Shown: in pieces, positions 1 through 64,000 of the stretch | Layout: the number at the start of each line of letters is the position of its first letter | Position numbering within the stretch: the stretch's first letter is position 1 | Source: Verrucomicrobium sp. | GTDB lineage: Bacteria; Verrucomicrobiota; Verrucomicrobiia; Methylacidiphilales; GAS474 | Assembly: GCA_028283855.1 (NCBI GenBank) | Contig: JAPWJX010000003.1 | Location: 992,001 to 1,056,000, forward strand | Length of the DNA stretch: 64,000 bases | Direction of reading: 5' to 3' | Made by a program: the position numbers and the translations under genes | The notes under the pieces: model-generated | Databases searched by the model: none | Seen by the model: the letters and a program-made list of their open reading frames with translations, nothing else | What the model was told of the DNA's origin: nothing

Positions 1-1
1 C

Positions 2-3000
2 TTCCGCGACCTGGAGAATTATCTTAACGCCCGCCCCTCCCTCTTCAGCGTCCCCGTGGCGAAGGGGAAGGCGGAAGCCACTCCGGAACGGGTGGCCGCG
101 CACCAGCAGGTCGTCGCCGCGCTGGGACGGATTTCCGCCGCCCTGCCCGCCGACGCTCCGGAGGAGGCGCGGGAGGAATTTCAGGACCAGGCGCTGGCCT
201 TTTTCTCCGAAAACCTGCGCGGGCAGGGGCGCACCGCCTTTGACCTGCGCGGCGATCACGGCCCGGAATACCGGGCCGCCCAGCAGCCGTACATCGACTT
301 CGTCATGTCGCCGGAGAGCCCCTTCGACACGGAGCACCGCCTCCAGTTCCTCCGCTTCCTGCGTTACAACGCCGCCCGCCCGGGGGAGGGGGCCAAGTTC
401 CTTTCCCTCCTGGGGAGGGAGCTGCCCCCGCGCTTCGCGGAGGCCCTGGCGGAAGGGCTGCCGGACGCGGCCCGTCCCCTGCTGCCCGGCAAGGGTCCCG
501 CCGCGCCGGAAAGCCCGGTGGAAGACCTCCTGGCCGTGCTGGAATCGACCGCGACCACGGCGGCCATCGCGGAGGAAGCCCTGCACGCCGAGCTGACCGA
601 TCCGGCCACCGCGCCCGCCTCCCCCTACGCGCCGCAGGTGGACGGCGTCCTTAAAGCCTTCGGCCGCCTTTCCATGCAGAACCCGACGGGCCGCTCCGTG
701 GCCAGCCCGCGCCTGCTCCAGGACCTGGACCAGCGTTTCCGCGCGTTCGAGGCGCGCCGCCAGGGATCGCCGGAAGGGCGGCTCGCGGAGGTCGGCCCGG
801 AGCGTTTCCTGGCCCAGGTGCGGCGGCTGGACGGCGTGGGCCTATTGGCCGACAAGCCCCACCTCCAGGAAAAGATGGGGACGGCGGCGCTGGAGACGAT
901 CGCGGCGCAGCCGAGCTTCGCCGCGCGGCACGGGCTCTACCTTTCCATGCTGCAGGGCAACTCCGTGGCCGATCCCCGCCTGTCCGGGGGGCTCATCAAG
1001 GGCTGGGCGGAAAACCTGCGCGGCCACCTGGGCCTGGACACTCATCCCCGTTTCGTCGACCGCATCCGCCCCTTCCTATTCCAGGTGCGGCATGAGGGGA
1101 ACCGGAAGGAGCTTTTCGAGGAGCTGGCCGTCGCCGTCGAGGCGCAGGAGGCCACCTGCAAGATCATCCGCGACCACCTGGAATTCAGCCGCGGGGAAGT
1201 CTACCCGCTGGGGCTGGCCATCAACGGCGTCGACGAGCTCGTCGGCCTGTGCGACCGCAACCCGCGTGTCCGCTCCGCCACGCTCGACTTCTTCACCAAC
1301 CGCTACAGCGGCGCGGCCACCCACCGTTACGCGGGCGTCCTCCTGCAGGAAGGGGGCCTCGATCCGCTGGCGAAGATGGCGGGGCACGTGGGCCTGGGCG
1401 GCGGAAAATTGACGGCCAAGGACGTCATGGGCGTCGCCCACCTGCCCCTGGCCTCCCTGCACAAGCGCTTCTGGGCCCTGCCCATCAGCGCGCGGGCGGT
1501 GCTTCTGAGCAATATCATCGTCGGCCCGCCGACGAAGGTCGACCACGCCAAGAGCGAGGCCGCCTTCAACCGGGCGACGGAGCAGATCCTTTCCCAGGTC
1601 TTCCCCGGCGGGAGCCCGGAGGCGCTGGCCTCCCGGGACCTCCTGCGGGCCTTCCACAGGGCCTGCCGCTCCGACACGGAGCGCGGCGTGGTCCTGGGCG
1701 CGCTCATGGCGGGCGAGCAGCGTAGCCACGGCGTCTCCCGCCGCAGCGCGGGCGAGGTGCTGGCCGGCGTCCTGCAGGACATGGGCCCCGCCTATGTGAA
1801 GCTGGGCCAGGCCATCGAGAGCCACCCGCTCACCCCCGCGTCCATCAAGGGCGCCCTCGTCGGCCTGAAGGCCAATGTCGACCGCCCGCCCCGCTGGGAG
1901 ATCTGGGAGCAGATCAACCGGGCGGCGGGGGGCCTCAAGGGGCGGATCGTCCACCTGGGGAAGGCCCTGGGCGCGGCCTCCGTCAACGTGGCCATGGAGG
2001 CGACTTTCGACAACCAGGGCGGCGCCGTAGATCCCCAGGCCGGGGATTCCTTCTCCGGCGTGCTGCTCCTGCAACGGCCCCGGGCGCTGGCCCGGGCGGC
2101 CGTCGGCTTCGTCCAGATGGGCCGCACGGTGGAGAAGGTGGAGCACCCCATCCTCCGCGCCCACCAGGGGGAGCTGCGGGAGATGGTCGGCGAGGCGCAG
2201 GGCCTCATCCGCGAGGAGCTGGGCAACGCGGCGGAGAAGAAGGAGCAGGCGGCCAACTTCCGCTCCCTCTACGCCGCGCGGCAGGTCGCCGCGCAGGGCG
2301 TCACCTTCACCTTCGACGCGGTGCGCATCCCCGCCGTGGGGGACGAGTTCATGGTCCAGGAGAAGGCGGAAGGGATCCACTTCAAGGACCTCCCCTCCGG
2401 CCCCTACAAGGAGGCGCTGGCCGAGGCCTATTACAAGTTCGAGATGGAGAATATCCTGGCCGGAAAGGCCTTTGACTACGACCGCCACGGCAAGCAGTGC
2501 AAGGTCGACGTGGCGACGGACCGGGTGAAGCTCTTCGACATCGGCGGCATGGCGCGGAAGGATCCCGCGCCGGAGCAGCTGGAGCAGCTGGGCCGGTTCT
2601 TCGGCCGCCTGGCGCGCGCCAACGTGAAGGCCGTCTTCACCGGCCAGGCGGAGGATCTCTCCCTTCAGATCCTCAACGAGAGCATCGCCAAGGAAAAGAA
2701 GGCGGGGAACTCCCCCGACCTTCTCACCCGCCTGCGGAAGGCGTCCCTGAACATCGGCGACTTTTACAACGAGATCCCGGAGGCGCGGCGCAACGCGATC
2801 GGCCTGGAGCTGCTGGCGGGGAAAACCGTCCACCCCGTCGTGGCGGAAAAGATCGACCAGGGGTTTTTCCATGGCCGCCTGGTGCTGCAAAAGCTCGCCG
2901 CCCTGCGGGGTTGGTGGGAGCGTTCGGTGGAAAATCCGGCCGACCGCGCCCCCATTCCCCGCCCCGTCCTGCCGGGAGCCAAGGCGGAACTGCGGCGCGC

Positions 3001-3118
3001 CCCCTTCCTGCGTTCCGCGACGCCGGAGGCCGCGCCGGAGCAGCCCCCCGTCCGCCAGCGGCCCAAGCCGCCCGGAGAGGCCGGTCCCGCCGGGCTTTTT
3101 CAGCTTTCCTTGTCCTAG
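2..3118 (+). CDS. UbiB/ABC1 (AarF)-like degenerate kinase protein, 5' partial
   Basis: The reading frame is open to the left edge of the window, so the gene probably starts upstream; the first in-window start is a GTG at 56 (1020 codons from there). Only the C-terminal third resembles a family. Residues about 580-600 carry YVKLGQAIESHP, matching the KxGQ motif of UbiB/ABC1 atypical kinases, and LFDIGG near residue 828 replaces the LLDFG metal-binding motif. The expected VAVKVQRP element reads VLLLQRP, so the invariant lysine is lost, and the HPGN motif is degenerate (DRHGKQ). The first ~550 residues are helical-looking and unassigned. Known UbiB proteins support quinone or lipid biology. Here I infer a pseudokinase of unknown role, cytosolic, with no signal peptide visible. 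Confidence 0.55.
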   Translation, partial: FRDLENYLNARPSLFSVPVAKGKAEATPERVAAHQQVVAALGRISAALPADAPEEAREEFQDQALAFFSENLRGQGRTAFDLRGDHGPEYRAAQQPYIDFVMSPESPFDTEHRLQFLRFLRYNAARPGEGAKFLSLLGRELPPRFAEALAEGLPDAARPLLPGKGPAAPESPVEDLLAVLESTATTAAIAEEALHAELTDPATAPASPYAPQVDGVLKAFGRLSMQNPTGRSVASPRLLQDLDQRFRAFEARRQGSPEGRLAEVGPERFLAQVRRLDGVGLLADKPHLQEKMGTAALETIAAQPSFAARHGLYLSMLQGNSVADPRLSGGLIKGWAENLRGHLGLDTHPRFVDRIRPFLFQVRHEGNRKELFEELAVAVEAQEATCKIIRDHLEFSRGEVYPLGLAINGVDELVGLCDRNPRVRSATLDFFTNRYSGAATHRYAGVLLQEGGLDPLAKMAGHVGLGGGKLTAKDVMGVAHLPLASLHKRFWALPISARAVLLSNIIVGPPTKVDHAKSEAAFNRATEQILSQVFPGGSPEALASRDLLRAFHRACRSDTERGVVLGALMAGEQRSHGVSRRSAGEVLAGVLQDMGPAYVKLGQAIESHPLTPASIKGALVGLKANVDRPPRWEIWEQINRAAGGLKGRIVHLGKALGAASVNVAMEATFDNQGGAVDPQAGDSFSGVLLLQRPRALARAAVGFVQMGRTVEKVEHPILRAHQGELREMVGEAQGLIREELGNAAEKKEQAANFRSLYAARQVAAQGVTFTFDAVRIPAVGDEFMVQEKAEGIHFKDLPSGPYKEALAEAYYKFEMENILAGKAFDYDRHGKQCKVDVATDRVKLFDIGGMARKDPAPEQLEQLGRFFGRLARANVKAVFTGQAEDLSLQILNESIAKEKKAGNSPDLLTRLRKASLNIGDFYNEIPEARRNAIGLELLAGKTVHPVVAEKIDQGFFHGRLVLQKLAALRGWWERSVENPADRAPIPRPVLPGAKAELRRAPFLRSATPEAAPEQPPVRQRPKPPGEAGPAGLFQLSLS

Positions 3119-3148
3119 CCGTGCGGGAAGAATCGGCGGCTTCCCCTC

Positions 3149-3982
3149 ATGGACTTGGCTGAAAAGGCATCCCAGGCTTGGCTCAAGCTGCGCTCGCTCC
3201 GATCGGAGCAGGCGGGGGCGCTCTTTAGCTATGCGGGAACGCTGGGCGTCTCCCTTACCCGGGACGCCGATTCCGTTGCCGCCACGGGCATCTGCCTGGT
3301 GGGGGAAACGATGTATCTGGTCCCGCGCGGAGCCGCCCGCGCGGCCTGGCAGAATTTGAAGGAAGGGAATGTGAAGGCCCTCCTGCACGGCCAAAAGCCG
3401 GAAGGTTTCCGGCCAAAGGAGGGCGATGAGAAGACCCTGGCGGAGAGCGCCCTGGGCTACTCCGTCTCCTATCTCTTCTTCATGGCCAGCAATTACGAGA
3501 TCTTCCGCTCCCAGGCCACGGCGGGGAGCAACCCCCTGCGCGCCACCGTCATGGCCACCACGGCGATGTGGACCCTGGCCCTCCTGCGCTATCCGGCGGA
3601 GAAGTTGGCGGAGAAACTCCAGGAGAGCCGCCCGAAGGCCGCCGAGCGCCTCCAGAACTACGCCGACAACGTGAAGTACTTCGTCAGCGGCGCCTCCTCC
3701 CTTTCCCGCCTGCCCGCCCTCTTCTTCTCCGTCCGGGATGGGAAGGAGATCATGGCAGCCTGCACCGCCCTGTGGGGCACCTCGGAGCTGCTCATCGGCC
3801 GGGTGCAGGACAAGGTGAAGGAAGGCGCCGTCGCCGTCCGGCAAAAGGTGGAGGGCTTCGCCCAAAACCCGCGGGAGACCGACGGCCTGCGGACCCTGAT
3901 CGTGAAGGAAGCCCTGCGCGACGTGCTCCATCTGCCCGCCCCCGCCGTGCCGGAAGGGGCCTCCTGCGCGCTGCGCCGGTAG
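3149..3982 (+). CDS. Orphan protein of unknown function (277 aa)
   Basis: I do not recognise this protein. It starts with ATG 30 bases after the UbiB-like gene and runs in the same direction, so co-transcription is likely. The sequence is mixed helical with moderately hydrophobic stretches around residues 105-115 (SVSYLFFMA) and 128-142 (TVMATTAMWTLALLR), possibly membrane-associated, followed by charged helices rich in Lys and Glu. There is no signal peptide, no cysteine-rich motif and no obvious catalytic signature. High G+C at third codon positions supports that it is a real gene. It ends 6 bases before a convergent tRNA-Leu. Confidence 0.6.
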   Translation: MDLAEKASQAWLKLRSLRSEQAGALFSYAGTLGVSLTRDADSVAATGICLVGETMYLVPRGAARAAWQNLKEGNVKALLHGQKPEGFRPKEGDEKTLAESALGYSVSYLFFMASNYEIFRSQATAGSNPLRATVMATTAMWTLALLRYPAEKLAEKLQESRPKAAERLQNYADNVKYFVSGASSLSRLPALFFSVRDGKEIMAACTALWGTSELLIGRVQDKVKEGAVAVRQKVEGFAQNPRETDGLRTLIVKEALRDVLHLPAPAVPEGASCALRR

Positions 3983-3988
3983 GGAGAA

Positions 3989-4073
3989 TGCCCACGGCCG
4001 GACTCGAACCGGCACGGAGTTTGAGCTCCTCGGGATTTTAAGTCCCGTGTGTCTGCCATTTCACCACGTGGGC
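3989..4073 (-). tRNA. tRNA-Leu (anticodon UAA)
   Basis: The minus-strand transcript starts GCCCACG and ends CGTGGGC plus an A discriminator, giving a 7-bp acceptor stem. The anticodon arm is CGGGA-CTTAAAA-TCCCG, anticodon UAA. The T arm contains GGTTCGAGTCC, and a long variable arm typical of class II leucine tRNAs is present. Total length is about 85 nt; the 3' CCA is not encoded. Confidence 0.95.
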
Positions 4074-4086
4074 GGGAAACGCCGCC

Positions 4087-4113
4087 ATATTACAGGAACT
4101 CCTTGAGGGACAA
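4087..4113 (-). promoter_or_regulatory. Probable promoter of the tRNA-Leu(UAA) gene
   Basis: On the minus strand TTGTCC (4108-4113) and TAATAT (4087-4092) are separated by 15 bases, which would start transcription about 7 bases before the mature tRNA. The -10 match is good; the spacing is short. The -35 overlaps an inverted repeat GGACAAG/CTTGTCC (4108-4130) that could instead be an operator of the divergent AraC-type gene. Confidence 0.4.
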
Positions 4114-4176
4114 GGCTTTTTCTCTTGTCCGGCATATTTTTGGAGTGCGGTTTTTCCGATTCGGGCCTACCTTCGA

Positions 4177-5148
4177 TTGTCCGTGAAAGCTGAACCAACA
4201 CCGCCGCCGCCCGCCGAGCATGAGGAGGGCTGGGAAGCCATCGACGGCGTGTGGAAGCCGGTCTACGGCAGCTTCCCCGGAAAGGGCTTCGGCATCGAGT
4301 GGCACGAGTTTTCCACCGCCAAGGAATTTGACTGGGACGCCACTTTTCACGAGGAGAGCCTGGAGGTGTGCCTTAACTTCTCCGGCGCGGCGACCTTCCG
4401 CAACGGCAAGGCCAAGGCCGACCTGGGGGCGGAGCAGATCGCCTTCTACACGACGACCCGCCGCCGCGTGGAGGCACGCCGGAAGGCGGACACCATGCAC
4501 CGTTTCTTCACCTTCGAGTTCTCCGCCCCGTTCCTGCGCGGGCAGCTGGGCGAGGCGCTGGAAGATGTCCGCCCGGCGCTGCGCCGTTTCCTGGAAAATC
4601 CCGCCCGTTCCCAGCCGTTCGTGGAGGTGATGCCGATGCCGCCGACCCTTCTGGCCGGGCGGATGCACCTTTTGGAGCCGCCGGTCTTTCCCGGCGCGCA
4701 GCCGGTCTGGTACCAGGGGAAGGCGGCGGAGCTGATCTCCCACCTGTTCTTCGAGCCGGCGGCGCAGGAGGAGCTGTTCTGCCACCGGCACGAGCGGGTC
4801 AACCGCGAGCGGTGCGACCGCGTCCTCTTCCTTTTGGAGCGGGACCTGGAGAATCCTCCCTCCCTCAAGATGCTGGCGGACGAGGTGGGGTGCAGCCCGT
4901 TTTACCTGAGCCGCATCTTTTCCCAGCACACCGGCAGCAGCATCCCGAAATACCTGCGCCTGAAGCGGGTGGAGAAGGCGGGGGAGCTGCTCCGCTCCGG
5001 GGAAATGAACGTGACGGAGGCGGCGATGGCCGTCGGCTATTCCAGCCTCAGCTCCTTTACCAAGGCCTTCCTGGAACACTTCGGCTGCTGCCCGGGGCTC
5101 TACCCGCAGGGGCAGAAGCTCTTCACGCGATACCGGCCGGGCTCCTGA
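4177..5148 (+). CDS. AraC/XylS-family transcriptional regulator
   Basis: This is a DNA-binding regulator. The last ~100 residues form the double helix-turn-helix of the AraC family: SLKMLADEVGCSPFYLSRIF for the first helix pair and MNVTEAAMAVGYSSLSSFTKAF for the second, followed by the FGCCPGLYPQG segment. The N-terminal ~200 residues look like a sensory beta-barrel but the ligand is unknown. The longest frame starts with TTG at 4177 and GTG at 4183 is an equally good start; no ATG is close. The gene diverges from the tRNA-Leu promoter and stands alone, with no obvious catabolic target beside it. Confidence 0.85.
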   Translation: MSVKAEPTPPPPAEHEEGWEAIDGVWKPVYGSFPGKGFGIEWHEFSTAKEFDWDATFHEESLEVCLNFSGAATFRNGKAKADLGAEQIAFYTTTRRRVEARRKADTMHRFFTFEFSAPFLRGQLGEALEDVRPALRRFLENPARSQPFVEVMPMPPTLLAGRMHLLEPPVFPGAQPVWYQGKAAELISHLFFEPAAQEELFCHRHERVNRERCDRVLFLLERDLENPPSLKMLADEVGCSPFYLSRIFSQHTGSSIPKYLRLKRVEKAGELLRSGEMNVTEAAMAVGYSSLSSFTKAFLEHFGCCPGLYPQGQKLFTRYRPGS

Positions 5149-5245
5149 CGGGCGTCGGGCCCGGAAGGGGCCGGGGCGCCTCTCTTTCTTTCCCGTCCGC
5201 TCGGATTGTTGTTTCCAAACCGGGCAGGCTTGATAAGGAAGCGGC

Positions 5246-5992
5246 ATGAAGTGGCGCACCGGCTTCATCAGCGACCTTCACCTGGGGACTCCCGGGTGTC
5301 AGGCGGGGGCCATCCTCGAATTCCTGCGCGACCACGACTTCGACACCCTCTTCCTGGTCGGCGACATCGTCGACATCTGGGCGCTCCGCCGCCGCCGCTT
5401 CTGGCCCCAGGAGCACAACGACGTCATCCAGAAACTCCTGCGCAAGGCGCGCAAAGGGACGCGCGTCGTCTATATCCCGGGAAACCACGACGAGTTCGTC
5501 GGCACGCTCATCGAGCGGGAGGAGTTCCACTTCGGCAACGTCGAATTCGCCGCGCAGGCCGTCCACGTCCTGGCGGACGGGCGGCGGCTCTTCGTCATGC
5601 ACGGGCACGAGCTGGACGGCGTGGTGCAGAACCTGGGCTGGCTGGCCCACGTGGGAGACTTCCTCTACGGCGTCCTCCTGCGGCTCAACGGGCCGCTCAA
5701 CTTCTTCCGCCGCCTCTTCGGGCGTCCTTATTGGTCCCTCTCCGCCTACATCAAGAATCAGGTGAAGGATGTGGTGAAGTTCCTGGGCGATTACGAGGCG
5801 GCCATCGCCAAATACGCCGCGCAACAGAAGGCCGACGCCGTCCTCTGCGGCCACATTCACCACGCGGGCATCCGCCAGATCGGCGCCGTCACCTACTGCA
5901 ATGACGGGGACTGGGTCGAGTCGTGCACGGCGATCCTGGAGGACCAGGAGGGGAGGCTGACCCTCTACCGGCATCCGCGCCCCGGCTCCTGA
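5246..5992 (+). CDS. LpxH-like UDP-2,3-diacylglucosamine diphosphatase family metallophosphoesterase
   Basis: This is a 248-aa calcineurin-like phosphoesterase. The metal-binding series is complete: DLHLG (residues ~10-14), GDIVDIW (~38-44), GNHD (~78-81), HGHELDG (~118-124) and GHIHHAG near residue 210. Length and motif order match the LpxH/LpxH2 group that cleaves UDP-2,3-diacylglucosamine during lipid A synthesis at the inner membrane. Relatives of this subgroup exist whose substrate is unproven, so the exact reaction is an inference. The start is ATG at 5246, 98 bases after the AraC gene. Confidence 0.8.
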   Translation: MKWRTGFISDLHLGTPGCQAGAILEFLRDHDFDTLFLVGDIVDIWALRRRRFWPQEHNDVIQKLLRKARKGTRVVYIPGNHDEFVGTLIEREEFHFGNVEFAAQAVHVLADGRRLFVMHGHELDGVVQNLGWLAHVGDFLYGVLLRLNGPLNFFRRLFGRPYWSLSAYIKNQVKDVVKFLGDYEAAIAKYAAQQKADAVLCGHIHHAGIRQIGAVTYCNDGDWVESCTAILEDQEGRLTLYRHPRPGS

Positions 5993-6027
5993 ACGCACCG
6001 GAATAAAGAAATAGCTTTTAATCCAAA

Positions 6028-6045
6028 ATGTAGCCGATAGTACAA
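6028..6045. promoter_or_regulatory. Operator-like motif, copy 1 (near mntR 3' end)
   Basis: The 18-mer ATGTAGCCGATAGTACAA shares its ends (ATGTAGC, GTACAA) and spacing with the copy at 6580-6597. It overlaps a hairpin GCCGAT/ATCGGC (6033-6051) that could end transcription between two convergent genes. A role as an MntR site is inferred only from position and similarity. Confidence 0.3.
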
Positions 6046-6084
6046 ATCGGCATGAACGGCGGGAATGGAGGCGAAGCGGGGCGG

Positions 6085-6531
6085 CTAGGCCCCTTTGCGT
6101 TTTTTGAGGAAGGCGCGGAAGGCGGCCAGCGTCTCCGCGCTCACGTGGTGCTCCAGCCCCTCCGCGTCGGCCTGTGCGGCTGCGGCGGGGACGCCCAGGG
6201 CCAGGAGGAAGCGGATGACGGTCTGGTGCCGCTCCCGGGACTCGGCGGCCATGGTCTGGCCCGCCTCCGTCAGGAAAATGGAGCGGTAGGGGCGGGTGGT
6301 GACCAGGCCCCGGCGCTGGAGGCGGGCCACCGTGCGGATCACGGTGACGTGGGAGACGCCCAAATGGCGGGCAATGTCGGTGGCGCGGGCTTCCCCCGTG
6401 CGCTCGATCAAGTCGGCGATCACCTCCACGTAATCCTGGGCCCGCTCCTGGGCGTGCTGATGGCGGGTCAGGCGCTGGTGCCGGGCCGCTTCCGGGGCGG
6501 GCGCGCCGGGCTTCTGGGCCTTCTTCGTCAT
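6085..6531 (-). CDS. mntR: MntR-type manganese-responsive regulator (DtxR family)
   Basis: This is a 148-aa metal-dependent repressor. A winged helix-turn-helix (ATDIARHLGVSHVTVIRTVA) is followed by the wing with YRSIFLTEAG and by the metal-binding dimerisation region containing RERH, DAEGLEHHVS and a C-terminal basic tail; this is the short MntR layout without an SH3 domain. I chose the ATG at 6531; a longer TTG start at 6597 would translate through the operator-like motif and is unlikely. MntR proteins repress manganese import genes or activate export when Mn is high. No transporter gene is next to it here. It is convergent with the LpxH-like gene. Confidence 0.8.
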   Translation of the reverse strand: MTKKAQKPGAPAPEAARHQRLTRHQHAQERAQDYVEVIADLIERTGEARATDIARHLGVSHVTVIRTVARLQRRGLVTTRPYRSIFLTEAGQTMAAESRERHQTVIRFLLALGVPAAAAQADAEGLEHHVSAETLAAFRAFLKKRKGA

Positions 6532-6579
6532 CGCGCCAGCTAAAGGGAAAATAAGGAATCTGACAATGTCTGGTTCAGA

Positions 6580-6597
6580 ATGTAGCTTTGGGTACAA
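6580..6597. promoter_or_regulatory. Operator-like motif, copy 2 (upstream of mntR)
   Basis: ATGTAGCTTTGGGTACAA lies about 50 bases upstream of the mntR start, where an autoregulatory site would be expected. It contains TGTA and TACA as an inverted pair 8 bases apart. The copy at 6028-6045 matches it at 13 of 18 positions, including both ends. Confidence 0.35.
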
Positions 6598-7042
6598 CCC
6601 GGTTCCGTTTCCGCCCCGCCTCCGCGGCGGCAGGCGGGAGGCCGTCCCGGCGGGATTGCGCTATGCCCGCGCCGCCGCGCGGCCCCTGCGCCCGGAGGTC
6701 CGGCGGGAGGAAGACCAGGAGGGAAAGGACGACGAGACGATCAACAAGTACGAGCTCGATTTCGACGGGCCGGCGATCTGAGCGGAAGGTTTTTCAAAGT
6801 TTTCCCTTGTTCTGTGGAAAAATCCGGATAAGTTGACCCTGGTTCGCGGGCAGATGCCCGCCGGTTTCCTCCTGGTTCCCAGCAGTTGCCGCCCCCTTGG
6901 TTGTCTTCACCAGTGAGAGATTCTTCAGGGCTTTTTAAGATCATTGGATTCCCCGAATAGCGGGAATTACCGGCGCGGCTCCGCCGCGCCCCCAGCCTGT
7001 CCGTGCCCGCATGCAGGGGCTGGAAAACAGAAAGTAACGCAT
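6598..7042 (+). other. 445-base region without a convincing gene; structured helicase leader
   Basis: No strong coding sequence is visible. A weak plus-strand frame from TTG 6656 to 6781 could encode 41 residues ending in KYELDFDGPAI, but I cannot support it as a gene. The second half is probably the 5' leader of the downstream DEAD-box helicase. It holds two perfect hairpins, GCGGGC/GCCCGC (6846-6861) and GGCGCGGC/GCCGCGCC (6972-6990, 3-base loop), the latter about 50 bases before the helicase start. Confidence 0.4.
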
Positions 7043-8359
7043 ATGACGACCGAAACTCCCGCGGCTCCCGCCGCGTCCCAGATCCAGACCAGCTTTGCCG
7101 ACCTCGCCTTGTGCGAGCCGATCCAGCGCGCCCTCCGGGAAAAAAACTACACCCATCCCTCGCCCATCCAGGCGCAGGCCATCCCCATCCTGCTGGAAGG
7201 GCATGACCTGGTCGGCTGCGCGCAGACCGGCACGGGGAAGACGGCGGCCTTCGCGCTGCCGATCCTTCACCGCCTGGCGGCCAGCCCGAAGCCCGCGGGC
7301 CGCAACCGGATGCGGGTTCTCATCCTGACCCCCACGCGCGAGCTGGCGGGCCAGATCGGCCAGAGCTTTGCCGCCTACGGCAAGCACCTGAACCTGACCC
7401 ACACCGTCCTCTTCGGCGGCGTCGGCTTCGGCAACCAGATCCGTGCCATGCAGCGCGGCGTCGACGTGGTCATCGCCACGCCGGGCCGCCTCCTGGACCT
7501 GGCGCAGCAGGGGCACGTCCGCTTCGACGGGATCGAGATCTTCGTCCTGGACGAGGCCGACCGCATGCTCGACATGGGCTTTGTCCATGACGTGAAGCGC
7601 ATCCAGGCCCAGATCCCGGCCAAGCGGCAGTCCCTCCTCTTCTCCGCCACCATGCCCCCGGCCATCCAGGAAATGGTGAACAAGATGCTCAACCACCCGC
7701 GCAAGGTGGAAGTGGCGCCCGTTTCCTCCACCGCGGAGCGCGTGGAGCAGCGGCTCTGCTTCGTCGACCGCGGGGACAAGCTCCCCCTTCTCCAGCACGT
7801 GCTGAAGGAGAACGCGGAGGGCCTGGTCCTGGTCTTCGTGCGGATGAAGCACGCGGCCAACCGCCTCGTCGAGCAGCTCGGCCATGGCGGCGTGATGGCG
7901 GAAGCCATCCACGGCAACAAGTCCCAGGGCGCCCGCGAGCGCGCGCTGGCCAACTTCCGCTCCGGCAAGACCCGCGTCCTGGTGGCGACGGACATCGCCG
8001 CCCGCGGCATCGACGTGAAGGGCGTGGCCCTCGTCGTCAACTTTGACCTGCCGGAGGAGCCGGAATCCTACGTCCACCGCATTGGCCGCACGGCGCGCGC
8101 CGGGGCGGAGGGCCTGGCCATCTCCTTCTGCGACCGCGCCGAGCGCGGCCTGCTGCGCGACATCGAGCGGGTCATCCGCCGCACCGTCCGCGTGGTGAAG
8201 GACCACCCCTACGCCAAGGAGGAGCGCGATCTGGCCCCGGCCGAGCCGATCCAGCGCGGCGGCGGCGGGCGCGGCATGCGCCCCCGCGGCTTCGGCGGCG
8301 GGCGTCCCGGCGGCCAAGGCCGCTCCCGCTTCGGCGGCGGGCGTTCCGGACGCAACTAA
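7043..8359 (+). CDS. rhlE: DEAD-box RNA helicase (RhlE-like)
   Basis: This is a 438-aa ATP-dependent RNA helicase, probably cytosolic and active in ribosome assembly or cold adaptation. All motifs are present: Q motif (PSPIQAQAIP), AQTGTGKT at residues 60-67, PTRELAGQ, VLDEADRMLDMGF, SAT, and HRIGRTARAG in the second RecA domain. The C-terminal ~40 residues are Gly/Arg-rich (RGGGGRGMRPRGFGGG), typical of RhlE-type RNA-binding tails. I chose ATG 7043 because the homologous region begins there; the frame is open to 6944 but the extension is Pro/Cys-rich and unlike the family. Confidence 0.92.
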   Translation: MTTETPAAPAASQIQTSFADLALCEPIQRALREKNYTHPSPIQAQAIPILLEGHDLVGCAQTGTGKTAAFALPILHRLAASPKPAGRNRMRVLILTPTRELAGQIGQSFAAYGKHLNLTHTVLFGGVGFGNQIRAMQRGVDVVIATPGRLLDLAQQGHVRFDGIEIFVLDEADRMLDMGFVHDVKRIQAQIPAKRQSLLFSATMPPAIQEMVNKMLNHPRKVEVAPVSSTAERVEQRLCFVDRGDKLPLLQHVLKENAEGLVLVFVRMKHAANRLVEQLGHGGVMAEAIHGNKSQGARERALANFRSGKTRVLVATDIAARGIDVKGVALVVNFDLPEEPESYVHRIGRTARAGAEGLAISFCDRAERGLLRDIERVIRRTVRVVKDHPYAKEERDLAPAEPIQRGGGGRGMRPRGFGGGRPGGQGRSRFGGGRSGRN

Positions 8360-8382
8360 ACGCCAGCGCGACTCTTCCGGCC

Positions 8383-10186
8383 ATGCCCCTCCTCCAACTC
8401 CGCCAAATCGTCCTCCGTTACGCGGCCCATCCGCTGCTCGACGGGGCCGACTTCCAGGTGGAGGAGGGGGAGCGGGTCTGCCTCGTCGGCCGCAACGGCG
8501 CGGGCAAGACCAGCCTCATGCGCCTTTTGGCCGGGGAGGAGACGCCCAACTCGGGCGAGGTGATCCGCCCTCCCGGCACCGTCGTGGCGCGGCTCGACCA
8601 GGAGGTCCCGCAGGGGATCCCCGGCACCGTCTTCGACGTCATCCACTCCGGCCTCCGCCTCGACCGGCACGAGGAGGAGTGGGAGAGCGACGTGCGGATC
8701 GAGGAGCTGGCCGAGGCGATGGGGCTGCCCCTCACGGTCCCCTTCTCCTCCCTCTCCGGCGGGCTCAAGCGCCGCGTCCTTTTGGCCAAGGCCCTGGCGG
8801 GCAAGCCCGACGTCCTCCTCTTGGACGAGCCGACCAACCACCTCGACCTCGACTCGATCCTTTGGCTGGAGAAGGCGCTCCTTTCCCTCAAGCCGACCCT
8901 TTTCTTCGTCACCCACGACCGCGCCTTCCTGCGGAAGCTGGCCACCCGCATCGTCGAGCTCGACCGGGGCAAGCTGACCAGCTGGTCCTGCGGGTATGAC
9001 GAGTTTTTAGTCCGCAAGGCCGCCGCCCTTGAGGCGGAGGAAAAGCAGCGGGCCGCCTTCGACAAGAAGTTGGCCCAGGAAGAGGCCTGGCTCCGCCAGG
9101 GGGTCAAGGCCCGCCGCACCCGCAACGAGGGCCGCGTCCGCGCGCTGGAAAAGATGCGCGTGGAGCGGGGCCAGCGCCGGGAGCGGGAGGGCACCGCCCG
9201 CCTGGGCATCTCCGGCGGCACCCCTTCCGGCTACAAGGTCATCGAGGCGCAGGACGTCTCCTTTTCCTACGGCGGCAGCCCGGTCGTCCAGAGCTTCACC
9301 TCCACCCTTTGCCGGGGGGACAAGATCGGCATCGTCGGGCCGAACGGCGCGGGGAAGACCACGCTGCTCAAGCTCCTCCTGGGGCCAATTGGAGCCCCAG
9401 GACGGGACGGTGAAGCACGGCACCAACCTCCAGGTCGTCTACCTGGACCAGCTCCGCGCGCAGATCGACGGGGAGAAGACCGTGGCCCAGAACGTCGCGG
9501 GCGACGCGGAAAACGTCACCTTCCAGGGCCGCTCTCGCCACATCCACAGCTACCTGCAGGACTTCCTTTTCCCCGCCGACCGCATCCGCATGCAGGCGAA
9601 GGTCCTTTCCGGCGGCGAACGCAACCGGCTCCTGTTGGCCCGCCTCTTCCTCCAGCCCGCCAACGTCCTGGTCCTCGACGAGCCGACGAACGACCTCGAC
9701 GCGGAGACGCTGGAACTGCTGGAAGAGCTCCTGGTCGAGTACGACGGGACGCTCCTCCTGGTTTCCCACGACCGCGCCTTTCTCAATAACGTCGTCACCA
9801 GCACCCTGATCTTTGAAGGGGAGGGGAGGGTGACCGAATACGTCGGCGGCTACGACGACTGGCTGCGCCAGCGGGCGATCGCCGCCGCGGCTCCGGCAAA
9901 GAAGGCCGATCCCGCGCCCGCGCCGGCGTCCGCGAAGCAGCCCGCGCGCAAATTCCTCAACCGGGAAAAGCGGGAGCTGGAGGAAATGCCCCAGGCCATC
10001 GCCACGCTGGAGGCCGAACAGGCCGCGCTGACCGAAAAGCTGGCCGATCCCGTTTTGTACCAGAAAGACCCCGCCGCCCTGCCCCGACTCCAGGCCGATT
10101 TGGAGGCGCTGGAGGCCAAAACCCTTCAGGCCTACGCCCGTTGGGAAGAGCTGGAAGCCCTCCGCGCCGAGGCGGAAAGCGCGTAG
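8383..10186 (+). pseudogene. ABC-F family ATPase (Uup-like), interrupted by a one-base frameshift
   Basis: Two ABC ATPase domains on one chain without membrane segments, the ABC-F layout linked to ribosome rescue and R-loop biology. Domain 1 has Walker A GRNGAGKTS (residues 36-44), LSGG (124-127) and LLLDEPTNHLD. The ABC-F linker is followed by domain 2 with GPNGAGKTT. The frame breaks at 9381-9386 (GGGGCC): one extra base near 9385 moves the sequence to another frame, which continues QLEPQDGTVKHG, then LSGGERNRLLLARLF, LDEPTNDLD and a C-terminal coiled coil ending at 10186. Removing one base restores an intact ~600-aa protein. Either a recent mutation or an assembly error; unshifted translation ends at 9789. 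Confidence 0.85.
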
Positions 10187-10220
10187 AGCGGGTCCGTCCC
10201 AGCGCCGCCGCAGGCGGACG

Positions 10221-10302
10221 TGGGCTCGGGGGGACTTGAACCCCCACTCCTTGCGGAACCAGATCCTAAGTCTGGCGCGTCTGCCAATTTCGCCACGAGC
10301 CC
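10221..10302 (-). tRNA. tRNA-Leu (anticodon UAG)
   Basis: The minus-strand RNA begins GGGCTCG and ends CGAGCCC with an A discriminator. The anticodon arm CCAGA-CTTAGGA-TCTGG gives anticodon UAG, and GGTTCAAGTCC forms the T loop. The long variable arm fits leucine. No encoded CCA. Confidence 0.95.
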
Positions 10303-10340
10303 GGGATTGAAACACCCGCCGCGCCTGCCACGATGGGCGG

Positions 10341-11054
10341 GTGTCCGCTCCCATGCAATCCCAAGGTGATTCCTCGCCCTCCCCGGGCCGCCTCCACGTC
10401 GTCGCCACGCCCATCGGCAACCTGGAGGACATGACGCTGCGCGCCCTGCGGATCCTGAAGGAGGCCGACGTGATCGCGGCGGAGGACACCCGCCACACCG
10501 TCCACCTCCTCCGCCATTTCGAGATCCAGAAGCCGCTGGTCAGCTACCACCAGTTTAACGAGGCGAAACGGACGGCCGAGTTCCGCGAGCGTTTCCGCGC
10601 CGGGCAGAAGGTGGCCCTGGTGAGCGACGCGGGCATGCCCGGCGTCTCCGATCCGGGCGAGCGGCTCATCCGCGCCTGCATCGAGGACGGCGTGCCGGTG
10701 GAGGTCGTCCCCGGCCCCTCGGCGGTGTTGCACGCCTTGGTCGGCGCGGGGTTTCCGATGGTGCCCTTCCACTTCGGCGGCTTTTTGCCGGTCAAGTCGG
10801 GCGGTCGGCAGAAGGAATTGGCCGCGGCGGCGGCGCGGGAGTGCACCTCGGTCTACTTCGAGTCGCCCCACCGGCTCGTCCGCACCCTGGAAGAGGCGGC
10901 CCGCACCCTGCCGGACCGGGAGGTCTGCGTCGCCCGGGAGTTGACCAAGAAATTCGAGGAAATCCGCCGGGGCCTGCCCGCGGCGCTCCACGCCCATTAC
11001 ACGGCCCATCCCCCCAAGGGGGAAATTTGCCTGGTCATTCGGGGCCAGGACTAA
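10341..11054 (+). CDS. rsmI: 16S rRNA (cytidine-1402-2'-O)-methyltransferase
   Basis: RsmI methylates the ribose of C1402 in the 16S rRNA decoding centre using S-adenosylmethionine. The tetrapyrrole-methylase fold signatures are clear: VVATPIGNLEDMTLRAL near the N terminus, AEDTR, LVSDAGMPGVSDPG in the centre, VEVVPGPSAVLHAL, and FESPHRLVRTL. The 237-aa length is slightly short but covers the whole catalytic region; the C-terminal extra domain of some RsmI proteins is absent. GTG at 10341 gives the longest frame and ATG at 10353 is an equally likely start. Confidence 0.93.
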   Translation: MSAPMQSQGDSSPSPGRLHVVATPIGNLEDMTLRALRILKEADVIAAEDTRHTVHLLRHFEIQKPLVSYHQFNEAKRTAEFRERFRAGQKVALVSDAGMPGVSDPGERLIRACIEDGVPVEVVPGPSAVLHALVGAGFPMVPFHFGGFLPVKSGGRQKELAAAAARECTSVYFESPHRLVRTLEEAARTLPDREVCVARELTKKFEEIRRGLPAALHAHYTAHPPKGEICLVIRGQD

Positions 11055-11091
11055 AAAAGGCTGGAAAGAAGGGCCGTAAACCGTTTCCCTA

Positions 11092-11778
11092 GTGGCCTTT
11101 CCGATGTCCTGGCGCGCCCTTTCTCTTAGTCTTGCCGTGGGGATCCTCTTCCTGGGCGCCGCTCGTGCGGCGGAGGATGACGGCTCGCCGACGCCCCGCG
11201 TCATCGCCCCGCCCCTCATGCCGCCGCTGCCGGGCAGCGACGACAGCAGCACGACCCCGCCTCTCCCCCCGCCGGCGGAGCCGGTGCCGGCCTCGGCCGC
11301 GCCGGTTGTCCAGAAACCCTCGTCCGCTTCCGCTCCCGCCCGCCATTCGACCCTCGACCCCCACGTGACGGTGACGAAGATCCACGAGGTGCGGAACGAC
11401 TCCACCCGCATCCACCGGAATGAGGACGACTTCCATCCGATGCGCAACGACGCGCTCGAGTTTGAGAAGGAATACTGGAACTACGGCGCGGTGACGAAAG
11501 AGCAGCGCAACGCCAAGCGCGGCCAGATCTACGTGATCAGCTGGCGCAACGGCGCCCCGGCCTCCGACTTCGTCGTCCGTTTCGAGTACCGCCAGCAGAA
11601 TTCCCACGACCTGGTGAAGGTGAAGACCCTTTCCTACCGCGGCGCCAAGGGGAACGTCCGCTCCATCTTCCAGGTCATCGGCGACGAATACCACAAGGAC
11701 GGCCCGGTCGAGGGCTGGTGCCTAAGCATCCTGCGGAACGGCCTGGTCGTCGGGCAGGAAAAGTCCTTCGTCTGGTGA
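11092..11778 (+). CDS. Secreted or periplasmic protein of unknown function
   Basis: The N terminus is a classic signal peptide: a short basic start, a hydrophobic core LSLSLAVGILFLG and an AARAAE cleavage region near residue 27. A Pro/Ser/Thr-rich linker of about 65 residues follows, then a ~120-aa globular domain rich in aromatic beta-strand-like segments (QIYVISWRNG, VVRFEYRQQ). I know no family for it. It ends 8 bases before exbB and probably shares its transcript, so a role at the cell envelope with the TonB-type complex is possible but unproven. Start: GTG 11092, or ATG 11104 with the signal peptide kept. Confidence 0.65.
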   Translation: MAFPMSWRALSLSLAVGILFLGAARAAEDDGSPTPRVIAPPLMPPLPGSDDSSTTPPLPPPAEPVPASAAPVVQKPSSASAPARHSTLDPHVTVTKIHEVRNDSTRIHRNEDDFHPMRNDALEFEKEYWNYGAVTKEQRNAKRGQIYVISWRNGAPASDFVVRFEYRQQNSHDLVKVKTLSYRGAKGNVRSIFQVIGDEYHKDGPVEGWCLSILRNGLVVGQEKSFVW

Positions 11779-11786
11779 CCGGCGCC

Positions 11787-12506
11787 ATGGCATCCCTTCC
11801 TTTCCTGGCCGAGGCTGTCCCCGCCACCCTGGGCTCCCTGACGGAGACTGTCGGCCTCTTTGCCATCATGCAGAAGGGCGGCCCGCTCATGTGGCCGATC
11901 CTGTTTTGCAGCATCCTGGCCGCCGGAGTGCTGGTGGAGCGGCTCCTCTACTACCGGCGCTGCCAGATCGCCGTCGGCGAGTTTCTTTTGGGCATCACCC
12001 ATCTCCTGCGCCGCCAGCAATACCAGGAGGCCCTGGAAAGGTGCGAGGAGGGCTTCGGCCCCGTCGTCCGCGTCGTCCGCCAGGCCGTCCTGGCGCGGAA
12101 CCTCCCTCCCGCCGAGCTGCGGGAGGTGGTGAAGGAGGTCGCCCATCTGCAGCTGCCCCGGCTGGAGGCCCACCTGGGCATCCTGGCCAGCGTCGGGCAG
12201 ATTGCTCCGCTCCTGGGCCTTTTGGGCACGGTCAGCGGGATGATCGAGACGTTCATCGAGATCAACAACGGCGGCACCGCCGTCAGCGACCTGGCCGCCG
12301 GGATTTGGGCCGCCCTCATCACCACCGCGGCGGGCCTCATGGTCGCCATCCCGGCCTACCTCGCCTATAACTTCCTGGTTTCCCGGATGAACGCCATCGT
12401 GGCCGACGTGGAACGCTCCGCTATCGAAGTGATCCATGTCCTGACGCGGGTCAACGTCCCCCTGCCGGAGCTGGAAGAAAAGGCTCCCGCCCCCGCCCAG
12501 GAGTAG
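11787..12506 (+). CDS. exbB: ExbB/TolQ/MotA-family proton channel subunit
   Basis: This 239-aa inner-membrane protein is the channel part of the energy-transducing complex that powers TonB. One membrane helix lies near residues 30-50 (WPILFCSILAAGVLVERLLYY). The family signature region follows after a cytosolic loop: LGILASVGQIAPLLGLLGTV and an AALITTAAGLMVAIPAYLAYN helix near residues 175-195. ATG 11787 follows the previous stop by 8 bases; a longer frame would overlap the upstream gene and lacks similarity. exbD and a tonB-like gene follow directly, giving a complete set. Confidence 0.9.
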   Translation: MASLPFLAEAVPATLGSLTETVGLFAIMQKGGPLMWPILFCSILAAGVLVERLLYYRRCQIAVGEFLLGITHLLRRQQYQEALERCEEGFGPVVRVVRQAVLARNLPPAELREVVKEVAHLQLPRLEAHLGILASVGQIAPLLGLLGTVSGMIETFIEINNGGTAVSDLAAGIWAALITTAAGLMVAIPAYLAYNFLVSRMNAIVADVERSAIEVIHVLTRVNVPLPELEEKAPAPAQE

Positions 12507-12510
12507 CGGC

Positions 12511-12969
12511 ATGCGGCTCCCCCGTCGCCTCCCTTACCTGCGCGGCCCTCTGGAGGCCGCCCCGGCGGTCACCGTCGTCCTGCTGCTTCTTTTCTTTTTC
12601 ATCCTCTCCACCTCCTTCGTCCTTCAGCCGGGGATCAAGGTGGAGCTGCCGCGCAGCCCGTGGGGCAGCGGCGTCTCCGCGCAGAGCCCGATCGTCACCG
12701 TCTTCATGAGCAGCCCGCAGCCGGACGAAAACGGCGTGGCCCAGCCCCGGCGGCCGATGCTCTTTTTCAATGACGAGATCATCCAGATGCCCGACCTGGA
12801 GGAGCGGCTGGAGAAGCTGGGCCACGGCGCCGCGCCCGGCCCGGGCCGCGCCCTCATGATCAAGGCCGACCGCGACGTGCCCAACGGCGTCCTCGTCGAG
12901 ATCATGAACCGCGCCATGGCGCAGAAGTGGTCGGTCGTCCTGGCCACCCGGCGGCCGGACGGCTCATGA
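12511..12969 (+). CDS. exbD: ExbD/TolR-family protein
   Basis: This 152-aa protein has one N-terminal membrane helix (VTVVLLLLFFFILSTSF, residues ~20-36) and a periplasmic domain ending in the typical ExbD pattern RALMIKADRDVPNGVLVEIM followed by the AQKWSVVLATR strand. The conserved membrane aspartate usually found at the start of the ExbD helix is not evident: the corresponding stretch reads EAAPAVTVV, so proton handling may differ. It starts 5 bases after exbB and its stop overlaps the start of the tonB-like gene. Confidence 0.85.
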   Translation: MRLPRRLPYLRGPLEAAPAVTVVLLLLFFFILSTSFVLQPGIKVELPRSPWGSGVSAQSPIVTVFMSSPQPDENGVAQPRRPMLFFNDEIIQMPDLEERLEKLGHGAAPGPGRALMIKADRDVPNGVLVEIMNRAMAQKWSVVLATRRPDGS

Positions 12970-13793
12970 GCGCCTCGCCCTTCTCCGCCTTCCGGGCCAG
13001 GTACTTCCATTTCCTGGGGGAGGCGCTGGAGGCCGTTCCGGAAGAGCGCCGCCGGCTGGGCCTCCTGGTCGCCGCGGCGGCCCTCGTCCACTTCCTCCTT
13101 TTCCTCGGCGTCCGCATTGCCGCGCCGCCGGAGGCCTCCCTCCAGGGGGCGGCCTTTCCCGTGCGCCACGTCCTCATGATCGCCCCGGCGGAGGCCGCGC
13201 CCTCCGCCACGCGGGGCGACCCCGGCTTCTGGAGCCGGATCGGCGATCCCAGCCTGGTCATCTACCCGCCCGATTTCCTTTCCCTGGCCGGGACGCACCC
13301 GGCCCTGGCCCAGCCGATCTGGGCGGAGGAAGCTCCCGGCGGCACCACCACCGTGGCGCTGCCTCCGGCGCTCCAGTTTCTGCCGGACCGCCTGCCGCCC
13401 CTGCCGGAGCGGGCCCGGGCCGACCTGGCCGCCTCCTCTCCCGCCGCCCTTTCCTTCCGCTTCTCCCTCCACCCCGTGCCGTTCCTCCCGGCGGCGGGAA
13501 AAACCCGCGTCGCCTGGGGGGAATCCCTGGCCGCCCGCGCGCCGAAGGACTGGGACCTCCCTTCCCCCGCGGGCGGGCTCCTGGCCGAATCGGGGGTGAC
13601 GGTCCTTTCCCTGGCCGTCGACGCCTCCGGCGCCGTCGTTCACGCCCTGGTGGAGCAGAGCGCGGGGAAGGCGGAAGTCGATTCCCTGGCCCTGGACGCC
13701 GCCCGGCGCCTCCGCTTCCAGGCGAAGGCGGGCGCTCCCCTGGCATGGGGGCGGGCCACCGTCTTTTGGAACTTCACGGGCGAGGCGCAATGA
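12966..13793 (+). CDS. TonB-like energy transducer
   Basis: This is a 275-aa protein with one N-terminal membrane helix (LLVAAAALVHFLLFLGVRI, about residues 34-52), a long Pro/Ala-rich periplasmic stretch and a C-terminal TonB-type domain (VTVLSLAVDASGAVVHALVE then ALDAARRLRF). TonB proteins carry energy from ExbB/ExbD to outer-membrane receptors. The linker lacks the usual Lys-Pro repeats, so this is a divergent form. The ATG at 12966 overlaps the exbD stop (ATGA), which decides the start and indicates translational coupling. Confidence 0.75.
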   Translation: MSASPFSAFRARYFHFLGEALEAVPEERRRLGLLVAAAALVHFLLFLGVRIAAPPEASLQGAAFPVRHVLMIAPAEAAPSATRGDPGFWSRIGDPSLVIYPPDFLSLAGTHPALAQPIWAEEAPGGTTTVALPPALQFLPDRLPPLPERARADLAASSPAALSFRFSLHPVPFLPAAGKTRVAWGESLAARAPKDWDLPSPAGGLLAESGVTVLSLAVDASGAVVHALVEQSAGKAEVDSLALDAARRLRFQAKAGAPLAWGRATVFWNFTGEAQ

Positions 13794-14068
13794 CCCTCAC
13801 TTTGGGAGGCTTTTTTTGCGCCTATCCGGCGGTTTTTCTTGCAGGGATTTTTGGCGCGTGGTTCTTTCTTGGATGGCAACGCCGCCGACTCGAAAAAGCC
13901 TCCCTTCCCGCGCGGCCGTGCCCTTCCTGCGGAGAGACTCTCGTCCTTCGCGACCCCTTTTTCCGCGTCCGCTGCCCGCATTGCGGCGTCAGCATCCGGC
14001 CGCGAAAACTCAACTCATCTAACCCCTCACCAGGAGAAAACAATCATGGGCATGTGGATCGGACTTAA
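13790..14068 (+). CDS. Small membrane-anchored zinc-ribbon protein
   Basis: This 92-aa protein has a hydrophobic N-terminal segment (FFCAYPAVFLAGIFGAWFFLG) followed by a basic turn and a zinc-ribbon CPSC-x15-CPHC. It begins at an ATG overlapping the tonB stop (AATGA) and its last 23 bases overlap the start of guaB3, so it sits tightly inside the operon. I do not recognise the family. The ribbon faces the cytosol if the usual positive-inside rule holds, since the QRRR run follows the helix. Its function is unknown. Confidence 0.6.
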   Translation: MTLTLGGFFCAYPAVFLAGIFGAWFFLGWQRRRLEKASLPARPCPSCGETLVLRDPFFRVRCPHCGVSIRPRKLNSSNPSPGENNHGHVDRT

Positions 14069-15230
14069 TCGCAAGGCGCGCGTCACCTACGGCTTCGACG
14101 AGATCGCGCTCGTCCCCGGCGACGTCACCATCAACCCGAACGAGGTCGACACCTCCTTCGAGATCCCGCGCCACAACCAGGGCCTGGAGCCCCTCAAGCT
14201 GAAGATCCCCATCCTGGCCAGCGCCATGGACGGCGTCACCGACGTCCGCTTCTGCATCGAGATGGGCAAGCTGGGCGGCCTGGGCGTCATCAATCTGGAA
14301 GGCGTCCAGACCCGCTACGAGAACCCGGACGAGGTCCTGGAACAGATCGTCAAGGAGGACAAGGCCCACGTCACCGAGAAGATCCAGAAGCTCTACACCG
14401 CCCCCATCCAGGAACACCTCATCTCCAAGCGCGTCGAGGAGCTGAAGAAGGCCGGCGTCATGGCCGCCGTCTCCTCCATCCCGCAGAAGGCGGAGCGCTT
14501 CGCCGCCATCGCGCAGGAGGCCGGGGCCGACGTCTTCGTCGTCCAGTCCACCGTCAGCACCGTCCGCCACGTCTCCTCGGAGTACAAGTCCCTCGACCTC
14601 GCCGCCTTCACCCGGGACGTGAAGATGCCGATCATCATCGGCAACGCCGTCACCTACGGCGTCGTCCTGGAGCTGATGGAGGCCGGCGTCTCCGGCGTCC
14701 TCATCGGCGTCGGCCCCGGCGCGGCCTGCACCTCCCGCGGCGTCCTGGGCCTCGGGGTCCCGCAGGTCACCGCCACCGTCGACTCCGCCGCCGCCCGCGA
14801 CGCCTACTTCAAGAAGACCGGCCGCTACGTTCCCATCATCACCGACGGCGGCATGTCCCGCGGCGGCGAGGTGTGCAAGGCGCTGGCCGCCGGCTCGGAC
14901 GCCGTCATGGTCGGCTCCGCCTTCGCCCGCGCGGAGGAAGCCCCCGGCCGCGGCAACCACTGGGGCATGGCCACCCCGCACGCCAACCTGCCGCGCGGCA
15001 CGCGCATCCAGGTCGGCGTCACCGGCTCCCTCAAGCAGATCCTCTTCGGCCCCGCCACGGTGGACGACGGCTCGCAGAACCTCGTCGGCGCCATCATGAC
15101 CTGCATGGGCAACGTCGGCGCGGCCAGCATCCGCGAGTTCCAGGAGACGGAAATCATCATCGCCCCCTCCATCAAGTCGGAAGGGAAGCTCTTCCAGATG
15201 GTCCAGTCCGTCGGCATGGGCACCAAGTAA
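14046..15230 (+). CDS. guaB3: GuaB3-type IMP dehydrogenase-related protein
   Basis: This 394-aa TIM-barrel enzyme belongs to the IMP dehydrogenase/GMP reductase superfamily. Visible signatures are FDEIALVPG at the N terminus, ILASAMDGVTD, the active-site loop GVGPGAACTSRGVLG with its cysteine, and ITDGGMSRGGEVCKALAAG. The CBS pair of classical GuaB is missing, and length and start match the GuaB3 subgroup. Placement directly before guaA suggests it makes XMP for GMP synthesis, although GuaB3 activity has been tested in few organisms. ATG 14046 has an AGGAG ribosome binding site 9 bases upstream; ATG 14052 is possible. Confidence 0.88.
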   Translation: MGMWIGLNRKARVTYGFDEIALVPGDVTINPNEVDTSFEIPRHNQGLEPLKLKIPILASAMDGVTDVRFCIEMGKLGGLGVINLEGVQTRYENPDEVLEQIVKEDKAHVTEKIQKLYTAPIQEHLISKRVEELKKAGVMAAVSSIPQKAERFAAIAQEAGADVFVVQSTVSTVRHVSSEYKSLDLAAFTRDVKMPIIIGNAVTYGVVLELMEAGVSGVLIGVGPGAACTSRGVLGLGVPQVTATVDSAAARDAYFKKTGRYVPIITDGGMSRGGEVCKALAAGSDAVMVGSAFARAEEAPGRGNHWGMATPHANLPRGTRIQVGVTGSLKQILFGPATVDDGSQNLVGAIMTCMGNVGAASIREFQETEIIIAPSIKSEGKLFQMVQSVGMGTK

Positions 15231-15242
15231 GGCTTTCGCGCG

Positions 15243-16777
<1,535 letters not shown>

Positions 16778-16781
<4 letters not shown>

Positions 16782-18034
16782 AGCTGCGTATCGAGAAAGC
16801 CCCAGCGCGGCTGCCCGAGGGCTACCTGGACCGCTTTGCCGAGCCGCCCCGGGCCCTTTCCCAGGCGGTCGGCGCGATCCTGGAGGAGGTCCGCACGGGC
16901 GGCGACGCCGCCCTCTGCCGTTTGACGAAGAAGTTCGACCGCACGGCCCTGACGCCCAAGACGCTTCTCCTCCGCACGCCCGCGCCGCGCGTCGCCCCGG
17001 CCGTCGCGCGGACCTGCCGCCACGCGTTGGCGAACATCGCCGCCTTTTCCAAGGCGGGCCGTCCGAAGGCCCGTTTCCTGAAAAACAAGGAAGGGGCCCG
17101 CGTCGGCGAGGTCTACCACCCCTTTTCCCGCGTCGGCGTCTACGTGCCGGGCGGCACCGCGCCGCTGGTTTCCACCGCGCTCATGACCGTCGGCCTGGCG
17201 AAGGCGGCGGGGGTGAAGGAAATCGCCGTCTGCACGCCGCCGCCGGTGAACCAGCACCTCCTCTACGCCCTCCGCCTGGCGGGCGCCACGGAGATCTGGC
17301 AGGCGGGCGGGGCCCAGGCCATCGCCGCCCTGGCCTACGGCACCAAATCGATCCGCCGGGTGGAAAAGATCTTTGGCCCCGGCAACGCCTACGTCGTCGA
17401 GGCGAAGCGCCAGGTCGTCGGGGCGGTCGCCATCGATCTTTTACCCGGGCCCAGTGAAATCGCCGTCATCGCGGAGGCGGGGGCGCGGGCCGATTGGATC
17501 GCCGCCGACCTTTTGGCCCAGGCGGAGCACGGGCCGGGCAGCCAGATCGTCCTCCTCACGCCCAGCGCCGCCGTCCTGCGGGCGGTGGAAAAGGAGATCG
17601 CCCGGCAGCTTCCTTCCCTACCGCGGCAGCCCTTCCTGGCGGAGGTCCTGGCCAAGCAGGCGCGCCTTGTCCAGACGCGGACCCTGGCGCAGGCCGTCGA
17701 GCTGTGCGAGCGCTACGCGCCGGAGCACGTCGCCCTCTTCGTGAAGGAGCCGGTCAAAGTGGCCGCGCAACTCCGTACGGCGGGCGCGGTCTTCCTGGGG
17801 GCGTTCTCGCCGGTGGCGGCGGGGGATTACCTGGCCGGGCCCAGCCACGTGCTGCCCACGGGCGGGGCGGGGAAATCGTTCGCGGGGCTGACCGTCGACC
17901 AGTTTTTCAAGCGGGTGAGCCACGTGGCCTACGACGCGCGCGCGATCCGCAAGGCCGCCCCGGCCATCGCCACTCTGGCGCGGCTGGAGGGGCTGGAAGC
18001 CCACGCCCGCTCGGCGGAGATCCGGCAGGCGTAG
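16778..18034 (+). CDS. hisD: Histidinol dehydrogenase
   Basis: HisD performs the last two NAD-dependent steps of histidine synthesis (histidinol to histidine) and needs zinc. The 418-aa protein contains the family blocks [67 protein letters not shown] and NHVLPT-like [11 protein letters not shown]. The chosen ATG 16778 overlaps the guaA stop (AATGA), so purine and histidine genes are translationally coupled. After this gene the plus-strand his genes are interrupted by three small opposite-strand genes before hisB. Confidence 0.96.
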
Positions 18035-18038
18035 GAAG

Positions 18039-18392
18039 TTAGTGGCCCAGCGTGTGCTGGCCCTCGCCGCCCGCGTTCAGCGTGGTGCGGCCGGAGCGCT
18101 GGGCGTCCCGCAGGGGGAAGAGGCCGTCGGCGGGGACGGAACGGCCGGCCGCCTTGGCCGCTTCCAGCTGCGCGGAAAGGGTGTCCAGCAGGTCGCGCCG
18201 CTCGCCGAAGGGGAGCGTGTTGAAGGTTTTCCCCTTGGAAAAGACGGTGACGATCTCGCGGTCGGAGACGCCCTTCGTCCGCAGGACGGCCAGGTCGGGG
18301 ATCGTCGCCTCGGCGGCTTTCACGTCCTTCAGGTAAAGGGGGACGTATTCCTCCGACCAGCGGGTCAGGAGCATGTGTTGGGCGTCTTGCAT
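18039..18392 (-). CDS. Orphan protein of unknown function (117 aa)
   Basis: Unrecognised soluble protein, last of three small genes in a row on the minus strand between hisD and hisB. It is charged and helical (WSEEYVPLYLKDVKAAEA, LLDTLSAQLEAAKAAG) with a Gly/His-rich tail ending GGEGQHTLGH. It converges with hisD, stopping 4 bases from the hisD stop. An internal ATG seven codons in (MLLTRW) is an alternative start. No signal peptide, cysteine or catalytic motif is visible. The link to histidine synthesis is positional only. Confidence 0.5.
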   Translation of the reverse strand: MQDAQHMLLTRWSEEYVPLYLKDVKAAEATIPDLAVLRTKGVSDREIVTVFSKGKTFNTLPFGERRDLLDTLSAQLEAAKAAGRSVPADGLFPLRDAQRSGRTTLNAGGEGQHTLGH

Positions 18393-18398
18393 GGGATA

Positions 18399-18563
18399 TT
18401 AGCGGGTGCGTTGGGGAGTGAGCTTCAGGGCGACGAGCTTGGCCTCGCCCGTCTGGGCGTCGACGACGCGGGCCGTGCGGGCGTCCCGCATGTCCTTCGG
18501 ATTGAAGCGGGGATGGACGGGCGGCTGGTCGGCGCGGGTGGAGAAGAGCTGCTTCGGAGTCAT
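18399..18563 (-). CDS. Small orphan protein (54 aa)
   Basis: A 55-codon frame from ATG at 18563 to TAA at 18399, lying between two other small minus-strand genes with gaps of 13 and 6 bases. The product starts MTPKQLFSTRADQPP and is basic (RFNPKDMRDARTARVV), with no hydrophobic segment. Codon third positions are G/C-rich, as in neighbouring genes. Seven bases before the start is AGCCGAAT, also seen before the next upstream gene. No family recognised. Confidence 0.45.
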   Translation of the reverse strand: MTPKQLFSTRADQPPVHPRFNPKDMRDARTARVVDAQTGEAKLVALKLTPQRTR

Positions 18564-18576
18564 AGGGATGATTCGG

Positions 18577-18939
18577 CTATTTTTGGAGCAGGGGCTCGCT
18601 TTTTACCTGTTCCTGCCGCGGCGCGTGGGCGGCGCGGAACCACGGCTGGGACTCGAACCACGCCCCCAGCGCGTCCCGGTCGGCCGGGGTGAAGGGGGGG
18701 CGCTCCGGAGCCCGGTGGCTGGGAGAGGGGCCGGCGGGGATGAGATGGGAGCAAAGGCCGCCGCCCCGTTCATAGGCGGGGGGCAGGACCCGCAGGTCCT
18801 TTAGAAAGACGTTGTCCTCGGCGGAGAGGTCGAGGGCCACCAGGGGGTCCGGATAGGGCGTGCCCAGCTCTTTGGTCGAGATCTGGAACCCCTTAAGCAG
18901 GGCATGGTCGCTGACGGTAAGGTCGGAAAGCGGGTCCAT
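18577..18939 (-). CDS. Orphan protein of unknown function (120 aa)
   Basis: First gene of a three-gene minus-strand unit. The chosen ATG at 18939 follows an A+T-rich upstream stretch; longer frames would run into the hisB promoter region. The product starts MDPLSDLTVSDHALLKGF, has a Pro-rich middle (SHLIPAGPSPSHRAPERPP) and a short C-terminal helix with DALGAWFESQPWF. It looks soluble and has no signal peptide. I know no homologous family. Divergent from hisB, so the 91 bases between them should hold both promoters. Confidence 0.5.
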   Translation of the reverse strand: MDPLSDLTVSDHALLKGFQISTKELGTPYPDPLVALDLSAEDNVFLKDLRVLPPAYERGGGLCSHLIPAGPSPSHRAPERPPFTPADRDALGAWFESQPWFRAAHAPRQEQVKSEPLLQK

Positions 18940-19030
18940 CTTTAACAGAGTAATTCGGCTAACGGGAATGGCAATGCCCCAAAAAACGGGTGGTTTCCCC
19001 TTCTGGCGGCATCTATATATGGCATTTCCC

Positions 19031-19639
19031 ATGAAATCCCGCCGCGCCACCCTCCAGCGGAAGACCGCCGAAACCGATATCCGCCTGACCCTGAACCTGG
19101 ACGGCACGGGCAAGTCGAAGATCGCCACCGGCATCCCGTTCTTCGACCACATGCTCACCCTTCTTTCGAAGCACGCCCTCTTCGACCTCGACCTGAAGGT
19201 GAAGGGGGACCTGGAGGTCGATTTCCATCACACGGTGGAGGACACCGGCATCGCGCTGGGCCAGGCGATCAGCAAGGCCCTGGGCGACCGCGCCGGGATC
19301 GCCCGCTACGGCTTTTTCCTCCTGCCGATGGACGAGACGCTCGTCCGCGTCGCCCTCGACTTCAGCGGACGGCCCTTCGTCCGCTTCAAGGTGCCTAAGG
19401 GGGTCCCCTTGATCCGCCTCCGCGCGGGCGATTTCCCCGCCCAGCTGACGGAGGAGTTCCTCCGCGGCCTGGCCCAGCACGCGGGCCTCACCCTCCACGT
19501 CGAGGTGCTGGAGACGGCGGAGGTCCACCACCTGATCGAGGGGGTTTTCAAGGGCCTGGCCAAGGCGCTCGACGTGGCCCTGCGGCGGGACGGCCGCGTG
19601 CGCGGCGTGCCGAGCACCAAGGGGAGCCTCACGAAATGA
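19031..19639 (+). CDS. hisB: Imidazoleglycerol-phosphate dehydratase
   Basis: HisB removes water from imidazole glycerol phosphate in histidine synthesis. This 202-aa monofunctional form has the metal-binding repeats GIPFFDHML and DFHHTVEDTGIALGQA, then RYGFFLLPMDETLVRVALDFSGRP, and the second half repeat EVHHLIEGVFKGLAKAL. No histidinol phosphatase domain is fused. I chose ATG 19031; ATG 19019 four codons earlier is equally possible. The hisH start overlaps its stop (ATGA). Confidence 0.96.
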   Translation: MKSRRATLQRKTAETDIRLTLNLDGTGKSKIATGIPFFDHMLTLLSKHALFDLDLKVKGDLEVDFHHTVEDTGIALGQAISKALGDRAGIARYGFFLLPMDETLVRVALDFSGRPFVRFKVPKGVPLIRLRAGDFPAQLTEEFLRGLAQHAGLTLHVEVLETAEVHHLIEGVFKGLAKALDVALRRDGRVRGVPSTKGSLTK

Positions 19640-20256
19640 TCGGCGTCGTCGACTACGGCATGGGCAACCTGCGGAGCGTCGAAAAGGCGCTCCAGTCCGT
19701 CGGCGCGCAAACGCGCTTCGTCACCGGGCCGGAAGGCCTGGAGGGCCTCGGCGGCCTGGTCCTGCCCGGTGTCGGCGCCTTCGGCGACTGCGTGCGCAAC
19801 CTGCGCGCCACCGGCCTCTGGGAGCCCATCCGGGAGTGGATCGCCGCCGACCGGCCCTTCTTCGGCATCTGCCTGGGCTACCAGATGCTCTTCGAGAGCA
19901 GCGAGGAGGCCCCCGGCGCGGAGGGCCTCGGCGTCTATGCCGGGAAAGTCGTCCGCTTTCCGCAAAAGGGCGCGGGCTTTCCCTTGAAAGTCCCCCAGAT
20001 GGGCTGGAACGCGGTCACCGTCGTCCGTCCCGGCCCCGTCACGGAGGGCGTTGCCGACGGGGAGCACGTCTACTTCGTCCACAGCTACTACCCGCAACCC
20101 GCCGACGAAGGCCTCGTCGCCATGACGACCGACTACGGCGGGCCGTTCGCCAGCGCCGTCGGGCGCGGGCGGCTCTTCGCCACCCAGTTCCACCCGGAAA
20201 AGAGCCAGGCCGCCGGCCTGCGCCTGCTGAAAAACTTCACCGCCCTCGCCTCGTGA
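19636..20256 (+). CDS. hisH: Imidazole glycerol phosphate synthase, glutamine amidotransferase subunit
   Basis: HisH releases ammonia from glutamine for HisF. The 206-aa class I amidotransferase starts IGVVDYGMGNLRSVEKAL, has the nucleophile Cys79 in FFGICLGYQ, and its His/Glu pair in ATQFHPEKS near the C terminus. VLPGVGAFGDC is also typical. The partner gene hisF is not in this window, although hisA follows as usual: the phage-like block begins exactly where hisF would often be found. The start overlaps hisB and the stop overlaps the hisA GTG. Confidence 0.95.
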   Translation: MIGVVDYGMGNLRSVEKALQSVGAQTRFVTGPEGLEGLGGLVLPGVGAFGDCVRNLRATGLWEPIREWIAADRPFFGICLGYQMLFESSEEAPGAEGLGVYAGKVVRFPQKGAGFPLKVPQMGWNAVTVVRPGPVTEGVADGEHVYFVHSYYPQPADEGLVAMTTDYGGPFASAVGRGRLFATQFHPEKSQAAGLRLLKNFTALAS

Positions 20257-20966
20257 TCATCTTCCCCGCCATCGACCTTTTGGAAGGCCAGGTCGTCCGC
20301 CTGGAACAGGGCCGCCGGGAGGCCCGCACCGTCTACGGCGCCGACCCCGTCGCCTTCGCCCGCCAATGGCGGGAGGAGGGTGCGGAGGCCCTCCACGTCG
20401 TCGACCTGGACGGCGCCTTTTCCGGCGTGCCGCGCCACCTGGACGTCGTCGCCGCCATCGCGCGGGAGCTTTCGATCCCCGTCCAATTGGGCGGCGGCAT
20501 GCGGGAGGAGGAAACGGTGGCCCGCGCCCTGGAATCCGGCGTCGCCCGCGTCATCCTGGGCACCCGCGCGTGCGAGGACCTCGATTTCGTCCGGCGTCTC
20601 GTCGCCCGCTTCGGCGGGGAGAAGATCGCCGTCGGGATCGATGCCAAGGACGGCTTCGTCGCCGTGAAGGGATGGACGGAAAAGTCGACCCGCCGCGCCC
20701 TGGACCTGGCGCGGGAGCTGGAAGGGGCCGGCGCCGGACTCATCATTTACACGGACATCGCCACCGACGGCATGTTCACCGGGCCCAACTACCGGGCCCT
20801 GGGCGAGATGCTGGAGGCGGTCTCCATCCCGGTCATCGCCTCCGGCGGCATCGGCGCGGCGGAGCACATCGCCGCCCTGCGCGCCATGCCCAAGCCGCCC
20901 TACGGCGCCATCGTCGGCAAGGCGCTTTACGACGGGAAGGTCACCCTCGCTCAGATTTTGAAGTAG
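20253..20966 (+). CDS. hisA: Phosphoribosylformimino-5-aminoimidazole carboxamide ribotide isomerase
   Basis: HisA catalyses the Amadori isomerisation of ProFAR to PRFAR. It is a 237-aa TIM barrel: IIFPAIDLLEGQVVRL at the N terminus, HVVDLDGAFSG with the catalytic Asp region, PVQLGGGMR, YTDIATDGMFTGPN with the second Asp, and VIASGGIG phosphate-binding loop. The GTG at 20253 overlaps the hisH TGA (GTGA), which fixes the start. Its last 26 bases overlap, on the opposite strand, the end of the first phage-block gene. Confidence 0.95.
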   Translation: MIIFPAIDLLEGQVVRLEQGRREARTVYGADPVAFARQWREEGAEALHVVDLDGAFSGVPRHLDVVAAIARELSIPVQLGGGMREEETVARALESGVARVILGTRACEDLDFVRRLVARFGGEKIAVGIDAKDGFVAVKGWTEKSTRRALDLARELEGAGAGLIIYTDIATDGMFTGPNYRALGEMLEAVSIPVIASGGIGAAEHIAALRAMPKPPYGAIVGKALYDGKVTLAQILK

Positions 20967-21105
20967 CCTCGTCGGCCACGGGGCGCAGTTCCTGGAGGAG
21001 CTGGACGAAGTCGGGCACCTCGTGCCCCTTCAGGTCGGCGCGGCCCAGCAGGCGGTGCAGGAGGGCCAGGTTCTTCTCGGTCAGGCGGAGGAGGTGGATT
21101 TTCAT
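20941..21105 (-). CDS. Small phage-block protein (54 aa)
   Basis: Starts MKIHLLRLTEKNLALLHRLL and is charged and helical. Its ATG overlaps the stop of the upstream tail gene (ATGA), which supports it as a real, translationally coupled gene despite the size. It is the last gene of the minus-strand run, and its stop lies inside the 3' end of hisA. Function unknown; small chaperone or tail accessory roles are only guesses. Confidence 0.55.
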   Translation of the reverse strand: MKIHLLRLTEKNLALLHRLLGRADLKGHEVPDFVQLLQELRPVADEATSKSERG

Positions 21106-22316
21106 GAAGCGTCGTAGGGGGCGCTGGCTAGGACGACCATTTTCTTCGGCGTCCCGTTGTCGCAGACGTCGATCTCCCGGAATTGGATGGCGTGGTGGCC
21201 GTCGCCGAAGGTGCTGGGCGGGCCGGACTGGAGCGCCACGGTCAGCCCCGTGCCGTAGTCGATCGTGATGCCGTCGGCGGAGGTGCCCAGGCCCACGTTG
21301 ACGAAGGCGCTGCCCATCTGCCAAACGGCGGAGACGTTCTCGTCCGGGGACACGGCCACGCGGAAATAGCCGGAGCCGCCGTCGAGCTGCAGGTGGCTGG
21401 TCGTGTCTCCCGCCTCCAGGTTGAAGCCGTAGGCCATCTCGACCTTGAGGCTTTGCAGCGCCGTGCAGTCGGCGTTCGTGCCGATGCCCAGGAAGTTCTC
21501 CTCCTTCACCCATTCGAAGATGCAGGGCAGCGCGCTGAGGTCGGCGGCCTGGCTGGAAAGGACGTAGAGCGGCGGGCTGGCGGGCTGGCCGTCCTTCGTC
21601 CACTCGTGGAAGCGGCAGTCGTTGCCGCCGATGTCGGCCGTGGCGATGTCGATCGCCGCCTCCCCCTGCAGGCTGACCTTCGCCCCCGCGCCGGTGTTGC
21701 GCAGCTGCATGGAGGTCAGGCTCGTCGCGTCGGTCATGACGATGCCGGTCGTCTCGTTCTGGGAGAGAGCCAGGGTGGAGTTGTCCCCCTCCAGGGTCAC
21801 GTTCCAGTAGATGAACTCGTCCCGCGCCAGGGAGAGGAGGTATTGGCTCGGGTCCTCCAGGCTGACCTGGAAGGACTGCAGGCGGCTCTCGTCCGTCCCC
21901 TTTTGGATGAGGAAGGAGGCGTGGAGGAAGTCGAGCTGGGTGACGAACTCGGTCCCCGCCGCCGTGTCGAGCGTCCGGCAGTAGAGGACGGCGTCCTCCC
22001 CGTTCATCCGCAGGTCGAGGCGTCCTTCCAGCGTCCCGGCAAAAAGGGCCTGGCCCTGGGTGGCGTCGCGGTCGACGCGCAGCCAGTAGTTCTGCAGCAG
22101 GCAGGCCTTGTCCTCATTAAGCTGCCCTTCCTCCCCCCGGCCCAGCATCCAGGACCCTTCCGTGGCCTGGCCGGTGTCGTAGGCCTGGGTCGTCACGTAG
22201 GGCGGAAAGGCGTGGCTGTGGATCCGCTCCTGCGGCGGGGGCGGGGCGTCCTGAAGGTCGGCAAGCTGGTCGCGCGTGCCCTGCGCGAGGCGGGTCAGAT
22301 GGGCGGAGAAGTTCAT
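21102..22316 (-). CDS. Putative phage tail tip or fibre protein
   Basis: This 404-aa protein begins with a short helical region (MNFSAHLTRLAQGTRDQLADL) and continues as a long beta-rich stretch with repeated hydrophobic/polar alternation, Gly, Asn and Asp (DLRMNGEDAVLYCRTLD, GNDCRFHEWTKDGQP), the style of phage receptor-binding or fibre proteins. No enzymatic motif is visible. It follows the putative tail hub gene with a 4-base overlap and is second to last in the block, where tail-tip genes usually lie. Family assignment is by position and composition only. Confidence 0.5.
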   Translation of the reverse strand: MNFSAHLTRLAQGTRDQLADLQDAPPPPQERIHSHAFPPYVTTQAYDTGQATEGSWMLGRGEEGQLNEDKACLLQNYWLRVDRDATQGQALFAGTLEGRLDLRMNGEDAVLYCRTLDTAAGTEFVTQLDFLHASFLIQKGTDESRLQSFQVSLEDPSQYLLSLARDEFIYWNVTLEGDNSTLALSQNETTGIVMTDATSLTSMQLRNTGAGAKVSLQGEAAIDIATADIGGNDCRFHEWTKDGQPASPPLYVLSSQAADLSALPCIFEWVKEENFLGIGTNADCTALQSLKVEMAYGFNLEAGDTTSHLQLDGGSGYFRVAVSPDENVSAVWQMGSAFVNVGLGTSADGITIDYGTGLTVALQSGPPSTFGDGHHAIQFREIDVCDNGTPKKMVVLASAPYDAS

Positions 22317-24640
22317 GAGGGGGAGAGCTGGCTGAGGAACTGGCGGCGCGCGGCGGCCACGGGCTCCATCCGGCGCTGGGCGTCGGAAAGGGGCTGGTTG
22401 GTGGCCCGCAGGAGGCAGGTCTGCGCGGCGCCCCGGCGGAAGACCGCCTCCGTGACGATTCCCTGCGGCCCGGTGAAGAAGGAGCCGTCGAGGGCCAGGG
22501 TCTTCCCCACGGCGTCGGCGCCGGGCCAGTAGCCCAGGCGCGCCTCGCTCTGGGCCCGCTCCGCCGTTTGGCCGGCCTGGGCGGCGTCGGCCAGGGCGTC
22601 GAGCTGCGCCTGCGCGTCGACCAGGGTCACCAGGGAGCCGTGGACTGCGTAGCCGTTGAGGTCGTCCGGGTCGAAGCTCTCGCCGATCCAGGAGGCGGCG
22701 TAGGCGGGAACGATCCGCCGGTGGGTCACCACCCGCCGCCGGGAGAGCGCCGCCCCGCCGCCGGAGGCCACGGAGCTGAGGCGGTAGTCGGTCGTGAAGG
22801 CCAGCGTGCCCGCGATCTGGAAGCCGCTATGGGCCAGGGGCTCGACCTGCTCCGCCTTCGGCCGCTGGCGCGTCGCCCCGGAGGCGTAGACGACGATCTT
22901 GCGCCGCACGAGGACGGCGGCCGGGTGCCGCCGCAGCTCGACGCCGCCCAGGACGCGCCGCCACTCCCCCTGGAGGTCGTCCCAGGTGGCCCAGAAATAG
23001 GCCGGCAGCGCCAGGCCCAGGAGGGAGGACCCGCTCGTCCCGCTGACGCGCGGCGGGGCGTAGGAGGCCGCGGGGCTTTCGTCCCCCAGGCGGCTGGCCA
23101 GCTCCGCCCGCAGGGGATATCCCCGGCCCGGACGGTCGGAAAGGAAGGGGAAGAGTCCGCTGATGGAAGAGAAGTCGGGCCGGTATTCGTAGGCGGAGTC
23201 CGCGTCGAGCGATTCCCGCAGGATCAGCGCGGGCAGCGCGCTGAAGGGGCCGGAGGGGGCGCTGGAGAAGCCGCACTGGCAGGCGGCGGGACCGCTGAGA
23301 GCCTCGGTCTCGTCGTAGGCGTCCTGGATCGTTTCCGACTGGGAGGCGATCGGCGCGGCCAGCGCGTTGGCGGAGGCCGGGCCGGCGGGGGCGGAAATGG
23401 TCCCGTCCGCCGCGTTGAAGGGATGGAGCGTGGCGCTGCCGCCGCCGTAACGCAGCGTCCAGGTGTAGCCCATCTGCGCCAGGAGGCCGTCCAGCGCCGT
23501 CGCCAGGTCCCGGCCCCGCAGGTCGACCTCTCCCGGCACGTTGGAGGCGTGGGCCAGGCCGCCCCATGCGGGGGCGGAAACGGAGGCCGGAAGGTAGGCG
23601 CGGCAGAGGAGGTCCAGGATGTCGCCGAAGGTCCAGAACGCCGCGTCGGTTCCGTCCTGGAACTGGGGCGCGCCGGGGGCCTTGTCCGGCTGGCCGCCCC
23701 GGTTGAACACCCACTCATAGCCGCGCGCGGCGGCGCTGGCGGAGGCGCTGCCGTCGCCGCTCGGCGGCGGGGAGCCGACGATCGCCCCCGCCATCTCCCA
23801 GCGGGCGTCGAGCGCGGTGAGGCTGGCGGAGTAGAGGCCGCCGGAGCTGGCGTGCCGGTCGATGTTGCAGACGCGCCCGGTGAAGATCCCCTCGAAGGAG
23901 AAGGGATCGCCGAGTCCCTGGGAGAGGACGGGCGGGCTGCCGCGCCGCGTCACGGTGACGGTGCAGGAGCCGGGCCGCGCGCCGGTGGTTTGGCGGATTT
24001 CCGCCAGGGGAAAGGAGGAGGAGGCCGCGGCCTGCCCGCGCCAGGTAAGGGTGGCGCGGGCCGCGCCGCCGGTGCCCTGGGGCTCGAAGCGGGCCTCTTC
24101 TTTTACGAGGTTGGATAGAACGCCGAACTGGGGCGTGGCGACGCTGCCGAAGGCGGAGCCGAGGCCCTGGCGCAGGACCGCCAGGGTCGCGTCCTGGCCG
24201 TCGCACAGGCCGGTGCAACGCAGTTCCGTCCGGGGGGAGGAAAAGGGATCGCTGACCCGCAGCGTCCAGTGATGGCTTTGCAATGGCAGGCCGATCGGCG
24301 CGGGGCTGACGGCCGGGTAGGGCGGCACCGCCACGGGGGCGGGATGGACCTCGACGCCCGCCGTGCCGGAAAGGGTGTCCTCCGGCCGCTGGACGTAGCG
24401 GATCCGGGCGGTGACGTGCCCGGCGGGGCCCGGGGCGCCCTCCATCAGGATCGAGTCTTTCCGCAGGAGCGGATAGACCGCGCCCAGCGGGGTGGTGACA
24501 GTGAAGAGGGCCCCCTCCGCCCGCAGGAGGGCGGCCAGGGTTTCCGTCTGGGGCAGGAGGGTGGCGGTGTAGACCAGTTCCAGGAGGCTGCCGTCTTCGC
24601 CCCCGGTGCGCCGTTCGGCGTAGTGTTCGCGCAGGATCAT
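22313..24640 (-). CDS. Putative phage tail hub / baseplate-like protein (775 aa)
   Basis: The largest gene of the block. The region around residues 335-410 (DILDLLCRAYLP, then DLRGRDLATALDGLLAQMGY followed by TWTLRYGGG) resembles tail hub proteins, which use this helix to organise the tail tip. The rest is beta-rich. The C-terminal part contains an Ala-rich helix (DAQAQLDALADAAQAGQTAE). It is not a tape measure protein: there is no long coiled coil or hydrophobic segment. Overlaps of 4 bases on both sides show tight translational coupling. Assignment is tentative; I rely on gene order and the hub-like segment. Confidence 0.5.
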   Translation of the reverse strand: MILREHYAERRTGGEDGSLLELVYTATLLPQTETLAALLRAEGALFTVTTPLGAVYPLLRKDSILMEGAPGPAGHVTARIRYVQRPEDTLSGTAGVEVHPAPVAVPPYPAVSPAPIGLPLQSHHWTLRVSDPFSSPRTELRCTGLCDGQDATLAVLRQGLGSAFGSVATPQFGVLSNLVKEEARFEPQGTGGAARATLTWRGQAAASSSFPLAEIRQTTGARPGSCTVTVTRRGSPPVLSQGLGDPFSFEGIFTGRVCNIDRHASSGGLYSASLTALDARWEMAGAIVGSPPPSGDGSASASAAARGYEWVFNRGGQPDKAPGAPQFQDGTDAAFWTFGDILDLLCRAYLPASVSAPAWGGLAHASNVPGEVDLRGRDLATALDGLLAQMGYTWTLRYGGGSATLHPFNAADGTISAPAGPASANALAAPIASQSETIQDAYDETEALSGPAACQCGFSSAPSGPFSALPALILRESLDADSAYEYRPDFSSISGLFPFLSDRPGRGYPLRAELASRLGDESPAASYAPPRVSGTSGSSLLGLALPAYFWATWDDLQGEWRRVLGGVELRRHPAAVLVRRKIVVYASGATRQRPKAEQVEPLAHSGFQIAGTLAFTTDYRLSSVASGGGAALSRRRVVTHRRIVPAYAASWIGESFDPDDLNGYAVHGSLVTLVDAQAQLDALADAAQAGQTAERAQSEARLGYWPGADAVGKTLALDGSFFTGPQGIVTEAVFRRGAAQTCLLRATNQPLSDAQRRMEPVAAARRQFLSQLSPS

Positions 24641-24921
24641 GAGAAGAGGGAGAGGTCGGGGCCGTCCGGCGTGGTGAAGGGGAGGGAGTTGCCCGTCCCG
24701 TCGGTGACGGTGATTTGGAGGGAGAGCGGGACGGGCGCGGCGGCGGCGCCGTCCGCGGCGGAGGAGGCGGGGGCCGTCTCCGCCAGCCGGGCGGCGGCCT
24801 CGGCCAGCTCCTCGGCGGCGCGCAGGAGGGCGTCGCTCCCGCCCGCGTCGGCGGGGGAGGCGGCGGGCGGCGCGGCGTCGGTCCAGGGGGCGAAGTTGGG
24901 TGCGGGGAGGGGGGATTTCAT
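24637..24921 (-). CDS. Small phage-block protein (94 aa)
   Basis: Ala/Pro/Ser-rich N-terminal two thirds with a helix (LLRAAEELAEAAARLAETAP), then a short beta-like C-terminal segment (PLSLQITVTDGTGNSLPF). Its start overlaps the stop of the unshifted frame of the preceding gene (ATGA), and its stop overlaps the start of the hub gene. It occupies the place where a tape measure gene would be expected but is far too short for that; whether it is a remnant cannot be told. Function unknown. Confidence 0.45.
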   Translation of the reverse strand: MKSPLPAPNFAPWTDAAPPAASPADAGGSDALLRAAEELAEAAARLAETAPASSAADGAAAAPVPLSLQITVTDGTGNSLPFTTPDGPDLSLFS

Positions 24922-24930
24922 GGCTGGGGG

Positions 24931-25535
24931 TTAGTAGAGGTGGGAATACATTTGGCGGGCGGTTTCCTCATCGGTGACCGCGAGCGCCTGATCCAGAAAG
25001 CGGACGAGGGCGCGCAGCCGGCGGGCGTCTCCGCAGAGGGCGGCGCGGCGGTCGGCTTCCGTGATCTCTCCCTGCGGAAGAATCCCGCAATCCAGGAGGC
25101 GCAGGCGCTCCAGCTGCTGCGCCAGGAGGAGCCTTTCTTTTTCCGCCGCGAAGGGCGTGCGGAGTTTTTTTTTAGCCCCCGGTGGTCGTGCGGCGCCTCG
25201 CCGTAGAGGAGGACCTGCTCGTATTCGTGCCGGTGGGCGTAGGTGACGGGGCCGTCCAGCAGTTCCCGGCAGCGCCGCCGTTCGTAGCCGATCCGGCCCT
25301 GGCACTCGGTGAAAAGGGCGCGCCACAGGCGGTTCTCCTGCTCCAGCCGCCGGACGGGCCCCTTCCAAAGGCCCAGGCGGTGAAGGGCCCGCTCCGCCGG
25401 GGTGGCCGGGTCGAAGCCGAGGCGGCGGACGCGCGTCAGCTCGCCCAAAAGGAAGCGGGCGCGCCGCCAGCGGGGGCCGAAGCCGAGGCTGGGCACGTCG
25501 ATGGCGTGGCGGGGGTCGAGGGGGAGGCGGGTCAT
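24931..25535 (-). CDS. Phage-block protein with an apparent -1 frame change at an A9 run (tail assembly chaperone position)
   Basis: The N-terminal ~123 codons start MTRLPLDPRHAIDVP at ATG 25535. The frame then meets nine consecutive A residues on the coding strand (25165-25173, after GGGGCT). A -1 shift there leads into LRTPFAAEKERLLLAQQLER and a helical C terminus ending TARQMYSHLY at 24931, with strongly host-like codon use. Without the shift, translation continues to 24918 as Ser/Arg-rich sequence that looks non-coding. The zero-frame reading ends A-AAA-AAC, a canonical -1 slippery heptamer, and the position after the tail tube candidate is where siphophages place frameshifted tail chaperones. 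A homopolymer miscount is the alternative. Confidence 0.55.
25165..25173 (-). promoter_or_regulatory. A9 slippery run (candidate -1 ribosomal frameshift site)
   Basis: On the coding strand the codons read CTA AAA AAA AAC, then TCC. Re-pairing one base back gives AAA AAA followed by CTC CGC, the frame that encodes the protein-like C terminus. It is by far the longest homopolymer inside this G+C-rich gene. Confidence 0.5.
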
Positions 25536-25537
25536 GG

Positions 25538-25954
25538 CTATTCCTGGGTGCCTACGGCGTAGTCCTGGTCGGTCACGCAGTCGAAGGTCACCTCGCAGGT
25601 GTAGGGCTGGGGCGCGGTGGCGGAGGCGCGGACGCCGCGGCTGTGGCACTGGCCCACCTGTTCCAGAATGTCGGCCGCCCCGCCCAGGCCGATGAGGGTG
25701 TAGCGCAGGACGCCGCCCTGGGCCGCGCGGTCGATGGCGCGGAGCGCGGCCAGATCGCGGGAGCGGAGCGTGACCTGGGTGGTGCGGGCGCGGGGGACGG
25801 CGTTGTTCGCGTGGGCGTAGCCGTCGGTCGCCTCCACCAGGTTGTCGCTGGTTTCGGTCACGCTCATGGAGAGGATGCCGGTCAGCGGCAGGGCGCTGCC
25901 GCCCGGCGGGGTGTAGGTGACGTCCTTGATCGGTCGGTAGTTGTGGATCGGCAT
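25538..25954 (-). CDS. Putative phage tail tube protein
   Basis: This 138-aa protein is rich in short beta-like segments: ILSMSVTETSDNLVEATDGYAHAN, TTQVTLRSRDLAALRAI and YTCEVTFDCVTDQDYAVG. It has no helix long enough for a connector, and its place between the tail-terminator-like gene and the frameshifted gene is the normal place of the major tail protein in siphophages. No strong sequence signature is visible, so the assignment is mostly by order. It starts 5 bases after the preceding stop. Confidence 0.5.
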   Translation of the reverse strand: MPIHNYRPIKDVTYTPPGGSALPLTGILSMSVTETSDNLVEATDGYAHANNAVPRARTTQVTLRSRDLAALRAIDRAAQGGVLRYTLIGLGGAADILEQVGQCHSRGVRASATAPQPYTCEVTFDCVTDQDYAVGTQE

Positions 25955-25959
25955 GGGGA

Positions 25960-26454
25960 TTAGGTGGTGAAGGGCGCGCCCAGCGGCGTGCGGTAGCGGA
26001 GGATGAAGCGGGCCTGGACGGAGAAGTCGGCGAAGCCCGCGCCGCCCGCGTGGACGGCGACGGCGTCGGGCTCGATCCAGTCGACAAGGCCGTCGAGGGG
26101 GACGGCTTCCCCTTCCGGAACGAGGACGCTCTCCAGCCAGGCCGCCCAGCGGTAGGCCAGCGCCAGCGCGGCGTGGCCGCCGTGGGCGGCGTCGGCCAGC
26201 GTCAGGTCGAGGGTGGCGCGGGTCTCCACCTGGCCGTCGTCGGCGGTGACGCGGCGCCGGGCCGCGCCGATCAGGTCGACGGTGAGCCAGGGCAGCTTCC
26301 GTCCCTGGACGAGGCCGAGGTAGGGGCCGACGCTCACCCCGGACAGGGGCGCGGCGGGGCCGGGCGTGCCGCCGGGGGCGACCTGGGCGGCGAAGCGGTC
26401 GAGGACGGCGGCGAGGATCGCCTCCGCCTGGCTGGTCTGGGAGGTCGGGTTCAT
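25960..26454 (-). CDS. Putative phage tail terminator / minor tail protein
   Basis: A 164-aa protein starting MNPTSQTSQAEAILAAVLDRF. The N-terminal helix followed by alternating strands (LPWLTVDLIGAARRR, FADFSVQARFILRYRTP) fits the small alpha/beta tail terminator fold of long-tailed phages, and the place after the head-tail connector agrees. The chosen ATG overlaps the upstream stop (ATGA); the longer open frame has the Arg/Pro-rich look of non-coding shadow. Confidence 0.5.
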   Translation of the reverse strand: MNPTSQTSQAEAILAAVLDRFAAQVAPGGTPGPAAPLSGVSVGPYLGLVQGRKLPWLTVDLIGAARRRVTADDGQVETRATLDLTLADAAHGGHAALALAYRWAAWLESVLVPEGEAVPLDGLVDWIEPDAVAVHAGGAGFADFSVQARFILRYRTPLGAPFTT

Positions 26455-27062
26455 GTCAGGGCCTGGCGGCGGTAGCCCTGCAGCACGGCGGTCACGTGCG
26501 GCAGGAGGTGGGTCGGTTCCAGGGTGAAGCTGCCGCCGGAGCCGGTGATTTTTTCCAATCCCAGCCGCGTCTCCCGTTCGAAGAGGAAGGCGCATTGGTC
26601 GAGCCAGGCCTGGAGCAGGTCGGCGGGCAGGGGGGCGGCCCCTGCGGGCATCGTGCCGGTGCCGTCCTCCGTCTGGTCCCACCAGTAGCCGCCGGTGTAG
26701 GTGACGCGCAGCTGCGCGGCGGGGCTGCCCAGGGCCTCGGCGAAGTCGAGGAGGCCGCTCTCCGGGTAGAGGAGGTAGGTGGCCGTGGCCGGGCTCCAGA
26801 GGGTGCCGCCGGTGGCCAGGTTGTCGACGGCGCTCACCGCCTCAACGGGGTATCGAGGGAGGACGACGTAGGTGCGGTCGGCCCGGCAGAGGTAGGCGTC
26901 GCCCTCCGCGCGGGCGAAGCGGCGGTCGCAAAGCTTCTCGAACCAGCGGGCGACGCCCTGGCCGATGGCGGCGATCCGCCCGTCGCAGTCGGTCTGGGAA
27001 AGGCTCTGCGGCGGCAGGAGGCGCGCCTTGAGGGTGGCGAGGTTGGAAAATCCGGCGTTCAT
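26451..27062 (-). CDS. Phage head-tail connector protein (gp6-like)
   Basis: 203 aa, helical at the N terminus (IAAIGQGVARWFEKLCDRRF) with a central beta insertion (YVVLPRYPVEAVSAVDNL, YLLYPESGLLDF, LRVTYTGGYW) and a C-terminal helix (LLQAWLDQCAFLFERE). The phrase YPV..V..V followed by a strand and TYTGGYW is typical of the HK97 gp6/phi adaptor group that sits under the portal. It is the first gene after the capsid gene, as in most HK97-like phages. Confidence 0.7.
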   Translation of the reverse strand: MNAGFSNLATLKARLLPPQSLSQTDCDGRIAAIGQGVARWFEKLCDRRFARAEGDAYLCRADRTYVVLPRYPVEAVSAVDNLATGGTLWSPATATYLLYPESGLLDFAEALGSPAAQLRVTYTGGYWWDQTEDGTGTMPAGAAPLPADLLQAWLDQCAFLFERETRLGLEKITGSGGSFTLEPTHLLPHVTAVLQGYRRQALT

Positions 27063-27076
27063 GGGGGAAAGGGGGT

Positions 27077-27101
27077 GGGAAGGGGGGTCGGACCCCTTCC
27101 C
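27077..27101 (-). other. 9-bp hairpin just downstream of the capsid gene
   Basis: GGGAAGGGG and CCCCTTCCC form a perfect stem with a 7-base loop in the 48-base gap after the capsid stop. There is no U run, so it is not a classical terminator; mRNA stabilisation or partial attenuation that raises capsid over tail expression is an inference. Confidence 0.5.
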
Positions 27102-27110
27102 GGGTTGGCT

Positions 27111-28328
27111 TTAGCTGGCGGCCAGGGTGAGGGCGGCCAGGCCGGAGGCCTTGCGGATCGCCACGCCGGCGCGGCCGATGCCGCGGAAGCTCCGTTGGTA
27201 GGTGTTCCAGAGGAACTCGTCGGAGGCCTCGAAGCTGAAGTCGCTCCGCACGCCGACGACTGCCGCCTGGGGATCGCCGAAGACGGCGACCTTCGCGCCC
27301 GCCGTGTTGTCATACGGCGCGGCGTGGACCAGGTTTACGGGATAGCCCAGGATGGAGCCGATGCCGCTGGGCGTCGGGGCTTCCGTGGAGGTGAGGAAGA
27401 CCGAGCGGCCGTTGGCGTCCTTCACGCCGACCATGCGGGCCAGGACCTGCGGGTGGATCCACCAGGCGCAGCGCCGGTCGAGCACGCCGGGGTCGACGGT
27501 CGTCAGGACGTTGATGAAGTCGTCCAGGGTCAGCGCGCTGACGGAGGTGTGGCCGGTGGCCGCCGTGGCCGTGGTGGCGGCGGCGAAGATGCCGGTCATG
27601 CCGCCGTTGGCGGAGTCGTTGGCCCCGGTGCCCGCGAAGGCCGCGTGGTCCAGGCGCAGGTTGAAGGCCTCGATGAAGTCGTCCATCACGTCGGCCGTCA
27701 GGTCGAAGGAGGAGTCCTCCAGGAGCTGGCGGGAGACGGAGATGAGCGCGCCGATGACCTGCACGGTCAGGGAGACGGAGGAGCCCGCGGTGGCGGTGTC
27801 CGCCGGGATGGCCGAGCCCTCCGTGAGGACGAAGCCGGCGTTGGCGCGGGCGGTCTTCACGGGGAACTTGGTCACCTGGGTTCCCAGGCGCCGGACGCCC
27901 AGGGTGCTCCAGGCGCCGTAGCGCTCCAGGGTGTCGTAGATTTCCTTGGCCAGCGCGGGGTTGACCAGGGTGCTGCCGGGGGAGCTGGTCTCGCCCAGGT
28001 CGCGGGCGGTGACGGGCACCTTGCACGCGTTGCGGACGGCGGCGGAGAAGGCGGCGCGCTTTTCCTCGCTGCCCAGGATGCGCTGGCGCGGGTCGCCGTG
28101 GGCCATGCGCTGCTCGTGCTGGAGGCTGACCTGCACCTTCTTGAGGGCGGCCAGGGTCTGGTCGAGGGACTGCACCTGGTTCTTCACCTGGGTCAGCTCC
28201 TCCATGGCGGAGCGGGTCTCGCCGGAGAGGCGGCCCATGTCGTCCATGAGGGCGGAGACGCCCCGCAGGACTTCGGACTGGAACTCGGCCTCGTCGCGCG
28301 CGGCCAGGTCGTTTTGGTGGGATTTCAT
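27111..28328 (-). CDS. Major capsid protein, HK97 gp5 family
   Basis: 405 aa. Residues ~10-85 form a coiled coil (the delta/scaffold domain: LTQVKNQVQSLDQTLAALKK), removed during maturation in HK97-like phages. The shell domain starts near residue 110 and contains the family pattern GAWSTLGVRRLGTQVTKFPV, SVSLTVQVIGALISVSRQLL with the VSRQLLEDS helix, FAGTGANDSANGGMTGIF and the C-terminal FGDPQAAVVGVRSDFSFEAS. A protease gene lies directly upstream, agreeing with delta-domain cleavage. The start is preceded by an A/C-rich leader almost free of G (28329-28358). Confidence 0.9.
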   Translation of the reverse strand: MKSHQNDLAARDEAEFQSEVLRGVSALMDDMGRLSGETRSAMEELTQVKNQVQSLDQTLAALKKVQVSLQHEQRMAHGDPRQRILGSEEKRAAFSAAVRNACKVPVTARDLGETSSPGSTLVNPALAKEIYDTLERYGAWSTLGVRRLGTQVTKFPVKTARANAGFVLTEGSAIPADTATAGSSVSLTVQVIGALISVSRQLLEDSSFDLTADVMDDFIEAFNLRLDHAAFAGTGANDSANGGMTGIFAAATTATAATGHTSVSALTLDDFINVLTTVDPGVLDRRCAWWIHPQVLARMVGVKDANGRSVFLTSTEAPTPSGIGSILGYPVNLVHAAPYDNTAGAKVAVFGDPQAAVVGVRSDFSFEASDEFLWNTYQRSFRGIGRAGVAIRKASGLAALTLAAS

Positions 28329-28358
28329 TGTGGGTCTGGGTTCTGGTTTTTTTTGGGT

Positions 28359-29162
28359 TTAGGTTCGCAGGGTGGCCCGCAGGGCGCGCAGGAACTCCCG
28401 GCGCGCGGACTGCCGGACCGGCCGCTTCGGATTCTCCGCGGCCGGCCCGGGGCCGGTTTCACGGAAAAGGGGGTGCCGCCGCATCTGTTCCCGCAGCCGG
28501 GCGGCCAGGCCCGCGCGGAAGCGGGAGGCGTGGGGCTCTTCCGCCCGCTCCAAGAGGGCGCAGGCCTGGTGGAGGAAGGCGGCGTCCTCCTCCCCGATGC
28601 CGACGGACTCCAGGTCCCCGTCGGTCAGGACACCGGCGGCGTGGGCGCGGGCCAGGGCGTTGGGATTGGCGCCGATGAGGCAGGCGGAAAGCTCGATCTG
28701 CTCCTGCTCCGCGTAGATGCGGACGGGCGGGCGCTCCGCCATGCCCAGGCGGCGGACCTGCTCCTGGTAGGGGCGCGGGTCGGCGTCGAACTTGGAGAGG
28801 GTGCGGCGCGGGACGAAGCCGACGGAGACGGCCCGCAGGTGTCCGGCCAGGGTCATCTTCCAGCCCAGGCGGGCCAGGGCGTTCTCCGGCACGTCGTGGG
28901 CCCACTGGACGGTCTCGACCAGCTTGTCTCCCTCCACGCGGAAATCGACGACGCGGCCCAGCAGGCGCTCGATGGAGGAGTAGTCGTGGCTGTCGACGAA
29001 GGGGGCGTTCTTCCCGAAGAGGGAGAACTTCCACCCGGCGGCCAGGACGACCTCCTGGTAGGAGTCGAGGGTCTGGTCGCTGGCGACGTATTCGACGAGG
29101 CCCTGCTGGGCGTCGAGGACGCGGGTCTGGGAGACGATCTGGCGGCGGAGGGGGGCGGTCAT
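28359..29162 (-). CDS. Phage prohead protease (S78-type)
   Basis: 267 aa. The serine protease fold of the HK97 prohead protease is indicated by FVDSHDYSSIERLLGRV (catalytic His59) and LRAVSVGFVPRR (nucleophile Ser113), spaced as in the family. It cleaves capsid and scaffold during head maturation. The C-terminal ~80 residues are charged and helical and could act as scaffold or be self-cleaved. It lies between portal and capsid genes in the standard order, starting 4 bases after the portal stop. Confidence 0.85.
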   Translation of the reverse strand: MTAPLRRQIVSQTRVLDAQQGLVEYVASDQTLDSYQEVVLAAGWKFSLFGKNAPFVDSHDYSSIERLLGRVVDFRVEGDKLVETVQWAHDVPENALARLGWKMTLAGHLRAVSVGFVPRRTLSKFDADPRPYQEQVRRLGMAERPPVRIYAEQEQIELSACLIGANPNALARAHAAGVLTDGDLESVGIGEEDAAFLHQACALLERAEEPHASRFRAGLAARLREQMRRHPLFRETGPGPAAENPKRPVRQSARREFLRALRATLRT

Positions 29163-29166
29163 GGAG

Positions 29167-30483
29167 TTAGGCGCGGGGGTTGGGGTTGCGGCGGCGGAGG
29201 GCGGACTCGATCCGGGCCCAGGCGGGGGAGGGGTCTGCCTCCTCCTCCGGGGCCTCGGCGGGGGCGTCGACGGGGGAAAGCCCGGCGGGGAGGTAGCCGA
29301 CGTGGTCGCCCGGGACGGCGGGCAGCCCCAGGTCGAGGACCTCGCTGCACGTCCGCAGGGGGACGCCCTTGTTCCAGAGCTTGTCCAGGACGGCGAAGCG
29401 CTCCCGGCGGGCGGCCTGCATGGTGCTGTGCTCGTTCCAGTCGAAGGCGGCGTGGATCCGGCCCCCGGCGGGCCGCCAGGCGGCGACGCGCTCCGAGAGG
29501 CGCTCCACCGCCCCGGCGATCTTGATGGAGAGCGGCATGCAGGTTTCCTCGATGAGGAGGAAGCGGTCGCTGGCGGAGCCGATGGAGTAGCTCTGCTTCA
29601 CGTGGAAGCGGCTGGGCGGGATGCCGAAGGCGATGGCGATCTCGTCCCGCAGGAGCTGCCGGGTGGCCACCAGGCTGGCGTCGGCCGCCTGTACCTGGGG
29701 GTTCTCCACCGCGATGTCGCCGGTGAGGAACATCGGCTTATAGACGCCGCGTTGGGACAGCTCTTTCTTTTCCCGCAGGGCGCGGATGATCTGCTCCCGC
29801 TGCTCGTCGGTCGGCGGGGCTCCCTTGGCGATGAGGAACTGGCCCAGGTCGCCGTTGTTCTGCATGAGCGTGCGGACGAAGCGGGAGCCGAGCCAGTCGG
29901 CCTCCGCCGCCAGCGCGGCGGAGAGGTAGGGCGCCAGGCCGCGGACGGGATCGTAGGGGTTCCAGAACTTGAGGTGGGCCACCTGGTCCGGCACCAGCGC
30001 GTGGGCGGTGCCGTTCGCGTCGGTCCACTCCCAGCCCTGGAGCTGGCCGTTGTCCAGGATAGGGCGCATCCGGTCGGGCCGGGCCAGGAAGAGGGGGCGG
30101 CGTTCCGTGGCAGTCTGCAGGAGCCACGTGTCGTCGCCGACCCAGAACGCCTCGCCCTGCAGGAGGAGCCAGCCGACCGTCGCCTCGATGAAGTCCTGGA
30201 AGTCCATGTGGTCCCCGGCGGGGCGGGCCCAGAAGTCGACCAGCGGGCCGTGGGAAAGGAGGGTCTCCCGCCGTCCGCGCGCCTGGTAGAAGCGGAGCGG
30301 CACGGCGCTGATCGGCTGAGCGATGGTGCGGATCGCCGCCTGGACGAAGGCGCTGTTCCGGTAGGGATCGCATAGGCGCGGCTCCGTGGTGGCCAGGGAG
30401 GAGGCGAAGGTGTTCCAGGGAAAGGAGGCGCGGACGGTCGCCTGCGGAAGGAGGCGGCCCAGGAGGGTGCGAAGGTTTTTCAT
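29167..30483 (-). CDS. Phage portal protein, HK97 family
   Basis: 438 aa. Family pattern: FVQAAIRTIAQPISAVPLRFY at the N terminus, LLLQGEAFWVGDD, then HLKFWNPYDPVRGLAPYLSA, and the C-terminal stem/crown region containing LLRDEIAIAFGIPPSRFHV. The portal dodecamer forms the DNA entry vertex and docks the terminase. The Pro/Glu-rich tail from residue ~405 is probably flexible. It starts 1 base after the terminase stop. The portal is not the DUF935 type that usually accompanies Mu-like terminases, so the packaging module is mosaic. Confidence 0.9.
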   Translation of the reverse strand: MKNLRTLLGRLLPQATVRASFPWNTFASSLATTEPRLCDPYRNSAFVQAAIRTIAQPISAVPLRFYQARGRRETLLSHGPLVDFWARPAGDHMDFQDFIEATVGWLLLQGEAFWVGDDTWLLQTATERRPLFLARPDRMRPILDNGQLQGWEWTDANGTAHALVPDQVAHLKFWNPYDPVRGLAPYLSAALAAEADWLGSRFVRTLMQNNGDLGQFLIAKGAPPTDEQREQIIRALREKKELSQRGVYKPMFLTGDIAVENPQVQAADASLVATRQLLRDEIAIAFGIPPSRFHVKQSYSIGSASDRFLLIEETCMPLSIKIAGAVERLSERVAAWRPAGGRIHAAFDWNEHSTMQAARRERFAVLDKLWNKGVPLRTCSEVLDLGLPAVPGDHVGYLPAGLSPVDAPAEAPEEEADPSPAWARIESALRRRNPNPRA

Positions 30484-30484
30484 A

Positions 30485-31816
30485 TTAAAGGAGGGCTCCG
30501 GTGTAGGCGGTGGTTTGGACGGGACGGGCGGCGTGGAGGGCGAGGGCCAGCGCCCAAAAGCGGTCGGCGTGGCCGCCGGGGCCGCGGTCGGCGGCGAAGC
30601 GGCTGCGGCCCCCCGCGCCGGTTTCCCGGCGGATGGCGCGCAGGTCGGCGCGCACGGCCTTGTCGGCGGGGATGCGGAGGGTCTTCTGCTCGAAGGCGGC
30701 GCGGACGGGATAGGCCATCTCTTCCTTCGTCCCGGCGGTGAAGGAGACCCCCTCCACGCGGTGCGCGCCGTAGCGGGCGGCGGCCCGCTCCGCGAATTGG
30801 CGGCCCAGGCCGGTCTGGTCGATGCAGCAGCGGCGCACCTTTGGGTTGGAGAGGAGGGCGTCGAGCGCGGCCTCCTGCGCGGCGAAGGTCTGGCGATCCA
30901 GCACCTCGATCCGCCGCGTGACGCGGAGGGGGGCCAGGTCCTCGACGACCCAAAGGACCGTCAGGTCGTGCTCCCGGCCCAGGTCGACGCCGACGTAGAG
31001 GGGGCCGGCCGCCGCGCGCAGGTCGGTCCGCCAGGCCTCGCCCTCCGGCGTCTCGCAGCCGGCGATGAGGTCGTAGGAAAGGAATGCGCCCTGGTCGTCG
31101 GCGGGCTGGCAGAGGAATTCCTGCTGCCAGGTTTCCTCGTCCGGGCACTGGTTGCGCAGGCTTTGCAGGAAGCCGTCGTCGTCGAGCTGTTGGCGCGGGT
31201 CGTCCTGCGGCCACTTTTTCTTGAGCCGGGAGAGGAGGCCCTGCGCCACGGCGGTTTCGATGGAGACGGTGTGGAGGCTGACCTGCTTCGGGTTGCCCAG
31301 GTGCTTGGCCTCGTGGACCAGCTGGTTGAAGAAGTTGGCCGAGCCCCGGTGGGTGCTGAGGATCTCCAGGGTGCCGCCCCACATGATGCCCGGGTAGGCG
31401 ATGGCGTAGAGCTGGCGCGGGTCGGGGTGGAGGGCGAACTCGTCCAGCACGCGGGCGCCGCGCTTCCCCGCCTGGGCGTTGGGGTTGCTGCTCATGGAGC
31501 AGATGGCCCGGCCGTTGGCCAGCGGCAGGACGTGGGCGGTGACCTTTTCCTTCCGGTCGACGACCTCCACGGCCATGTCCCGCGCGGCCTGGTTCAGCAC
31601 GCGGGCGAAGCGGGCGCAGTCCTCGCCGAAGAGCTTGGCCTGCGTCTCGTCCCGGCTGCTGATCCAGGTGTCGAAGCGCGCGCCCTGGCAGGCGGTGGTG
31701 GAGACGGCGCGGTAGGCGGCCGCCCACGACATGCCGATCTGGCGGCTCTTCTCCATGATCTTGATGCGGGAGTTGTCCCGGATCCACGCGGCCTGGTAGG
31801 GGAGGAAGAAGCTCAT
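30485..31816 (-). CDS. Phage terminase large subunit (Mu gp28-like)
   Basis: 443 aa packaging motor. The ATPase domain has a Mu-type Walker A, EKSRQIGMSW (residues 22-31), and Walker B VLDEF (123-127) with the catalytic Glu. The RNase H-like nuclease domain has three acidic sites: VGVDLGREHD (Asp278), DQTGLG (Asp333) and GHADRFWALA (Asp418). All catalytic residues I can check are present, so the motor looks functional. Mu gp28-type terminases package by headful without a specific cos site. The start overlaps the small-subunit stop by 4 bases. Confidence 0.9.
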   Translation of the reverse strand: MSFFLPYQAAWIRDNSRIKIMEKSRQIGMSWAAAYRAVSTTACQGARFDTWISSRDETQAKLFGEDCARFARVLNQAARDMAVEVVDRKEKVTAHVLPLANGRAICSMSSNPNAQAGKRGARVLDEFALHPDPRQLYAIAYPGIMWGGTLEILSTHRGSANFFNQLVHEAKHLGNPKQVSLHTVSIETAVAQGLLSRLKKKWPQDDPRQQLDDDGFLQSLRNQCPDEETWQQEFLCQPADDQGAFLSYDLIAGCETPEGEAWRTDLRAAAGPLYVGVDLGREHDLTVLWVVEDLAPLRVTRRIEVLDRQTFAAQEAALDALLSNPKVRRCCIDQTGLGRQFAERAAARYGAHRVEGVSFTAGTKEEMAYPVRAAFEQKTLRIPADKAVRADLRAIRRETGAGGRSRFAADRGPGGHADRFWALALALHAARPVQTTAYTGALL

Positions 31817-32394
31817 AGGAGGCTCAGCTGCTCCTGGATTTTGGCCAGCGTCTCCGGCGTGATGCCGCCGCTGCGGGAGGCTTCCTGGAGGGAGGCCTCC
31901 AGCTTCTGACGGCGCAGGGAGGCCAGCTCGCGGAATTTCTCGAATTCCAGCTCCAGCCGCTCCCGCTTCACCCGCTCGGCGGCCTGGCCGGTGACGGCGG
32001 AGGCCAGGTTGAAGAAGCGCCTGGGGCTTTCCAGGAGGGCTTCCTTCAGCATCTCCGGGTCGAAGCTTTCCAGCGCCTGGGAGATGAGGGAGGCCAGGAG
32101 GATGTCGTTGGCCTCCGTGATGGGGACCTTGCCGTTGCGGGCGATGGCCTTGACCATCTCCACGCTCGCCTCGCTGCGGAGGCGGATCTCGTTGAGCCGC
32201 TCCACCTGCTCCAGGTGGTCGAGGTAGCCGCTTTGACGCCAGCTCTCCACGTTGGCCTTGGTGACCTCCTTCCGCCCCAGGGCGTGCAGGCGGCTGGCGA
32301 TCTCCTCGGCGGGAAGCGCCTCGGCGATCATCTGGTTCACCGCGTCCCGCAGCTCGCGGGGGAGGCGGCCGATGCGGCTGCCAGCGCCCCTCAC
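31813..32394 (-). CDS. Phage terminase small subunit (DUF3486, Mu gp27-like)
   Basis: 193 aa. The start RGAGSRIGRLPRELRDAVNQM followed by AEEIASRLHALG is the typical N terminus of Mu gp27/DUF3486 proteins, a helix-turn-helix that recognises DNA and recruits the large subunit. The C-terminal half is a long coiled coil (VKRERLELEFEKFRELASLR) for oligomerisation. It lies directly before the gp28-like gene, as in Mu. Confidence 0.85.
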   Translation of the reverse strand: MRGAGSRIGRLPRELRDAVNQMIAEALPAEEIASRLHALGRKEVTKANVESWRQSGYLDHLEQVERLNEIRLRSEASVEMVKAIARNGKVPITEANDILLASLISQALESFDPEMLKEALLESPRRFFNLASAVTGQAAERVKRERLELEFEKFRELASLRRQKLEASLQEASRSGGITPETLAKIQEQLSLL

Positions 32395-32645
32395 GACTGC
32401 CCCCTTTCGTGCGCGTCGATGCCGCTGGCGGTCAGGCGGAAGGACTTCTGGTTGCTCAGGTTGAAGCTCATTTCCAGGTGCCCCTTGCCCAGGAGGTAGG
32501 CCAGCTCCGACTCGACCTCCAGGGAGGTTGTCTCGTAGCCCTCGTAGCGCAGCTCGTGCAGGAACCAGGAGGAGCTCTTCCAGAGGGGGCGGGAGGCGTA
32601 GGCCAGGTCGAAAAGGCGGGCGCGGAGATGGGTGGGCCGTTTCAT
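32391..32645 (-). CDS. Small winged-helix-like phage protein (84 aa)
   Basis: Starts MKRPTHLRARLFDLAYASRP at an ATG overlapping the CHAP hydrolase stop (ATGA). The order of helices with YEGYETTSLEVESELAYLLGKGHLE followed by a strand LTASGIDAHE resembles winged-helix proteins found before terminase genes in Mu-like phages. Role unknown; a packaging or transcription accessory is plausible. Confidence 0.55.
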   Translation of the reverse strand: MKRPTHLRARLFDLAYASRPLWKSSSWFLHELRYEGYETTSLEVESELAYLLGKGHLEMSFNLSNQKSFRLTASGIDAHERGQS

Positions 32646-33238
32646 CGGGTGACGACGGAGAGGGGGGTGGAAAGCTGCGGCGCTCGCGGCGTCAGCCGGG
32701 CGAAGCAGCGGGCCAGCTGGAAGCTGCGGGTGCGGACGGCCACCTCCCCGCCGCGCCCCGTCGCGTCGGTGGCGTTCGTGTTGCCGCCGACCGTCTCGAA
32801 ATGGTCCGGCAGGACGCGGCGGACGATCTCCACGTGGGAAAAGCGGTAGAATACCAGGTCCCCGCGCTGCGGCGTGAAGGGGCGGTGCGGATCGTCGGAG
32901 AAGTGGAGCCCGATCCGGCGTCCCCAGTCCTCCAGCCCGTAGACGGAGGCTTCCCGGGGCGGGTTCGCCTCGATCGCGGCGGCAAGGAAGCCGGGATGGA
33001 AGGAGACGAACTGCTTCACGCACCAGCAGACGAAGGCGGCGCACCAGGGCCAGCCGGTCGGCTCGGAATCGGCCAGGTGGCAGACGGCCTGGTACGTCTC
33101 CACGCGCGGGCCGCGGTTGCTGCCGGGAGGGCGCTCGGCGACGCCTAGTTCCCCCTCCGCCACGTCGGCCAGTTTGGCCAGGAGCGTCGCGTCGCTGGGA
33201 GGTGGCGGAGGGGGAAGCTGGGAGGCGGTGGTGATCAT
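32642..33238 (-). CDS. CHAP/NlpC-P60-type peptidoglycan hydrolase (endolysin candidate)
   Basis: 198 aa. GWPWCAAFVCWC supplies the catalytic Cys66 and FSHVEIV the His135; GDLVFY precedes it and VGGNTNATD follows, the normal CHAP arrangement of a papain-like amidase or endopeptidase. The front is a Pro-rich stretch and a helix without a clear signal peptide, so export would need a holin or a lysis partner, neither of which I see. It sits between an esterase and the terminase genes, the lysis slot of Mu-like phages. Confidence 0.8.
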   Translation of the reverse strand: MITTASQLPPPPPPSDATLLAKLADVAEGELGVAERPPGSNRGPRVETYQAVCHLADSEPTGWPWCAAFVCWCVKQFVSFHPGFLAAAIEANPPREASVYGLEDWGRRIGLHFSDDPHRPFTPQRGDLVFYRFSHVEIVRRVLPDHFETVGGNTNATDATGRGGEVAVRTRSFQLARCFARLTPRAPQLSTPLSVVTR

Positions 33239-33858
33239 GCGCGGGAGGGTTGGACGATGAGGTCCATCGTCGCGGCGAACTGCGCGGGGCTGAACCAGGT
33301 GGAGTGGTCGAAGTCGTCCCGCCAGACCTGTACGACGCGGTCGCCGATGCGCTCGTCGACGTTGCGCGGGCCGGTGCGGCCCAGGGCGCCGTAGCCCAGG
33401 CCCAGGAAGGAAAAGGCCTCGCTCACTTGCGCCAACCGCAGCGCGCCGTCCCGGTGGCTGCCGTAGAGGGTGGCGCGGCCCAGCCTGCCGGTGAGGAGGG
33501 CCATGTTCAGCCCGTTGACCTGGAAGTCGGCGTCGGCCGCGGCGGCGACGAGGTGGATCTCCGCCACCTCGATCTCCGGGTATTCCTTGAGGATGCGGCA
33601 GACGATGTCGGCCCCGTTGGAGTGGCCGACGAGGACCAGGTCATGCCCGGAGTAGTGGCGCAGCAGCTCCACGCACCGCTTCACGCGCAGCCATTGGAAG
33701 AGCCGCCGGGTCAGCGCGCCGCAGAAGTATTCGTACTTCTCCGCCAGCTGGTTGAAGTGGGATTCGGTCCACGTCACGGCGCGGTCGGTCCAGCCGGTCC
33801 GGCCGTCCGGGACGGTGAGGATGCCGTTGATGAAAAGATAGAAGCGGGTGCGGGGCAT
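33235..33858 (-). CDS. Alpha/beta-hydrolase (esterase-like) in the lysis slot
   Basis: 207 aa. FYLFINGILTVPDG near the start may form the oxyanion loop; VLVGHSNGAD holds the nucleophile elbow GHSNG (Ser80); DFDHSTWFSP near residue 185 supplies a candidate His. No signal peptide. Its start codon overlap with the CHAP gene and its place suggest an envelope-active lipase or esterase used at lysis, comparable in position to LysB of mycobacteriophages, but no sequence relationship to LysB is claimed. Unusual for a phage of a Gram-negative-type host. Confidence 0.65.
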   Translation of the reverse strand: MPRTRFYLFINGILTVPDGRTGWTDRAVTWTESHFNQLAEKYEYFCGALTRRLFQWLRVKRCVELLRHYSGHDLVLVGHSNGADIVCRILKEYPEIEVAEIHLVAAAADADFQVNGLNMALLTGRLGRATLYGSHRDGALRLAQVSEAFSFLGLGYGALGRTGPRNVDERIGDRVVQVWRDDFDHSTWFSPAQFAATMDLIVQPSRA

Positions 33859-33894
33859 TGGGGGGATGCCGTGGGGGGAACTTGCGCGCGGGGC

Positions 33895-34248
33895 CTAGTG
33901 GGCCGCCGTGGTCGTCGTCTGCATCTGGCCGCGGACGGCGGCGGAAACCGCCGCGCCGACGAGGGTGGAGGCGGCGTCGACGTCGGAGGCCTCCCGCGCG
34001 CCCTGGGCGGCGGTGACGGCCGCGTTGGGGTGGCTCTCGTATTTGTCCACCTTCAGCCGGGTGCCCTGCGCGGTGGAGAGGTCGATGCCCTGCGCCTCGA
34101 TGTCCTTGGGGGACTCGACGACCCACGCGCCCTTGGCGTCGCGGTAGACCTTCGTGGTGGTGGTGTTGGCGCAGCCGACCAGGCAGGAAGCCAGGAGGGC
34201 CAGGGCCGCCATGGCGGCGGCGGAGTGGGCGAGGGGCTTTAGAATCAT
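33895..34248 (-). CDS. Lipoprotein, phage block (spanin-like candidate)
   Basis: 117 aa. A hydrophobic N terminus ends in the lipobox LVGC with Cys near residue 26, followed by ANTTTTKVYRDAKGAWVVES and an Ala-rich C-terminal helix. Lipidation at the inner or outer membrane is expected. Its place next to two lysis hydrolases would suit an outer-membrane spanin subunit or a superinfection exclusion protein; I cannot choose between them. The inverted repeat 34250-34275 lies immediately upstream. Confidence 0.6.
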   Translation of the reverse strand: MILKPLAHSAAAMAALALLASCLVGCANTTTTKVYRDAKGAWVVESPKDIEAQGIDLSTAQGTRLKVDKYESHPNAAVTAAQGAREASDVDAASTLVGAAVSAAVRGQMQTTTTAAH

Positions 34249-34249
34249 G

Positions 34250-34275
34250 GGGCCCGACCGTATCCGATCGGGCCC
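34250..34275. repeat. Inverted repeat upstream of the lipoprotein gene
   Basis: GGGCCCGA and TCGGGCCC are separated by 10 bases. It lies 2 bases before the lipoprotein ATG and downstream of the HTH gene, so it could be an operator, a weak terminator or a structure hiding the ribosome site. No U run follows. Confidence 0.5.
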
Positions 34276-34337
34276 GCGCGGTCCTTGATGGGGGAAACCG
34301 CGCGCGCCGAAGCGCGGGTCAACGCGCTATTTTCCGG

Positions 34338-34697
34338 CTACTTCCGCGCGGCGGCGCGGCGGTGGAAGGCCTCCACCGTCTCCGAAAGGATGCGCCACTC
34401 GTCCGCGGTGGCGTGGCGGCGCAGGAAGTGGAGCCGCTCGGAAAGGGCGGCCACCTCCGCGTCGGCGGAGCGCCCGGAGGCGGCGGAGCGCAGCGCGCCG
34501 GCGGCGGGGGCGCGGCCCGCCAGGAGCAGCTCCAGCGCCCGCCGCGCGCGGGAGGAGAGGGGGATGTGGCCGCCGCGCGCCTTGTAGAGCGTCGCCTCGC
34601 GCAGGCCGAGTTCCGCCGCCAGCCCCGCCAGGTCCAGGCCGGTGAGGCGCAGCGCGCGGTCGATGAAATCGGCGGGAGAGGGTTGACTCTTTTTCAT
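34338..34697 (-). CDS. HTH-type regulator of the phage block
   Basis: 119 aa. Residues ~10-45 (FIDRALRLTGLDLAGLAAEL then GLREATLYKARGG) look like a helix-turn-helix of the XRE/Cro-like type; the rest is helical (VAALSERLHFLRRHATADEW). A candidate repressor or activator of the particle genes downstream, which run in the same direction. The 14-40 bases before the start are A+T-rich (CATAAT, TATTCA), a likely promoter shared with the divergent plus-strand gene. Confidence 0.6.
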   Translation of the reverse strand: MKKSQPSPADFIDRALRLTGLDLAGLAAELGLREATLYKARGGHIPLSSRARRALELLLAGRAPAAGALRSAASGRSADAEVAALSERLHFLRRHATADEWRILSETVEAFHRRAAARK

Positions 34698-34720
34698 TTT
34701 TTGAATATGCAGTGCAAATT

Positions 34721-35161
34721 ATGAAATTCCATCTTCTTCTTTCGTCCCGCTCGCCGGCCTGGGCCCTCCGCTCCGCGGGGGTGCCCGGCCGCGATCCCGG
34801 CGCGCGTTTCAATTTTTCCCAGTACGAGTGCCTGGCCATCGGCGGCGGGGAATACAAGCTGGTCCCCCGCCGTCCGCGGCAGATGGTGCCCATTTCCTAC
34901 GCGAGCAAGGCCAAGGGCATCTCCGTGCAGACGATTCACAACTACATCGTCGCCGATTTCCTGAAGACCGTCGAGCGGCCCACCCCCTACAAGTGGCTGA
35001 TCGACCTCGGCGAGCTCGACGCCCTCCTTTCCCAGACCACCGACCTCGAATTTTGGACCCCGGAACGGCGCGCCGCCTACCTCAAGGCGAAGCGGGGCTC
35101 AAAAGGACCTGAAAAGGCCAAAAAAGAGGCTAAGAAGCGGGTTTCTCGAAAAAAGACGTAA
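34721..35161 (+). CDS. Putative DNA-binding protein, divergent from the phage regulator
   Basis: Up to 146 aa from ATG 34721 (GTG 34712 also possible). The part from the internal ATG 34883 looks more protein-like: MVPISYASKAKGISVQTIHN resembles a MerR/excisionase-type helix-turn-helix, then YKWLIDLGELDALLS, and a very basic tail (KAKKEAKKRVSRKK). The real start is uncertain, because 34721 lies only 23 bases from the divergent regulator start and inside the likely promoter. A phage control protein or a host transcription factor next to mraZ are both possible. Confidence 0.45.
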   Translation: MKFHLLLSSRSPAWALRSAGVPGRDPGARFNFSQYECLAIGGGEYKLVPRRPRQMVPISYASKAKGISVQTIHNYIVADFLKTVERPTPYKWLIDLGELDALLSQTTDLEFWTPERRAAYLKAKRGSKGPEKAKKEAKKRVSRKKT

Positions 35162-35217
35162 AAAAAGTTTTTTCGCGCTCAAACAGCTCATGGGTAGCGA
35201 TTTCTGATGTAATAACC

Positions 35218-35262
35218 TTGACTGTCCGGGAGGGAAGTGGGTAGAAATGGGCTAAAGTGGGT
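35218..35262 (+). promoter_or_regulatory. dcw cluster promoter with three MraZ boxes
   Basis: TGGGT (35238), TGGGC (35248) and TGGGT (35258) are spaced exactly 10 bases apart, the TGGGN direct repeat array bound by MraZ in other bacteria. TTGACT (35218-35223) and TAGAAA (35242-35247) with an 18-base spacer could be the promoter, so bound MraZ would cover the -10 region. The mraZ start is 48 bases downstream. Confidence 0.75.
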
Positions 35263-35309
35263 AATTAAGGCTGTAAAAAGAGCAGTCTGGCCCATACAAA
35301 AGAGAGACC

Positions 35310-35756
35310 ATGGAACCCGAGCTGCGCGCCAGCTACACTGATGCCTTCGAGCACGCCTTCGACGAGAAGGGGCGGCTCACCATTCCGTCGGAATGGCGCG
35401 GCGCGCCCTTTGAAAGCCGGCTCTTCCTCTTCCCCTCGCGCGAGGGCGGCATCAAGGTCTACCCGGAGTCGTGGCTCTCCCGGCTGCAGAAGACCGTGCA
35501 GAGCCAGGGTCTGAAGCTGGGCGATCCCCAGCGCCTCCACGTAGAGGCCCTCGCCCGCCTGGCCCAGGCCGCCACGCTCGACCCGAACGGCCGCATCACC
35601 GTCAAGGAGAGGCTCCGCCGCCAGGCCGGGCTCAAGAAGGAAGCCGCCCTCATCGGCTGCCTCGACCATTTCACGATCCAAAGCCCCGAGGCGCTCCAGC
35701 GCTTCGAGCCGCGGATCACCACCCTGGAGGACGCGGCCGAAGCCCTCGGCCTCTAA
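35310..35756 (+). CDS. mraZ: Transcriptional regulator MraZ
   Basis: 148 aa, the first dcw gene. Two swapped-hairpin AbrB-like domains are visible: HAFDEKGRLTIPSEWRG (residues ~16-32) and ATLDPNGRITVKERLRRQAG (~88-107), with the DxKGR and DxNGR signatures. MraZ forms a ring and represses its own operon through TGGGN repeats, which are present just upstream. The N terminus (MEPELRASYTDAFE) is a little longer than in E. coli. Spacing to rsmH is 34 bases. Confidence 0.95.
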   Translation: MEPELRASYTDAFEHAFDEKGRLTIPSEWRGAPFESRLFLFPSREGGIKVYPESWLSRLQKTVQSQGLKLGDPQRLHVEALARLAQAATLDPNGRITVKERLRRQAGLKKEAALIGCLDHFTIQSPEALQRFEPRITTLEDAAEALGL

Positions 35757-35790
35757 CCCCGCGTTCCCGCACCAACCATGCGCCGCACCG

Positions 35791-36735
35791 ATGCCCTCCC
35801 CTTCGCACCTTCCCGTTCTGTTGGCCGCCTTCCTGGATCTGGCCAAGCCGGCGCCCGGCTCCCGCTGGGTGGACGGCACCTTCGGGCGCGGCGGGCACAC
35901 GCGGGCGCTCCTGGAGCGGGGCTGCCTGGTGCTGGCTTTGGACCGGGACGCGGCGGCAATGGCGGCGGCCTCCCGGCTGCAGGACTCCTTTCCCTCGCAA
36001 ATGAAGGCGGCGCATAGCGATTTCCGCGACCTGGCCGCCCGCGCCGCCGAGATCGGCTGGGACGAGGTCGACGGGGTCCTCCTGGACCTCGGCGTCTCCT
36101 CCCCCCAGCTTGACGATCCCGCGCGCGGCTTCAGCTTCCGCCACGAGGCCCCGCTCGACATGCGCATGGACCAGCGGCAGGAGGAGACCGCGGCCAAGCT
36201 CGTCGGCCGCCTCGAGGAGGAGGAGCTGGTCGAGCTCTTCATGACCCTGGGCGACGAGCCGAAGAGCGACGCCCGCCGCATCGCCCGCGCCATCATCACC
36301 CGCCGCTTCGACCGCCCCATCGCCACCACCGCCGACCTGGCGGAAGTCGTCGCCGACGCGCTCCCGCGCCGCCGCCACGGCCGCATCCATCCGGCCACCC
36401 AAGTCTTCCAGGCCCTTCGCATGCGGGTCAACCGCGAGCCGGAGGCCCTGGAAAAGGCTTTGCCCACCGCCACGGAAATCCTCCGCCCCGGCGGCGTCCT
36501 GGCCGTCATCAGCTTCCATTCCGGCGAGGACCGCGTGGTGAAGCACTTCATGCGGGAGGGCGCGCGCGTCCACCTGCCCACCCCCGCCTTCGACCCCGTG
36601 CCGAAGCCGAATCCCGGCCACGTCTTTTCCCGTGTCGAGCGCGCCCTCCCGGACGAGGCCGAGCTTTCCGAAAACCCGCGCGCCCGCAGCGCCCGCCTCC
36701 GCGTGGCGTGGAAGAAGGGAGGGCTCCCCGCATGA
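35791..36735 (+). CDS. rsmH: 16S rRNA (cytosine-1402-N4)-methyltransferase
   Basis: 314 aa SAM-dependent methyltransferase (MraW). HLPVLLAAFLDL, WVDGTFGRGGHTRALLERG (SAM loop), LLDLGVSSPQLDDPARGFSF, LDMRMDQ, and VISFHSGEDRVVKHFMR are all present; the usual FHSLEDR reads FHSGEDR. It modifies C1402 of 16S rRNA at the base, the same nucleotide whose ribose is methylated by RsmI, encoded 25 kb away in this window. The ftsL ATG overlaps its stop. Confidence 0.95.
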   Translation: MPSPSHLPVLLAAFLDLAKPAPGSRWVDGTFGRGGHTRALLERGCLVLALDRDAAAMAAASRLQDSFPSQMKAAHSDFRDLAARAAEIGWDEVDGVLLDLGVSSPQLDDPARGFSFRHEAPLDMRMDQRQEETAAKLVGRLEEEELVELFMTLGDEPKSDARRIARAIITRRFDRPIATTADLAEVVADALPRRRHGRIHPATQVFQALRMRVNREPEALEKALPTATEILRPGGVLAVISFHSGEDRVVKHFMREGARVHLPTPAFDPVPKPNPGHVFSRVERALPDEAELSENPRARSARLRVAWKKGGLPA

Positions 36736-37085
36736 GCCGCAACCGCGTCCGCACCACCCACACCCTGCACTGGGCGGCGGTAACCCGCTGGATCGCCATC
36801 CTCGTTTTGGCCTGCGCCCTCCTGGGCAGCTACGTCGTGCTGAAGAACAAGGTCCTGCGCCTGGCGGCCGAGGTCCACGACCGGGAGGTCGAGCTCGATT
36901 CCTGGCAGAAGCGCAACCAGCAGCTCCAATGCAACCTGGCGCGCATCACCTCCTTCCAGGCCCTCCAGCAGCGGCTGGGCCTGCGCAGCGGCCTGGTCAA
37001 CATCGGCCAGCTGGAGATCGTCCGCATGGAGAGCTTCGGCATGGCCAGCACCACGGTGCCCCGCGTCGGCGGAGTGGCCCCATGA
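36732..37085 (+). CDS. ftsL: Cell division protein FtsL-like
   Basis: 117 aa bitopic membrane protein. A membrane helix near residues 20-38 (WIAILVLACALLGSYVVL) is followed by a coiled-coil-like stretch with leucine spacing (VLRLAAEVHDREVELDSWQK, LQCNLARITSFQALQQRLG). FtsL sequence is poorly conserved; size, topology and the place between rsmH and ftsI support the call. The ATG overlaps the rsmH stop (ATGA), and ftsI starts at its stop (ATGATG). Confidence 0.8.
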   Translation: MSRNRVRTTHTLHWAAVTRWIAILVLACALLGSYVVLKNKVLRLAAEVHDREVELDSWQKRNQQLQCNLARITSFQALQQRLGLRSGLVNIGQLEIVRMESFGMASTTVPRVGGVAP

Positions 37086-38845
37086 TGCTGCGGAACCGAG
37101 CCCTGTGGGTCTTCGTGTTCCTGTCGTTCGGGTTCACCCTCATCTCCTACCGCCTCGTCCAGATCCAGCTGGCGGAGCATGAGCACTACCGCCTGCTGGC
37201 CATGGAGAACCACTGCGACCGCGTGGAGCTTCCCGCCCGCCGCGGCATGATCCTGGACAGCCAGGGCCAGATCCTGGCGGAGACGCAGGTGCTGCACGAC
37301 GTGCGCGTCGACGGGCGCAACCTCCTCCAGCCCGGCCAAACCCTGCCGGAGATGGAGCACCTCCTGGGCGCCGCCCCGGGCAGCCTCTCCAAGATCTTCA
37401 AGCCGGAGAACCGCTACCAGCTCCTGGCCCGCGACGTCACCGACGAGCAGGTCTCCTCTCTCAAGGACTTCCAGCGCCGCAAGTGCGCCGCCTGGGACAA
37501 GGCCCGCCTCAAGCCCCAGGCCTTCCTCACCATCGAGGAGCACTACCTGCGCACCTACCCGAACGGCTCCCACGCCAGCCACCTGATCGGCTACCTCGGC
37601 GGGGAGGAAAAGGGCGTCTCCGGCGTGGAGAACACGGGCGACGCCTTCCTGCGCGGCATCCCCGGGGAGCAGTGGATCGAGAAAGACCCGCGCGGCCGGG
37701 AAATCGCGGGCTACCGCGGGCGCGACCAGCAGCCGGTCGATGGCTACAACGTCGTCCTCACCCTCGACATGGCCGTCCAGCACGTCCTGGAGGACGGCCT
37801 GGACAAGCTGGTGGAGAAATACCACCCCGCCGGCGTCTACGCCATCTGCATGCGGCCGAAGACGGGCGAGATCCTCGGCCTGGCCAACCGCCCCACCTTC
37901 GACCCCAACCACCGTTCCGGCGTCCCCATGGCGGCCTTCCGCAACCGCTGCATGACCGACATGTTCGAGCCTGGCTCCACCTTCAAGATCGTCACCCTCT
38001 CCGCCGCCCTCAACGAGGGGCTCTTCCACCTCGACTCCCAGATCTTCTGCGAAAACGGCAGCTTCTTCTACGCCGACCACTGGCTGCACGACGCCGAGCC
38101 CAGCGGCACCCTTACCGTCGCCCAGGTCCTGGCCCGTTCCAGCAACATCGGCTTTGCCAAGATCGGCCTGGAGCTGGGGGAAAACCGCCTCTACGACTAC
38201 GCCCGCCGTTTCGGCTTCGGCGAGCAGACCGGCCTTCTCCCGCACCAGGGGGAGGCCATGGGCGTCCTGCGCCCCGTCTCCGCCTGGTCGAAGCTCTCAC
38301 CCACCCGCGTGCCCATGGGGCAGGAAGTCGCCGCCACGCCGCTGCAGATGGCCACCGCCATGTCGGTCATCGCCAACCGCGGCAGCCTCGTCCGCCCCCG
38401 CCTCATCCAGGAGATCACCGACGGGCAGGGCCGCGTCATCAAGTATTTCCCCCCGCAGGTCGTCCAGCGCGTCATCCGGCCGGAGACCGCCGTGCAGGTC
38501 TCCCACGCCCTGGCGGGCGTCGTCGAGGACGGCACCGCCGTGAAGGCCGCCATCCCCGGCCTCACCGTGGCGGGCAAGACCGGCACCGCGCAGAAATTCA
38601 TCCACGGCTCCTACTCCTCGGACAAATACCTGGCCTCCTTCATCGGTTACGTGCCGGAGGAAGACCCGCAGTTCGTCCTCCTCGTCATGGTCGACGAGCC
38701 CCGGACCCGCAACTACTTCGGCGGGCAGGTCGCCGCGCCCGCCTTTTCCGAGATGGGCGCGCAGATCGCCGACATTCTCAACCTGGCGCCGCAGAGCGCC
38801 CCGGCCCAGATGGCGGGGCCCGTGGCCAAGCGGGGGAGCTTCTAG
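37082..38845 (+). CDS. ftsI: Peptidoglycan transpeptidase FtsI (PBP3)
   Basis: 587 aa class B penicillin-binding protein for septal cross-linking. Membrane helix at residues ~8-26, a non-catalytic domain starting RRGMILDSQGQILA, and the transpeptidase domain with S299-T-F-K302, S353-S-N355 and K499-T-G501. The catalytic set is intact. ATG 37082 overlaps the ftsL stop and is followed by a second ATG. MurE starts 1 base after its stop. Confidence 0.96.
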   Translation: MMLRNRALWVFVFLSFGFTLISYRLVQIQLAEHEHYRLLAMENHCDRVELPARRGMILDSQGQILAETQVLHDVRVDGRNLLQPGQTLPEMEHLLGAAPGSLSKIFKPENRYQLLARDVTDEQVSSLKDFQRRKCAAWDKARLKPQAFLTIEEHYLRTYPNGSHASHLIGYLGGEEKGVSGVENTGDAFLRGIPGEQWIEKDPRGREIAGYRGRDQQPVDGYNVVLTLDMAVQHVLEDGLDKLVEKYHPAGVYAICMRPKTGEILGLANRPTFDPNHRSGVPMAAFRNRCMTDMFEPGSTFKIVTLSAALNEGLFHLDSQIFCENGSFFYADHWLHDAEPSGTLTVAQVLARSSNIGFAKIGLELGENRLYDYARRFGFGEQTGLLPHQGEAMGVLRPVSAWSKLSPTRVPMGQEVAATPLQMATAMSVIANRGSLVRPRLIQEITDGQGRVIKYFPPQVVQRVIRPETAVQVSHALAGVVEDGTAVKAAIPGLTVAGKTGTAQKFIHGSYSSDKYLASFIGYVPEEDPQFVLLVMVDEPRTRNYFGGQVAAPAFSEMGAQIADILNLAPQSAPAQMAGPVAKRGSF

Positions 38846-38846
38846 C

Positions 38847-40280
38847 ATGACCCTGGGCGACCTCCTCCCCGTCCTGCCCGAGGCCCGCGTCGAGGGCCCC
38901 GTCGACCGGCCCCTCTCCGCCCTCCGCTACGACTCCCGCCGCGTCGAGGCGGGCGACATCTTCTTCGCCTGGAAGGGCGCCGGTTTCGACGGCCACCAGT
39001 TCGTCCCCGACGCCTGCCGCCGGGGCGCCGCCGCCGTCGTCCTGGAGCGGGAATTGGAACGGCCGGAGAACGCCGCCTTCGTCCGCGTCCCGGACGCCCG
39101 CCGCGCCCTGGCCCTCCTGGCGGGCCGCTATTACGGCAACCCCGCCGCCAAGCTGGAAATGGTCGGCGTCACCGGCACAAACGGGAAGACCACCACCGCC
39201 TTCGTCGTCCAGCACCTCCTGGGCGGGAAAATCGGCCTCCTGGGCACGGTCCACTACCAGACCGGCGCGGAGACGCTCCCCGCCTCCCGCACCACCCCGG
39301 AGGGCTCAGACCTCCAGGAAATGCTGGCCAAGATGGTCGCCGCCGGCTGCCGCGCCGCCGTCATGGAGGTCTCCTCCCACGCCCTCGACCAAGGCCGCGT
39401 GGCCGGGATCGGGTTCGCCGCCGCCGTCTTCACCAACCTGACGCCCGACCACCTCGACTACCACCCGACGATGGAGGCCTACTTCGAGGCCAAGCGGCTC
39501 CTCTTCTCCCAGTCCCGCGCCGCCGTCGTCAACCTGGACGACCCCTACGGCCGCCGCCTGGCCGGGGAGCTGGCGGGCGAGGTCATCGCCTTCAGCCCCT
39601 CCGGCGCCGCCGCCGCGCCGCTCCGTGCCGAGAACGTCCGCACCACCCCGCGCGGCACCGAGTTCGAGCTGGTTTGGAAGGAGCTTCGCCTCCCTGTCCG
39701 CATGCCGCTCTTGGGGGACTTCAACGTTGCCAACGTCCTCGGCGCGCTCGGCGCCTGCCTGGCCCTGGGCCGCCCGGTGGAGGAGCTGGCCGCCCGCCTG
39801 GAAAGCCTGCCCGCCGTGCCGGGCCGTCTGGAACGCTTCGGGAAGGAAGGGCAGCCCTCCGTCGTCGTCGACTACGCCCACACGGAAGACGCCGTCCGCA
39901 AGGCCCTGGCCACCCTGCGCCAATTGCGGCCGAAGCGCCTCGCCGTCGTCCTCGGCTGCGGGGGCAGCCGCGACCGGACCAAGCGCCCCCGCATGGCCGC
40001 CGCCGCCGTCGAGCTGGCCGACCGCGTCTACTTCACCTCCGACAACCCGCGCGGCGAAAGCCAGGAGCAGATCTTCGCCGACATGCGCGCGGGCGTCCCC
40101 GCCGAGGCCCCGGCCGCCTGGATCGCCGACCGCCGGGAGGCCATCGCCCGCGCCATCGCGGAAGCGGGCCCGGACGACCTCGTCTGCATCGCGGGCAAGG
40201 GCCATGAGTCGACCCAGGAAATCGCCGGCGTCCACCACCCCTTCAGCGACCGCGACGTGGTCGGGGAGATCCTCGCCTAA
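38847..40280 (+). CDS. murE: UDP-MurNAc-tripeptide synthetase (meso-diaminopimelate-adding)
   Basis: 477 aa Mur ligase. ATP loop VGVTGTNGKTTTAF (residues ~110-123), central domain with MEVSSHALDQGRV, TNLTPDHLDYH, and the C-terminal domain with VVVDYAHTEDAVRKAL. The third-residue selectivity motif reads SDNPRGES, the DNPR form that binds meso-diaminopimelate, so the peptidoglycan stem peptide should contain mDAP. Also GKGHESTQEI near the end. Normal length and order. Confidence 0.96.
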   Translation: MTLGDLLPVLPEARVEGPVDRPLSALRYDSRRVEAGDIFFAWKGAGFDGHQFVPDACRRGAAAVVLERELERPENAAFVRVPDARRALALLAGRYYGNPAAKLEMVGVTGTNGKTTTAFVVQHLLGGKIGLLGTVHYQTGAETLPASRTTPEGSDLQEMLAKMVAAGCRAAVMEVSSHALDQGRVAGIGFAAAVFTNLTPDHLDYHPTMEAYFEAKRLLFSQSRAAVVNLDDPYGRRLAGELAGEVIAFSPSGAAAAPLRAENVRTTPRGTEFELVWKELRLPVRMPLLGDFNVANVLGALGACLALGRPVEELAARLESLPAVPGRLERFGKEGQPSVVVDYAHTEDAVRKALATLRQLRPKRLAVVLGCGGSRDRTKRPRMAAAAVELADRVYFTSDNPRGESQEQIFADMRAGVPAEAPAAWIADRREAIARAIAEAGPDDLVCIAGKGHESTQEIAGVHHPFSDRDVVGEILA

Positions 40281-40284
40281 TTAT

Positions 40285-41679
40285 ATGGAGCCGATCCTTC
40301 TCCGCGATTTGGCCGCCATGATGGACGGGGCGATCCTCCAGGGGGAGGGGACCCTGCCCGTCGCCCGCCTCCACACGGACAGCCGCACCGTCCGCCCCGG
40401 GGACGGCTTCGTCGCCCTCGTCGGCGACCGCTTCGACGGGCATGACTACCTGGCCGCCGCCGCCGCGCAGGGCGCCGTGGCGGGCATCGTCTCCCGCGCC
40501 CGCGCCACCCTGCCGGACGTGCCGCCCCGCTTCGGCCTGGTCGCCGTTTCGGACACCGTTGCCGCCCTGCAGCGCTGCGCCGTCTCCTACCGGCAGGCCC
40601 GGGCCGCCCGCGTCGTCGCCGTCACCGGCAGCAGCGGCAAGACGAGCACCAAGGAGATGATCGCCGCCGTCCTGGGCGTCCGCTTCCGCGTCGCCGCCAC
40701 CCAGGGGAACCTGAACAACCACCTGGGCGTCCCGCTCACCCTCCTGCGCATCGAGCCGGAGACCGACTACGCCGTTGTCGAGATGGGGATGAACCACCGC
40801 GGGGAGATCGCCCCCCTGGCCGCCATGGCCGCCCCCTCCATCGCCGTCGTCACCGGAGTCGGCTCCGCCCACATCGAGCACCTCGGCAGCCGGGAGGCCA
40901 TCGCGGAGGAGAAGACCGACCTCGTCGCCGCCCTGCCGGAAGACGGCGCGGCCATCCTCAACGGGGACGACCCCCTCCTGCGCCGCCACGGCGCGCGCGC
41001 CCGCTGCCGCATCGTCTGGACCGGCTCCGCCGCCGATGCCGCCTGGCGCGCGGAGGACGTCCGCTTCACCCCGCAGGGCGTCGCCTTTCGCCTGTGCGGC
41101 CCGTCGGGAGCCGCGCAGGTCCTCCTGCCCGTCCACAGCCGCGTCATGATCGGCAACGCCCTCCTGGCCGCCGCCGTCGGCGCGGAGGCGGGCCTTTCCG
41201 TGGAGGAGATCGCCTCCGGCCTTTCCTCCGTCCGCCTCGCCGGAGGCCGGATGGAAGTCCGCCCGCGCGGGGAAGGCTGGCTCATCGACGATTCCTACAA
41301 CGCCAACCCCGAGTCGATGGAGGCGGCCCTGGCCTCCCTCCGGGAATTCCCCGCCCCGGGCCGCCGCGTGGCGGTCCTCGGCTCCATGGGAGAGCTGGGC
41401 GCGGAGGCCCCGGCCCTCCACCGGCGCGTCGGCGCGGCGGCGGCCCAGGCCGCGCCGGACCTGCTGGTCGTCGTCGGCCCGCACGCCGCCGAGCTGGAGG
41501 CGGGCGCCCGCGAGGGCGGCCTAAAGGAAATCCGCCGCTTCGCCACGACGGCGGAGGCCGCCGCCGCGCTCCCCGCCCTGGCCCGGGAGGACGACACCGT
41601 CCTCATCAAAGGCTCCCGTTTCATGAAGCTGGAGGCCGTCGCGGCGGCTCTCGGCCAGGCCCCCACCCTTTCTCACTAG
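40285..41679 (+). CDS. murF: UDP-MurNAc-tripeptide:D-Ala-D-Ala ligase
   Basis: 464 aa Mur ligase that adds D-Ala-D-Ala, completing the pentapeptide precursor. Motifs: HTDSRTVRPGDGFVAL in the N-terminal domain, VTGSSGKTSTKEM (ATP loop), TQGNLNNHLGVPLTLLR, EMGMNHRGEI, and DDSYNANPESMEAAL in the C-terminal domain, followed by VLIKGSRFMKLE. The start ATG 40285 is 4 bases after the murE stop; a longer open frame upstream overlaps murE and is not real. Confidence 0.95.
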   Translation: MEPILLRDLAAMMDGAILQGEGTLPVARLHTDSRTVRPGDGFVALVGDRFDGHDYLAAAAAQGAVAGIVSRARATLPDVPPRFGLVAVSDTVAALQRCAVSYRQARAARVVAVTGSSGKTSTKEMIAAVLGVRFRVAATQGNLNNHLGVPLTLLRIEPETDYAVVEMGMNHRGEIAPLAAMAAPSIAVVTGVGSAHIEHLGSREAIAEEKTDLVAALPEDGAAILNGDDPLLRRHGARARCRIVWTGSAADAAWRAEDVRFTPQGVAFRLCGPSGAAQVLLPVHSRVMIGNALLAAAVGAEAGLSVEEIASGLSSVRLAGGRMEVRPRGEGWLIDDSYNANPESMEAALASLREFPAPGRRVAVLGSMGELGAEAPALHRRVGAAAAQAAPDLLVVVGPHAAELEAGAREGGLKEIRRFATTAEAAAALPALAREDDTVLIKGSRFMKLEAVAAALGQAPTLSH

Positions 41680-41688
41680 ACCCACGAG

Positions 41689-42795
41689 ATGCTTTACTAC
41701 CTCCACTACCTCAGCGGCTACTTCGGCGGGTTCAACGTCTTCCGCTACATCACCTTCCGTGCCGCGGCGGCCACCCTTACCGCGCTGATCTTCACCTGGA
41801 TCATCGCCCCCGCCCTCATCCGGGCCCTCACCCGGCTGAAGATGGGCCAGCCCCTGCGCGGCAAGGAAGAGGTGCGCGACCTGGCCGCCCTTCACCAGGG
41901 CAAGAAGGGGACGCCCACCATGGGCGGCCTCCTCATCATCTTCTCCGTGGCGGTCAGCTCCCTCCTATGGGTCGACTTTAAGGCGGCCAACCTCGTCTGG
42001 CTCGCCCTCGGCGCGATGGTCTTCCTGGGCGGCGTCGGCTTCCTGGACGACTACTTGAAGGTCTCCAAGAAAAAGTCGGCGGGCCTCCCTGGGCGGCTGA
42101 AGATCGTCGCCCAGGTCGGCACCGCGCTGGTGGTCGGCGGCGTCCTCCTTTCCGATCCCCTCTACGCCGACCGGATCGCCCGCGTCGACATCCCCTTCAC
42201 CCGCGGCCTGACCTTCCTTCACCTCGGCTTCTGGGCGGCGCTCTTCTTCTTCTCCCTCGTCGTCACCGGCTCCTCCAACGCCGTGAACTTGACCGACGGC
42301 CTCGACGGCCTGGCCACCGGCTGCACGCTGACCGTGGCGCTCGTCTTCGCCGTCTTCGCCTACATCGCGGGCAACCTAGACCTGGCGCAATATCTCTTCG
42401 TCTCCCACATCCGCAACGCGGGGGAGCTTTCCATCTTCTGCGCGGCGCTCATCGGGGCGTGCCTCGGCTTCCTGTGGTTCAACTGCCACCCCGCCCGCGT
42501 CTTCATGGGGGATACCGGCTCCCTGGCCATCGGCGGGGCCATCGGCGTCGTCTCCATCTGCGTGGCGCAGGAATTCCTCCTGGTCATCGCCGGGGGGATC
42601 TTCGTCGTCGAGGCGCTCTCCGTCATCCTCCAGGTCGCTTCCTTCAAGCTGACCGGCAAGCGGATCTTCGCCATGGCGCCGCTCCACCACCATTTCGAGC
42701 TGAAGGGCTGGGCCGAGTCCCAGGTCACCATCCGGTTCTGGATCATTAGCCTGCTCTGCGGCCTTCTGGCCCTCTCCAGCTTGAAACTCCGTTAG
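41689..42795 (+). CDS. mraY: Phospho-MurNAc-pentapeptide translocase MraY
   Basis: 368 aa polytopic membrane enzyme that makes lipid I from UDP-MurNAc-pentapeptide and undecaprenyl phosphate. Conserved loops: GTPTMGGLLII, DDYLKVSKK, SSNAVNLTDGLDGLATG with the active-site Asp residues, FMGDTGSLAIGG and APLHHHFELKGW. About ten hydrophobic segments. In most bacteria murD follows; here the next gene is the LysM protein. Confidence 0.97.
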   Translation: MLYYLHYLSGYFGGFNVFRYITFRAAAATLTALIFTWIIAPALIRALTRLKMGQPLRGKEEVRDLAALHQGKKGTPTMGGLLIIFSVAVSSLLWVDFKAANLVWLALGAMVFLGGVGFLDDYLKVSKKKSAGLPGRLKIVAQVGTALVVGGVLLSDPLYADRIARVDIPFTRGLTFLHLGFWAALFFFSLVVTGSSNAVNLTDGLDGLATGCTLTVALVFAVFAYIAGNLDLAQYLFVSHIRNAGELSIFCAALIGACLGFLWFNCHPARVFMGDTGSLAIGGAIGVVSICVAQEFLLVIAGGIFVVEALSVILQVASFKLTGKRIFAMAPLHHHFELKGWAESQVTIRFWIISLLCGLLALSSLKLR

Positions 42796-42842
42796 TCAAA
42801 CCGAACCAAAACAACCCAACCCAAAATCCAAAAGGAAACCAC

Positions 42843-43856
42843 ATGAAGAACCTGTTCAAAAACCTGGCGGCCCGGAAAGGCCGGTTCCGCCTCCGCAACG
42901 AGGTGCCCGCCTCCAAGTCCGACGGCCTCGTCGAATCGGGCGCGTCCGAAGGCACCGGCGGCCTCAAGCTGGTCACCGTTTTCATCGCCGTGCTCGCCCT
43001 GCACGTCCTGGTGATCGGCAGCATCAGCGCCTACCACTTCTTCAAGGGCTCGACTGACGTCGCCACGACGACCGGCGCCGAGGGGACGACCCCCGAGGCG
43101 GCCGCCCCGGACGGCGCCACGATCGACAAGCCGACCGCCGCGGGCCTGGCCGCCGCCGGTACGCCGGAAGCCTCCAAGGACGGCGCGCCCACGATCGACA
43201 GCAACGCCGTCGCCGCCGCGCCGATCCCGACTCCCTCGGTGACCGCTCCCGCCGCCCCGGCCGCCGCCGATCCCGCTCCGGCCCTGCCGCCCGCCCCCGC
43301 GCTGGCGGAAGCCACGGCGCCCGCCGCTCCCGTCCCGGCTCCGATCGCCCCGGCCAAGCCGGCGGTCGCCGCCGCTCCGGCCAAGGCCGCCGCTCCGGCC
43401 AAGGCCGCCGCTCCCGCCGCCACCTACGTCGTGAAGAAGGGGGACACCCTTCACCGCGTCGCCCAGGCCCACGGCATGACCGTCGCCCAGGTGAAGGCCC
43501 TCAACGGCCTCAAGGGGAACGCCCTGCGCGTCGGCCAGAAGCTGGCCGTGAAGGGCACCGCCGCTTCCGCCGCCGGCACCGCCGTGGCCGCCGCGGCTCC
43601 CGCCGCCACCGCGACCGCGGGCAAGAGCTACAAGGTCGTCAAAGGAGACACCCTGGCCCGGATTGCCCGGACCTTCCGCGTCTCCCCCTCCGCCCTCATG
43701 GCGGCCAACAAGCTGAGCGATCCGCGCAAGCTGAAGGTCGGCGCCGTCCTGGTCATCCCGGGCCACTCCGCCACCGCGCAATCCTCCACGCACGTGATGC
43801 CCGCCGCCACGGCCCCCAGCCGCCAGTCGGCCTCCAGCCTCGCGGCCAACAAGTAA
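42843..43856 (+). CDS. Membrane-anchored protein with two LysM domains
   Basis: 337 aa. A ~40-residue cytosolic head, one membrane helix (LVTVFIAVLALHVLVIGSIS, about 42-61), a ~130-residue Ala/Pro linker, then LysM 1 (YVVKKGDTLHRVAQAHGMTV, ~196-240) and LysM 2 (YKVVKGDTLARIARTFRV, ~263-308). LysM binds N-acetylglucosamine in peptidoglycan, so it probably ties the division complex or inner membrane to the wall. The linker contains a perfect 18-base tandem duplication near 43370-43405. It occupies the murD place in the dcw order. A G-poor, A/C-rich 46-base leader precedes it. No enzymatic domain is visible. Confidence 0.85.
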   Translation: MKNLFKNLAARKGRFRLRNEVPASKSDGLVESGASEGTGGLKLVTVFIAVLALHVLVIGSISAYHFFKGSTDVATTTGAEGTTPEAAAPDGATIDKPTAAGLAAAGTPEASKDGAPTIDSNAVAAAPIPTPSVTAPAAPAAADPAPALPPAPALAEATAPAAPVPAPIAPAKPAVAAAPAKAAAPAKAAAPAATYVVKKGDTLHRVAQAHGMTVAQVKALNGLKGNALRVGQKLAVKGTAASAAGTAVAAAAPAATATAGKSYKVVKGDTLARIARTFRVSPSALMAANKLSDPRKLKVGAVLVIPGHSATAQSSTHVMPAATAPSRQSASSLAANK

Positions 43857-43880
43857 TCCGGTAAGAGCCTCCCCCCTCCG

Positions 43881-45047
43881 ATGAACCCCAGCACCATCCA
43901 GCGTCAGGTCGGCTACGTCCTGCTCGTCACGGTCTTGAGCCTGATGGTCCTGGGCATCGTGATGCTCCTGAGCATCAGCGGCAAACTGGCCGCGGAGGGA
44001 TCGGGGGCCATCTACGGGGCTCTGCAGAAGCAGGGAGCCTGGATGATCCTGGGAGGAATAGCCTGCGCGGTGGTTTCCCGCGTCGACTACCATTGGTTCG
44101 TGCGGCGTTCCGGCTGGATTCTGGCCGGCGCCGCCTTCCTCCTGCTCCTGGTCTTCGTGCCCCACCTGGGGAAGAAGGTCAACGGCTCCTGGCGCTGGAT
44201 CAGCGTCGGGGGCATGACCCTCCAGCCGTCGGAAGTGGTGAAGTGGGCCCTGGTCCTCTTCACCGCTTCCTGGCTGGGGCGCTACCAGCGCCGCCTCCTG
44301 TGGAAGGGGGTCTTGGTCCCCTTCGCCGTCACGGTGGGTCTGGTCCTGGTCCTCGTCGTCTCGCGCGACCTGGGCAGCGCCGCCCTCCTCTGCACCGCGC
44401 TCACCGTCCTCCTCTTCGTCGCGGGGACGCCGAAACGCTATCTTTTGCCCGTGCCGCTCCTTGGCTTCGGCGGCCTCTTTGCCATGGCGCTGGCCATGCC
44501 GGAGCGCCGCGCCCGCCTCTTGGCCTTTCTCCACCCGGAGGAGAGCAAGGCGGGGAAAGGCTACCAGGTCTACCAGGCCCTCATCGCCCTGGGCTCCGGC
44601 GGGCCCACCGGCCTGGGCCTGGGCAACAGCCGGCAGAAAATGTACTACCTGCCGGAAGCCCCCACCGACTTCATCTTCCCCATCGTCGGGGAAGAAATGG
44701 GCCTCTGGGTCTCCCTGGCGGTGGTCCTCGCCTTCCTCGTCATCCTGCTTTGCGGCGGGTGGATCACCCTCCACGCGCCCGATCCCACCGGCGTCCTCCT
44801 GGGCGCGGGGCTGACCTCCCTCATGGCCGTGCAGGCCATGGTCAACCTCTGCGTCGTCACCGCCCTCCTGCCGAACAAGGGCCTGCCCCTGCCGTTCATC
44901 AGCTACGGCGGGTCGAACCTCCTTTTCTGTTTCTTATGCGTCGGGATGCTTTTCAACCTCCAGCGCCAAGGCGTCTGCGAGGATCCCGAGCCGGTCGAAA
45001 CCATCCTCCCCCAGGGCCGCGGCCAAGGGGCCACGGTGAGAATCTAG
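43881..45047 (+). CDS. ftsW: Septal peptidoglycan glycosyltransferase FtsW
   Basis: 388 aa SEDS-family polytopic membrane protein. Family features: NGSWRWISVGGMTLQPSEVVK, ALIALGSGGPTGLGLGNSRQK, YLPEAPTDFIFPIVGEEMGL (with the catalytic Asp loop), and NKGLPLPFISYGGSNL. Together with FtsI it builds septal peptidoglycan. Where most FtsW proteins have QPDLGT the sequence reads SRDLGSA. About ten membrane helices. It starts 24 bases after the LysM gene. Confidence 0.95.
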   Translation: MNPSTIQRQVGYVLLVTVLSLMVLGIVMLLSISGKLAAEGSGAIYGALQKQGAWMILGGIACAVVSRVDYHWFVRRSGWILAGAAFLLLLVFVPHLGKKVNGSWRWISVGGMTLQPSEVVKWALVLFTASWLGRYQRRLLWKGVLVPFAVTVGLVLVLVVSRDLGSAALLCTALTVLLFVAGTPKRYLLPVPLLGFGGLFAMALAMPERRARLLAFLHPEESKAGKGYQVYQALIALGSGGPTGLGLGNSRQKMYYLPEAPTDFIFPIVGEEMGLWVSLAVVLAFLVILLCGGWITLHAPDPTGVLLGAGLTSLMAVQAMVNLCVVTALLPNKGLPLPFISYGGSNLLFCFLCVGMLFNLQRQGVCEDPEPVETILPQGRGQGATVRI

Positions 45048-45052
45048 AACCT

Positions 45053-46153
45053 ATGCGCGTCGCGATCGCCTGCGGGGGGACCGGGGGGCATCTCTTTCCC
45101 GGCCTTGCCGTGGCGGAGGCTCTCCGCCGCCGCGGGCACGAGGCGCTCCTCCTGGTCTCCGAAAAGGAGATCGACCGCACCGCCCTGGAGGGGCGGGGAG
45201 AATTCGCCTCCCGCGCCCTGCCCGCCGTTGGCTGGCCCGGCTTGGGGCCCCGCCTGCCCGGCTTTTTCCTGAAGCTTTGGCGGAGCGCCTCCGCCTGCCG
45301 CCGCCTCTTCCAGGACTACGCCCCGGACGCCGTCCTGAGCATGGGCGGATTTACCGGCGCCGCTCCCCTCTGGATCGCCGGACGGCGGAAAATCCCCGCC
45401 TTCCTGCACGAGTCGAACGCCGTCCCCGGCCGCGTCACCCGCCTCTTCGCCCGGCGGGTCGACCGCGTCCTGGTCGGCTTCGGCGCCTGCGCGGCGGCGC
45501 TTTCCCCGGCCCGCTGCTCCGTGACCGGCACGCCGGTGCGCGGGGCGCTGCGGGAGGTGCCCCGCGCGGAGGCCGCCTCCGCCCTGGGCCTCGATCCCTC
45601 CCGCCGGACGCTGCTGGTCGCCGGCGGCAGCCAGGGCGCGCGGGCGCTCAACCGCCTCGTCTGCCGGACGCTCCCCCTCTGGAAAGACCGGCTGGCCGCC
45701 TGGCAATTCATCCACCTTTCCGGCGCGGCCGACGCGGAGGAAACCGCCCGCGCCTACCAGGACATCGAGGCCCTGGCCCACGTCCGCCCCTTCTCCGCGC
45801 AGATGGCGGAAATCTACAGCCTGGCCGACCTGGCCGTGGGCCGCTCCGGCGCGTCGACCTTGACCGAGCTGGCCCACTACGGCCTGCCCAGCCTCCTGGT
45901 CCCGCTCCCCACCGCGGCGGAGGACCACCAGACCGCCAACGCCCGGATCTTCACGCAGGCCGGCGCGGCCTCCCTTTTCCGCCAGGAGGACCTGACTCCC
46001 CAGGCCTTCGACGCCGCGGTGCGCGGGGTCCTGGGGGAGGAGCACCGCCTCCAGGAAATGGCCCGCGCGGCCCGCGCCCTGGCGGTGCCGGACGCGGCCG
46101 GACGCGTGGCGGAGGCGGTCCTGAACGGAATCCAAAAAGGAGAGTTGCGGTGA
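45053..46153 (+). CDS. murG: UDP-GlcNAc:lipid I GlcNAc transferase MurG
   Basis: 366 aa GT-B glycosyltransferase making lipid II. GGTGGHLFPGLAVAEAL is the N-terminal glycine loop; MGGFTGAAPLWIA, HESNAVPGRVTRL, VAGGSQGARALN, and GRSGASTLTELAHYGLPSLL with PLPTAAEDHQTANA complete the family pattern. ATG 45053 lies 5 bases after the ftsW stop; a longer frame upstream overlaps ftsW. The next gene's GTG overlaps its stop. Confidence 0.95.
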   Translation: MRVAIACGGTGGHLFPGLAVAEALRRRGHEALLLVSEKEIDRTALEGRGEFASRALPAVGWPGLGPRLPGFFLKLWRSASACRRLFQDYAPDAVLSMGGFTGAAPLWIAGRRKIPAFLHESNAVPGRVTRLFARRVDRVLVGFGACAAALSPARCSVTGTPVRGALREVPRAEAASALGLDPSRRTLLVAGGSQGARALNRLVCRTLPLWKDRLAAWQFIHLSGAADAEETARAYQDIEALAHVRPFSAQMAEIYSLADLAVGRSGASTLTELAHYGLPSLLVPLPTAAEDHQTANARIFTQAGAASLFRQEDLTPQAFDAAVRGVLGEEHRLQEMARAARALAVPDAAGRVAEAVLNGIQKGELR

Positions 46154-48438
46154 GCGAAAAGATCGAGTCCATCCTGTCCCAGCCCGGCGCCCGCATCCAC
46201 CTGATCGGCGTGGGCGGCAGCGGCATGAGCGCCCTGGCGCGTCTCCTGTTGGCCAACGGCTTTCGCGTCTCCGGCTCCGACCTGCGCGGCTCCACGCTCC
46301 TGGAAAAGCTCGTCCCCCTGGGCCTTTCCTTCCAGGAAGGCCACCGCGGGGAGTGGGTCCAGGGCTGCGACTTGGTCGTCCACTCCTCCGCCATCGGGGA
46401 TGGGAACGCGGAGCGGATCGAGGCCGGGAAGCTCGGCATCCCCACCGCCCGCCGCGCGGAGGTCCTGGCCGTCCTGGCCCGCCGCCCCGGGAAAGAGGCC
46501 GTCGTCGTAGCCGGCATGCACGGAAAGACGACCACCACCAGCCTCCTGGCCCACGTCCTGCGCGAGGCGGGCCGCCGCCCCAGCCACTACGTCGGCGCGG
46601 AGGTGCCCGTCCTGGGCGCCAGCGCCGTGTGGGACGAGGGCGCGGAGATCGTCATCGAGGGGGACGAGAGCGACGGCACCTTGACTTTCTTCCACCCCGC
46701 CCACGCCATCCTTCTCAACATCGAGGAAGAGCACCTCGACCACTACGGCGACATCAAGGCGATCCTGGAAACCTTCTCCCGCTTCCTCGACCAGACCTCC
46801 GGCGCCGTCATCTACTGCGCCGACGACCAGAACACCGCCCTCCTCTGCTCCCAGCGCCCCCGCGCCATCGGCTACGGGCTGGGAGAGGGGGCCCACTACC
46901 GCGCGGTCAACCTGGTCAGCCGCGACTTCTCCTCCGAGTTCGAGGTGCTGCGGGAGGGTGAGCTGCTGGGCCGCTTCCACCTGCCCATCCCCGGCTCCCA
47001 GAACGTCAGCAACGCCCTGGCCGTCATCGCCATGGCCACGGAGCTGGGCCTGGGCCGGGAGGCCATCGCCCGCGCCCTGGGCGAGTTCCGCGGCGCCAGC
47101 CGCCGCTTCGAGACCAAATACCGCAGCGAGAACTTCATGGTCGTCGACGACTACGCCCACCACCCCACCGAGATCCGCGCCACCCTGGCGGCGGCGCGCT
47201 CCGGCGGGTGGAAGCGGATCGTCGCCCTCTTCCAGCCCCACCGCTACACGCGCACCCAATCCCTCAAGGACGAGTTCGCCACCGCCTTCCAGGAAGCGGA
47301 CAAGGTCTTCCTCACCGGCATCTACGCCGCCAGCGAGGCGCCCATCGAGGGCGTCTCCGGCCAGGCCCTCGCGGAGGCCGTGCAGGCCGCCGGGCACCCC
47401 TCCGTCGTCTATGAGGAGAGCCTCCGCCGCCTGCGCCGCCGCGTCGCCCAGGAGATCGAGCCGGGAGACCTGGTCCTGACCCTCGGCGCCGGCGACATCC
47501 ATGAGACGGCCACCGCCCTGGCCGAGGAGCTGGCCTGGTATGAAGGGCTTCGCTCCCAATTGAGTTCGGAGAGCAAGCTCCTGCGCCAGGAGCCGATGCG
47601 CAAGCACACCTCCATCCGCGTCGGCGGCCCCGCGCAGTTCTGGTTCGAGCCCGCGAGCGAGGAAGACCTCATCGCCGGCCTGCGCCACGCCCACCGCCAC
47701 GGCGTGCCCGTCACCCTCATCGGGCGCGGCACCAACCTGCTGGTGCGGGACGGCGGCATCGCCGGGCTCTCCATCTACCTGGGCAACCCCTACTTCTCCC
47801 GCATCGAGATCGAGGGAGAGCAGATCACCGCCGGGGCGGGAGCGCCCCTGCGCGCCATCGTCGCCGCAGCCAAGAAAAAGGGCCTGGGCGGCATCTCCTT
47901 CATGGAGGGGATCCCCGGCAACCTAGGCGGCGCGCTGCGCATGAACGCCGGGGCCATGCACGGATGGACGATGGAAGTCGTCGAGCAGCTGCGCGTCGTC
48001 GATCGCGAGGGCCGCGTGAAGACGTACGACCGGCACGAGCTGGAGGTGCGCTACCGCAGCGTGCCGCTCTTGGAAGACCACATCGCCCTCTCCGCGCGCC
48101 TGCGCGGCACGCCCACGGAGCCCGCGAAGATTGACGAGGAGCTGAAAACCTTCAGCAAAAAGCGGTGGACCAGCCAGCCCGCCGCGCCGTCCGCAGGCTG
48201 CATTTTCAAGAACCCCGCGGAGGGCTCGGCCGGGCGGATTATTGATGAGTCCGGCCTTAAAAACTTAAATTTCGGAAAAGCGCGAGTTTCCGATGTACAT
48301 GCAAATTTTATTGTGAATGATGGGGGCGCATCGGCCATGGAGATCCGCGAATTGATGAAAATGGTGCAGCAGCGCGTGAAGGAAGCGCGCGGCATCGATT
48401 TGGAGCCCGAGGTCATCATCCTGGGGGACGAGGAATAA
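46150..48438 (+). CDS. murC/murB: Bifunctional MurC-MurB fusion (UDP-MurNAc:L-Ala ligase / UDP-GlcNAc-enolpyruvate reductase)
   Basis: 762 aa. Residues 1 to ~460 are MurC: IHLIGVGGSGMSALARLL, VAGMHGKTTTTSLLAH (ATP loop), EGDESDGTLTFF, LNIEEEHLDHY and VDDYAHHPTEIRATL. From ~475 MurB follows: HTSIRVGGPAQFWFEP, LIGRGTNLLVRDGG, FMEGIPGNLGGALRMNAGA (FAD binding), PSAGCIFKNPAEG with the catalytic region, and VSDVHANFIVNDGGA. Both halves look complete. The GTG 46150 overlaps the murG stop and ddl overlaps the end. The fusion would join the MurB product step to the first ligase step. The MurB end contains a ~90-base A+T-rich patch. Confidence 0.95.
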   Translation: MSEKIESILSQPGARIHLIGVGGSGMSALARLLLANGFRVSGSDLRGSTLLEKLVPLGLSFQEGHRGEWVQGCDLVVHSSAIGDGNAERIEAGKLGIPTARRAEVLAVLARRPGKEAVVVAGMHGKTTTTSLLAHVLREAGRRPSHYVGAEVPVLGASAVWDEGAEIVIEGDESDGTLTFFHPAHAILLNIEEEHLDHYGDIKAILETFSRFLDQTSGAVIYCADDQNTALLCSQRPRAIGYGLGEGAHYRAVNLVSRDFSSEFEVLREGELLGRFHLPIPGSQNVSNALAVIAMATELGLGREAIARALGEFRGASRRFETKYRSENFMVVDDYAHHPTEIRATLAAARSGGWKRIVALFQPHRYTRTQSLKDEFATAFQEADKVFLTGIYAASEAPIEGVSGQALAEAVQAAGHPSVVYEESLRRLRRRVAQEIEPGDLVLTLGAGDIHETATALAEELAWYEGLRSQLSSESKLLRQEPMRKHTSIRVGGPAQFWFEPASEEDLIAGLRHAHRHGVPVTLIGRGTNLLVRDGGIAGLSIYLGNPYFSRIEIEGEQITAGAGAPLRAIVAAAKKKGLGGISFMEGIPGNLGGALRMNAGAMHGWTMEVVEQLRVVDREGRVKTYDRHELEVRYRSVPLLEDHIALSARLRGTPTEPAKIDEELKTFSKKRWTSQPAAPSAGCIFKNPAEGSAGRIIDESGLKNLNFGKARVSDVHANFIVNDGGASAMEIRELMKMVQQRVKEARGIDLEPEVIILGDEE

Positions 48439-49349
48439 TGAGCGCCAAGCCCTCCCACGTCGCCGTCCTCAAGGGCGGCCCCTCCGCCGAGCGCGAGGTC
48501 TCCCTGCGCACCGGCGCCGCCTGCGCCGCCGCCCTGCGCGAGCGCGGCTACACCGTCGACGAGATCGACGTGGCCGGCCGCGACTTCACCCTGCCCGCGG
48601 GCGTCGAGTTCGTCTTCATTTCCCTGCACGGCGCCTTCGGCGAGGACGGCGAGGTCCAGGCCTACCTGGAAAAGCACGGCTTCCCCTACAGCGGCTCCGG
48701 CGTCGCCGCCAGCCGCCTGGCCATCGACAAGGAGGCCAGCAAGGAGGCCTTCCGCCGGGAGAGAATCCCCACGCCGGAAGGCGTCACCGTCGGCAGGGGC
48801 GATCCGGCCCCCGCCCTCCAGCCGCCCCTGGTCGTGAAGCCCTACTGCGAGGGTTCCTCCCTCGGCATGAGCTTCGTCTTCGAGGAAAAGGAACTGGCGC
48901 CCGCGCTGGACAAGGCCTTCGAGCTGGGGGAGCGCGCCGTCGTCGAGCGCTACATCAAAGGCCGGGAGCTGACCGTCTCCATCCTGGGCGGCGAGGCCCT
49001 GCCCATCGTCGAGATCGCGCCGAAGGAAGGCTTCTACGACTACACGAACAAATACACCGCCGGGAAGACCGACTACCTTTGCCCCGCCCCGCTCGACGCC
49101 GAGCTGACCCGCCGCGTGCAGGAAATCTCCCTGCGCGCCCACCGCGCCCTGGGCTGCGAGGTCTACTCCCGCGTCGACATCATGCTCGACGCCGACTCCA
49201 ATCCCTACGTCCTGGAGGTGAACACCATCCCCGGCATGACCGCCACCAGCCTCCTGCCGAAGGCGGCGGCCGCCGCCGGGATCCCTTTCCCGGAACTCTG
49301 CGAGCGGATCCTCCTCCTCTCGCTTCAGCGCTTCCCCGCAACCGTCTAA
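48438..49349 (+). CDS. ddl: D-alanine--D-alanine ligase
   Basis: 303 aa ATP-grasp ligase making the D-Ala-D-Ala used by MurF. VAVLKGGPSAEREVSLRTG at the N terminus, LHGAFGEDGEVQAYLE, YSGSGVAASRLAIDKEASKE, VVKPYCEGSSLGMSFV, and EVNTIPGMTATSLLPKAA near the C terminus are the family markers. The start shares one base with the murCB stop (TAATG). In Chlamydiae ddl is fused to murC; here it stays separate but directly adjacent. Confidence 0.96.
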   Translation: MSAKPSHVAVLKGGPSAEREVSLRTGAACAAALRERGYTVDEIDVAGRDFTLPAGVEFVFISLHGAFGEDGEVQAYLEKHGFPYSGSGVAASRLAIDKEASKEAFRRERIPTPEGVTVGRGDPAPALQPPLVVKPYCEGSSLGMSFVFEEKELAPALDKAFELGERAVVERYIKGRELTVSILGGEALPIVEIAPKEGFYDYTNKYTAGKTDYLCPAPLDAELTRRVQEISLRAHRALGCEVYSRVDIMLDADSNPYVLEVNTIPGMTATSLLPKAAAAAGIPFPELCERILLLSLQRFPATV

Positions 49350-49353
49350 AGCC

Positions 49354-50214
49354 ATGTCCGTCCGCCGCCGCATCAACCGCCCCCGCACCTCGCAGGCCCA
49401 CATCCTCTTTGCCACGACGGGCAAGCGCCCCTCGCGCCAAACGCTGGCCAAGTACGGCGTGGCCGTCCTCCTCCTGGGCCTGAGCCTCACCGCCGTCGGC
49501 CTGGGCACCCACTACGTGGTGGAGGGCTTCCTGCGCCGCGCCCTCTACGAGAATCCCCACTACGCCCTGCGCCAGATCGTCGTCGACGCAAAGGGCGGCG
49601 CGCAGCGCAAGCAGGTCGTGCAGGCCACGCGCCTCCAGATCGGCCAAAACCTGATGGCCGTCGACCTGAAGGAAGTGGAGCAGAACGTCGACAACCTCCC
49701 CTACATCGCCCAGGCCCGCGTGCAGCGCATCCTGCCGGACACCATCCGCGTGGAGGTCACGGAGCGCCAGCCCCTGGCCCGCATCGTCTCCCAGCGTACC
49801 GACCTGAACATGCGGGAAGTCTTCTACCTGGACCGGGACGGCGTGGCCGTGAAGCCCCAGGCCAACGAGTCCCTGCGCGGCCTGCCGGAAATCGTCGGCG
49901 GCCCCTTCGTCGACGTGGAATCCGGCCAGCGCTTCGACCAGCCGGAAGTCCAGGCCGCCTTGGGCGTCCTCAAGCAGCTGGAGCTGACCCCCTTGCGGGC
50001 CGACTTCGACGTCGCCTGGCTCGACCTCTCCCACCCGCTGGCCGTCTCCCTCATGACGCGGGACGGCGCGCAGATCCTCTTCCGCCTGGACAACTTGTCC
50101 CAGCAGATGGAACGGCTCCAGCAGATCATCCGCTTCGCCCAGGCGCGGCAGCGGCGCGTGGCGCTGGTCGACCTGACGCCCGACCGCAACGTCCCCGTCC
50201 GTTTCCGCAACTAA
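49354..50214 (+). CDS. ftsQ: Cell division protein FtsQ
   Basis: 286 aa. A basic cytosolic head, one membrane helix (YGVAVLLLGLSLTAVGLG, about 34-51), a POTRA domain (LRQIVVDAKGGAQRKQVVQA) with the typical DLKEVEQNVDNLPYIAQARVQ and ILPDTIRVEVTERQPLA segments, then the FtsQ beta domain (REVFYLDRDGVAVKP). FtsQ joins FtsL and FtsB to the division site. Place before ftsA agrees. 47 bases of G-poor sequence separate it from ftsA. Confidence 0.9.
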   Translation: MSVRRRINRPRTSQAHILFATTGKRPSRQTLAKYGVAVLLLGLSLTAVGLGTHYVVEGFLRRALYENPHYALRQIVVDAKGGAQRKQVVQATRLQIGQNLMAVDLKEVEQNVDNLPYIAQARVQRILPDTIRVEVTERQPLARIVSQRTDLNMREVFYLDRDGVAVKPQANESLRGLPEIVGGPFVDVESGQRFDQPEVQAALGVLKQLELTPLRADFDVAWLDLSHPLAVSLMTRDGAQILFRLDNLSQQMERLQQIIRFAQARQRRVALVDLTPDRNVPVRFRN

Positions 50215-50261
50215 CCCCTTTCTTCTCCAACCACACCAAACCCCAAAAACCCCTAAGAACT

Positions 50262-51503
50262 ATGTTCTGGAAAAAAGATCGCAACATCGTCGTCGCCCTG
50301 GAGGTGGGCAGCAGCAAGGTGGTCGCCGCCGTGGCGGAACTCCGGGAGGACGGCTCCCTGGTCATCCTGGGCGTGGGCGAGAGCCAGTCCCACCAGGTGC
50401 GGAAGTGTGAGATTATCGATTTCGAGATCGCCCAGAAATGCGTGCACGACGCGATCAACGACGCGGAAGAGAAGACCGACGTCACCATCAACGAGGTCTA
50501 CCTGGCCATTTCTGGCGCCCACATCCGCTCCGCCAACGCGCAGCTGACCACCTACATCGCCACCGAGGGGCACGAGATCATGCCCGAGCACTTGGAGGAG
50601 CTGGCCTCCATGGCCCGCCAGCAGCCCCTGCACAGCGGTTACGCCCTCATCCACGACCTCATCCAGCACTACCGCCTGGACGACGGTTCCGTGACGGAAA
50701 ACCCCGTCGGCCTCTCCTCCAAGCGGCTGCAGGCGGAATACCACCTGGTCTCCGGGATCAACACCCGCCTCCAAACCACCATCCGCTGCGTGCGGGAACT
50801 CTCCGTCGACGTGCGCAACTACGCCCTGAGCATCTACGCCACCGCCCAGGCCGTCCTCACCCCGGAAGAGAAGCAGGAAGGCGCCGTCGTCATCAACTGC
50901 GGCGCGGGCGTCACCGACTACCTCGTCTACCAAAACGGCTCCGTCGTCCACAGCGGCGTCCTGGGCGTGGGCGGCGACCACCTGACCAACGACCTCGTCG
51001 CCGGCCTCAAGCTGCCCTTCGTCAAGGCGGAGCAGCTCAAGCGCGAACACGGCTCCGTCCACGAGGAATCGATGGACGGCGACCTGGGCGGCAGCGTCGT
51101 CATCCCCGGCAGCTACAGCTTCGAGGAGCGCGCCGTCCGCCGCCAGGCCGTCCTCACCATCATGCAGGCCCGCCAGGCGGAGCTGCTCCAGATCATCCGG
51201 GACGACTTGGAGGCCCAGCCCTTCTGGCCCGACTTCGCCGGCTCCATCCACTTCACCGGCGGGGCGGCCCAGGTGCGCGGCCTCATCGAGCTGGCCTCGG
51301 AGATCTTCTCCTGCCCCGTGAACCTCGCCGGCGGCTGCCCGCTGGAAGGGGACCAGGGCTACGCCTCCCGGCCGGAACTTTCCACCGTCCTGGGCCTGCT
51401 CCACTACGCCCGCGTCGTGGAGGAGGAAATCCCGTCCCCCGGCGCGTGGGGCCGCATGCGCCAGAAAGTCGGCAAGGCCCTGGCCGCCCTCGGCCTCTTC
51501 TAA
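50262..51503 (+). CDS. ftsA: Cell division protein FtsA
   Basis: 413 aa actin-like ATPase that tethers FtsZ to the membrane. Features: VALEVGSSKVVAAVAELRED (phosphate 1), the 1C domain with EVYLAISGAHIRSANAQ, VVINCGAGVTDYLVYQNG (phosphate 2), GVGGDHLTNDLVAGLKLPF, and FTGGAAQVRGLIELASEIF (adenosine motif). A C-terminal amphipathic helix (WGRMRQKVGKALAALGLF) fits the membrane anchor. Its leader contains almost no G and only a weak AAGAA ribosome site. Confidence 0.93.
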   Translation: MFWKKDRNIVVALEVGSSKVVAAVAELREDGSLVILGVGESQSHQVRKCEIIDFEIAQKCVHDAINDAEEKTDVTINEVYLAISGAHIRSANAQLTTYIATEGHEIMPEHLEELASMARQQPLHSGYALIHDLIQHYRLDDGSVTENPVGLSSKRLQAEYHLVSGINTRLQTTIRCVRELSVDVRNYALSIYATAQAVLTPEEKQEGAVVINCGAGVTDYLVYQNGSVVHSGVLGVGGDHLTNDLVAGLKLPFVKAEQLKREHGSVHEESMDGDLGGSVVIPGSYSFEERAVRRQAVLTIMQARQAELLQIIRDDLEAQPFWPDFAGSIHFTGGAAQVRGLIELASEIFSCPVNLAGGCPLEGDQGYASRPELSTVLGLLHYARVVEEEIPSPGAWGRMRQKVGKALAALGLF

Positions 51504-51540
51504 GTCCCCAGTCCTCATCTTCTTCACCACCACTCCCCCC

Positions 51541-52986
51541 ATGATCAACTTTATGCGCGACGACTTTTCCGAAGGCGGTTCCCCCTTGGCCGAAGACGGC
51601 GGCCGGGGCCTCCTCCTGGGCATCGGCCAGGCGGGAATCCAGATCCTCGACCAGATCGTGATGCGCGGCGGCGCCAAGGCCTCCGGCTTCGAGCTGATGG
51701 CCATCGACGCCGACCAGGCGATCGTGGACGGATCGGTGGTCGCGGAGAAGCGCCTCCTGGGCAAGCCCCTCCTGCGCGGCCTCGGCAGCTTCGGGGACCG
51801 CGCCCGCGCCCGCGCCGTCTGGAAGCTGGAGCGGGAGAGCCTCCTGGACCGCCTCTCCGTCGTCGACCAGCTCGTGATCGTCGCCGGGCTCGGCGGCGGC
51901 ACCGGCACCACCCTGGCCATGGAAGTCGCCCAGGCCTTCCGCAACCGCCCGCGCGGCGGCCGCGTCATCGTCGTCGCCACGCAGCCCTTCTCCTTCGAGT
52001 CGGACGCCCGCCGCGCCGCCGCCCAGGAGGCCCTCTCCGTCCTGCGCGCCCATGCGGACGCCGTCCTCTCCTTCTCCAACGACCGGGCGGAGGCCTGGCC
52101 CGACGCGCCGGACAATATCCGCCGCGGCCTGCACGGCATGAACCTTTCCCTGGCCCAGGGCGTCGAGTCGGTCGCCCAGATCCTGGCCGCGGGCGGCTTC
52201 AACCCCCTGACCTTCGCCGACCTGCGCGGCCTCTTCGGCCGCCTGGAAGGCGCCGCCCGCCCGGAAAACTGCTGGATCGGCCGCGCCGATTCCGAGCCGC
52301 ACGACGACGCCCTCTCCCTTGTCGAGCGCGCCCTCTCCGGCCCCCTCGTCGCCTCCGGCGGCGCGTGGGAGGAGGCCGACCGCTGCCTGGCCTGCCTCGT
52401 CGGCGGGGCCGACTTCTCCGTCAGCCAGCTCCAGGCCGTCTCCAAGGCCATCGAGGCGCGGCTGCCCGCTCACATCGCCGTCTCCCTGGGCACCCGCACC
52501 GCGGAGCGGTTCGAGGGGCGCCTCTCCCTCACCCTCGTCCTGGCCGCCACCCGCGCGCGGGAAATCGAGGAAGCGGCCCTGTCCGAAGAGGAAGCCGCCC
52601 CGCAGGCCCTCATCCAGGAAGTCGTCCTGCCGCTCGACAGCGACGTGCTCGCGCCCGTTCCGAAGCCCCTGCACGCCTCCGCCGTCGAGGAGCAGCTTGA
52701 ATTGGTCGACGAAGCCGCCCCGGTCGAGGCCGAGGTCCTGCCGGAACCCGAGTTGGCCGCCGCCGCGCCGGAGCCCGAGCCGAAGCGCAAGGCCGTCCCC
52801 GTTCCCGTGGCCGACCTGGCCCGCCCCGCCAAGGTCCGCCGCGGCTCCAAGGCCGTGAAACAGGAGGAGCTTCCCTTCGAGGCGGCCAACAGCGGCCGCT
52901 TCGAGAACAGCTTCGAGACGATCCACAAGGGCGAGAACCTCGACCAGCCTACCTTCCGCCGCCGCCGCCTGGTCATCCAGGCGTAG
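51541..52986 (+). CDS. ftsZ: Divergent FtsZ (tubulin-like division GTPase)
   Basis: 481 aa. The GTP-binding signature is GLGGGTGTT (residues 116-124); T1 reads GIGQAG (27-32) and T3 includes IDADQA. The T7 synergy loop reads NPLTFADLRG (221-230): aligned by FAD, the catalytic Asp of the usual NxDFAD is a Thr (224), while the second Asp (227) is kept. A ~110-residue acidic/Pro linker precedes a C-terminal LDQPTFRRRRLVIQA, which resembles the FtsA-binding peptide. The place after ftsA identifies it as FtsZ; sequence divergence suggests altered GTP turnover. No purine-rich ribosome site is visible in the pyrimidine-rich 37-base gap upstream. Confidence 0.88.
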   Translation: MINFMRDDFSEGGSPLAEDGGRGLLLGIGQAGIQILDQIVMRGGAKASGFELMAIDADQAIVDGSVVAEKRLLGKPLLRGLGSFGDRARARAVWKLERESLLDRLSVVDQLVIVAGLGGGTGTTLAMEVAQAFRNRPRGGRVIVVATQPFSFESDARRAAAQEALSVLRAHADAVLSFSNDRAEAWPDAPDNIRRGLHGMNLSLAQGVESVAQILAAGGFNPLTFADLRGLFGRLEGAARPENCWIGRADSEPHDDALSLVERALSGPLVASGGAWEEADRCLACLVGGADFSVSQLQAVSKAIEARLPAHIAVSLGTRTAERFEGRLSLTLVLAATRAREIEEAALSEEEAAPQALIQEVVLPLDSDVLAPVPKPLHASAVEEQLELVDEAAPVEAEVLPEPELAAAAPEPEPKRKAVPVPVADLARPAKVRRGSKAVKQEELPFEAANSGRFENSFETIHKGENLDQPTFRRRRLVIQA

Positions 52987-53038
52987 TTTCCTCTTTGCGG
53001 GAGAGAGAGCGGGAGGCTAGGCTTCCGGGCCTGCCCCT

Positions 53039-54055
53039 ATGATCGTCGTCCTCAAGCCGGAACTGCCCCAGGAAGCCATCGCCGCCGTCGTGGCGGAAGT
53101 CGAGAAACTGGGCTACGAGGCCCGGGTCATCCAAGGGCGCTGCCAAACCATCGTCGCCGCCCTGGGCGACGAGCGGAAGGGCCATTCCCTGGAGACCCTC
53201 ACCGCCCTGCCGCAGGTGGAAAACGTCCTGCGCGTCCAGAAGCGCTACAAGCTCGTCAGCCGGGAAGCCCATCCGGCGGACACCGTCGTCGTCTCCCGCG
53301 GCGTCCGCATCGGCGGCGGCGAGAAATTCTGCGTCATGGCCGGTCCTTGTTCCGTGGAGAGCCGGGAGCAGCTCTTCACCACCGCCCGCGCGGTGAAGGA
53401 GCGCGGCGCCGTCTTCCTGCGCGGCGGCGCCTTTAAGCCCCGCACCTCCCCCTACGAGTTCCAGGGCCTGGGCGAGGAAGGTCTCAAGATGCTGGCCGCC
53501 GCCCGCGACGAGTTCGACCTCGGCGTCATCACGGAGGTTCTCGCGGAAAAGGACGTCGAGCTGGTCGCCCGCTACGCCGACATCCTCCAGATCGGCGCGC
53601 GCAACGCGCAGAACTTCGCCCTCCTGACCGCCGCGGCCAAGACCGGCCTGCCCATCCTCCTCAAGCGCGGCCTCTCCATGCGGATCGAGGAATGGCTCCT
53701 GGCCGCCGAGTACGTCCTGGCCGCGGGAAACCCCAACGTCATCCTCTGCGAGCGCGGCATCCGCACCTTCGAGACCTACACCCGCAACACCCTCGACCTG
53801 AGCACGATCCCCATCGTGAAGAAGGAGTCCCACCTGCCGATCATCATCGACCCCAGCCAGGGCTGCGGCCGGGCCGACCTGGTCGTGGAGCTGTGCAAGG
53901 GCGCGGCCGCCCTCGGCGCCGACGGCCTCCTCATCGAGGTCCACCCCAACCCCGCCGAGGCCTGGAGCGACGGCCAGCAGCAGGTCGATCCCGAGCACTT
54001 CGGCCGCCTTATGGAGGCGCTGCCGCCCTTCGCCCGCGCCGCGGGCCGCCCCTAA
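53039..54055 (+). CDS. aroF: 3-deoxy-7-phosphoheptulonate synthase (DAHP synthase, type I-beta)
   Basis: 338 aa. Residues 1-75 are the ferredoxin-like regulatory domain (MIVVLKPELPQEAIAAVVAE ... GDERKGHSLETL), and the TIM barrel follows with VMAGPCSVESREQL, LRGGAFKPRTSPYEFQGLG, QIGARNAQNFALL, ILLKRGLSM, ERGIRTFETYTRNTLD and IIDPSQGCGR. This enzyme opens the shikimate pathway from PEP and erythrose 4-phosphate. The fused N-terminal domain usually gives feedback control by aromatic amino acids. Own promoter likely in the 52-base gap after ftsZ. Confidence 0.95.
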   Translation: MIVVLKPELPQEAIAAVVAEVEKLGYEARVIQGRCQTIVAALGDERKGHSLETLTALPQVENVLRVQKRYKLVSREAHPADTVVVSRGVRIGGGEKFCVMAGPCSVESREQLFTTARAVKERGAVFLRGGAFKPRTSPYEFQGLGEEGLKMLAAARDEFDLGVITEVLAEKDVELVARYADILQIGARNAQNFALLTAAAKTGLPILLKRGLSMRIEEWLLAAEYVLAAGNPNVILCERGIRTFETYTRNTLDLSTIPIVKKESHLPIIIDPSQGCGRADLVVELCKGAAALGADGLLIEVHPNPAEAWSDGQQQVDPEHFGRLMEALPPFARAAGRP

Positions 54056-54058
54056 TTT

Positions 54059-55525
54059 ATGAGTAAAAAGGCCGCCTCCTCTCCCGAAACGCCCGCCGCC
54101 GCCCCCGCGCCGGCGGTTCCCTCCGTCATCCTGGTGATCGACGACGAGAAGGACGTCCACTATTCCTTCGAGCGCCTTCTGGCTTCCGACACGGTCACCG
54201 TCCTCAGCGCCGAGTCGGGCGACGAGGGGCTGAAGATCCTCAAGCAGCGCCCCGCCGACGTCGTCGTCATGGACATCCGCATGGGCGCCCAGAACGGCCT
54301 GGACACCCTCAAGCAGATCCGCCAGATCAGCACCCAGCAGGTCGTCGTCATGATGACCGCCTACGGCACTTCCCAGACCGCCATCGAGGCGATGAAGCTG
54401 GGCGCCTACGATTACATCCTCAAGCCCTTCGACATCCCGCAGCTCAAGGAACTCCTGGGCCGCGCGCTGGAAGCCGCCCGCGCCATCAAGACGGATAACG
54501 CCCCCATCCAGCCGAAGCCCTCGCCGATGGACACCCACCCCATCGTGGGCAACGCGGCGGCCATGCAGCGCGTCTACAAGACCATCGGCCAGGTGGCCCC
54601 CACCAACGCCACCGTCCTCATCACGGGCGAAAGCGGCACGGGCAAGGAAGTCGTGGCCCGCTCCATCTTCCAGAACAGCCCGCGCAACAACCGGCTCTTC
54701 ATTCCCATCAACTGCGTCGCCATCCCGGAGAACCTCCTGGAGAGCGAGCTTTTCGGCCATGAGCGCGGCGCCTTCACCGGCGCGATGGCCCAGCGCATCG
54801 GCAAGTTCGAGCTGGGCGACGGCGGCACCATCTTCCTGGACGAAATCGGCGACATGCCCGTGGGCACCCAGACGAAGCTGCTGCGCGTCCTCCAGGAGGG
54901 CGAGTTCAACCGCCTGGGCAACAACGAGCCGATCAAGACCGACGTCCGCATCATCGCCGCCACGAACAAGAACCTGGCGGAGGCGGTGAAAAACAAGGAA
55001 TTCCGCGAGGACCTTTACTACCGCCTCAACGTGGTGAACCTCCACCTGCCCCGGCTGGCGGAGCGCCCCAGCGACATCCCGCTCCTGGTGAACTTCTTCC
55101 TGCACAAGCACCGGCAGAAGCACGCGGGCGGCCCCGTCCACGTCACCCCGGAGGCCATGGAATGCCTCCAGGCCTACTCCTGGCCGGGCAACGTCCGCGA
55201 GCTGGAGAACGTCATCCAGCGCGCCATGGTCTTCGCCAACGCCTCCTCCATCCAGGTCGTCCACCTGCCGGAGTGGGTCGCCGCCGCGGGCAACCGCGTC
55301 GCCGTCACCACCACGGCCGACCCGGCCGAGCTGTTCGAGCCCGTCATGTCCCAGTTCCTGGCCCTGGCCCGGCGCGACGACCGCCTGTCCCTCTCCCGCT
55401 TCGAGCAAGAGCTGGCCCGCCGAGCGCTGGTCGAGTCCCGCGGGGACGAGGAAGCCGCCGCCGAGCTGCTGGGCCTTTCCGCCGCCGAGTTCAAGAAGCT
55501 CTCCGGCAAGCCCGCCAAAAAGTAG
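54059..55525 (+). CDS. Sigma-54-dependent response regulator (NtrC family)
   Basis: 488 aa. Receiver domain residues ~22-140 with acidic pocket DDE (28-30), phospho-acceptor Asp72 in VVMDIRMG and Lys122 in ILKPFD; AAA+ domain with GESGTGKE (190-197), GAFTGA (237-242, the sigma-54 contact) and GGTIFLDEIGDM; and a C-terminal helix-turn-helix of Fis type (RFEQELARRALVESRGDEEA). It should activate sigma-54 promoters after phosphorylation. No histidine kinase is adjacent, so the signal is unknown. It starts 3 bases after aroF. Confidence 0.93.
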   Translation: MSKKAASSPETPAAAPAPAVPSVILVIDDEKDVHYSFERLLASDTVTVLSAESGDEGLKILKQRPADVVVMDIRMGAQNGLDTLKQIRQISTQQVVVMMTAYGTSQTAIEAMKLGAYDYILKPFDIPQLKELLGRALEAARAIKTDNAPIQPKPSPMDTHPIVGNAAAMQRVYKTIGQVAPTNATVLITGESGTGKEVVARSIFQNSPRNNRLFIPINCVAIPENLLESELFGHERGAFTGAMAQRIGKFELGDGGTIFLDEIGDMPVGTQTKLLRVLQEGEFNRLGNNEPIKTDVRIIAATNKNLAEAVKNKEFREDLYYRLNVVNLHLPRLAERPSDIPLLVNFFLHKHRQKHAGGPVHVTPEAMECLQAYSWPGNVRELENVIQRAMVFANASSIQVVHLPEWVAAAGNRVAVTTTADPAELFEPVMSQFLALARRDDRLSLSRFEQELARRALVESRGDEEAAAELLGLSAAEFKKLSGKPAKK

Positions 55526-55531
55526 CCCGCC

Positions 55532-56419
55532 ATGAAGCCGGTCCCGCCGGAAATCGCCGCGCTGGCCCGCCGTTTCCGCGTGGTCTCCGGCGCGGGCTTC
55601 CGGCTGAAGGACCGCGACCCGGCCTGCCACGGGGACGTCAAAAAAGAGGCCGGCCACCTTCTTCTCAAGGAGAGCGTCTCCCTCCTGTCCTCCATGCAGG
55701 AGCGGCTCTACGCGCAGGACCGCGCCGCCCTCCTCCTCATCTTCCAGGCCATGGACGCGGCGGGGAAGGACGGGACCATCAAGCACGTCATGTCGGGCGT
55801 CAACCCGCAGGGCTGCCAGGTCACCTCCTTCAAGGCGCCCAATCCCGCCGAGCTGGCCCACGACTACCTCTGGCGTACCACCCTGGCCCTGCCGGAGCGC
55901 GGCCGCATCGGCATCTTCAACCGGAGCTATTACGAGGAAGTCCTCATCGCCCGCGTCCACCCGAAGCTTTTGGAAAACGAAAAGCTGCCGGCGCGCCTGG
56001 TCACCCCCCGCATCTGGAAGGAGCGCCTGGAGGACATCGCCGCCCATGAGCGCCACCTGGCCCGGAACGGCACCGTGATCCTTAAATTTTTCCTCCACCT
56101 CTCCAAGAAAGAGCAGAAGAAGCGCTTCCTCTCCCGCCTTGAGGAGCCGGAGAAGAACTGGAAATTCTCCGCCGCCGACCTGAGCGAGCGCGGCTACTGG
56201 GATGCCTACCAGAAGGCCTATGAGGAGGCGATCCGCGCCACCGCCGCGCCGCACGCCCCTTGGTTCGTCATTCCGGCCGACCACAAATGGTTCGCCCGGC
56301 TGGCCGTCGCCGCCGCCGTCATCGAGGCGATGCGCGGTCTCAACCTCCATTTTCCGGAAGTCACTTCCGCCCAGCGGCGGGAACTTGCCAAGGCGCGTAA
56401 CGCGTTGGGAGAGCGGTAG
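55532..56419 (+). CDS. ppk2: Polyphosphate kinase 2 family protein
   Basis: 295 aa. Walker A MDAAGKDGTIKHVMSGVNPQ (starting residue 74), the RIGIFNRSYYEEV segment with Walker B-like acidic residues, and the lid region HLSKKEQKKRFLSRLEEPEKNWKFS are typical of PPK2. These enzymes move phosphate between polyphosphate and nucleotides (AMP, ADP or GDP); the short single-domain size suggests class I or III, but nucleotide choice cannot be read from the sequence. It starts 6 bases after the response regulator. Confidence 0.93.
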   Translation: MKPVPPEIAALARRFRVVSGAGFRLKDRDPACHGDVKKEAGHLLLKESVSLLSSMQERLYAQDRAALLLIFQAMDAAGKDGTIKHVMSGVNPQGCQVTSFKAPNPAELAHDYLWRTTLALPERGRIGIFNRSYYEEVLIARVHPKLLENEKLPARLVTPRIWKERLEDIAAHERHLARNGTVILKFFLHLSKKEQKKRFLSRLEEPEKNWKFSAADLSERGYWDAYQKAYEEAIRATAAPHAPWFVIPADHKWFARLAVAAAVIEAMRGLNLHFPEVTSAQRRELAKARNALGER

Positions 56420-56471
56420 GTAATTCTACTGGAACTGCTTTTTAGGGGGCGGCGAAAGCCGAATTAGAATT

Positions 56472-56897
56472 ATGGCCCAAGACCCGATCCCTTTTACCCC
56501 CGGAATGAAGCAGCTCGACACGACCTTTGCCGTCATGCGTTCCCTCGTCGAAACATATTACCCGCAAGGCGTTCCGGAAGAGGCTAAGGCGAAGAACGCC
56601 TCGCTGACCGGCGTCGTTTTCTCCCTCATCCAGGGAGCGGGGGAGAATAGCGAGAAGGTGGCGGCGCTTTTCCAGGAAGCCTGGAAGAACAAGGAAACCG
56701 TCGGCCCCGCCGTCAGCGCCACCAAGATTTTGAACGCGTACATGGATGGGCACCCCGGGATCAGCCCTGCCGAATCGGTCGAGGCGGCGCAAAGCATCTA
56801 CGCCGTCCTCCACGGCATGCCTTACATGATCCCCTCGAAAAGCCCGGAGGGAGTGCAACGCTCGATCACATCCGCCAAGGAAGGCCGGGAAGCCTAG
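56472..56897 (+). CDS. Orphan protein of unknown function (141 aa)
   Basis: Soluble, mostly helical (QLDTTFAVMRSLVETYYPQG, NASLTGVVFSLIQGAGENSE, VEAAQSIYAVLHGMPYMI). No signal peptide, metal site or known fold signature is visible. It lies between ppk2 and a strong terminator, with an A+T-rich upstream stretch containing AGCCGAATTA and TAGAAT 1-6 bases before the ATG, so it may have its own promoter. The same AGCCGAAT word precedes two other orphan genes near 18.6 and 18.9 kb. Confidence 0.6.
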   Translation: MAQDPIPFTPGMKQLDTTFAVMRSLVETYYPQGVPEEAKAKNASLTGVVFSLIQGAGENSEKVAALFQEAWKNKETVGPAVSATKILNAYMDGHPGISPAESVEAAQSIYAVLHGMPYMIPSKSPEGVQRSITSAKEGREA

Positions 56898-56912
56898 CTT
56901 CCCGGTAACGAA

Positions 56913-56948
56913 AAAAAGGGGCGCGCCCAGCCGGGCGCGCCCCTTTTT
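56913..56948. terminator. Bidirectional rho-independent terminator
   Basis: A perfect 11-bp stem GGGGCGCGCCC/GGGCGCGCCCC with a 4-base loop is flanked by an A run on the left and a T run on the right, so it works for both the plus-strand orphan gene and the convergent ftsH. Confidence 0.93.
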
Positions 56949-56968
56949 CGTTTGGCAGGAATTGGCCC

Positions 56969-59047
<2,079 letters not shown>

Positions 59048-59074
59048 GAGAGTAGGGGGGGGGAACTTAGTTAA

Positions 59075-60199
59075 CTAGCACGTTTGCAATTCCTTAGCAA
59101 CCGCCGGGACGGGACGGTAGAACGTATCGCGTTGCGCCGGAACGCGCCCGGCTTCCCGGATCGCCCGCTCCAGGCGGGCGACGGTCTGTTCCTGCGGGGT
59201 CTTGGCCCCCGCCATGTGGAAAATGAGTTCCTCCTGGATGGTGCCGTGGAGGTCGTCCGCGCCGAAGCTCTGGGCGATCTGCGCCAGGGGCAGCGTCATG
59301 CTGATCCAGTAGGAGGTGATGTGGTCGAAGTTGTCCAGGTAGAGGCGCGTGACGGCGATGTTCCGCAGCTCCTCCCGCCCGCCGACGCGGGGCTGGGGCT
59401 TCATCTTGTTGTTCTCCGGCTCGTAGGCGTAGGGGACGATGGCGGTGAAGCCGCCCGTCTCCTCCTGCAACTCCCGGAGGCGGCGCAGGTGGTCGACGCG
59501 GTGGGCCGGGGTCTCGATGTGGCCGTAGAGCATCGTGCAGGTGCTCTTTTGCCCCATTTGGTGCCAGGTGCGGTGGACTTCCAGCCACTCCTCCGCCGTT
59601 TCCTTTCCCCGGCAAATTTGGTCCCGGATCCCTTGGTCGAAGATTTCCGCCCCGCCGCCGGTGAGGGAGTCGAGGCCCGCTTCCCGCAGGATTTCCAGGG
59701 TTTCCCGGATCGGCTTCTTGGCGATCCGCTCCGCCAGGTGGCGGATCTCCACGGCGGTGAACATCTTCAGCCGCAGCCCGGGGCAAGCCTCCCGGATCCC
59801 GCGCAGCAGGTCGGTGTAGTAGGAAAAGGGGAGCTTCGGGTGGAGGCCGCCGACGCTGTGAATTTCGGTGAGCCCCTCGGCCTGGGCCTTCTTGGCCTTC
59901 TCCACCAGCTCCTCGACGGAGTAGGCGAAGGCCCCTTCCTGCCCGGCGCGCCGGTAAAAGGCGCAGAACTGGCAGCTCAGGAGGCAGACGTTGGAGTAGT
60001 TGAGGTAGCGGTTGAGAATGTAGCTGGTGACGTTGCCGTTCTTCTTTTCCCGGACGTGGTTGGCCAGGAGGCCGACGAGGTTCAGGTCCTCGCAGGCGTA
60101 GAGCGCCAGCGCGTCGGCGTCGGAGAGACGCTCCCCGGCGTGGACCTTCTCCGCGATGGGGCCCAGGCCCGCGCGGTGGAAAAGAGACTCCAATGGCAT
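59075..60199 (-). CDS. mqnE: Aminofutalosine synthase MqnE
   Basis: 374 aa radical SAM enzyme. The 4Fe-4S cysteines are C72, C76 and C79 in NVCLLSCQFCAF. The blocks HSVGGLHPKLPFSYYTDLLR, LKMFTAVEI, GGGAEIFDQGIRDQIC, LEVHRTWHQMGQKSTCTMLY and GHIETPAHRVDHLRRLRELQ match MqnE rather than the related MqnC. It joins chorismate-derived substrate to SAM in the futalosine route to menaquinone. The neighbours ubiA and ubiX encode later steps, so menaquinone is likely the respiratory quinone. Confidence 0.9.
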   Translation of the reverse strand: MPLESLFHRAGLGPIAEKVHAGERLSDADALALYACEDLNLVGLLANHVREKKNGNVTSYILNRYLNYSNVCLLSCQFCAFYRRAGQEGAFAYSVEELVEKAKKAQAEGLTEIHSVGGLHPKLPFSYYTDLLRGIREACPGLRLKMFTAVEIRHLAERIAKKPIRETLEILREAGLDSLTGGGAEIFDQGIRDQICRGKETAEEWLEVHRTWHQMGQKSTCTMLYGHIETPAHRVDHLRRLRELQEETGGFTAIVPYAYEPENNKMKPQPRVGGREELRNIAVTRLYLDNFDHITSYWISMTLPLAQIAQSFGADDLHGTIQEELIFHMAGAKTPQEQTVARLERAIREAGRVPAQRDTFYRPVPAVAKELQTC

Positions 60200-60248
60200 G
60201 GTTGTAACTTAGCGGAGGAAAGCCCCGATGGGAAATTAGACTCCCTCT

Positions 60249-60279
60249 CTCCCGTATTTGCTCAAATTATGAGCGGGAG
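60249..60279 (-). other. Possible hairpin between ubiA and mqnE
   Basis: CTCCC and GGGAG enclose an inner stem GCTCA/TGAGC. It lies between the ubiA stop and the mqnE start, which run in the same direction, and has no U run. Could weaken read-through; evidence is weak. Confidence 0.25.
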
Positions 60280-60294
60280 CTTCCTGCGTCGACC

Positions 60295-61140
60295 CTAAAC
60301 CCAGAATTCGAGCGCCGCGCTGGCCAGAAGGACGACGCTGACGATCGCATTGGCCTGGAAGAAGGCCCAGTTGATCCGCTTCATGTCGCTCGTCCGGCAG
60401 AGCCAAAGCTCCGCCCCCAGGGCGAAGGCGACCAGGACCAGCCCCGCCAGGTAGACCTTCCCCAGCCCGCCCAGGACGCCGAAGAATAGAAAGCAAAGCC
60501 AGGCGATCGTCTGCAGCCCGGCGGCCAGCCGGATGGCCGCCCCGATGCCGAAGCGCGCGGGGAAGGAGTGAAGGCCGTGCGCGCGGTCGAACTCGGCGTC
60601 CATCGTCGCGTAGATCAAATCGAAGCCGAAGACCCAGCACAGCACCCCGGCGGCCAGGAGCCACGGCGCGGGGGACCAGAGCTCCCCGCGCACGGCGGCC
60701 CACGCGCCCATCGGCGCGGCGGCCAGCGCCAGCCCCAGGAAGGCGTGGCTGAAGGAGGTGAAGCGCTTCGTCAGCGAGTAGCCCAGGATGAGCAGGATGG
60801 CCAGCGGCGCCAGGAACAGGCAGAGCTTATTGATCGCCGCCGCGGCGATGAGGAAGATCCCCAGGTTGGCCCCGCAGAGGAGGAGGGCGTCCCGCCGGGA
60901 GAGGAGCTGGTGGCGGTAGGCGGTGCGGGGGTTTTTCTTGTCGAACTCCCAGTCCACGATCCGGTTAAAGGCCATCGCCGCCGTGCGCGCGCCGACCATG
61001 CAGACCAGGATGAGCGCCAGGACGCGCCCGCCGGGCAGCCCGCGCGCCGCCGTCAGCATGGAGATGAGGGCAAAGGGGAGGGCGAAGACGGTGTGGCTGA
61101 ATTTGATGAACTTGAGGGCGGGGCGGATTTTTTTGAGCAT
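60295..61140 (-). CDS. ubiA: UbiA-family prenyltransferase (menaquinone pathway, MqnP-like)
   Basis: 281 aa polytopic membrane enzyme. The first Asp-rich motif is NRIVDWEFDKKNPRTAYR and the second DLIYATMDAEFDRAHGLHS; both bind the prenyl diphosphate through magnesium. About eight to nine membrane helices. In futalosine-pathway organisms such a UbiA homologue (MqnP) prenylates 1,4-dihydroxy-6-naphthoate; placement between ubiX and mqnE makes this role more likely than ubiquinone synthesis. I chose ATG 61140 (MLKKIRPALKFIKFSHTVFA), 5 bases after the ubiX stop. Confidence 0.88.
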   Translation of the reverse strand: MLKKIRPALKFIKFSHTVFALPFALISMLTAARGLPGGRVLALILVCMVGARTAAMAFNRIVDWEFDKKNPRTAYRHQLLSRRDALLLCGANLGIFLIAAAAINKLCLFLAPLAILLILGYSLTKRFTSFSHAFLGLALAAAPMGAWAAVRGELWSPAPWLLAAGVLCWVFGFDLIYATMDAEFDRAHGLHSFPARFGIGAAIRLAAGLQTIAWLCFLFFGVLGGLGKVYLAGLVLVAFALGAELWLCRTSDMKRINWAFFQANAIVSVVLLASAALEFWV

Positions 61141-61145
61141 GGGGA

Positions 61146-61706
61146 TTATTCCTTCGGGGCGGGCTCCTTCCAGCGGCGGCCCAGTTCGTGGTCGATCTTG
61201 AGATGGTCCAGCACGCGGGCGACGACGGTGTCGACCACGTCGCGCACCGTCTCCGGCTTGCCGTAGAAAGAGGGGGAGGCGGGCAGCACGGTGGCCCCGG
61301 CCTCCAGGAGGCTGACCACGTTCCGCGCCTGGAGGAGGTTCCACGGCATCTCCCGGGGGACCAGGAGGAGCGGGCGCTTTTCTTTAAGAAAAACATCGGC
61401 CGCGCGGGTGATCGTGCTGTCCGAGTAGCCGTGGGCGATCCGGCCGATCGTCCCCATGGAGCAGGGGATGACAACCATGGCGTCGTATTTGGCCGAACCG
61501 GAGACGAAGGGGACCTGCATCGTCCGGTCCTGGTAGACCTGGAACTGGGCGGGGATGGAAAGGGCGCCGGTCTCCGCGGCGGCGACTTCCTCCGCGTGTA
61601 GGCTCGTCACCACATCGACATGGTGGGGGCCGGCGGCCAGGCATTCCAGGAGCCGCTGCGCGTAGAGGGAGCCGGAGGCCCCGGTGATGGCGACGACGAG
61701 CTTCAT
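61146..61706 (-). CDS. ubiX: UbiX-family flavin prenyltransferase
   Basis: 186 aa flavoprotein of the UbiX/Pad1 family that makes prenylated FMN for a UbiD-type decarboxylase. Signatures: VVAITGASGSLYAQRLLE (FMN binding), MVVIPCSMGTIGRIAHGYSD, TRAADVFLKEKRPLLLVPRE and a C-terminal VVDTVVARVLDHL. The futalosine pathway uses UbiX and a UbiD homologue (MqnL/MqnM-type steps) for the last decarboxylation. No ubiD is in this window. It is first in the operon ubiX-ubiA-mqnE. Confidence 0.92.
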   Translation of the reverse strand: MKLVVAITGASGSLYAQRLLECLAAGPHHVDVVTSLHAEEVAAAETGALSIPAQFQVYQDRTMQVPFVSGSAKYDAMVVIPCSMGTIGRIAHGYSDSTITRAADVFLKEKRPLLLVPREMPWNLLQARNVVSLLEAGATVLPASPSFYGKPETVRDVVDTVVARVLDHLKIDHELGRRWKEPAPKE

Positions 61707-61725
61707 GACAGGCTCTGAGAAAAAG

Positions 61726-61801
<76 letters not shown>

Positions 61802-61854
61802 AGGAGAAGGGACGGGGATCATGCCGTCCTCCCCCGCCCGATGGCAAGGGGGAT

Positions 61855-63342
61855 TTAGCGTCCTTCCCGGGTAACCGCCGGGGAGGGGGCGAGGAAAGGG
61901 GCGTTGCCGGGACGGCCCGGGGGCGGCCCTTTGGCAAAGAGGGGCCTCTCCGCCCGTTCCAGGAAACCCAGGGAGAGGTCCACCCGGGAGAAATAATCGG
62001 CCAGGTCGGAGGCCGTCAGGGCCATGTTCGGCCGGGTATCCTTGGCGGCCTCCCGCGCGGCGGCGGTTTCCCGGAGCATGGCCTCCCGCTGGGCATCGGT
62101 TCTTTTGCCGAAGCGCCGGTCGAACGTCGCGTAGAGAGCCCGCTGCGCCGCCACGTTCCCGTTTTGGATCGCCACCCGCAGGACGTTGAGGAAGACCTCC
62201 GGCTCCACCTTTTCCGCCAGCCGCCCGTAATGGGCCGTGTCCCAGGAATCGGCCTCCTGGTAGCGGCGGGCGATCACGTGATAGGCGAAGGCGATGCCGT
62301 AATTGGGCCGCGTTTCCAGCCCCAGCTTTGCCCGGCCCTGCGGGTCCCCGTAGACCTCCTCCAACACGTCGCCGTAATCCTCCGGCAGCACCTCGGCGTA
62401 GTAGCGCCGTTTTTCCGCCTCCGTCAGCTGGTCCAGGCCCTGCTGGACGTGGAAGACCGCGTGGCCCAGGCCGTTGGGGGCGGGATTGTAGGCGGGGAAC
62501 CGCCGCAGCGCCTCCCGGCCCTCCGGCGTCCGCAGCGCGGCGCTGAGCGGATCCCGCTCCTTTGGGTCAAGATCGACGCGGCGGAAGAGATTGTAGGCGG
62601 CCGCGTACAGCTCCACCCGGTTTTCCGGCAGCCGCTTCCACGCGTGGAGGCGGATCGCCCCGGCGAACGCCTCGCTCAGGTAGGCCAGCCGCTCCGTCGC
62701 CAGGAGGGGATAGGAAGAAAGGGACGACTCCGGCCGCAGCTTCCGCTGGACGGCCTCCAGATCTGTCCTCATCCGCGCGGCGCGGCCGGGGTCGCCCTCC
62801 GCCAGCATCCGGCCCAGCACGGGCCCGAAGCCGACGGCCGGTTCCTGGAGAAGGTCGGTGGGGGCGGCGGCGGGGTCGATGATCCGGCGGACCGATTTCT
62901 TCACCTCGTCGATCGCGTGCGTCCCCTCGTGATGGAGCATGCCCATCTCCGTCCCGTAGGTGGCCAAGGAGCGGCTGCTCTGGGCGTTGACCCGGACCTG
63001 GATGGGCGTGCGGAACTGGGAATTCTGGAACGCCAGATAGCTGGGGCTCAAAAGGGTGGGCATCGGCGCGAAAAGCGGTGCCGCGTGGCTCAACGTTTCC
63101 CCCGTCGGCGTCCCGGCCGCTCCCGGGCTCACCGTGAGCCAAAGGCCGATGTCCAGGTCCAGATCGCCATCATGCGGCATCCCGGCGGGAAGGCGTCCTC
63201 CGTAGCCCTTCCGGATCAGTTCTTGGGCTTGCTGCCAGTGGGCGGAAGCCGGGGCGGGGAGAGGCGGCGGCGCGGCCCATCCTGTTCCCGCCCAGGGGAA
63301 CGTAACGCCCAGCACCAAGTTCCGCAGCAATGCCCGCGACAT
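61855..63342 (-). CDS. Secreted zinc-metallopeptidase-like protein of unknown family
   Basis: 495 aa. A signal peptide is visible (LLRNLVLGVTFPWAGTGWAA, cleavage near residue 24). Residues ~137-145 read MLHHEGTHAIDE, an HEXXH zinc motif (HEGTH), and about 80 residues later ERLAYLSEAFAGAI offers a Glu suitable as third ligand, as in gluzincin-type families. The rest is helical and unassigned. I infer an exported or periplasmic peptidase; the overall family is unknown to me and it could also be a non-catalytic relative. It stands alone behind tRNA-Phe, with an A+T-rich upstream region containing an inverted repeat. Confidence 0.6.
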   Translation of the reverse strand: MSRALLRNLVLGVTFPWAGTGWAAPPPLPAPASAHWQQAQELIRKGYGGRLPAGMPHDGDLDLDIGLWLTVSPGAAGTPTGETLSHAAPLFAPMPTLLSPSYLAFQNSQFRTPIQVRVNAQSSRSLATYGTEMGMLHHEGTHAIDEVKKSVRRIIDPAAAPTDLLQEPAVGFGPVLGRMLAEGDPGRAARMRTDLEAVQRKLRPESSLSSYPLLATERLAYLSEAFAGAIRLHAWKRLPENRVELYAAAYNLFRRVDLDPKERDPLSAALRTPEGREALRRFPAYNPAPNGLGHAVFHVQQGLDQLTEAEKRRYYAEVLPEDYGDVLEEVYGDPQGRAKLGLETRPNYGIAFAYHVIARRYQEADSWDTAHYGRLAEKVEPEVFLNVLRVAIQNGNVAAQRALYATFDRRFGKRTDAQREAMLRETAAAREAAKDTRPNMALTASDLADYFSRVDLSLGFLERAERPLFAKGPPPGRPGNAPFLAPSPAVTREGR

Positions 63343-63378
63343 AATCCGGCGACAAAGGAGTCGGCAGGATAATGTTTA

Positions 63379-63402
63379 ACGCTTAAATTGCAACTTAAGC
63401 GT
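63379..63402. promoter_or_regulatory. Operator-like inverted repeat
   Basis: ACGCTTAA and TTAAGCGT are exact inverted copies 8 bases apart, inside an A+T-rich 90-base gap between the metallopeptidase start and the end of the EamA gene. Position about 40 bases upstream of the metallopeptidase ATG suits a repressor site. Confidence 0.45.
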
Positions 63403-63432
63403 ATAAATGGGCGGGTTTACGTCTGTTTTATA

Positions 63433-64000
63433 TCATTCCAGAGCGGGTGCCCCCTCCAGCCGGAGAAGGGCGAAAGAAGCCCCCACGATCAGGGCCGCGC
63501 TCACCGCCACCCAGCCGGTTACCGGTTCTCCGAAAAAGAGAGCCGCCAGCAGGATGGCGTAGACCGGCTCCAGGGCCACGAAGCCGCCGCACGTCGCGGC
63601 GGAGAGCCGGTTAAGCGCGTAGAAATAGAGCTGGTGCATCAGCGCCGTGCCGACGATCCCCAGGAAGGCCAGGCAAAGCCACGCCGCCGGACCGGAAGGA
63701 ACGGGCCGGGAAAAGAAAAGGAACGGCACCAAAAGAAGGGTGACGGCCGCGTTGACCCACAAAGAAACCCGGAGGGGGGAGAGCGCTTCCCCCAGCCGCT
63801 TGCTGGAGTGGCTGAACCACGCGAAGGCCAGCGCGGAAAAGAGCCCGCAGAACGCGCCGCCGAGGCGGCCGCCGTGGCCGCGCGGGTCGACCAGGAGGGC
63901 GACGGCGGCGACGATCGCCGCTCCGGCGGCCAGCTCCGCCCCGCGCGGGCGGCGGCGCTGCGCCCGGCTTTCGATCAGGACGGTGAAGAGGGGAAAGACG
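63433..64000 (-). CDS. EamA/DMT-family transporter, 5' partial
   Basis: The frame is open to the right edge, so the N-terminal part lies outside the window. The visible ~188 residues have about five to six hydrophobic helices and an EamA repeat: ALAFAWFSHSSKRLGE, LCLAFLGIVGTALMHQLYFYALNRLSA, then FVALEPVYAILLAALFFGEPV and GWVAVSAALIVGASFALLRL. Members export metabolites or drugs by a 10-helix fold; the substrate is unknown. Same direction as the metallopeptidase gene downstream of it. Confidence 0.85.
   Translation of the reverse strand, partial: VFPLFTVLIESRAQRRRPRGAELAAGAAIVAAVALLVDPRGHGGRLGGAFCGLFSALAFAWFSHSSKRLGEALSPLRVSLWVNAAVTLLLVPFLFFSRPVPSGPAAWLCLAFLGIVGTALMHQLYFYALNRLSAATCGGFVALEPVYAILLAALFFGEPVTGWVAVSAALIVGASFALLRLEGAPALE

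Follow-up and report, generated by a model that had tools for sequence, protein, structure and literature searches.

Introduction

In Staphylococcus aureus FtsZ, the catalytic water is held by both Asp residues of the T7 loop: D210 positions it by swinging, and D213, together with R143, sets its environment (PMC8936486). Each of the substitutions N208L, D210N and D213N abolishes assembly of the S. aureus protein, and the equivalent Escherichia coli FtsZ mutants do not complement (PMC8936486). Because each of these T7 residues is essential in S. aureus and E. coli, an active site with a single acid is unexpected unless it is compensated elsewhere. The need for FtsZ hydrolysis and treadmilling in division has been argued mainly from mutants in a few model species.

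In the phylum Verrucomicrobiota, ftsZ of V. spinosum is essential by TraDIS (PMC12283558), and an earlier description terms its product canonical but divergent and notes eight unusual positions in its core and an intact GGGTGSG (PMC1845146). For M. infernorum, which belongs to the window's order, accelerated evolution of ftsZ, with data not shown, and losses of other division genes were reported (PMC2474590), and a broad phylogeny places verrucomicrobial FtsZ among the most divergent (PMC9871819). A text search of this literature, partly in excerpt, returned only comments that verrucomicrobial FtsZ is divergent or evolves fast, and no mention of loss or alternation of the T7 acids. Outside the bacteria, FtsZ of Nitrosopumilus maritimus has degenerate T4 and T7 loops and forms no filaments in yeast, and this organism uses the Cdv machinery instead (PMC3684127).

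Here, we analyze the ftsZ gene in a 64,000-nucleotide stretch of verrucomicrobial DNA (the window) and compare its product with FtsZ across the phylum. We find that in Verrucomicrobiota one of the two T7 acids can be lost but hardly ever both. We suggest, with a probability of just under 0.6 and from sequence comparison, that the window encodes the sole division FtsZ of its host and that this protein would hydrolyze GTP, although more slowly, in an active site reduced to one acid.

Results

A single ftsZ at the end of the dcw cluster

The window carries a dcw cluster in the order mraW, ftsI, murE, murF, mraY, ftsW, murG, murCB, ddl, ftsQ, ftsA and ftsZ, in which ftsI, murE, murF, mraY, murG and murCB were assigned from ORF translations:

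35791..45047, + strand: remainder of the dcw cluster (mraW, ftsI region, murE, murF, mraY, LysM protein, ftsW)
up to 48438: murG and murCB, next after ftsW
48438..49349, + strand: ddl, D-Ala-D-Ala ligase
49354..50214, + strand: ftsQ (POTRA_1, FtsQ_DivIB_C)
50262..51503, + strand: ftsA, adjoining ftsZ upstream; canonical (TIGR01174, 297.6 bits, cut-off 175.85)
51541..52986, + strand: ftsZ (481 aa), sole PF00091 gene in the genome, with an AlphaFold2 model compared by Foldseek to solved FtsZ structures

The placement of ftsZ in its normal operon, noted in a sequence-only reading of this DNA, is therefore correct, with ftsQ-ftsA-ftsZ closing the cluster. ftsA is present in nearly all ftsZ loci examined. 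murC and murB are fused in a single ORF (46150-48438, start approximate), as reported for V. spinosum. A gene for a LysM-domain protein (42843-43856) lies between mraY and ftsW, a frequent site of murD, and no murD ORF was seen between these two genes.

The ftsZ ORF matches PF00091 (Tubulin/FtsZ) with an E value of 5.8e-21 and 76.1 bits, over the cut-off of 33. Its FtsZ_C domain (PF12327) scores 23.1 bits, under the cut-off of 27, and was likewise below cut-off in the genome search; at 117.9 bits, the protein also misses the TIGR00065 equivalog cut-off of 295.2. An AlphaFold2 model built from 52 sequences of the phylum has a pLDDT >90 over most of the core, and the top Foldseek matches of this predicted fold are all solved FtsZ structures (E 7e-28), with TM scores of 0.74-0.86, depending on the target, among the matches listed. 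Operon, single copy, C-terminal tail and predicted fold identify the gene as ftsZ by descent. Since its product fails the equivalog cut-off and, as detailed below, the T4 signature and the T7 NxDxxD motif, we file it as a variant rather than a canonical member.

A second ftsZ or a tubulin gene, which the sequence-only reading had considered, was found neither in the window genome, where the PF00091 search gave the single match, nor in the closed genome of the same genus. It could be argued that a second, canonical FtsZ resides in the unassembled part of the genome and that the window copy is a paralogue with another job, given that the assembly (2.56 Mb) is 95.6% complete and that one genome of the same order (G024) has two divergent copies. 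A canonical copy in the missing ~4% is unlikely because the closed genome G002 (same genus, one contig, 99% complete) carries just one PF00091 match, with the T7 sequence SSVSFADLR. Moreover, a single ftsZ is found in several Methylacidiphilaceae genomes assembled as one contig and in nearly every other genome, the window gene itself lies in the dcw operon beside ftsA, and neither of the G024 copies is canonical. We regard a hidden copy as very improbable. The two G024 genes (L016, L073) lie on separate contigs, and their T7 loops read IQLTFADL and LVTLDEV. In other classes of the phylum, seven genomes have two PF00091 matches (G201, G205, G209, G211, G228, G245 and G258), which are possibly second FtsZ or FtsZ-like genes.

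The active site retains one T7 acid and the catalytic Arg

In phmmer alignments to solved FtsZ structures, the query segment GFNPLTFADLR pairs without gaps with GLINVDFADVK of M. jannaschii. The nucleotide site and tail comprise:

51619..51636, + strand: T1 loop GIGQAG, altered from the canonical GxGGGG/GxGGAG (GxGGxG)
51892..51912, + strand: T4 tubulin signature GGGTGTT, with Thr for the last Gly of GGGTGTG
52009..52011, + strand: Arg157, equivalent to E. coli R142 and S. aureus R143, the catalytic Arg, kept and nearly invariant
52201..52224, + strand: T7 synergy loop NPLTFADL, from the phmmer alignment to solved FtsZ
52204..52206, + strand: Pro222, in the T7 Asn column (E. coli N207, S. aureus N208)
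52210..52212, + strand: Thr224 (ACC), in the column of the first catalytic Asp (E. coli D209, S. aureus D210, M. jannaschii D235)
52219..52221, + strand: Asp227 (GAC), the second catalytic Asp (E. coli D212, S. aureus D213), kept
52939..52965, + strand: C-terminal peptide LDQPTFRRR, of the FtsA-binding type

Thus, T7 reads PxTxxD in place of NxDxxD, with the second Asp only; T4 (GGGTGTT) departs from GGGTG[ST]G; and the catalytic Arg is in place. The sequence-only reading had described the replacement of the first T7 Asp by Thr, the retention of the second, the changes in T1 and in the last T4 residue, and an FtsA-type C-terminal peptide, and all of these stand. It had also taken the Asn of NPLTF for the T7 Asn; this residue lies one position before the true column, which holds Pro222, and the loss of the T7 Asn was overlooked. 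Its view that the lost Asp is the one activating water is half right: in S. aureus FtsZ its counterpart D210 does hold the catalytic water, and so does D213, the counterpart of the second Asp (PMC8936486).

No other Asp falls in the catalytic column when the protein is aligned to solved structures. A substitute Asp nearby was ruled out in the window protein, in which position 211 is Ala. The peptide LDQPTFRRR ranks among the best-conserved parts of FtsZ in the clade.

Loss of the first Asp is shared across the order

The loss of the first Asp is no peculiarity of the window gene: the order lacks this residue, and in most of the phylum one or the other acid is gone. Among the sampled FtsZs of the order outside Methylacidiphilaceae, the first Asp is absent (Ser, His, Gly or Thr) with one exception (RDFSDLR in G006), and the second column is Asp or Glu in all. 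The idea that Thr224 reflects a misalignment or an error in sequencing found no support and merits next to no credence: the alignment to solved structures is ungapped, and in independent genomes of the order this column is likewise occupied by Ser, Thr, His or Gly, so the relatives answer the objection of chance or error as well. Alignment slip, pseudogene and hidden canonical copy were rejected on the structure alignment, the AlphaFold model and the closed same-genus genome.

T4 has decayed elsewhere in the order (GGATACM, AGSTGVA, GGGAGSA). In Methylacidiphilaceae, our coded family f8, identified via particulate methane monooxygenase (pmoA), the T7 NxDxxD motif is unrecognizable in all ten FtsZs (L063-L072, from genomes G014, G019, G023, G027, G038, G031, G035, G041, G044 and G050), T4 reads GGAMGSA, GGGMGSA, AGATGAT or GGTTGSE, and the FtsA-type C-terminal peptide is kept.

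One acid is often lost, both hardly ever

We scored the T7 acids in 157 Verrucomicrobiota FtsZs from 70 families, in an alignment that included E. coli and left out BtubA/B and Methylacidiphilaceae. Both acids are present in 28 sequences, the first only in 45, the second only in 80 (67 Asp and 13 Glu) and neither in 4. By family majority, 18 families have both, 19 the first only, 32 the second only and 1 neither (Fisher p 4e-6). The first-only type (e.g., NLDFATLR) is fixed among the sampled members of f19, f16, f41 and f44, and the second-only type is fixed in f32, f11 and the window's order, among others; taxon names of coded families are inferred apart from f8 (pmoA) and f32, which contains the BtubA/B genomes and hence is Prosthecobacter-like. 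That both acids are conserved outside Verrucomicrobiota is taken from PMC8936486 and a few PDB alignments.

Across the 151 genomes on the FtsA tree, 4 double losses were observed and ~25 are expected if the two sites are independent. The resulting ratio of 0.157 is the lowest in a comparison with 6,441 pairs of FtsZ sites of similar variability, whose own lowest ratio is 0.37 (0.58 among 230 close pairs). The strength of this rule hinges on Glu as an acid, because the ratio is 0.50, far less extreme, when Asp but not Glu is counted at position 212. The R142 column is Arg in 73 of the 80 second-acid-only sequences.

In 22 of these 80, position 211 (E. coli numbering) has become Asp, a change that recurs, as LDDL or FDDL, in lineages with Gly in place of the first T7 Asp (f11, f17, f29, f32, f39, f42 and others); local compensation by this residue is possible in those lineages, to which the window does not belong. 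In f31 (L078-L084), T4 takes forms such as GGETAS, GGDFGS and GGETGS, and three of the seven sequences (L078, L083, L084) retain neither T7 acid, the second column being His.

The alternation withstands correction for descent, and ftsZ is maintained but relaxed

On the FtsA tree, the two acid columns require at minimum 17 and 15 changes, respectively. Phylogenetically independent pairs gave ~4 opposite against 0.1 same, which agrees in direction with the alternation but is too few for significance, and because this comparison is under-powered, we turned to Pagel's test, for which other site pairs supplied an empirical null. The test gave a likelihood ratio (LR) of 28.0 on an FtsZ tree built without the T7 columns and, because the long branches of that tree made us distrust it, was rerun on the neighboring FtsA. 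There, the dependent model is preferred over the independent one with LR 29.1 (p 7e-6), against at most 17.8 for 48 random site pairs, an empirical null that is a partial guard against the tendency of Pagel-type tests to mislead with few deep events. In the fit, the first acid is lost at a rate of 0.73 with the second present and ~0.001 with it absent, and the second at a rate of 0.59 with the first present and 0.12 with it absent.

Where T7 is reduced, dN/dS in close pairs is mostly 0.03-0.24, a range that overlaps that of both-acid pairs (0.07-0.12); it is 0.28-0.36 in Methylacidiphilaceae and 0.52 for the window against L004, with several of the underlying dS values close to saturation. FtsZ identity is below that of FtsA by ~5-18 points in second-acid-only families and by 22, the largest gap, in Methylacidiphilaceae; FtsZ is about as conserved as FtsA in the main first-acid-only families and differs by +3 to -9 in both-acid families. 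Together, dN/dS and conservation relative to FtsA indicate that ftsZ is maintained but relaxed.

These data also bear on whether FtsZ is a decaying relic that no longer drives division, which would proceed by another route as proposed for N. maritimus (PMC3684127). Beside that precedent, the accelerated ftsZ and the other division gene losses reported for M. infernorum (PMC2474590), and the complete loss of ftsZ in Planctomycetota and Chlamydiota, would fit such a course. However, the window ORF is intact and under purifying selection, the FtsA-binding tail is conserved, ftsQ, ftsA and ftsW are intact, and a single ftsZ copy is kept across the order. The check for alternative division machinery, which covered MreB, found this protein present, as in many ordinary bacteria. 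We consider a relic improbable.

Discussion

The phylum-wide pattern suggests that one acid is enough for a running Z ring. We infer that, in the window FtsZ, the remaining acid would do the catalysis and that hydrolysis would be slow rather than normal or absent. As subunits join, the T7 loop of one enters the GTP pocket of the next; in the window protein, this loop presents a single acid, Asp227, and lacks the Asn by which cations are kept close to the gamma-phosphate. Together with Arg157 and the glycine of T3, Asp227 would still position and polarize the attacking water, and GTP hydrolysis and filament turnover would continue, probably slowly. The unusual kinetics or polymer stability that the sequence-only reading had envisaged are plausible.

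The main competitor holds that GTP hydrolysis is essentially lost and that GTP-bound filaments form a static or very slow scaffold bound to FtsA, with turnover left to other factors or unneeded and the remaining acid kept for the shape of the subunit interface. The loss of both the N207 and the D209 equivalents together with the altered T1 and T4 loops of the window protein, the wider T4 decay in the order and the complete loss of T7 in Methylacidiphilaceae all agree with this idea, as does the effect of D213N on assembly in S. aureus, so that this acid can belong to the interface (PMC8936486). The altered T1 and T4, the lower conservation of FtsZ than of FtsA and the dN/dS of 0.52 against L004 also fit catalytic decay. 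By contrast, most sequences retain the catalytic Arg together with the T3 Gly and one T7 acid, which is more easily explained if some catalysis is under selection. We therefore hold loss of hydrolysis in the window protein to be rather unlikely. The rule of keeping one acid is what would be expected if a single acid suffices to position the water, and for this reason we favor a working, slower GTPase over both a scaffold and a relic.

For the phylum as a whole, we propose, tentatively and at less than even odds, that the Z ring of Verrucomicrobiota has come to work on another principle: the two-acid T7 loop was relaxed early, with either acid alone serving in today's lineages and neither in Methylacidiphilaceae, where there would be little or no GTP hydrolysis. 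If true, natural mutation in this phylum would amount to an experiment on the need for treadmilling in division. The phylum offers at least 15-17 state changes per residue in a sole FtsZ and one cultured family without the loop; natural one-acid and no-acid FtsZs, some of them in culturable hosts, could separate hydrolysis, assembly and division.

Compared to canonical FtsZ (E. coli, S. aureus; TIGR00065), the window protein shares the predicted fold, the operon position, the FtsA-binding tail, the second T7 Asp and the catalytic Arg, but lacks the first T7 Asp and the T7 Asn, and the last Gly of T4 and one Gly of T1 are changed. Tubulin, by contrast, keeps in T7 the Asn and the first Asp that are both missing here. 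The acid kept in the window protein (Asp227) is in the column of the catalytic Glu254 of alpha-tubulin. beta-Tubulin faces a non-hydrolyzing site and lacks an acid in that same column.

Verrucomicrobial FtsZ generally (V. spinosum, Prosthecobacter) resembles the window protein in its long C-terminal linker and divergent core, in the murCB fusion and dcw context of its gene and in having mostly one T7 acid, whereas T4 is GGGTGSG in V. spinosum and altered in the window. FtsZ of Methylacidiphilum and Methylacidimicrobium likewise combines a reduced nucleotide site with an FtsA-type tail and, as noted without data in PMC2474590, accelerated evolution; it has no recognizable T7, whereas the window protein has one acid in a normal-looking loop. 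Finally, thaumarchaeal FtsZ (Nitrosopumilus, PMC3684127) also has degenerate T4 and T7 loops in a conserved FtsZ gene. However, Nitrosopumilus has lost T4 and T7 entirely and uses Cdv, whereas the window retains intact divisome genes and an intact FtsA tail.
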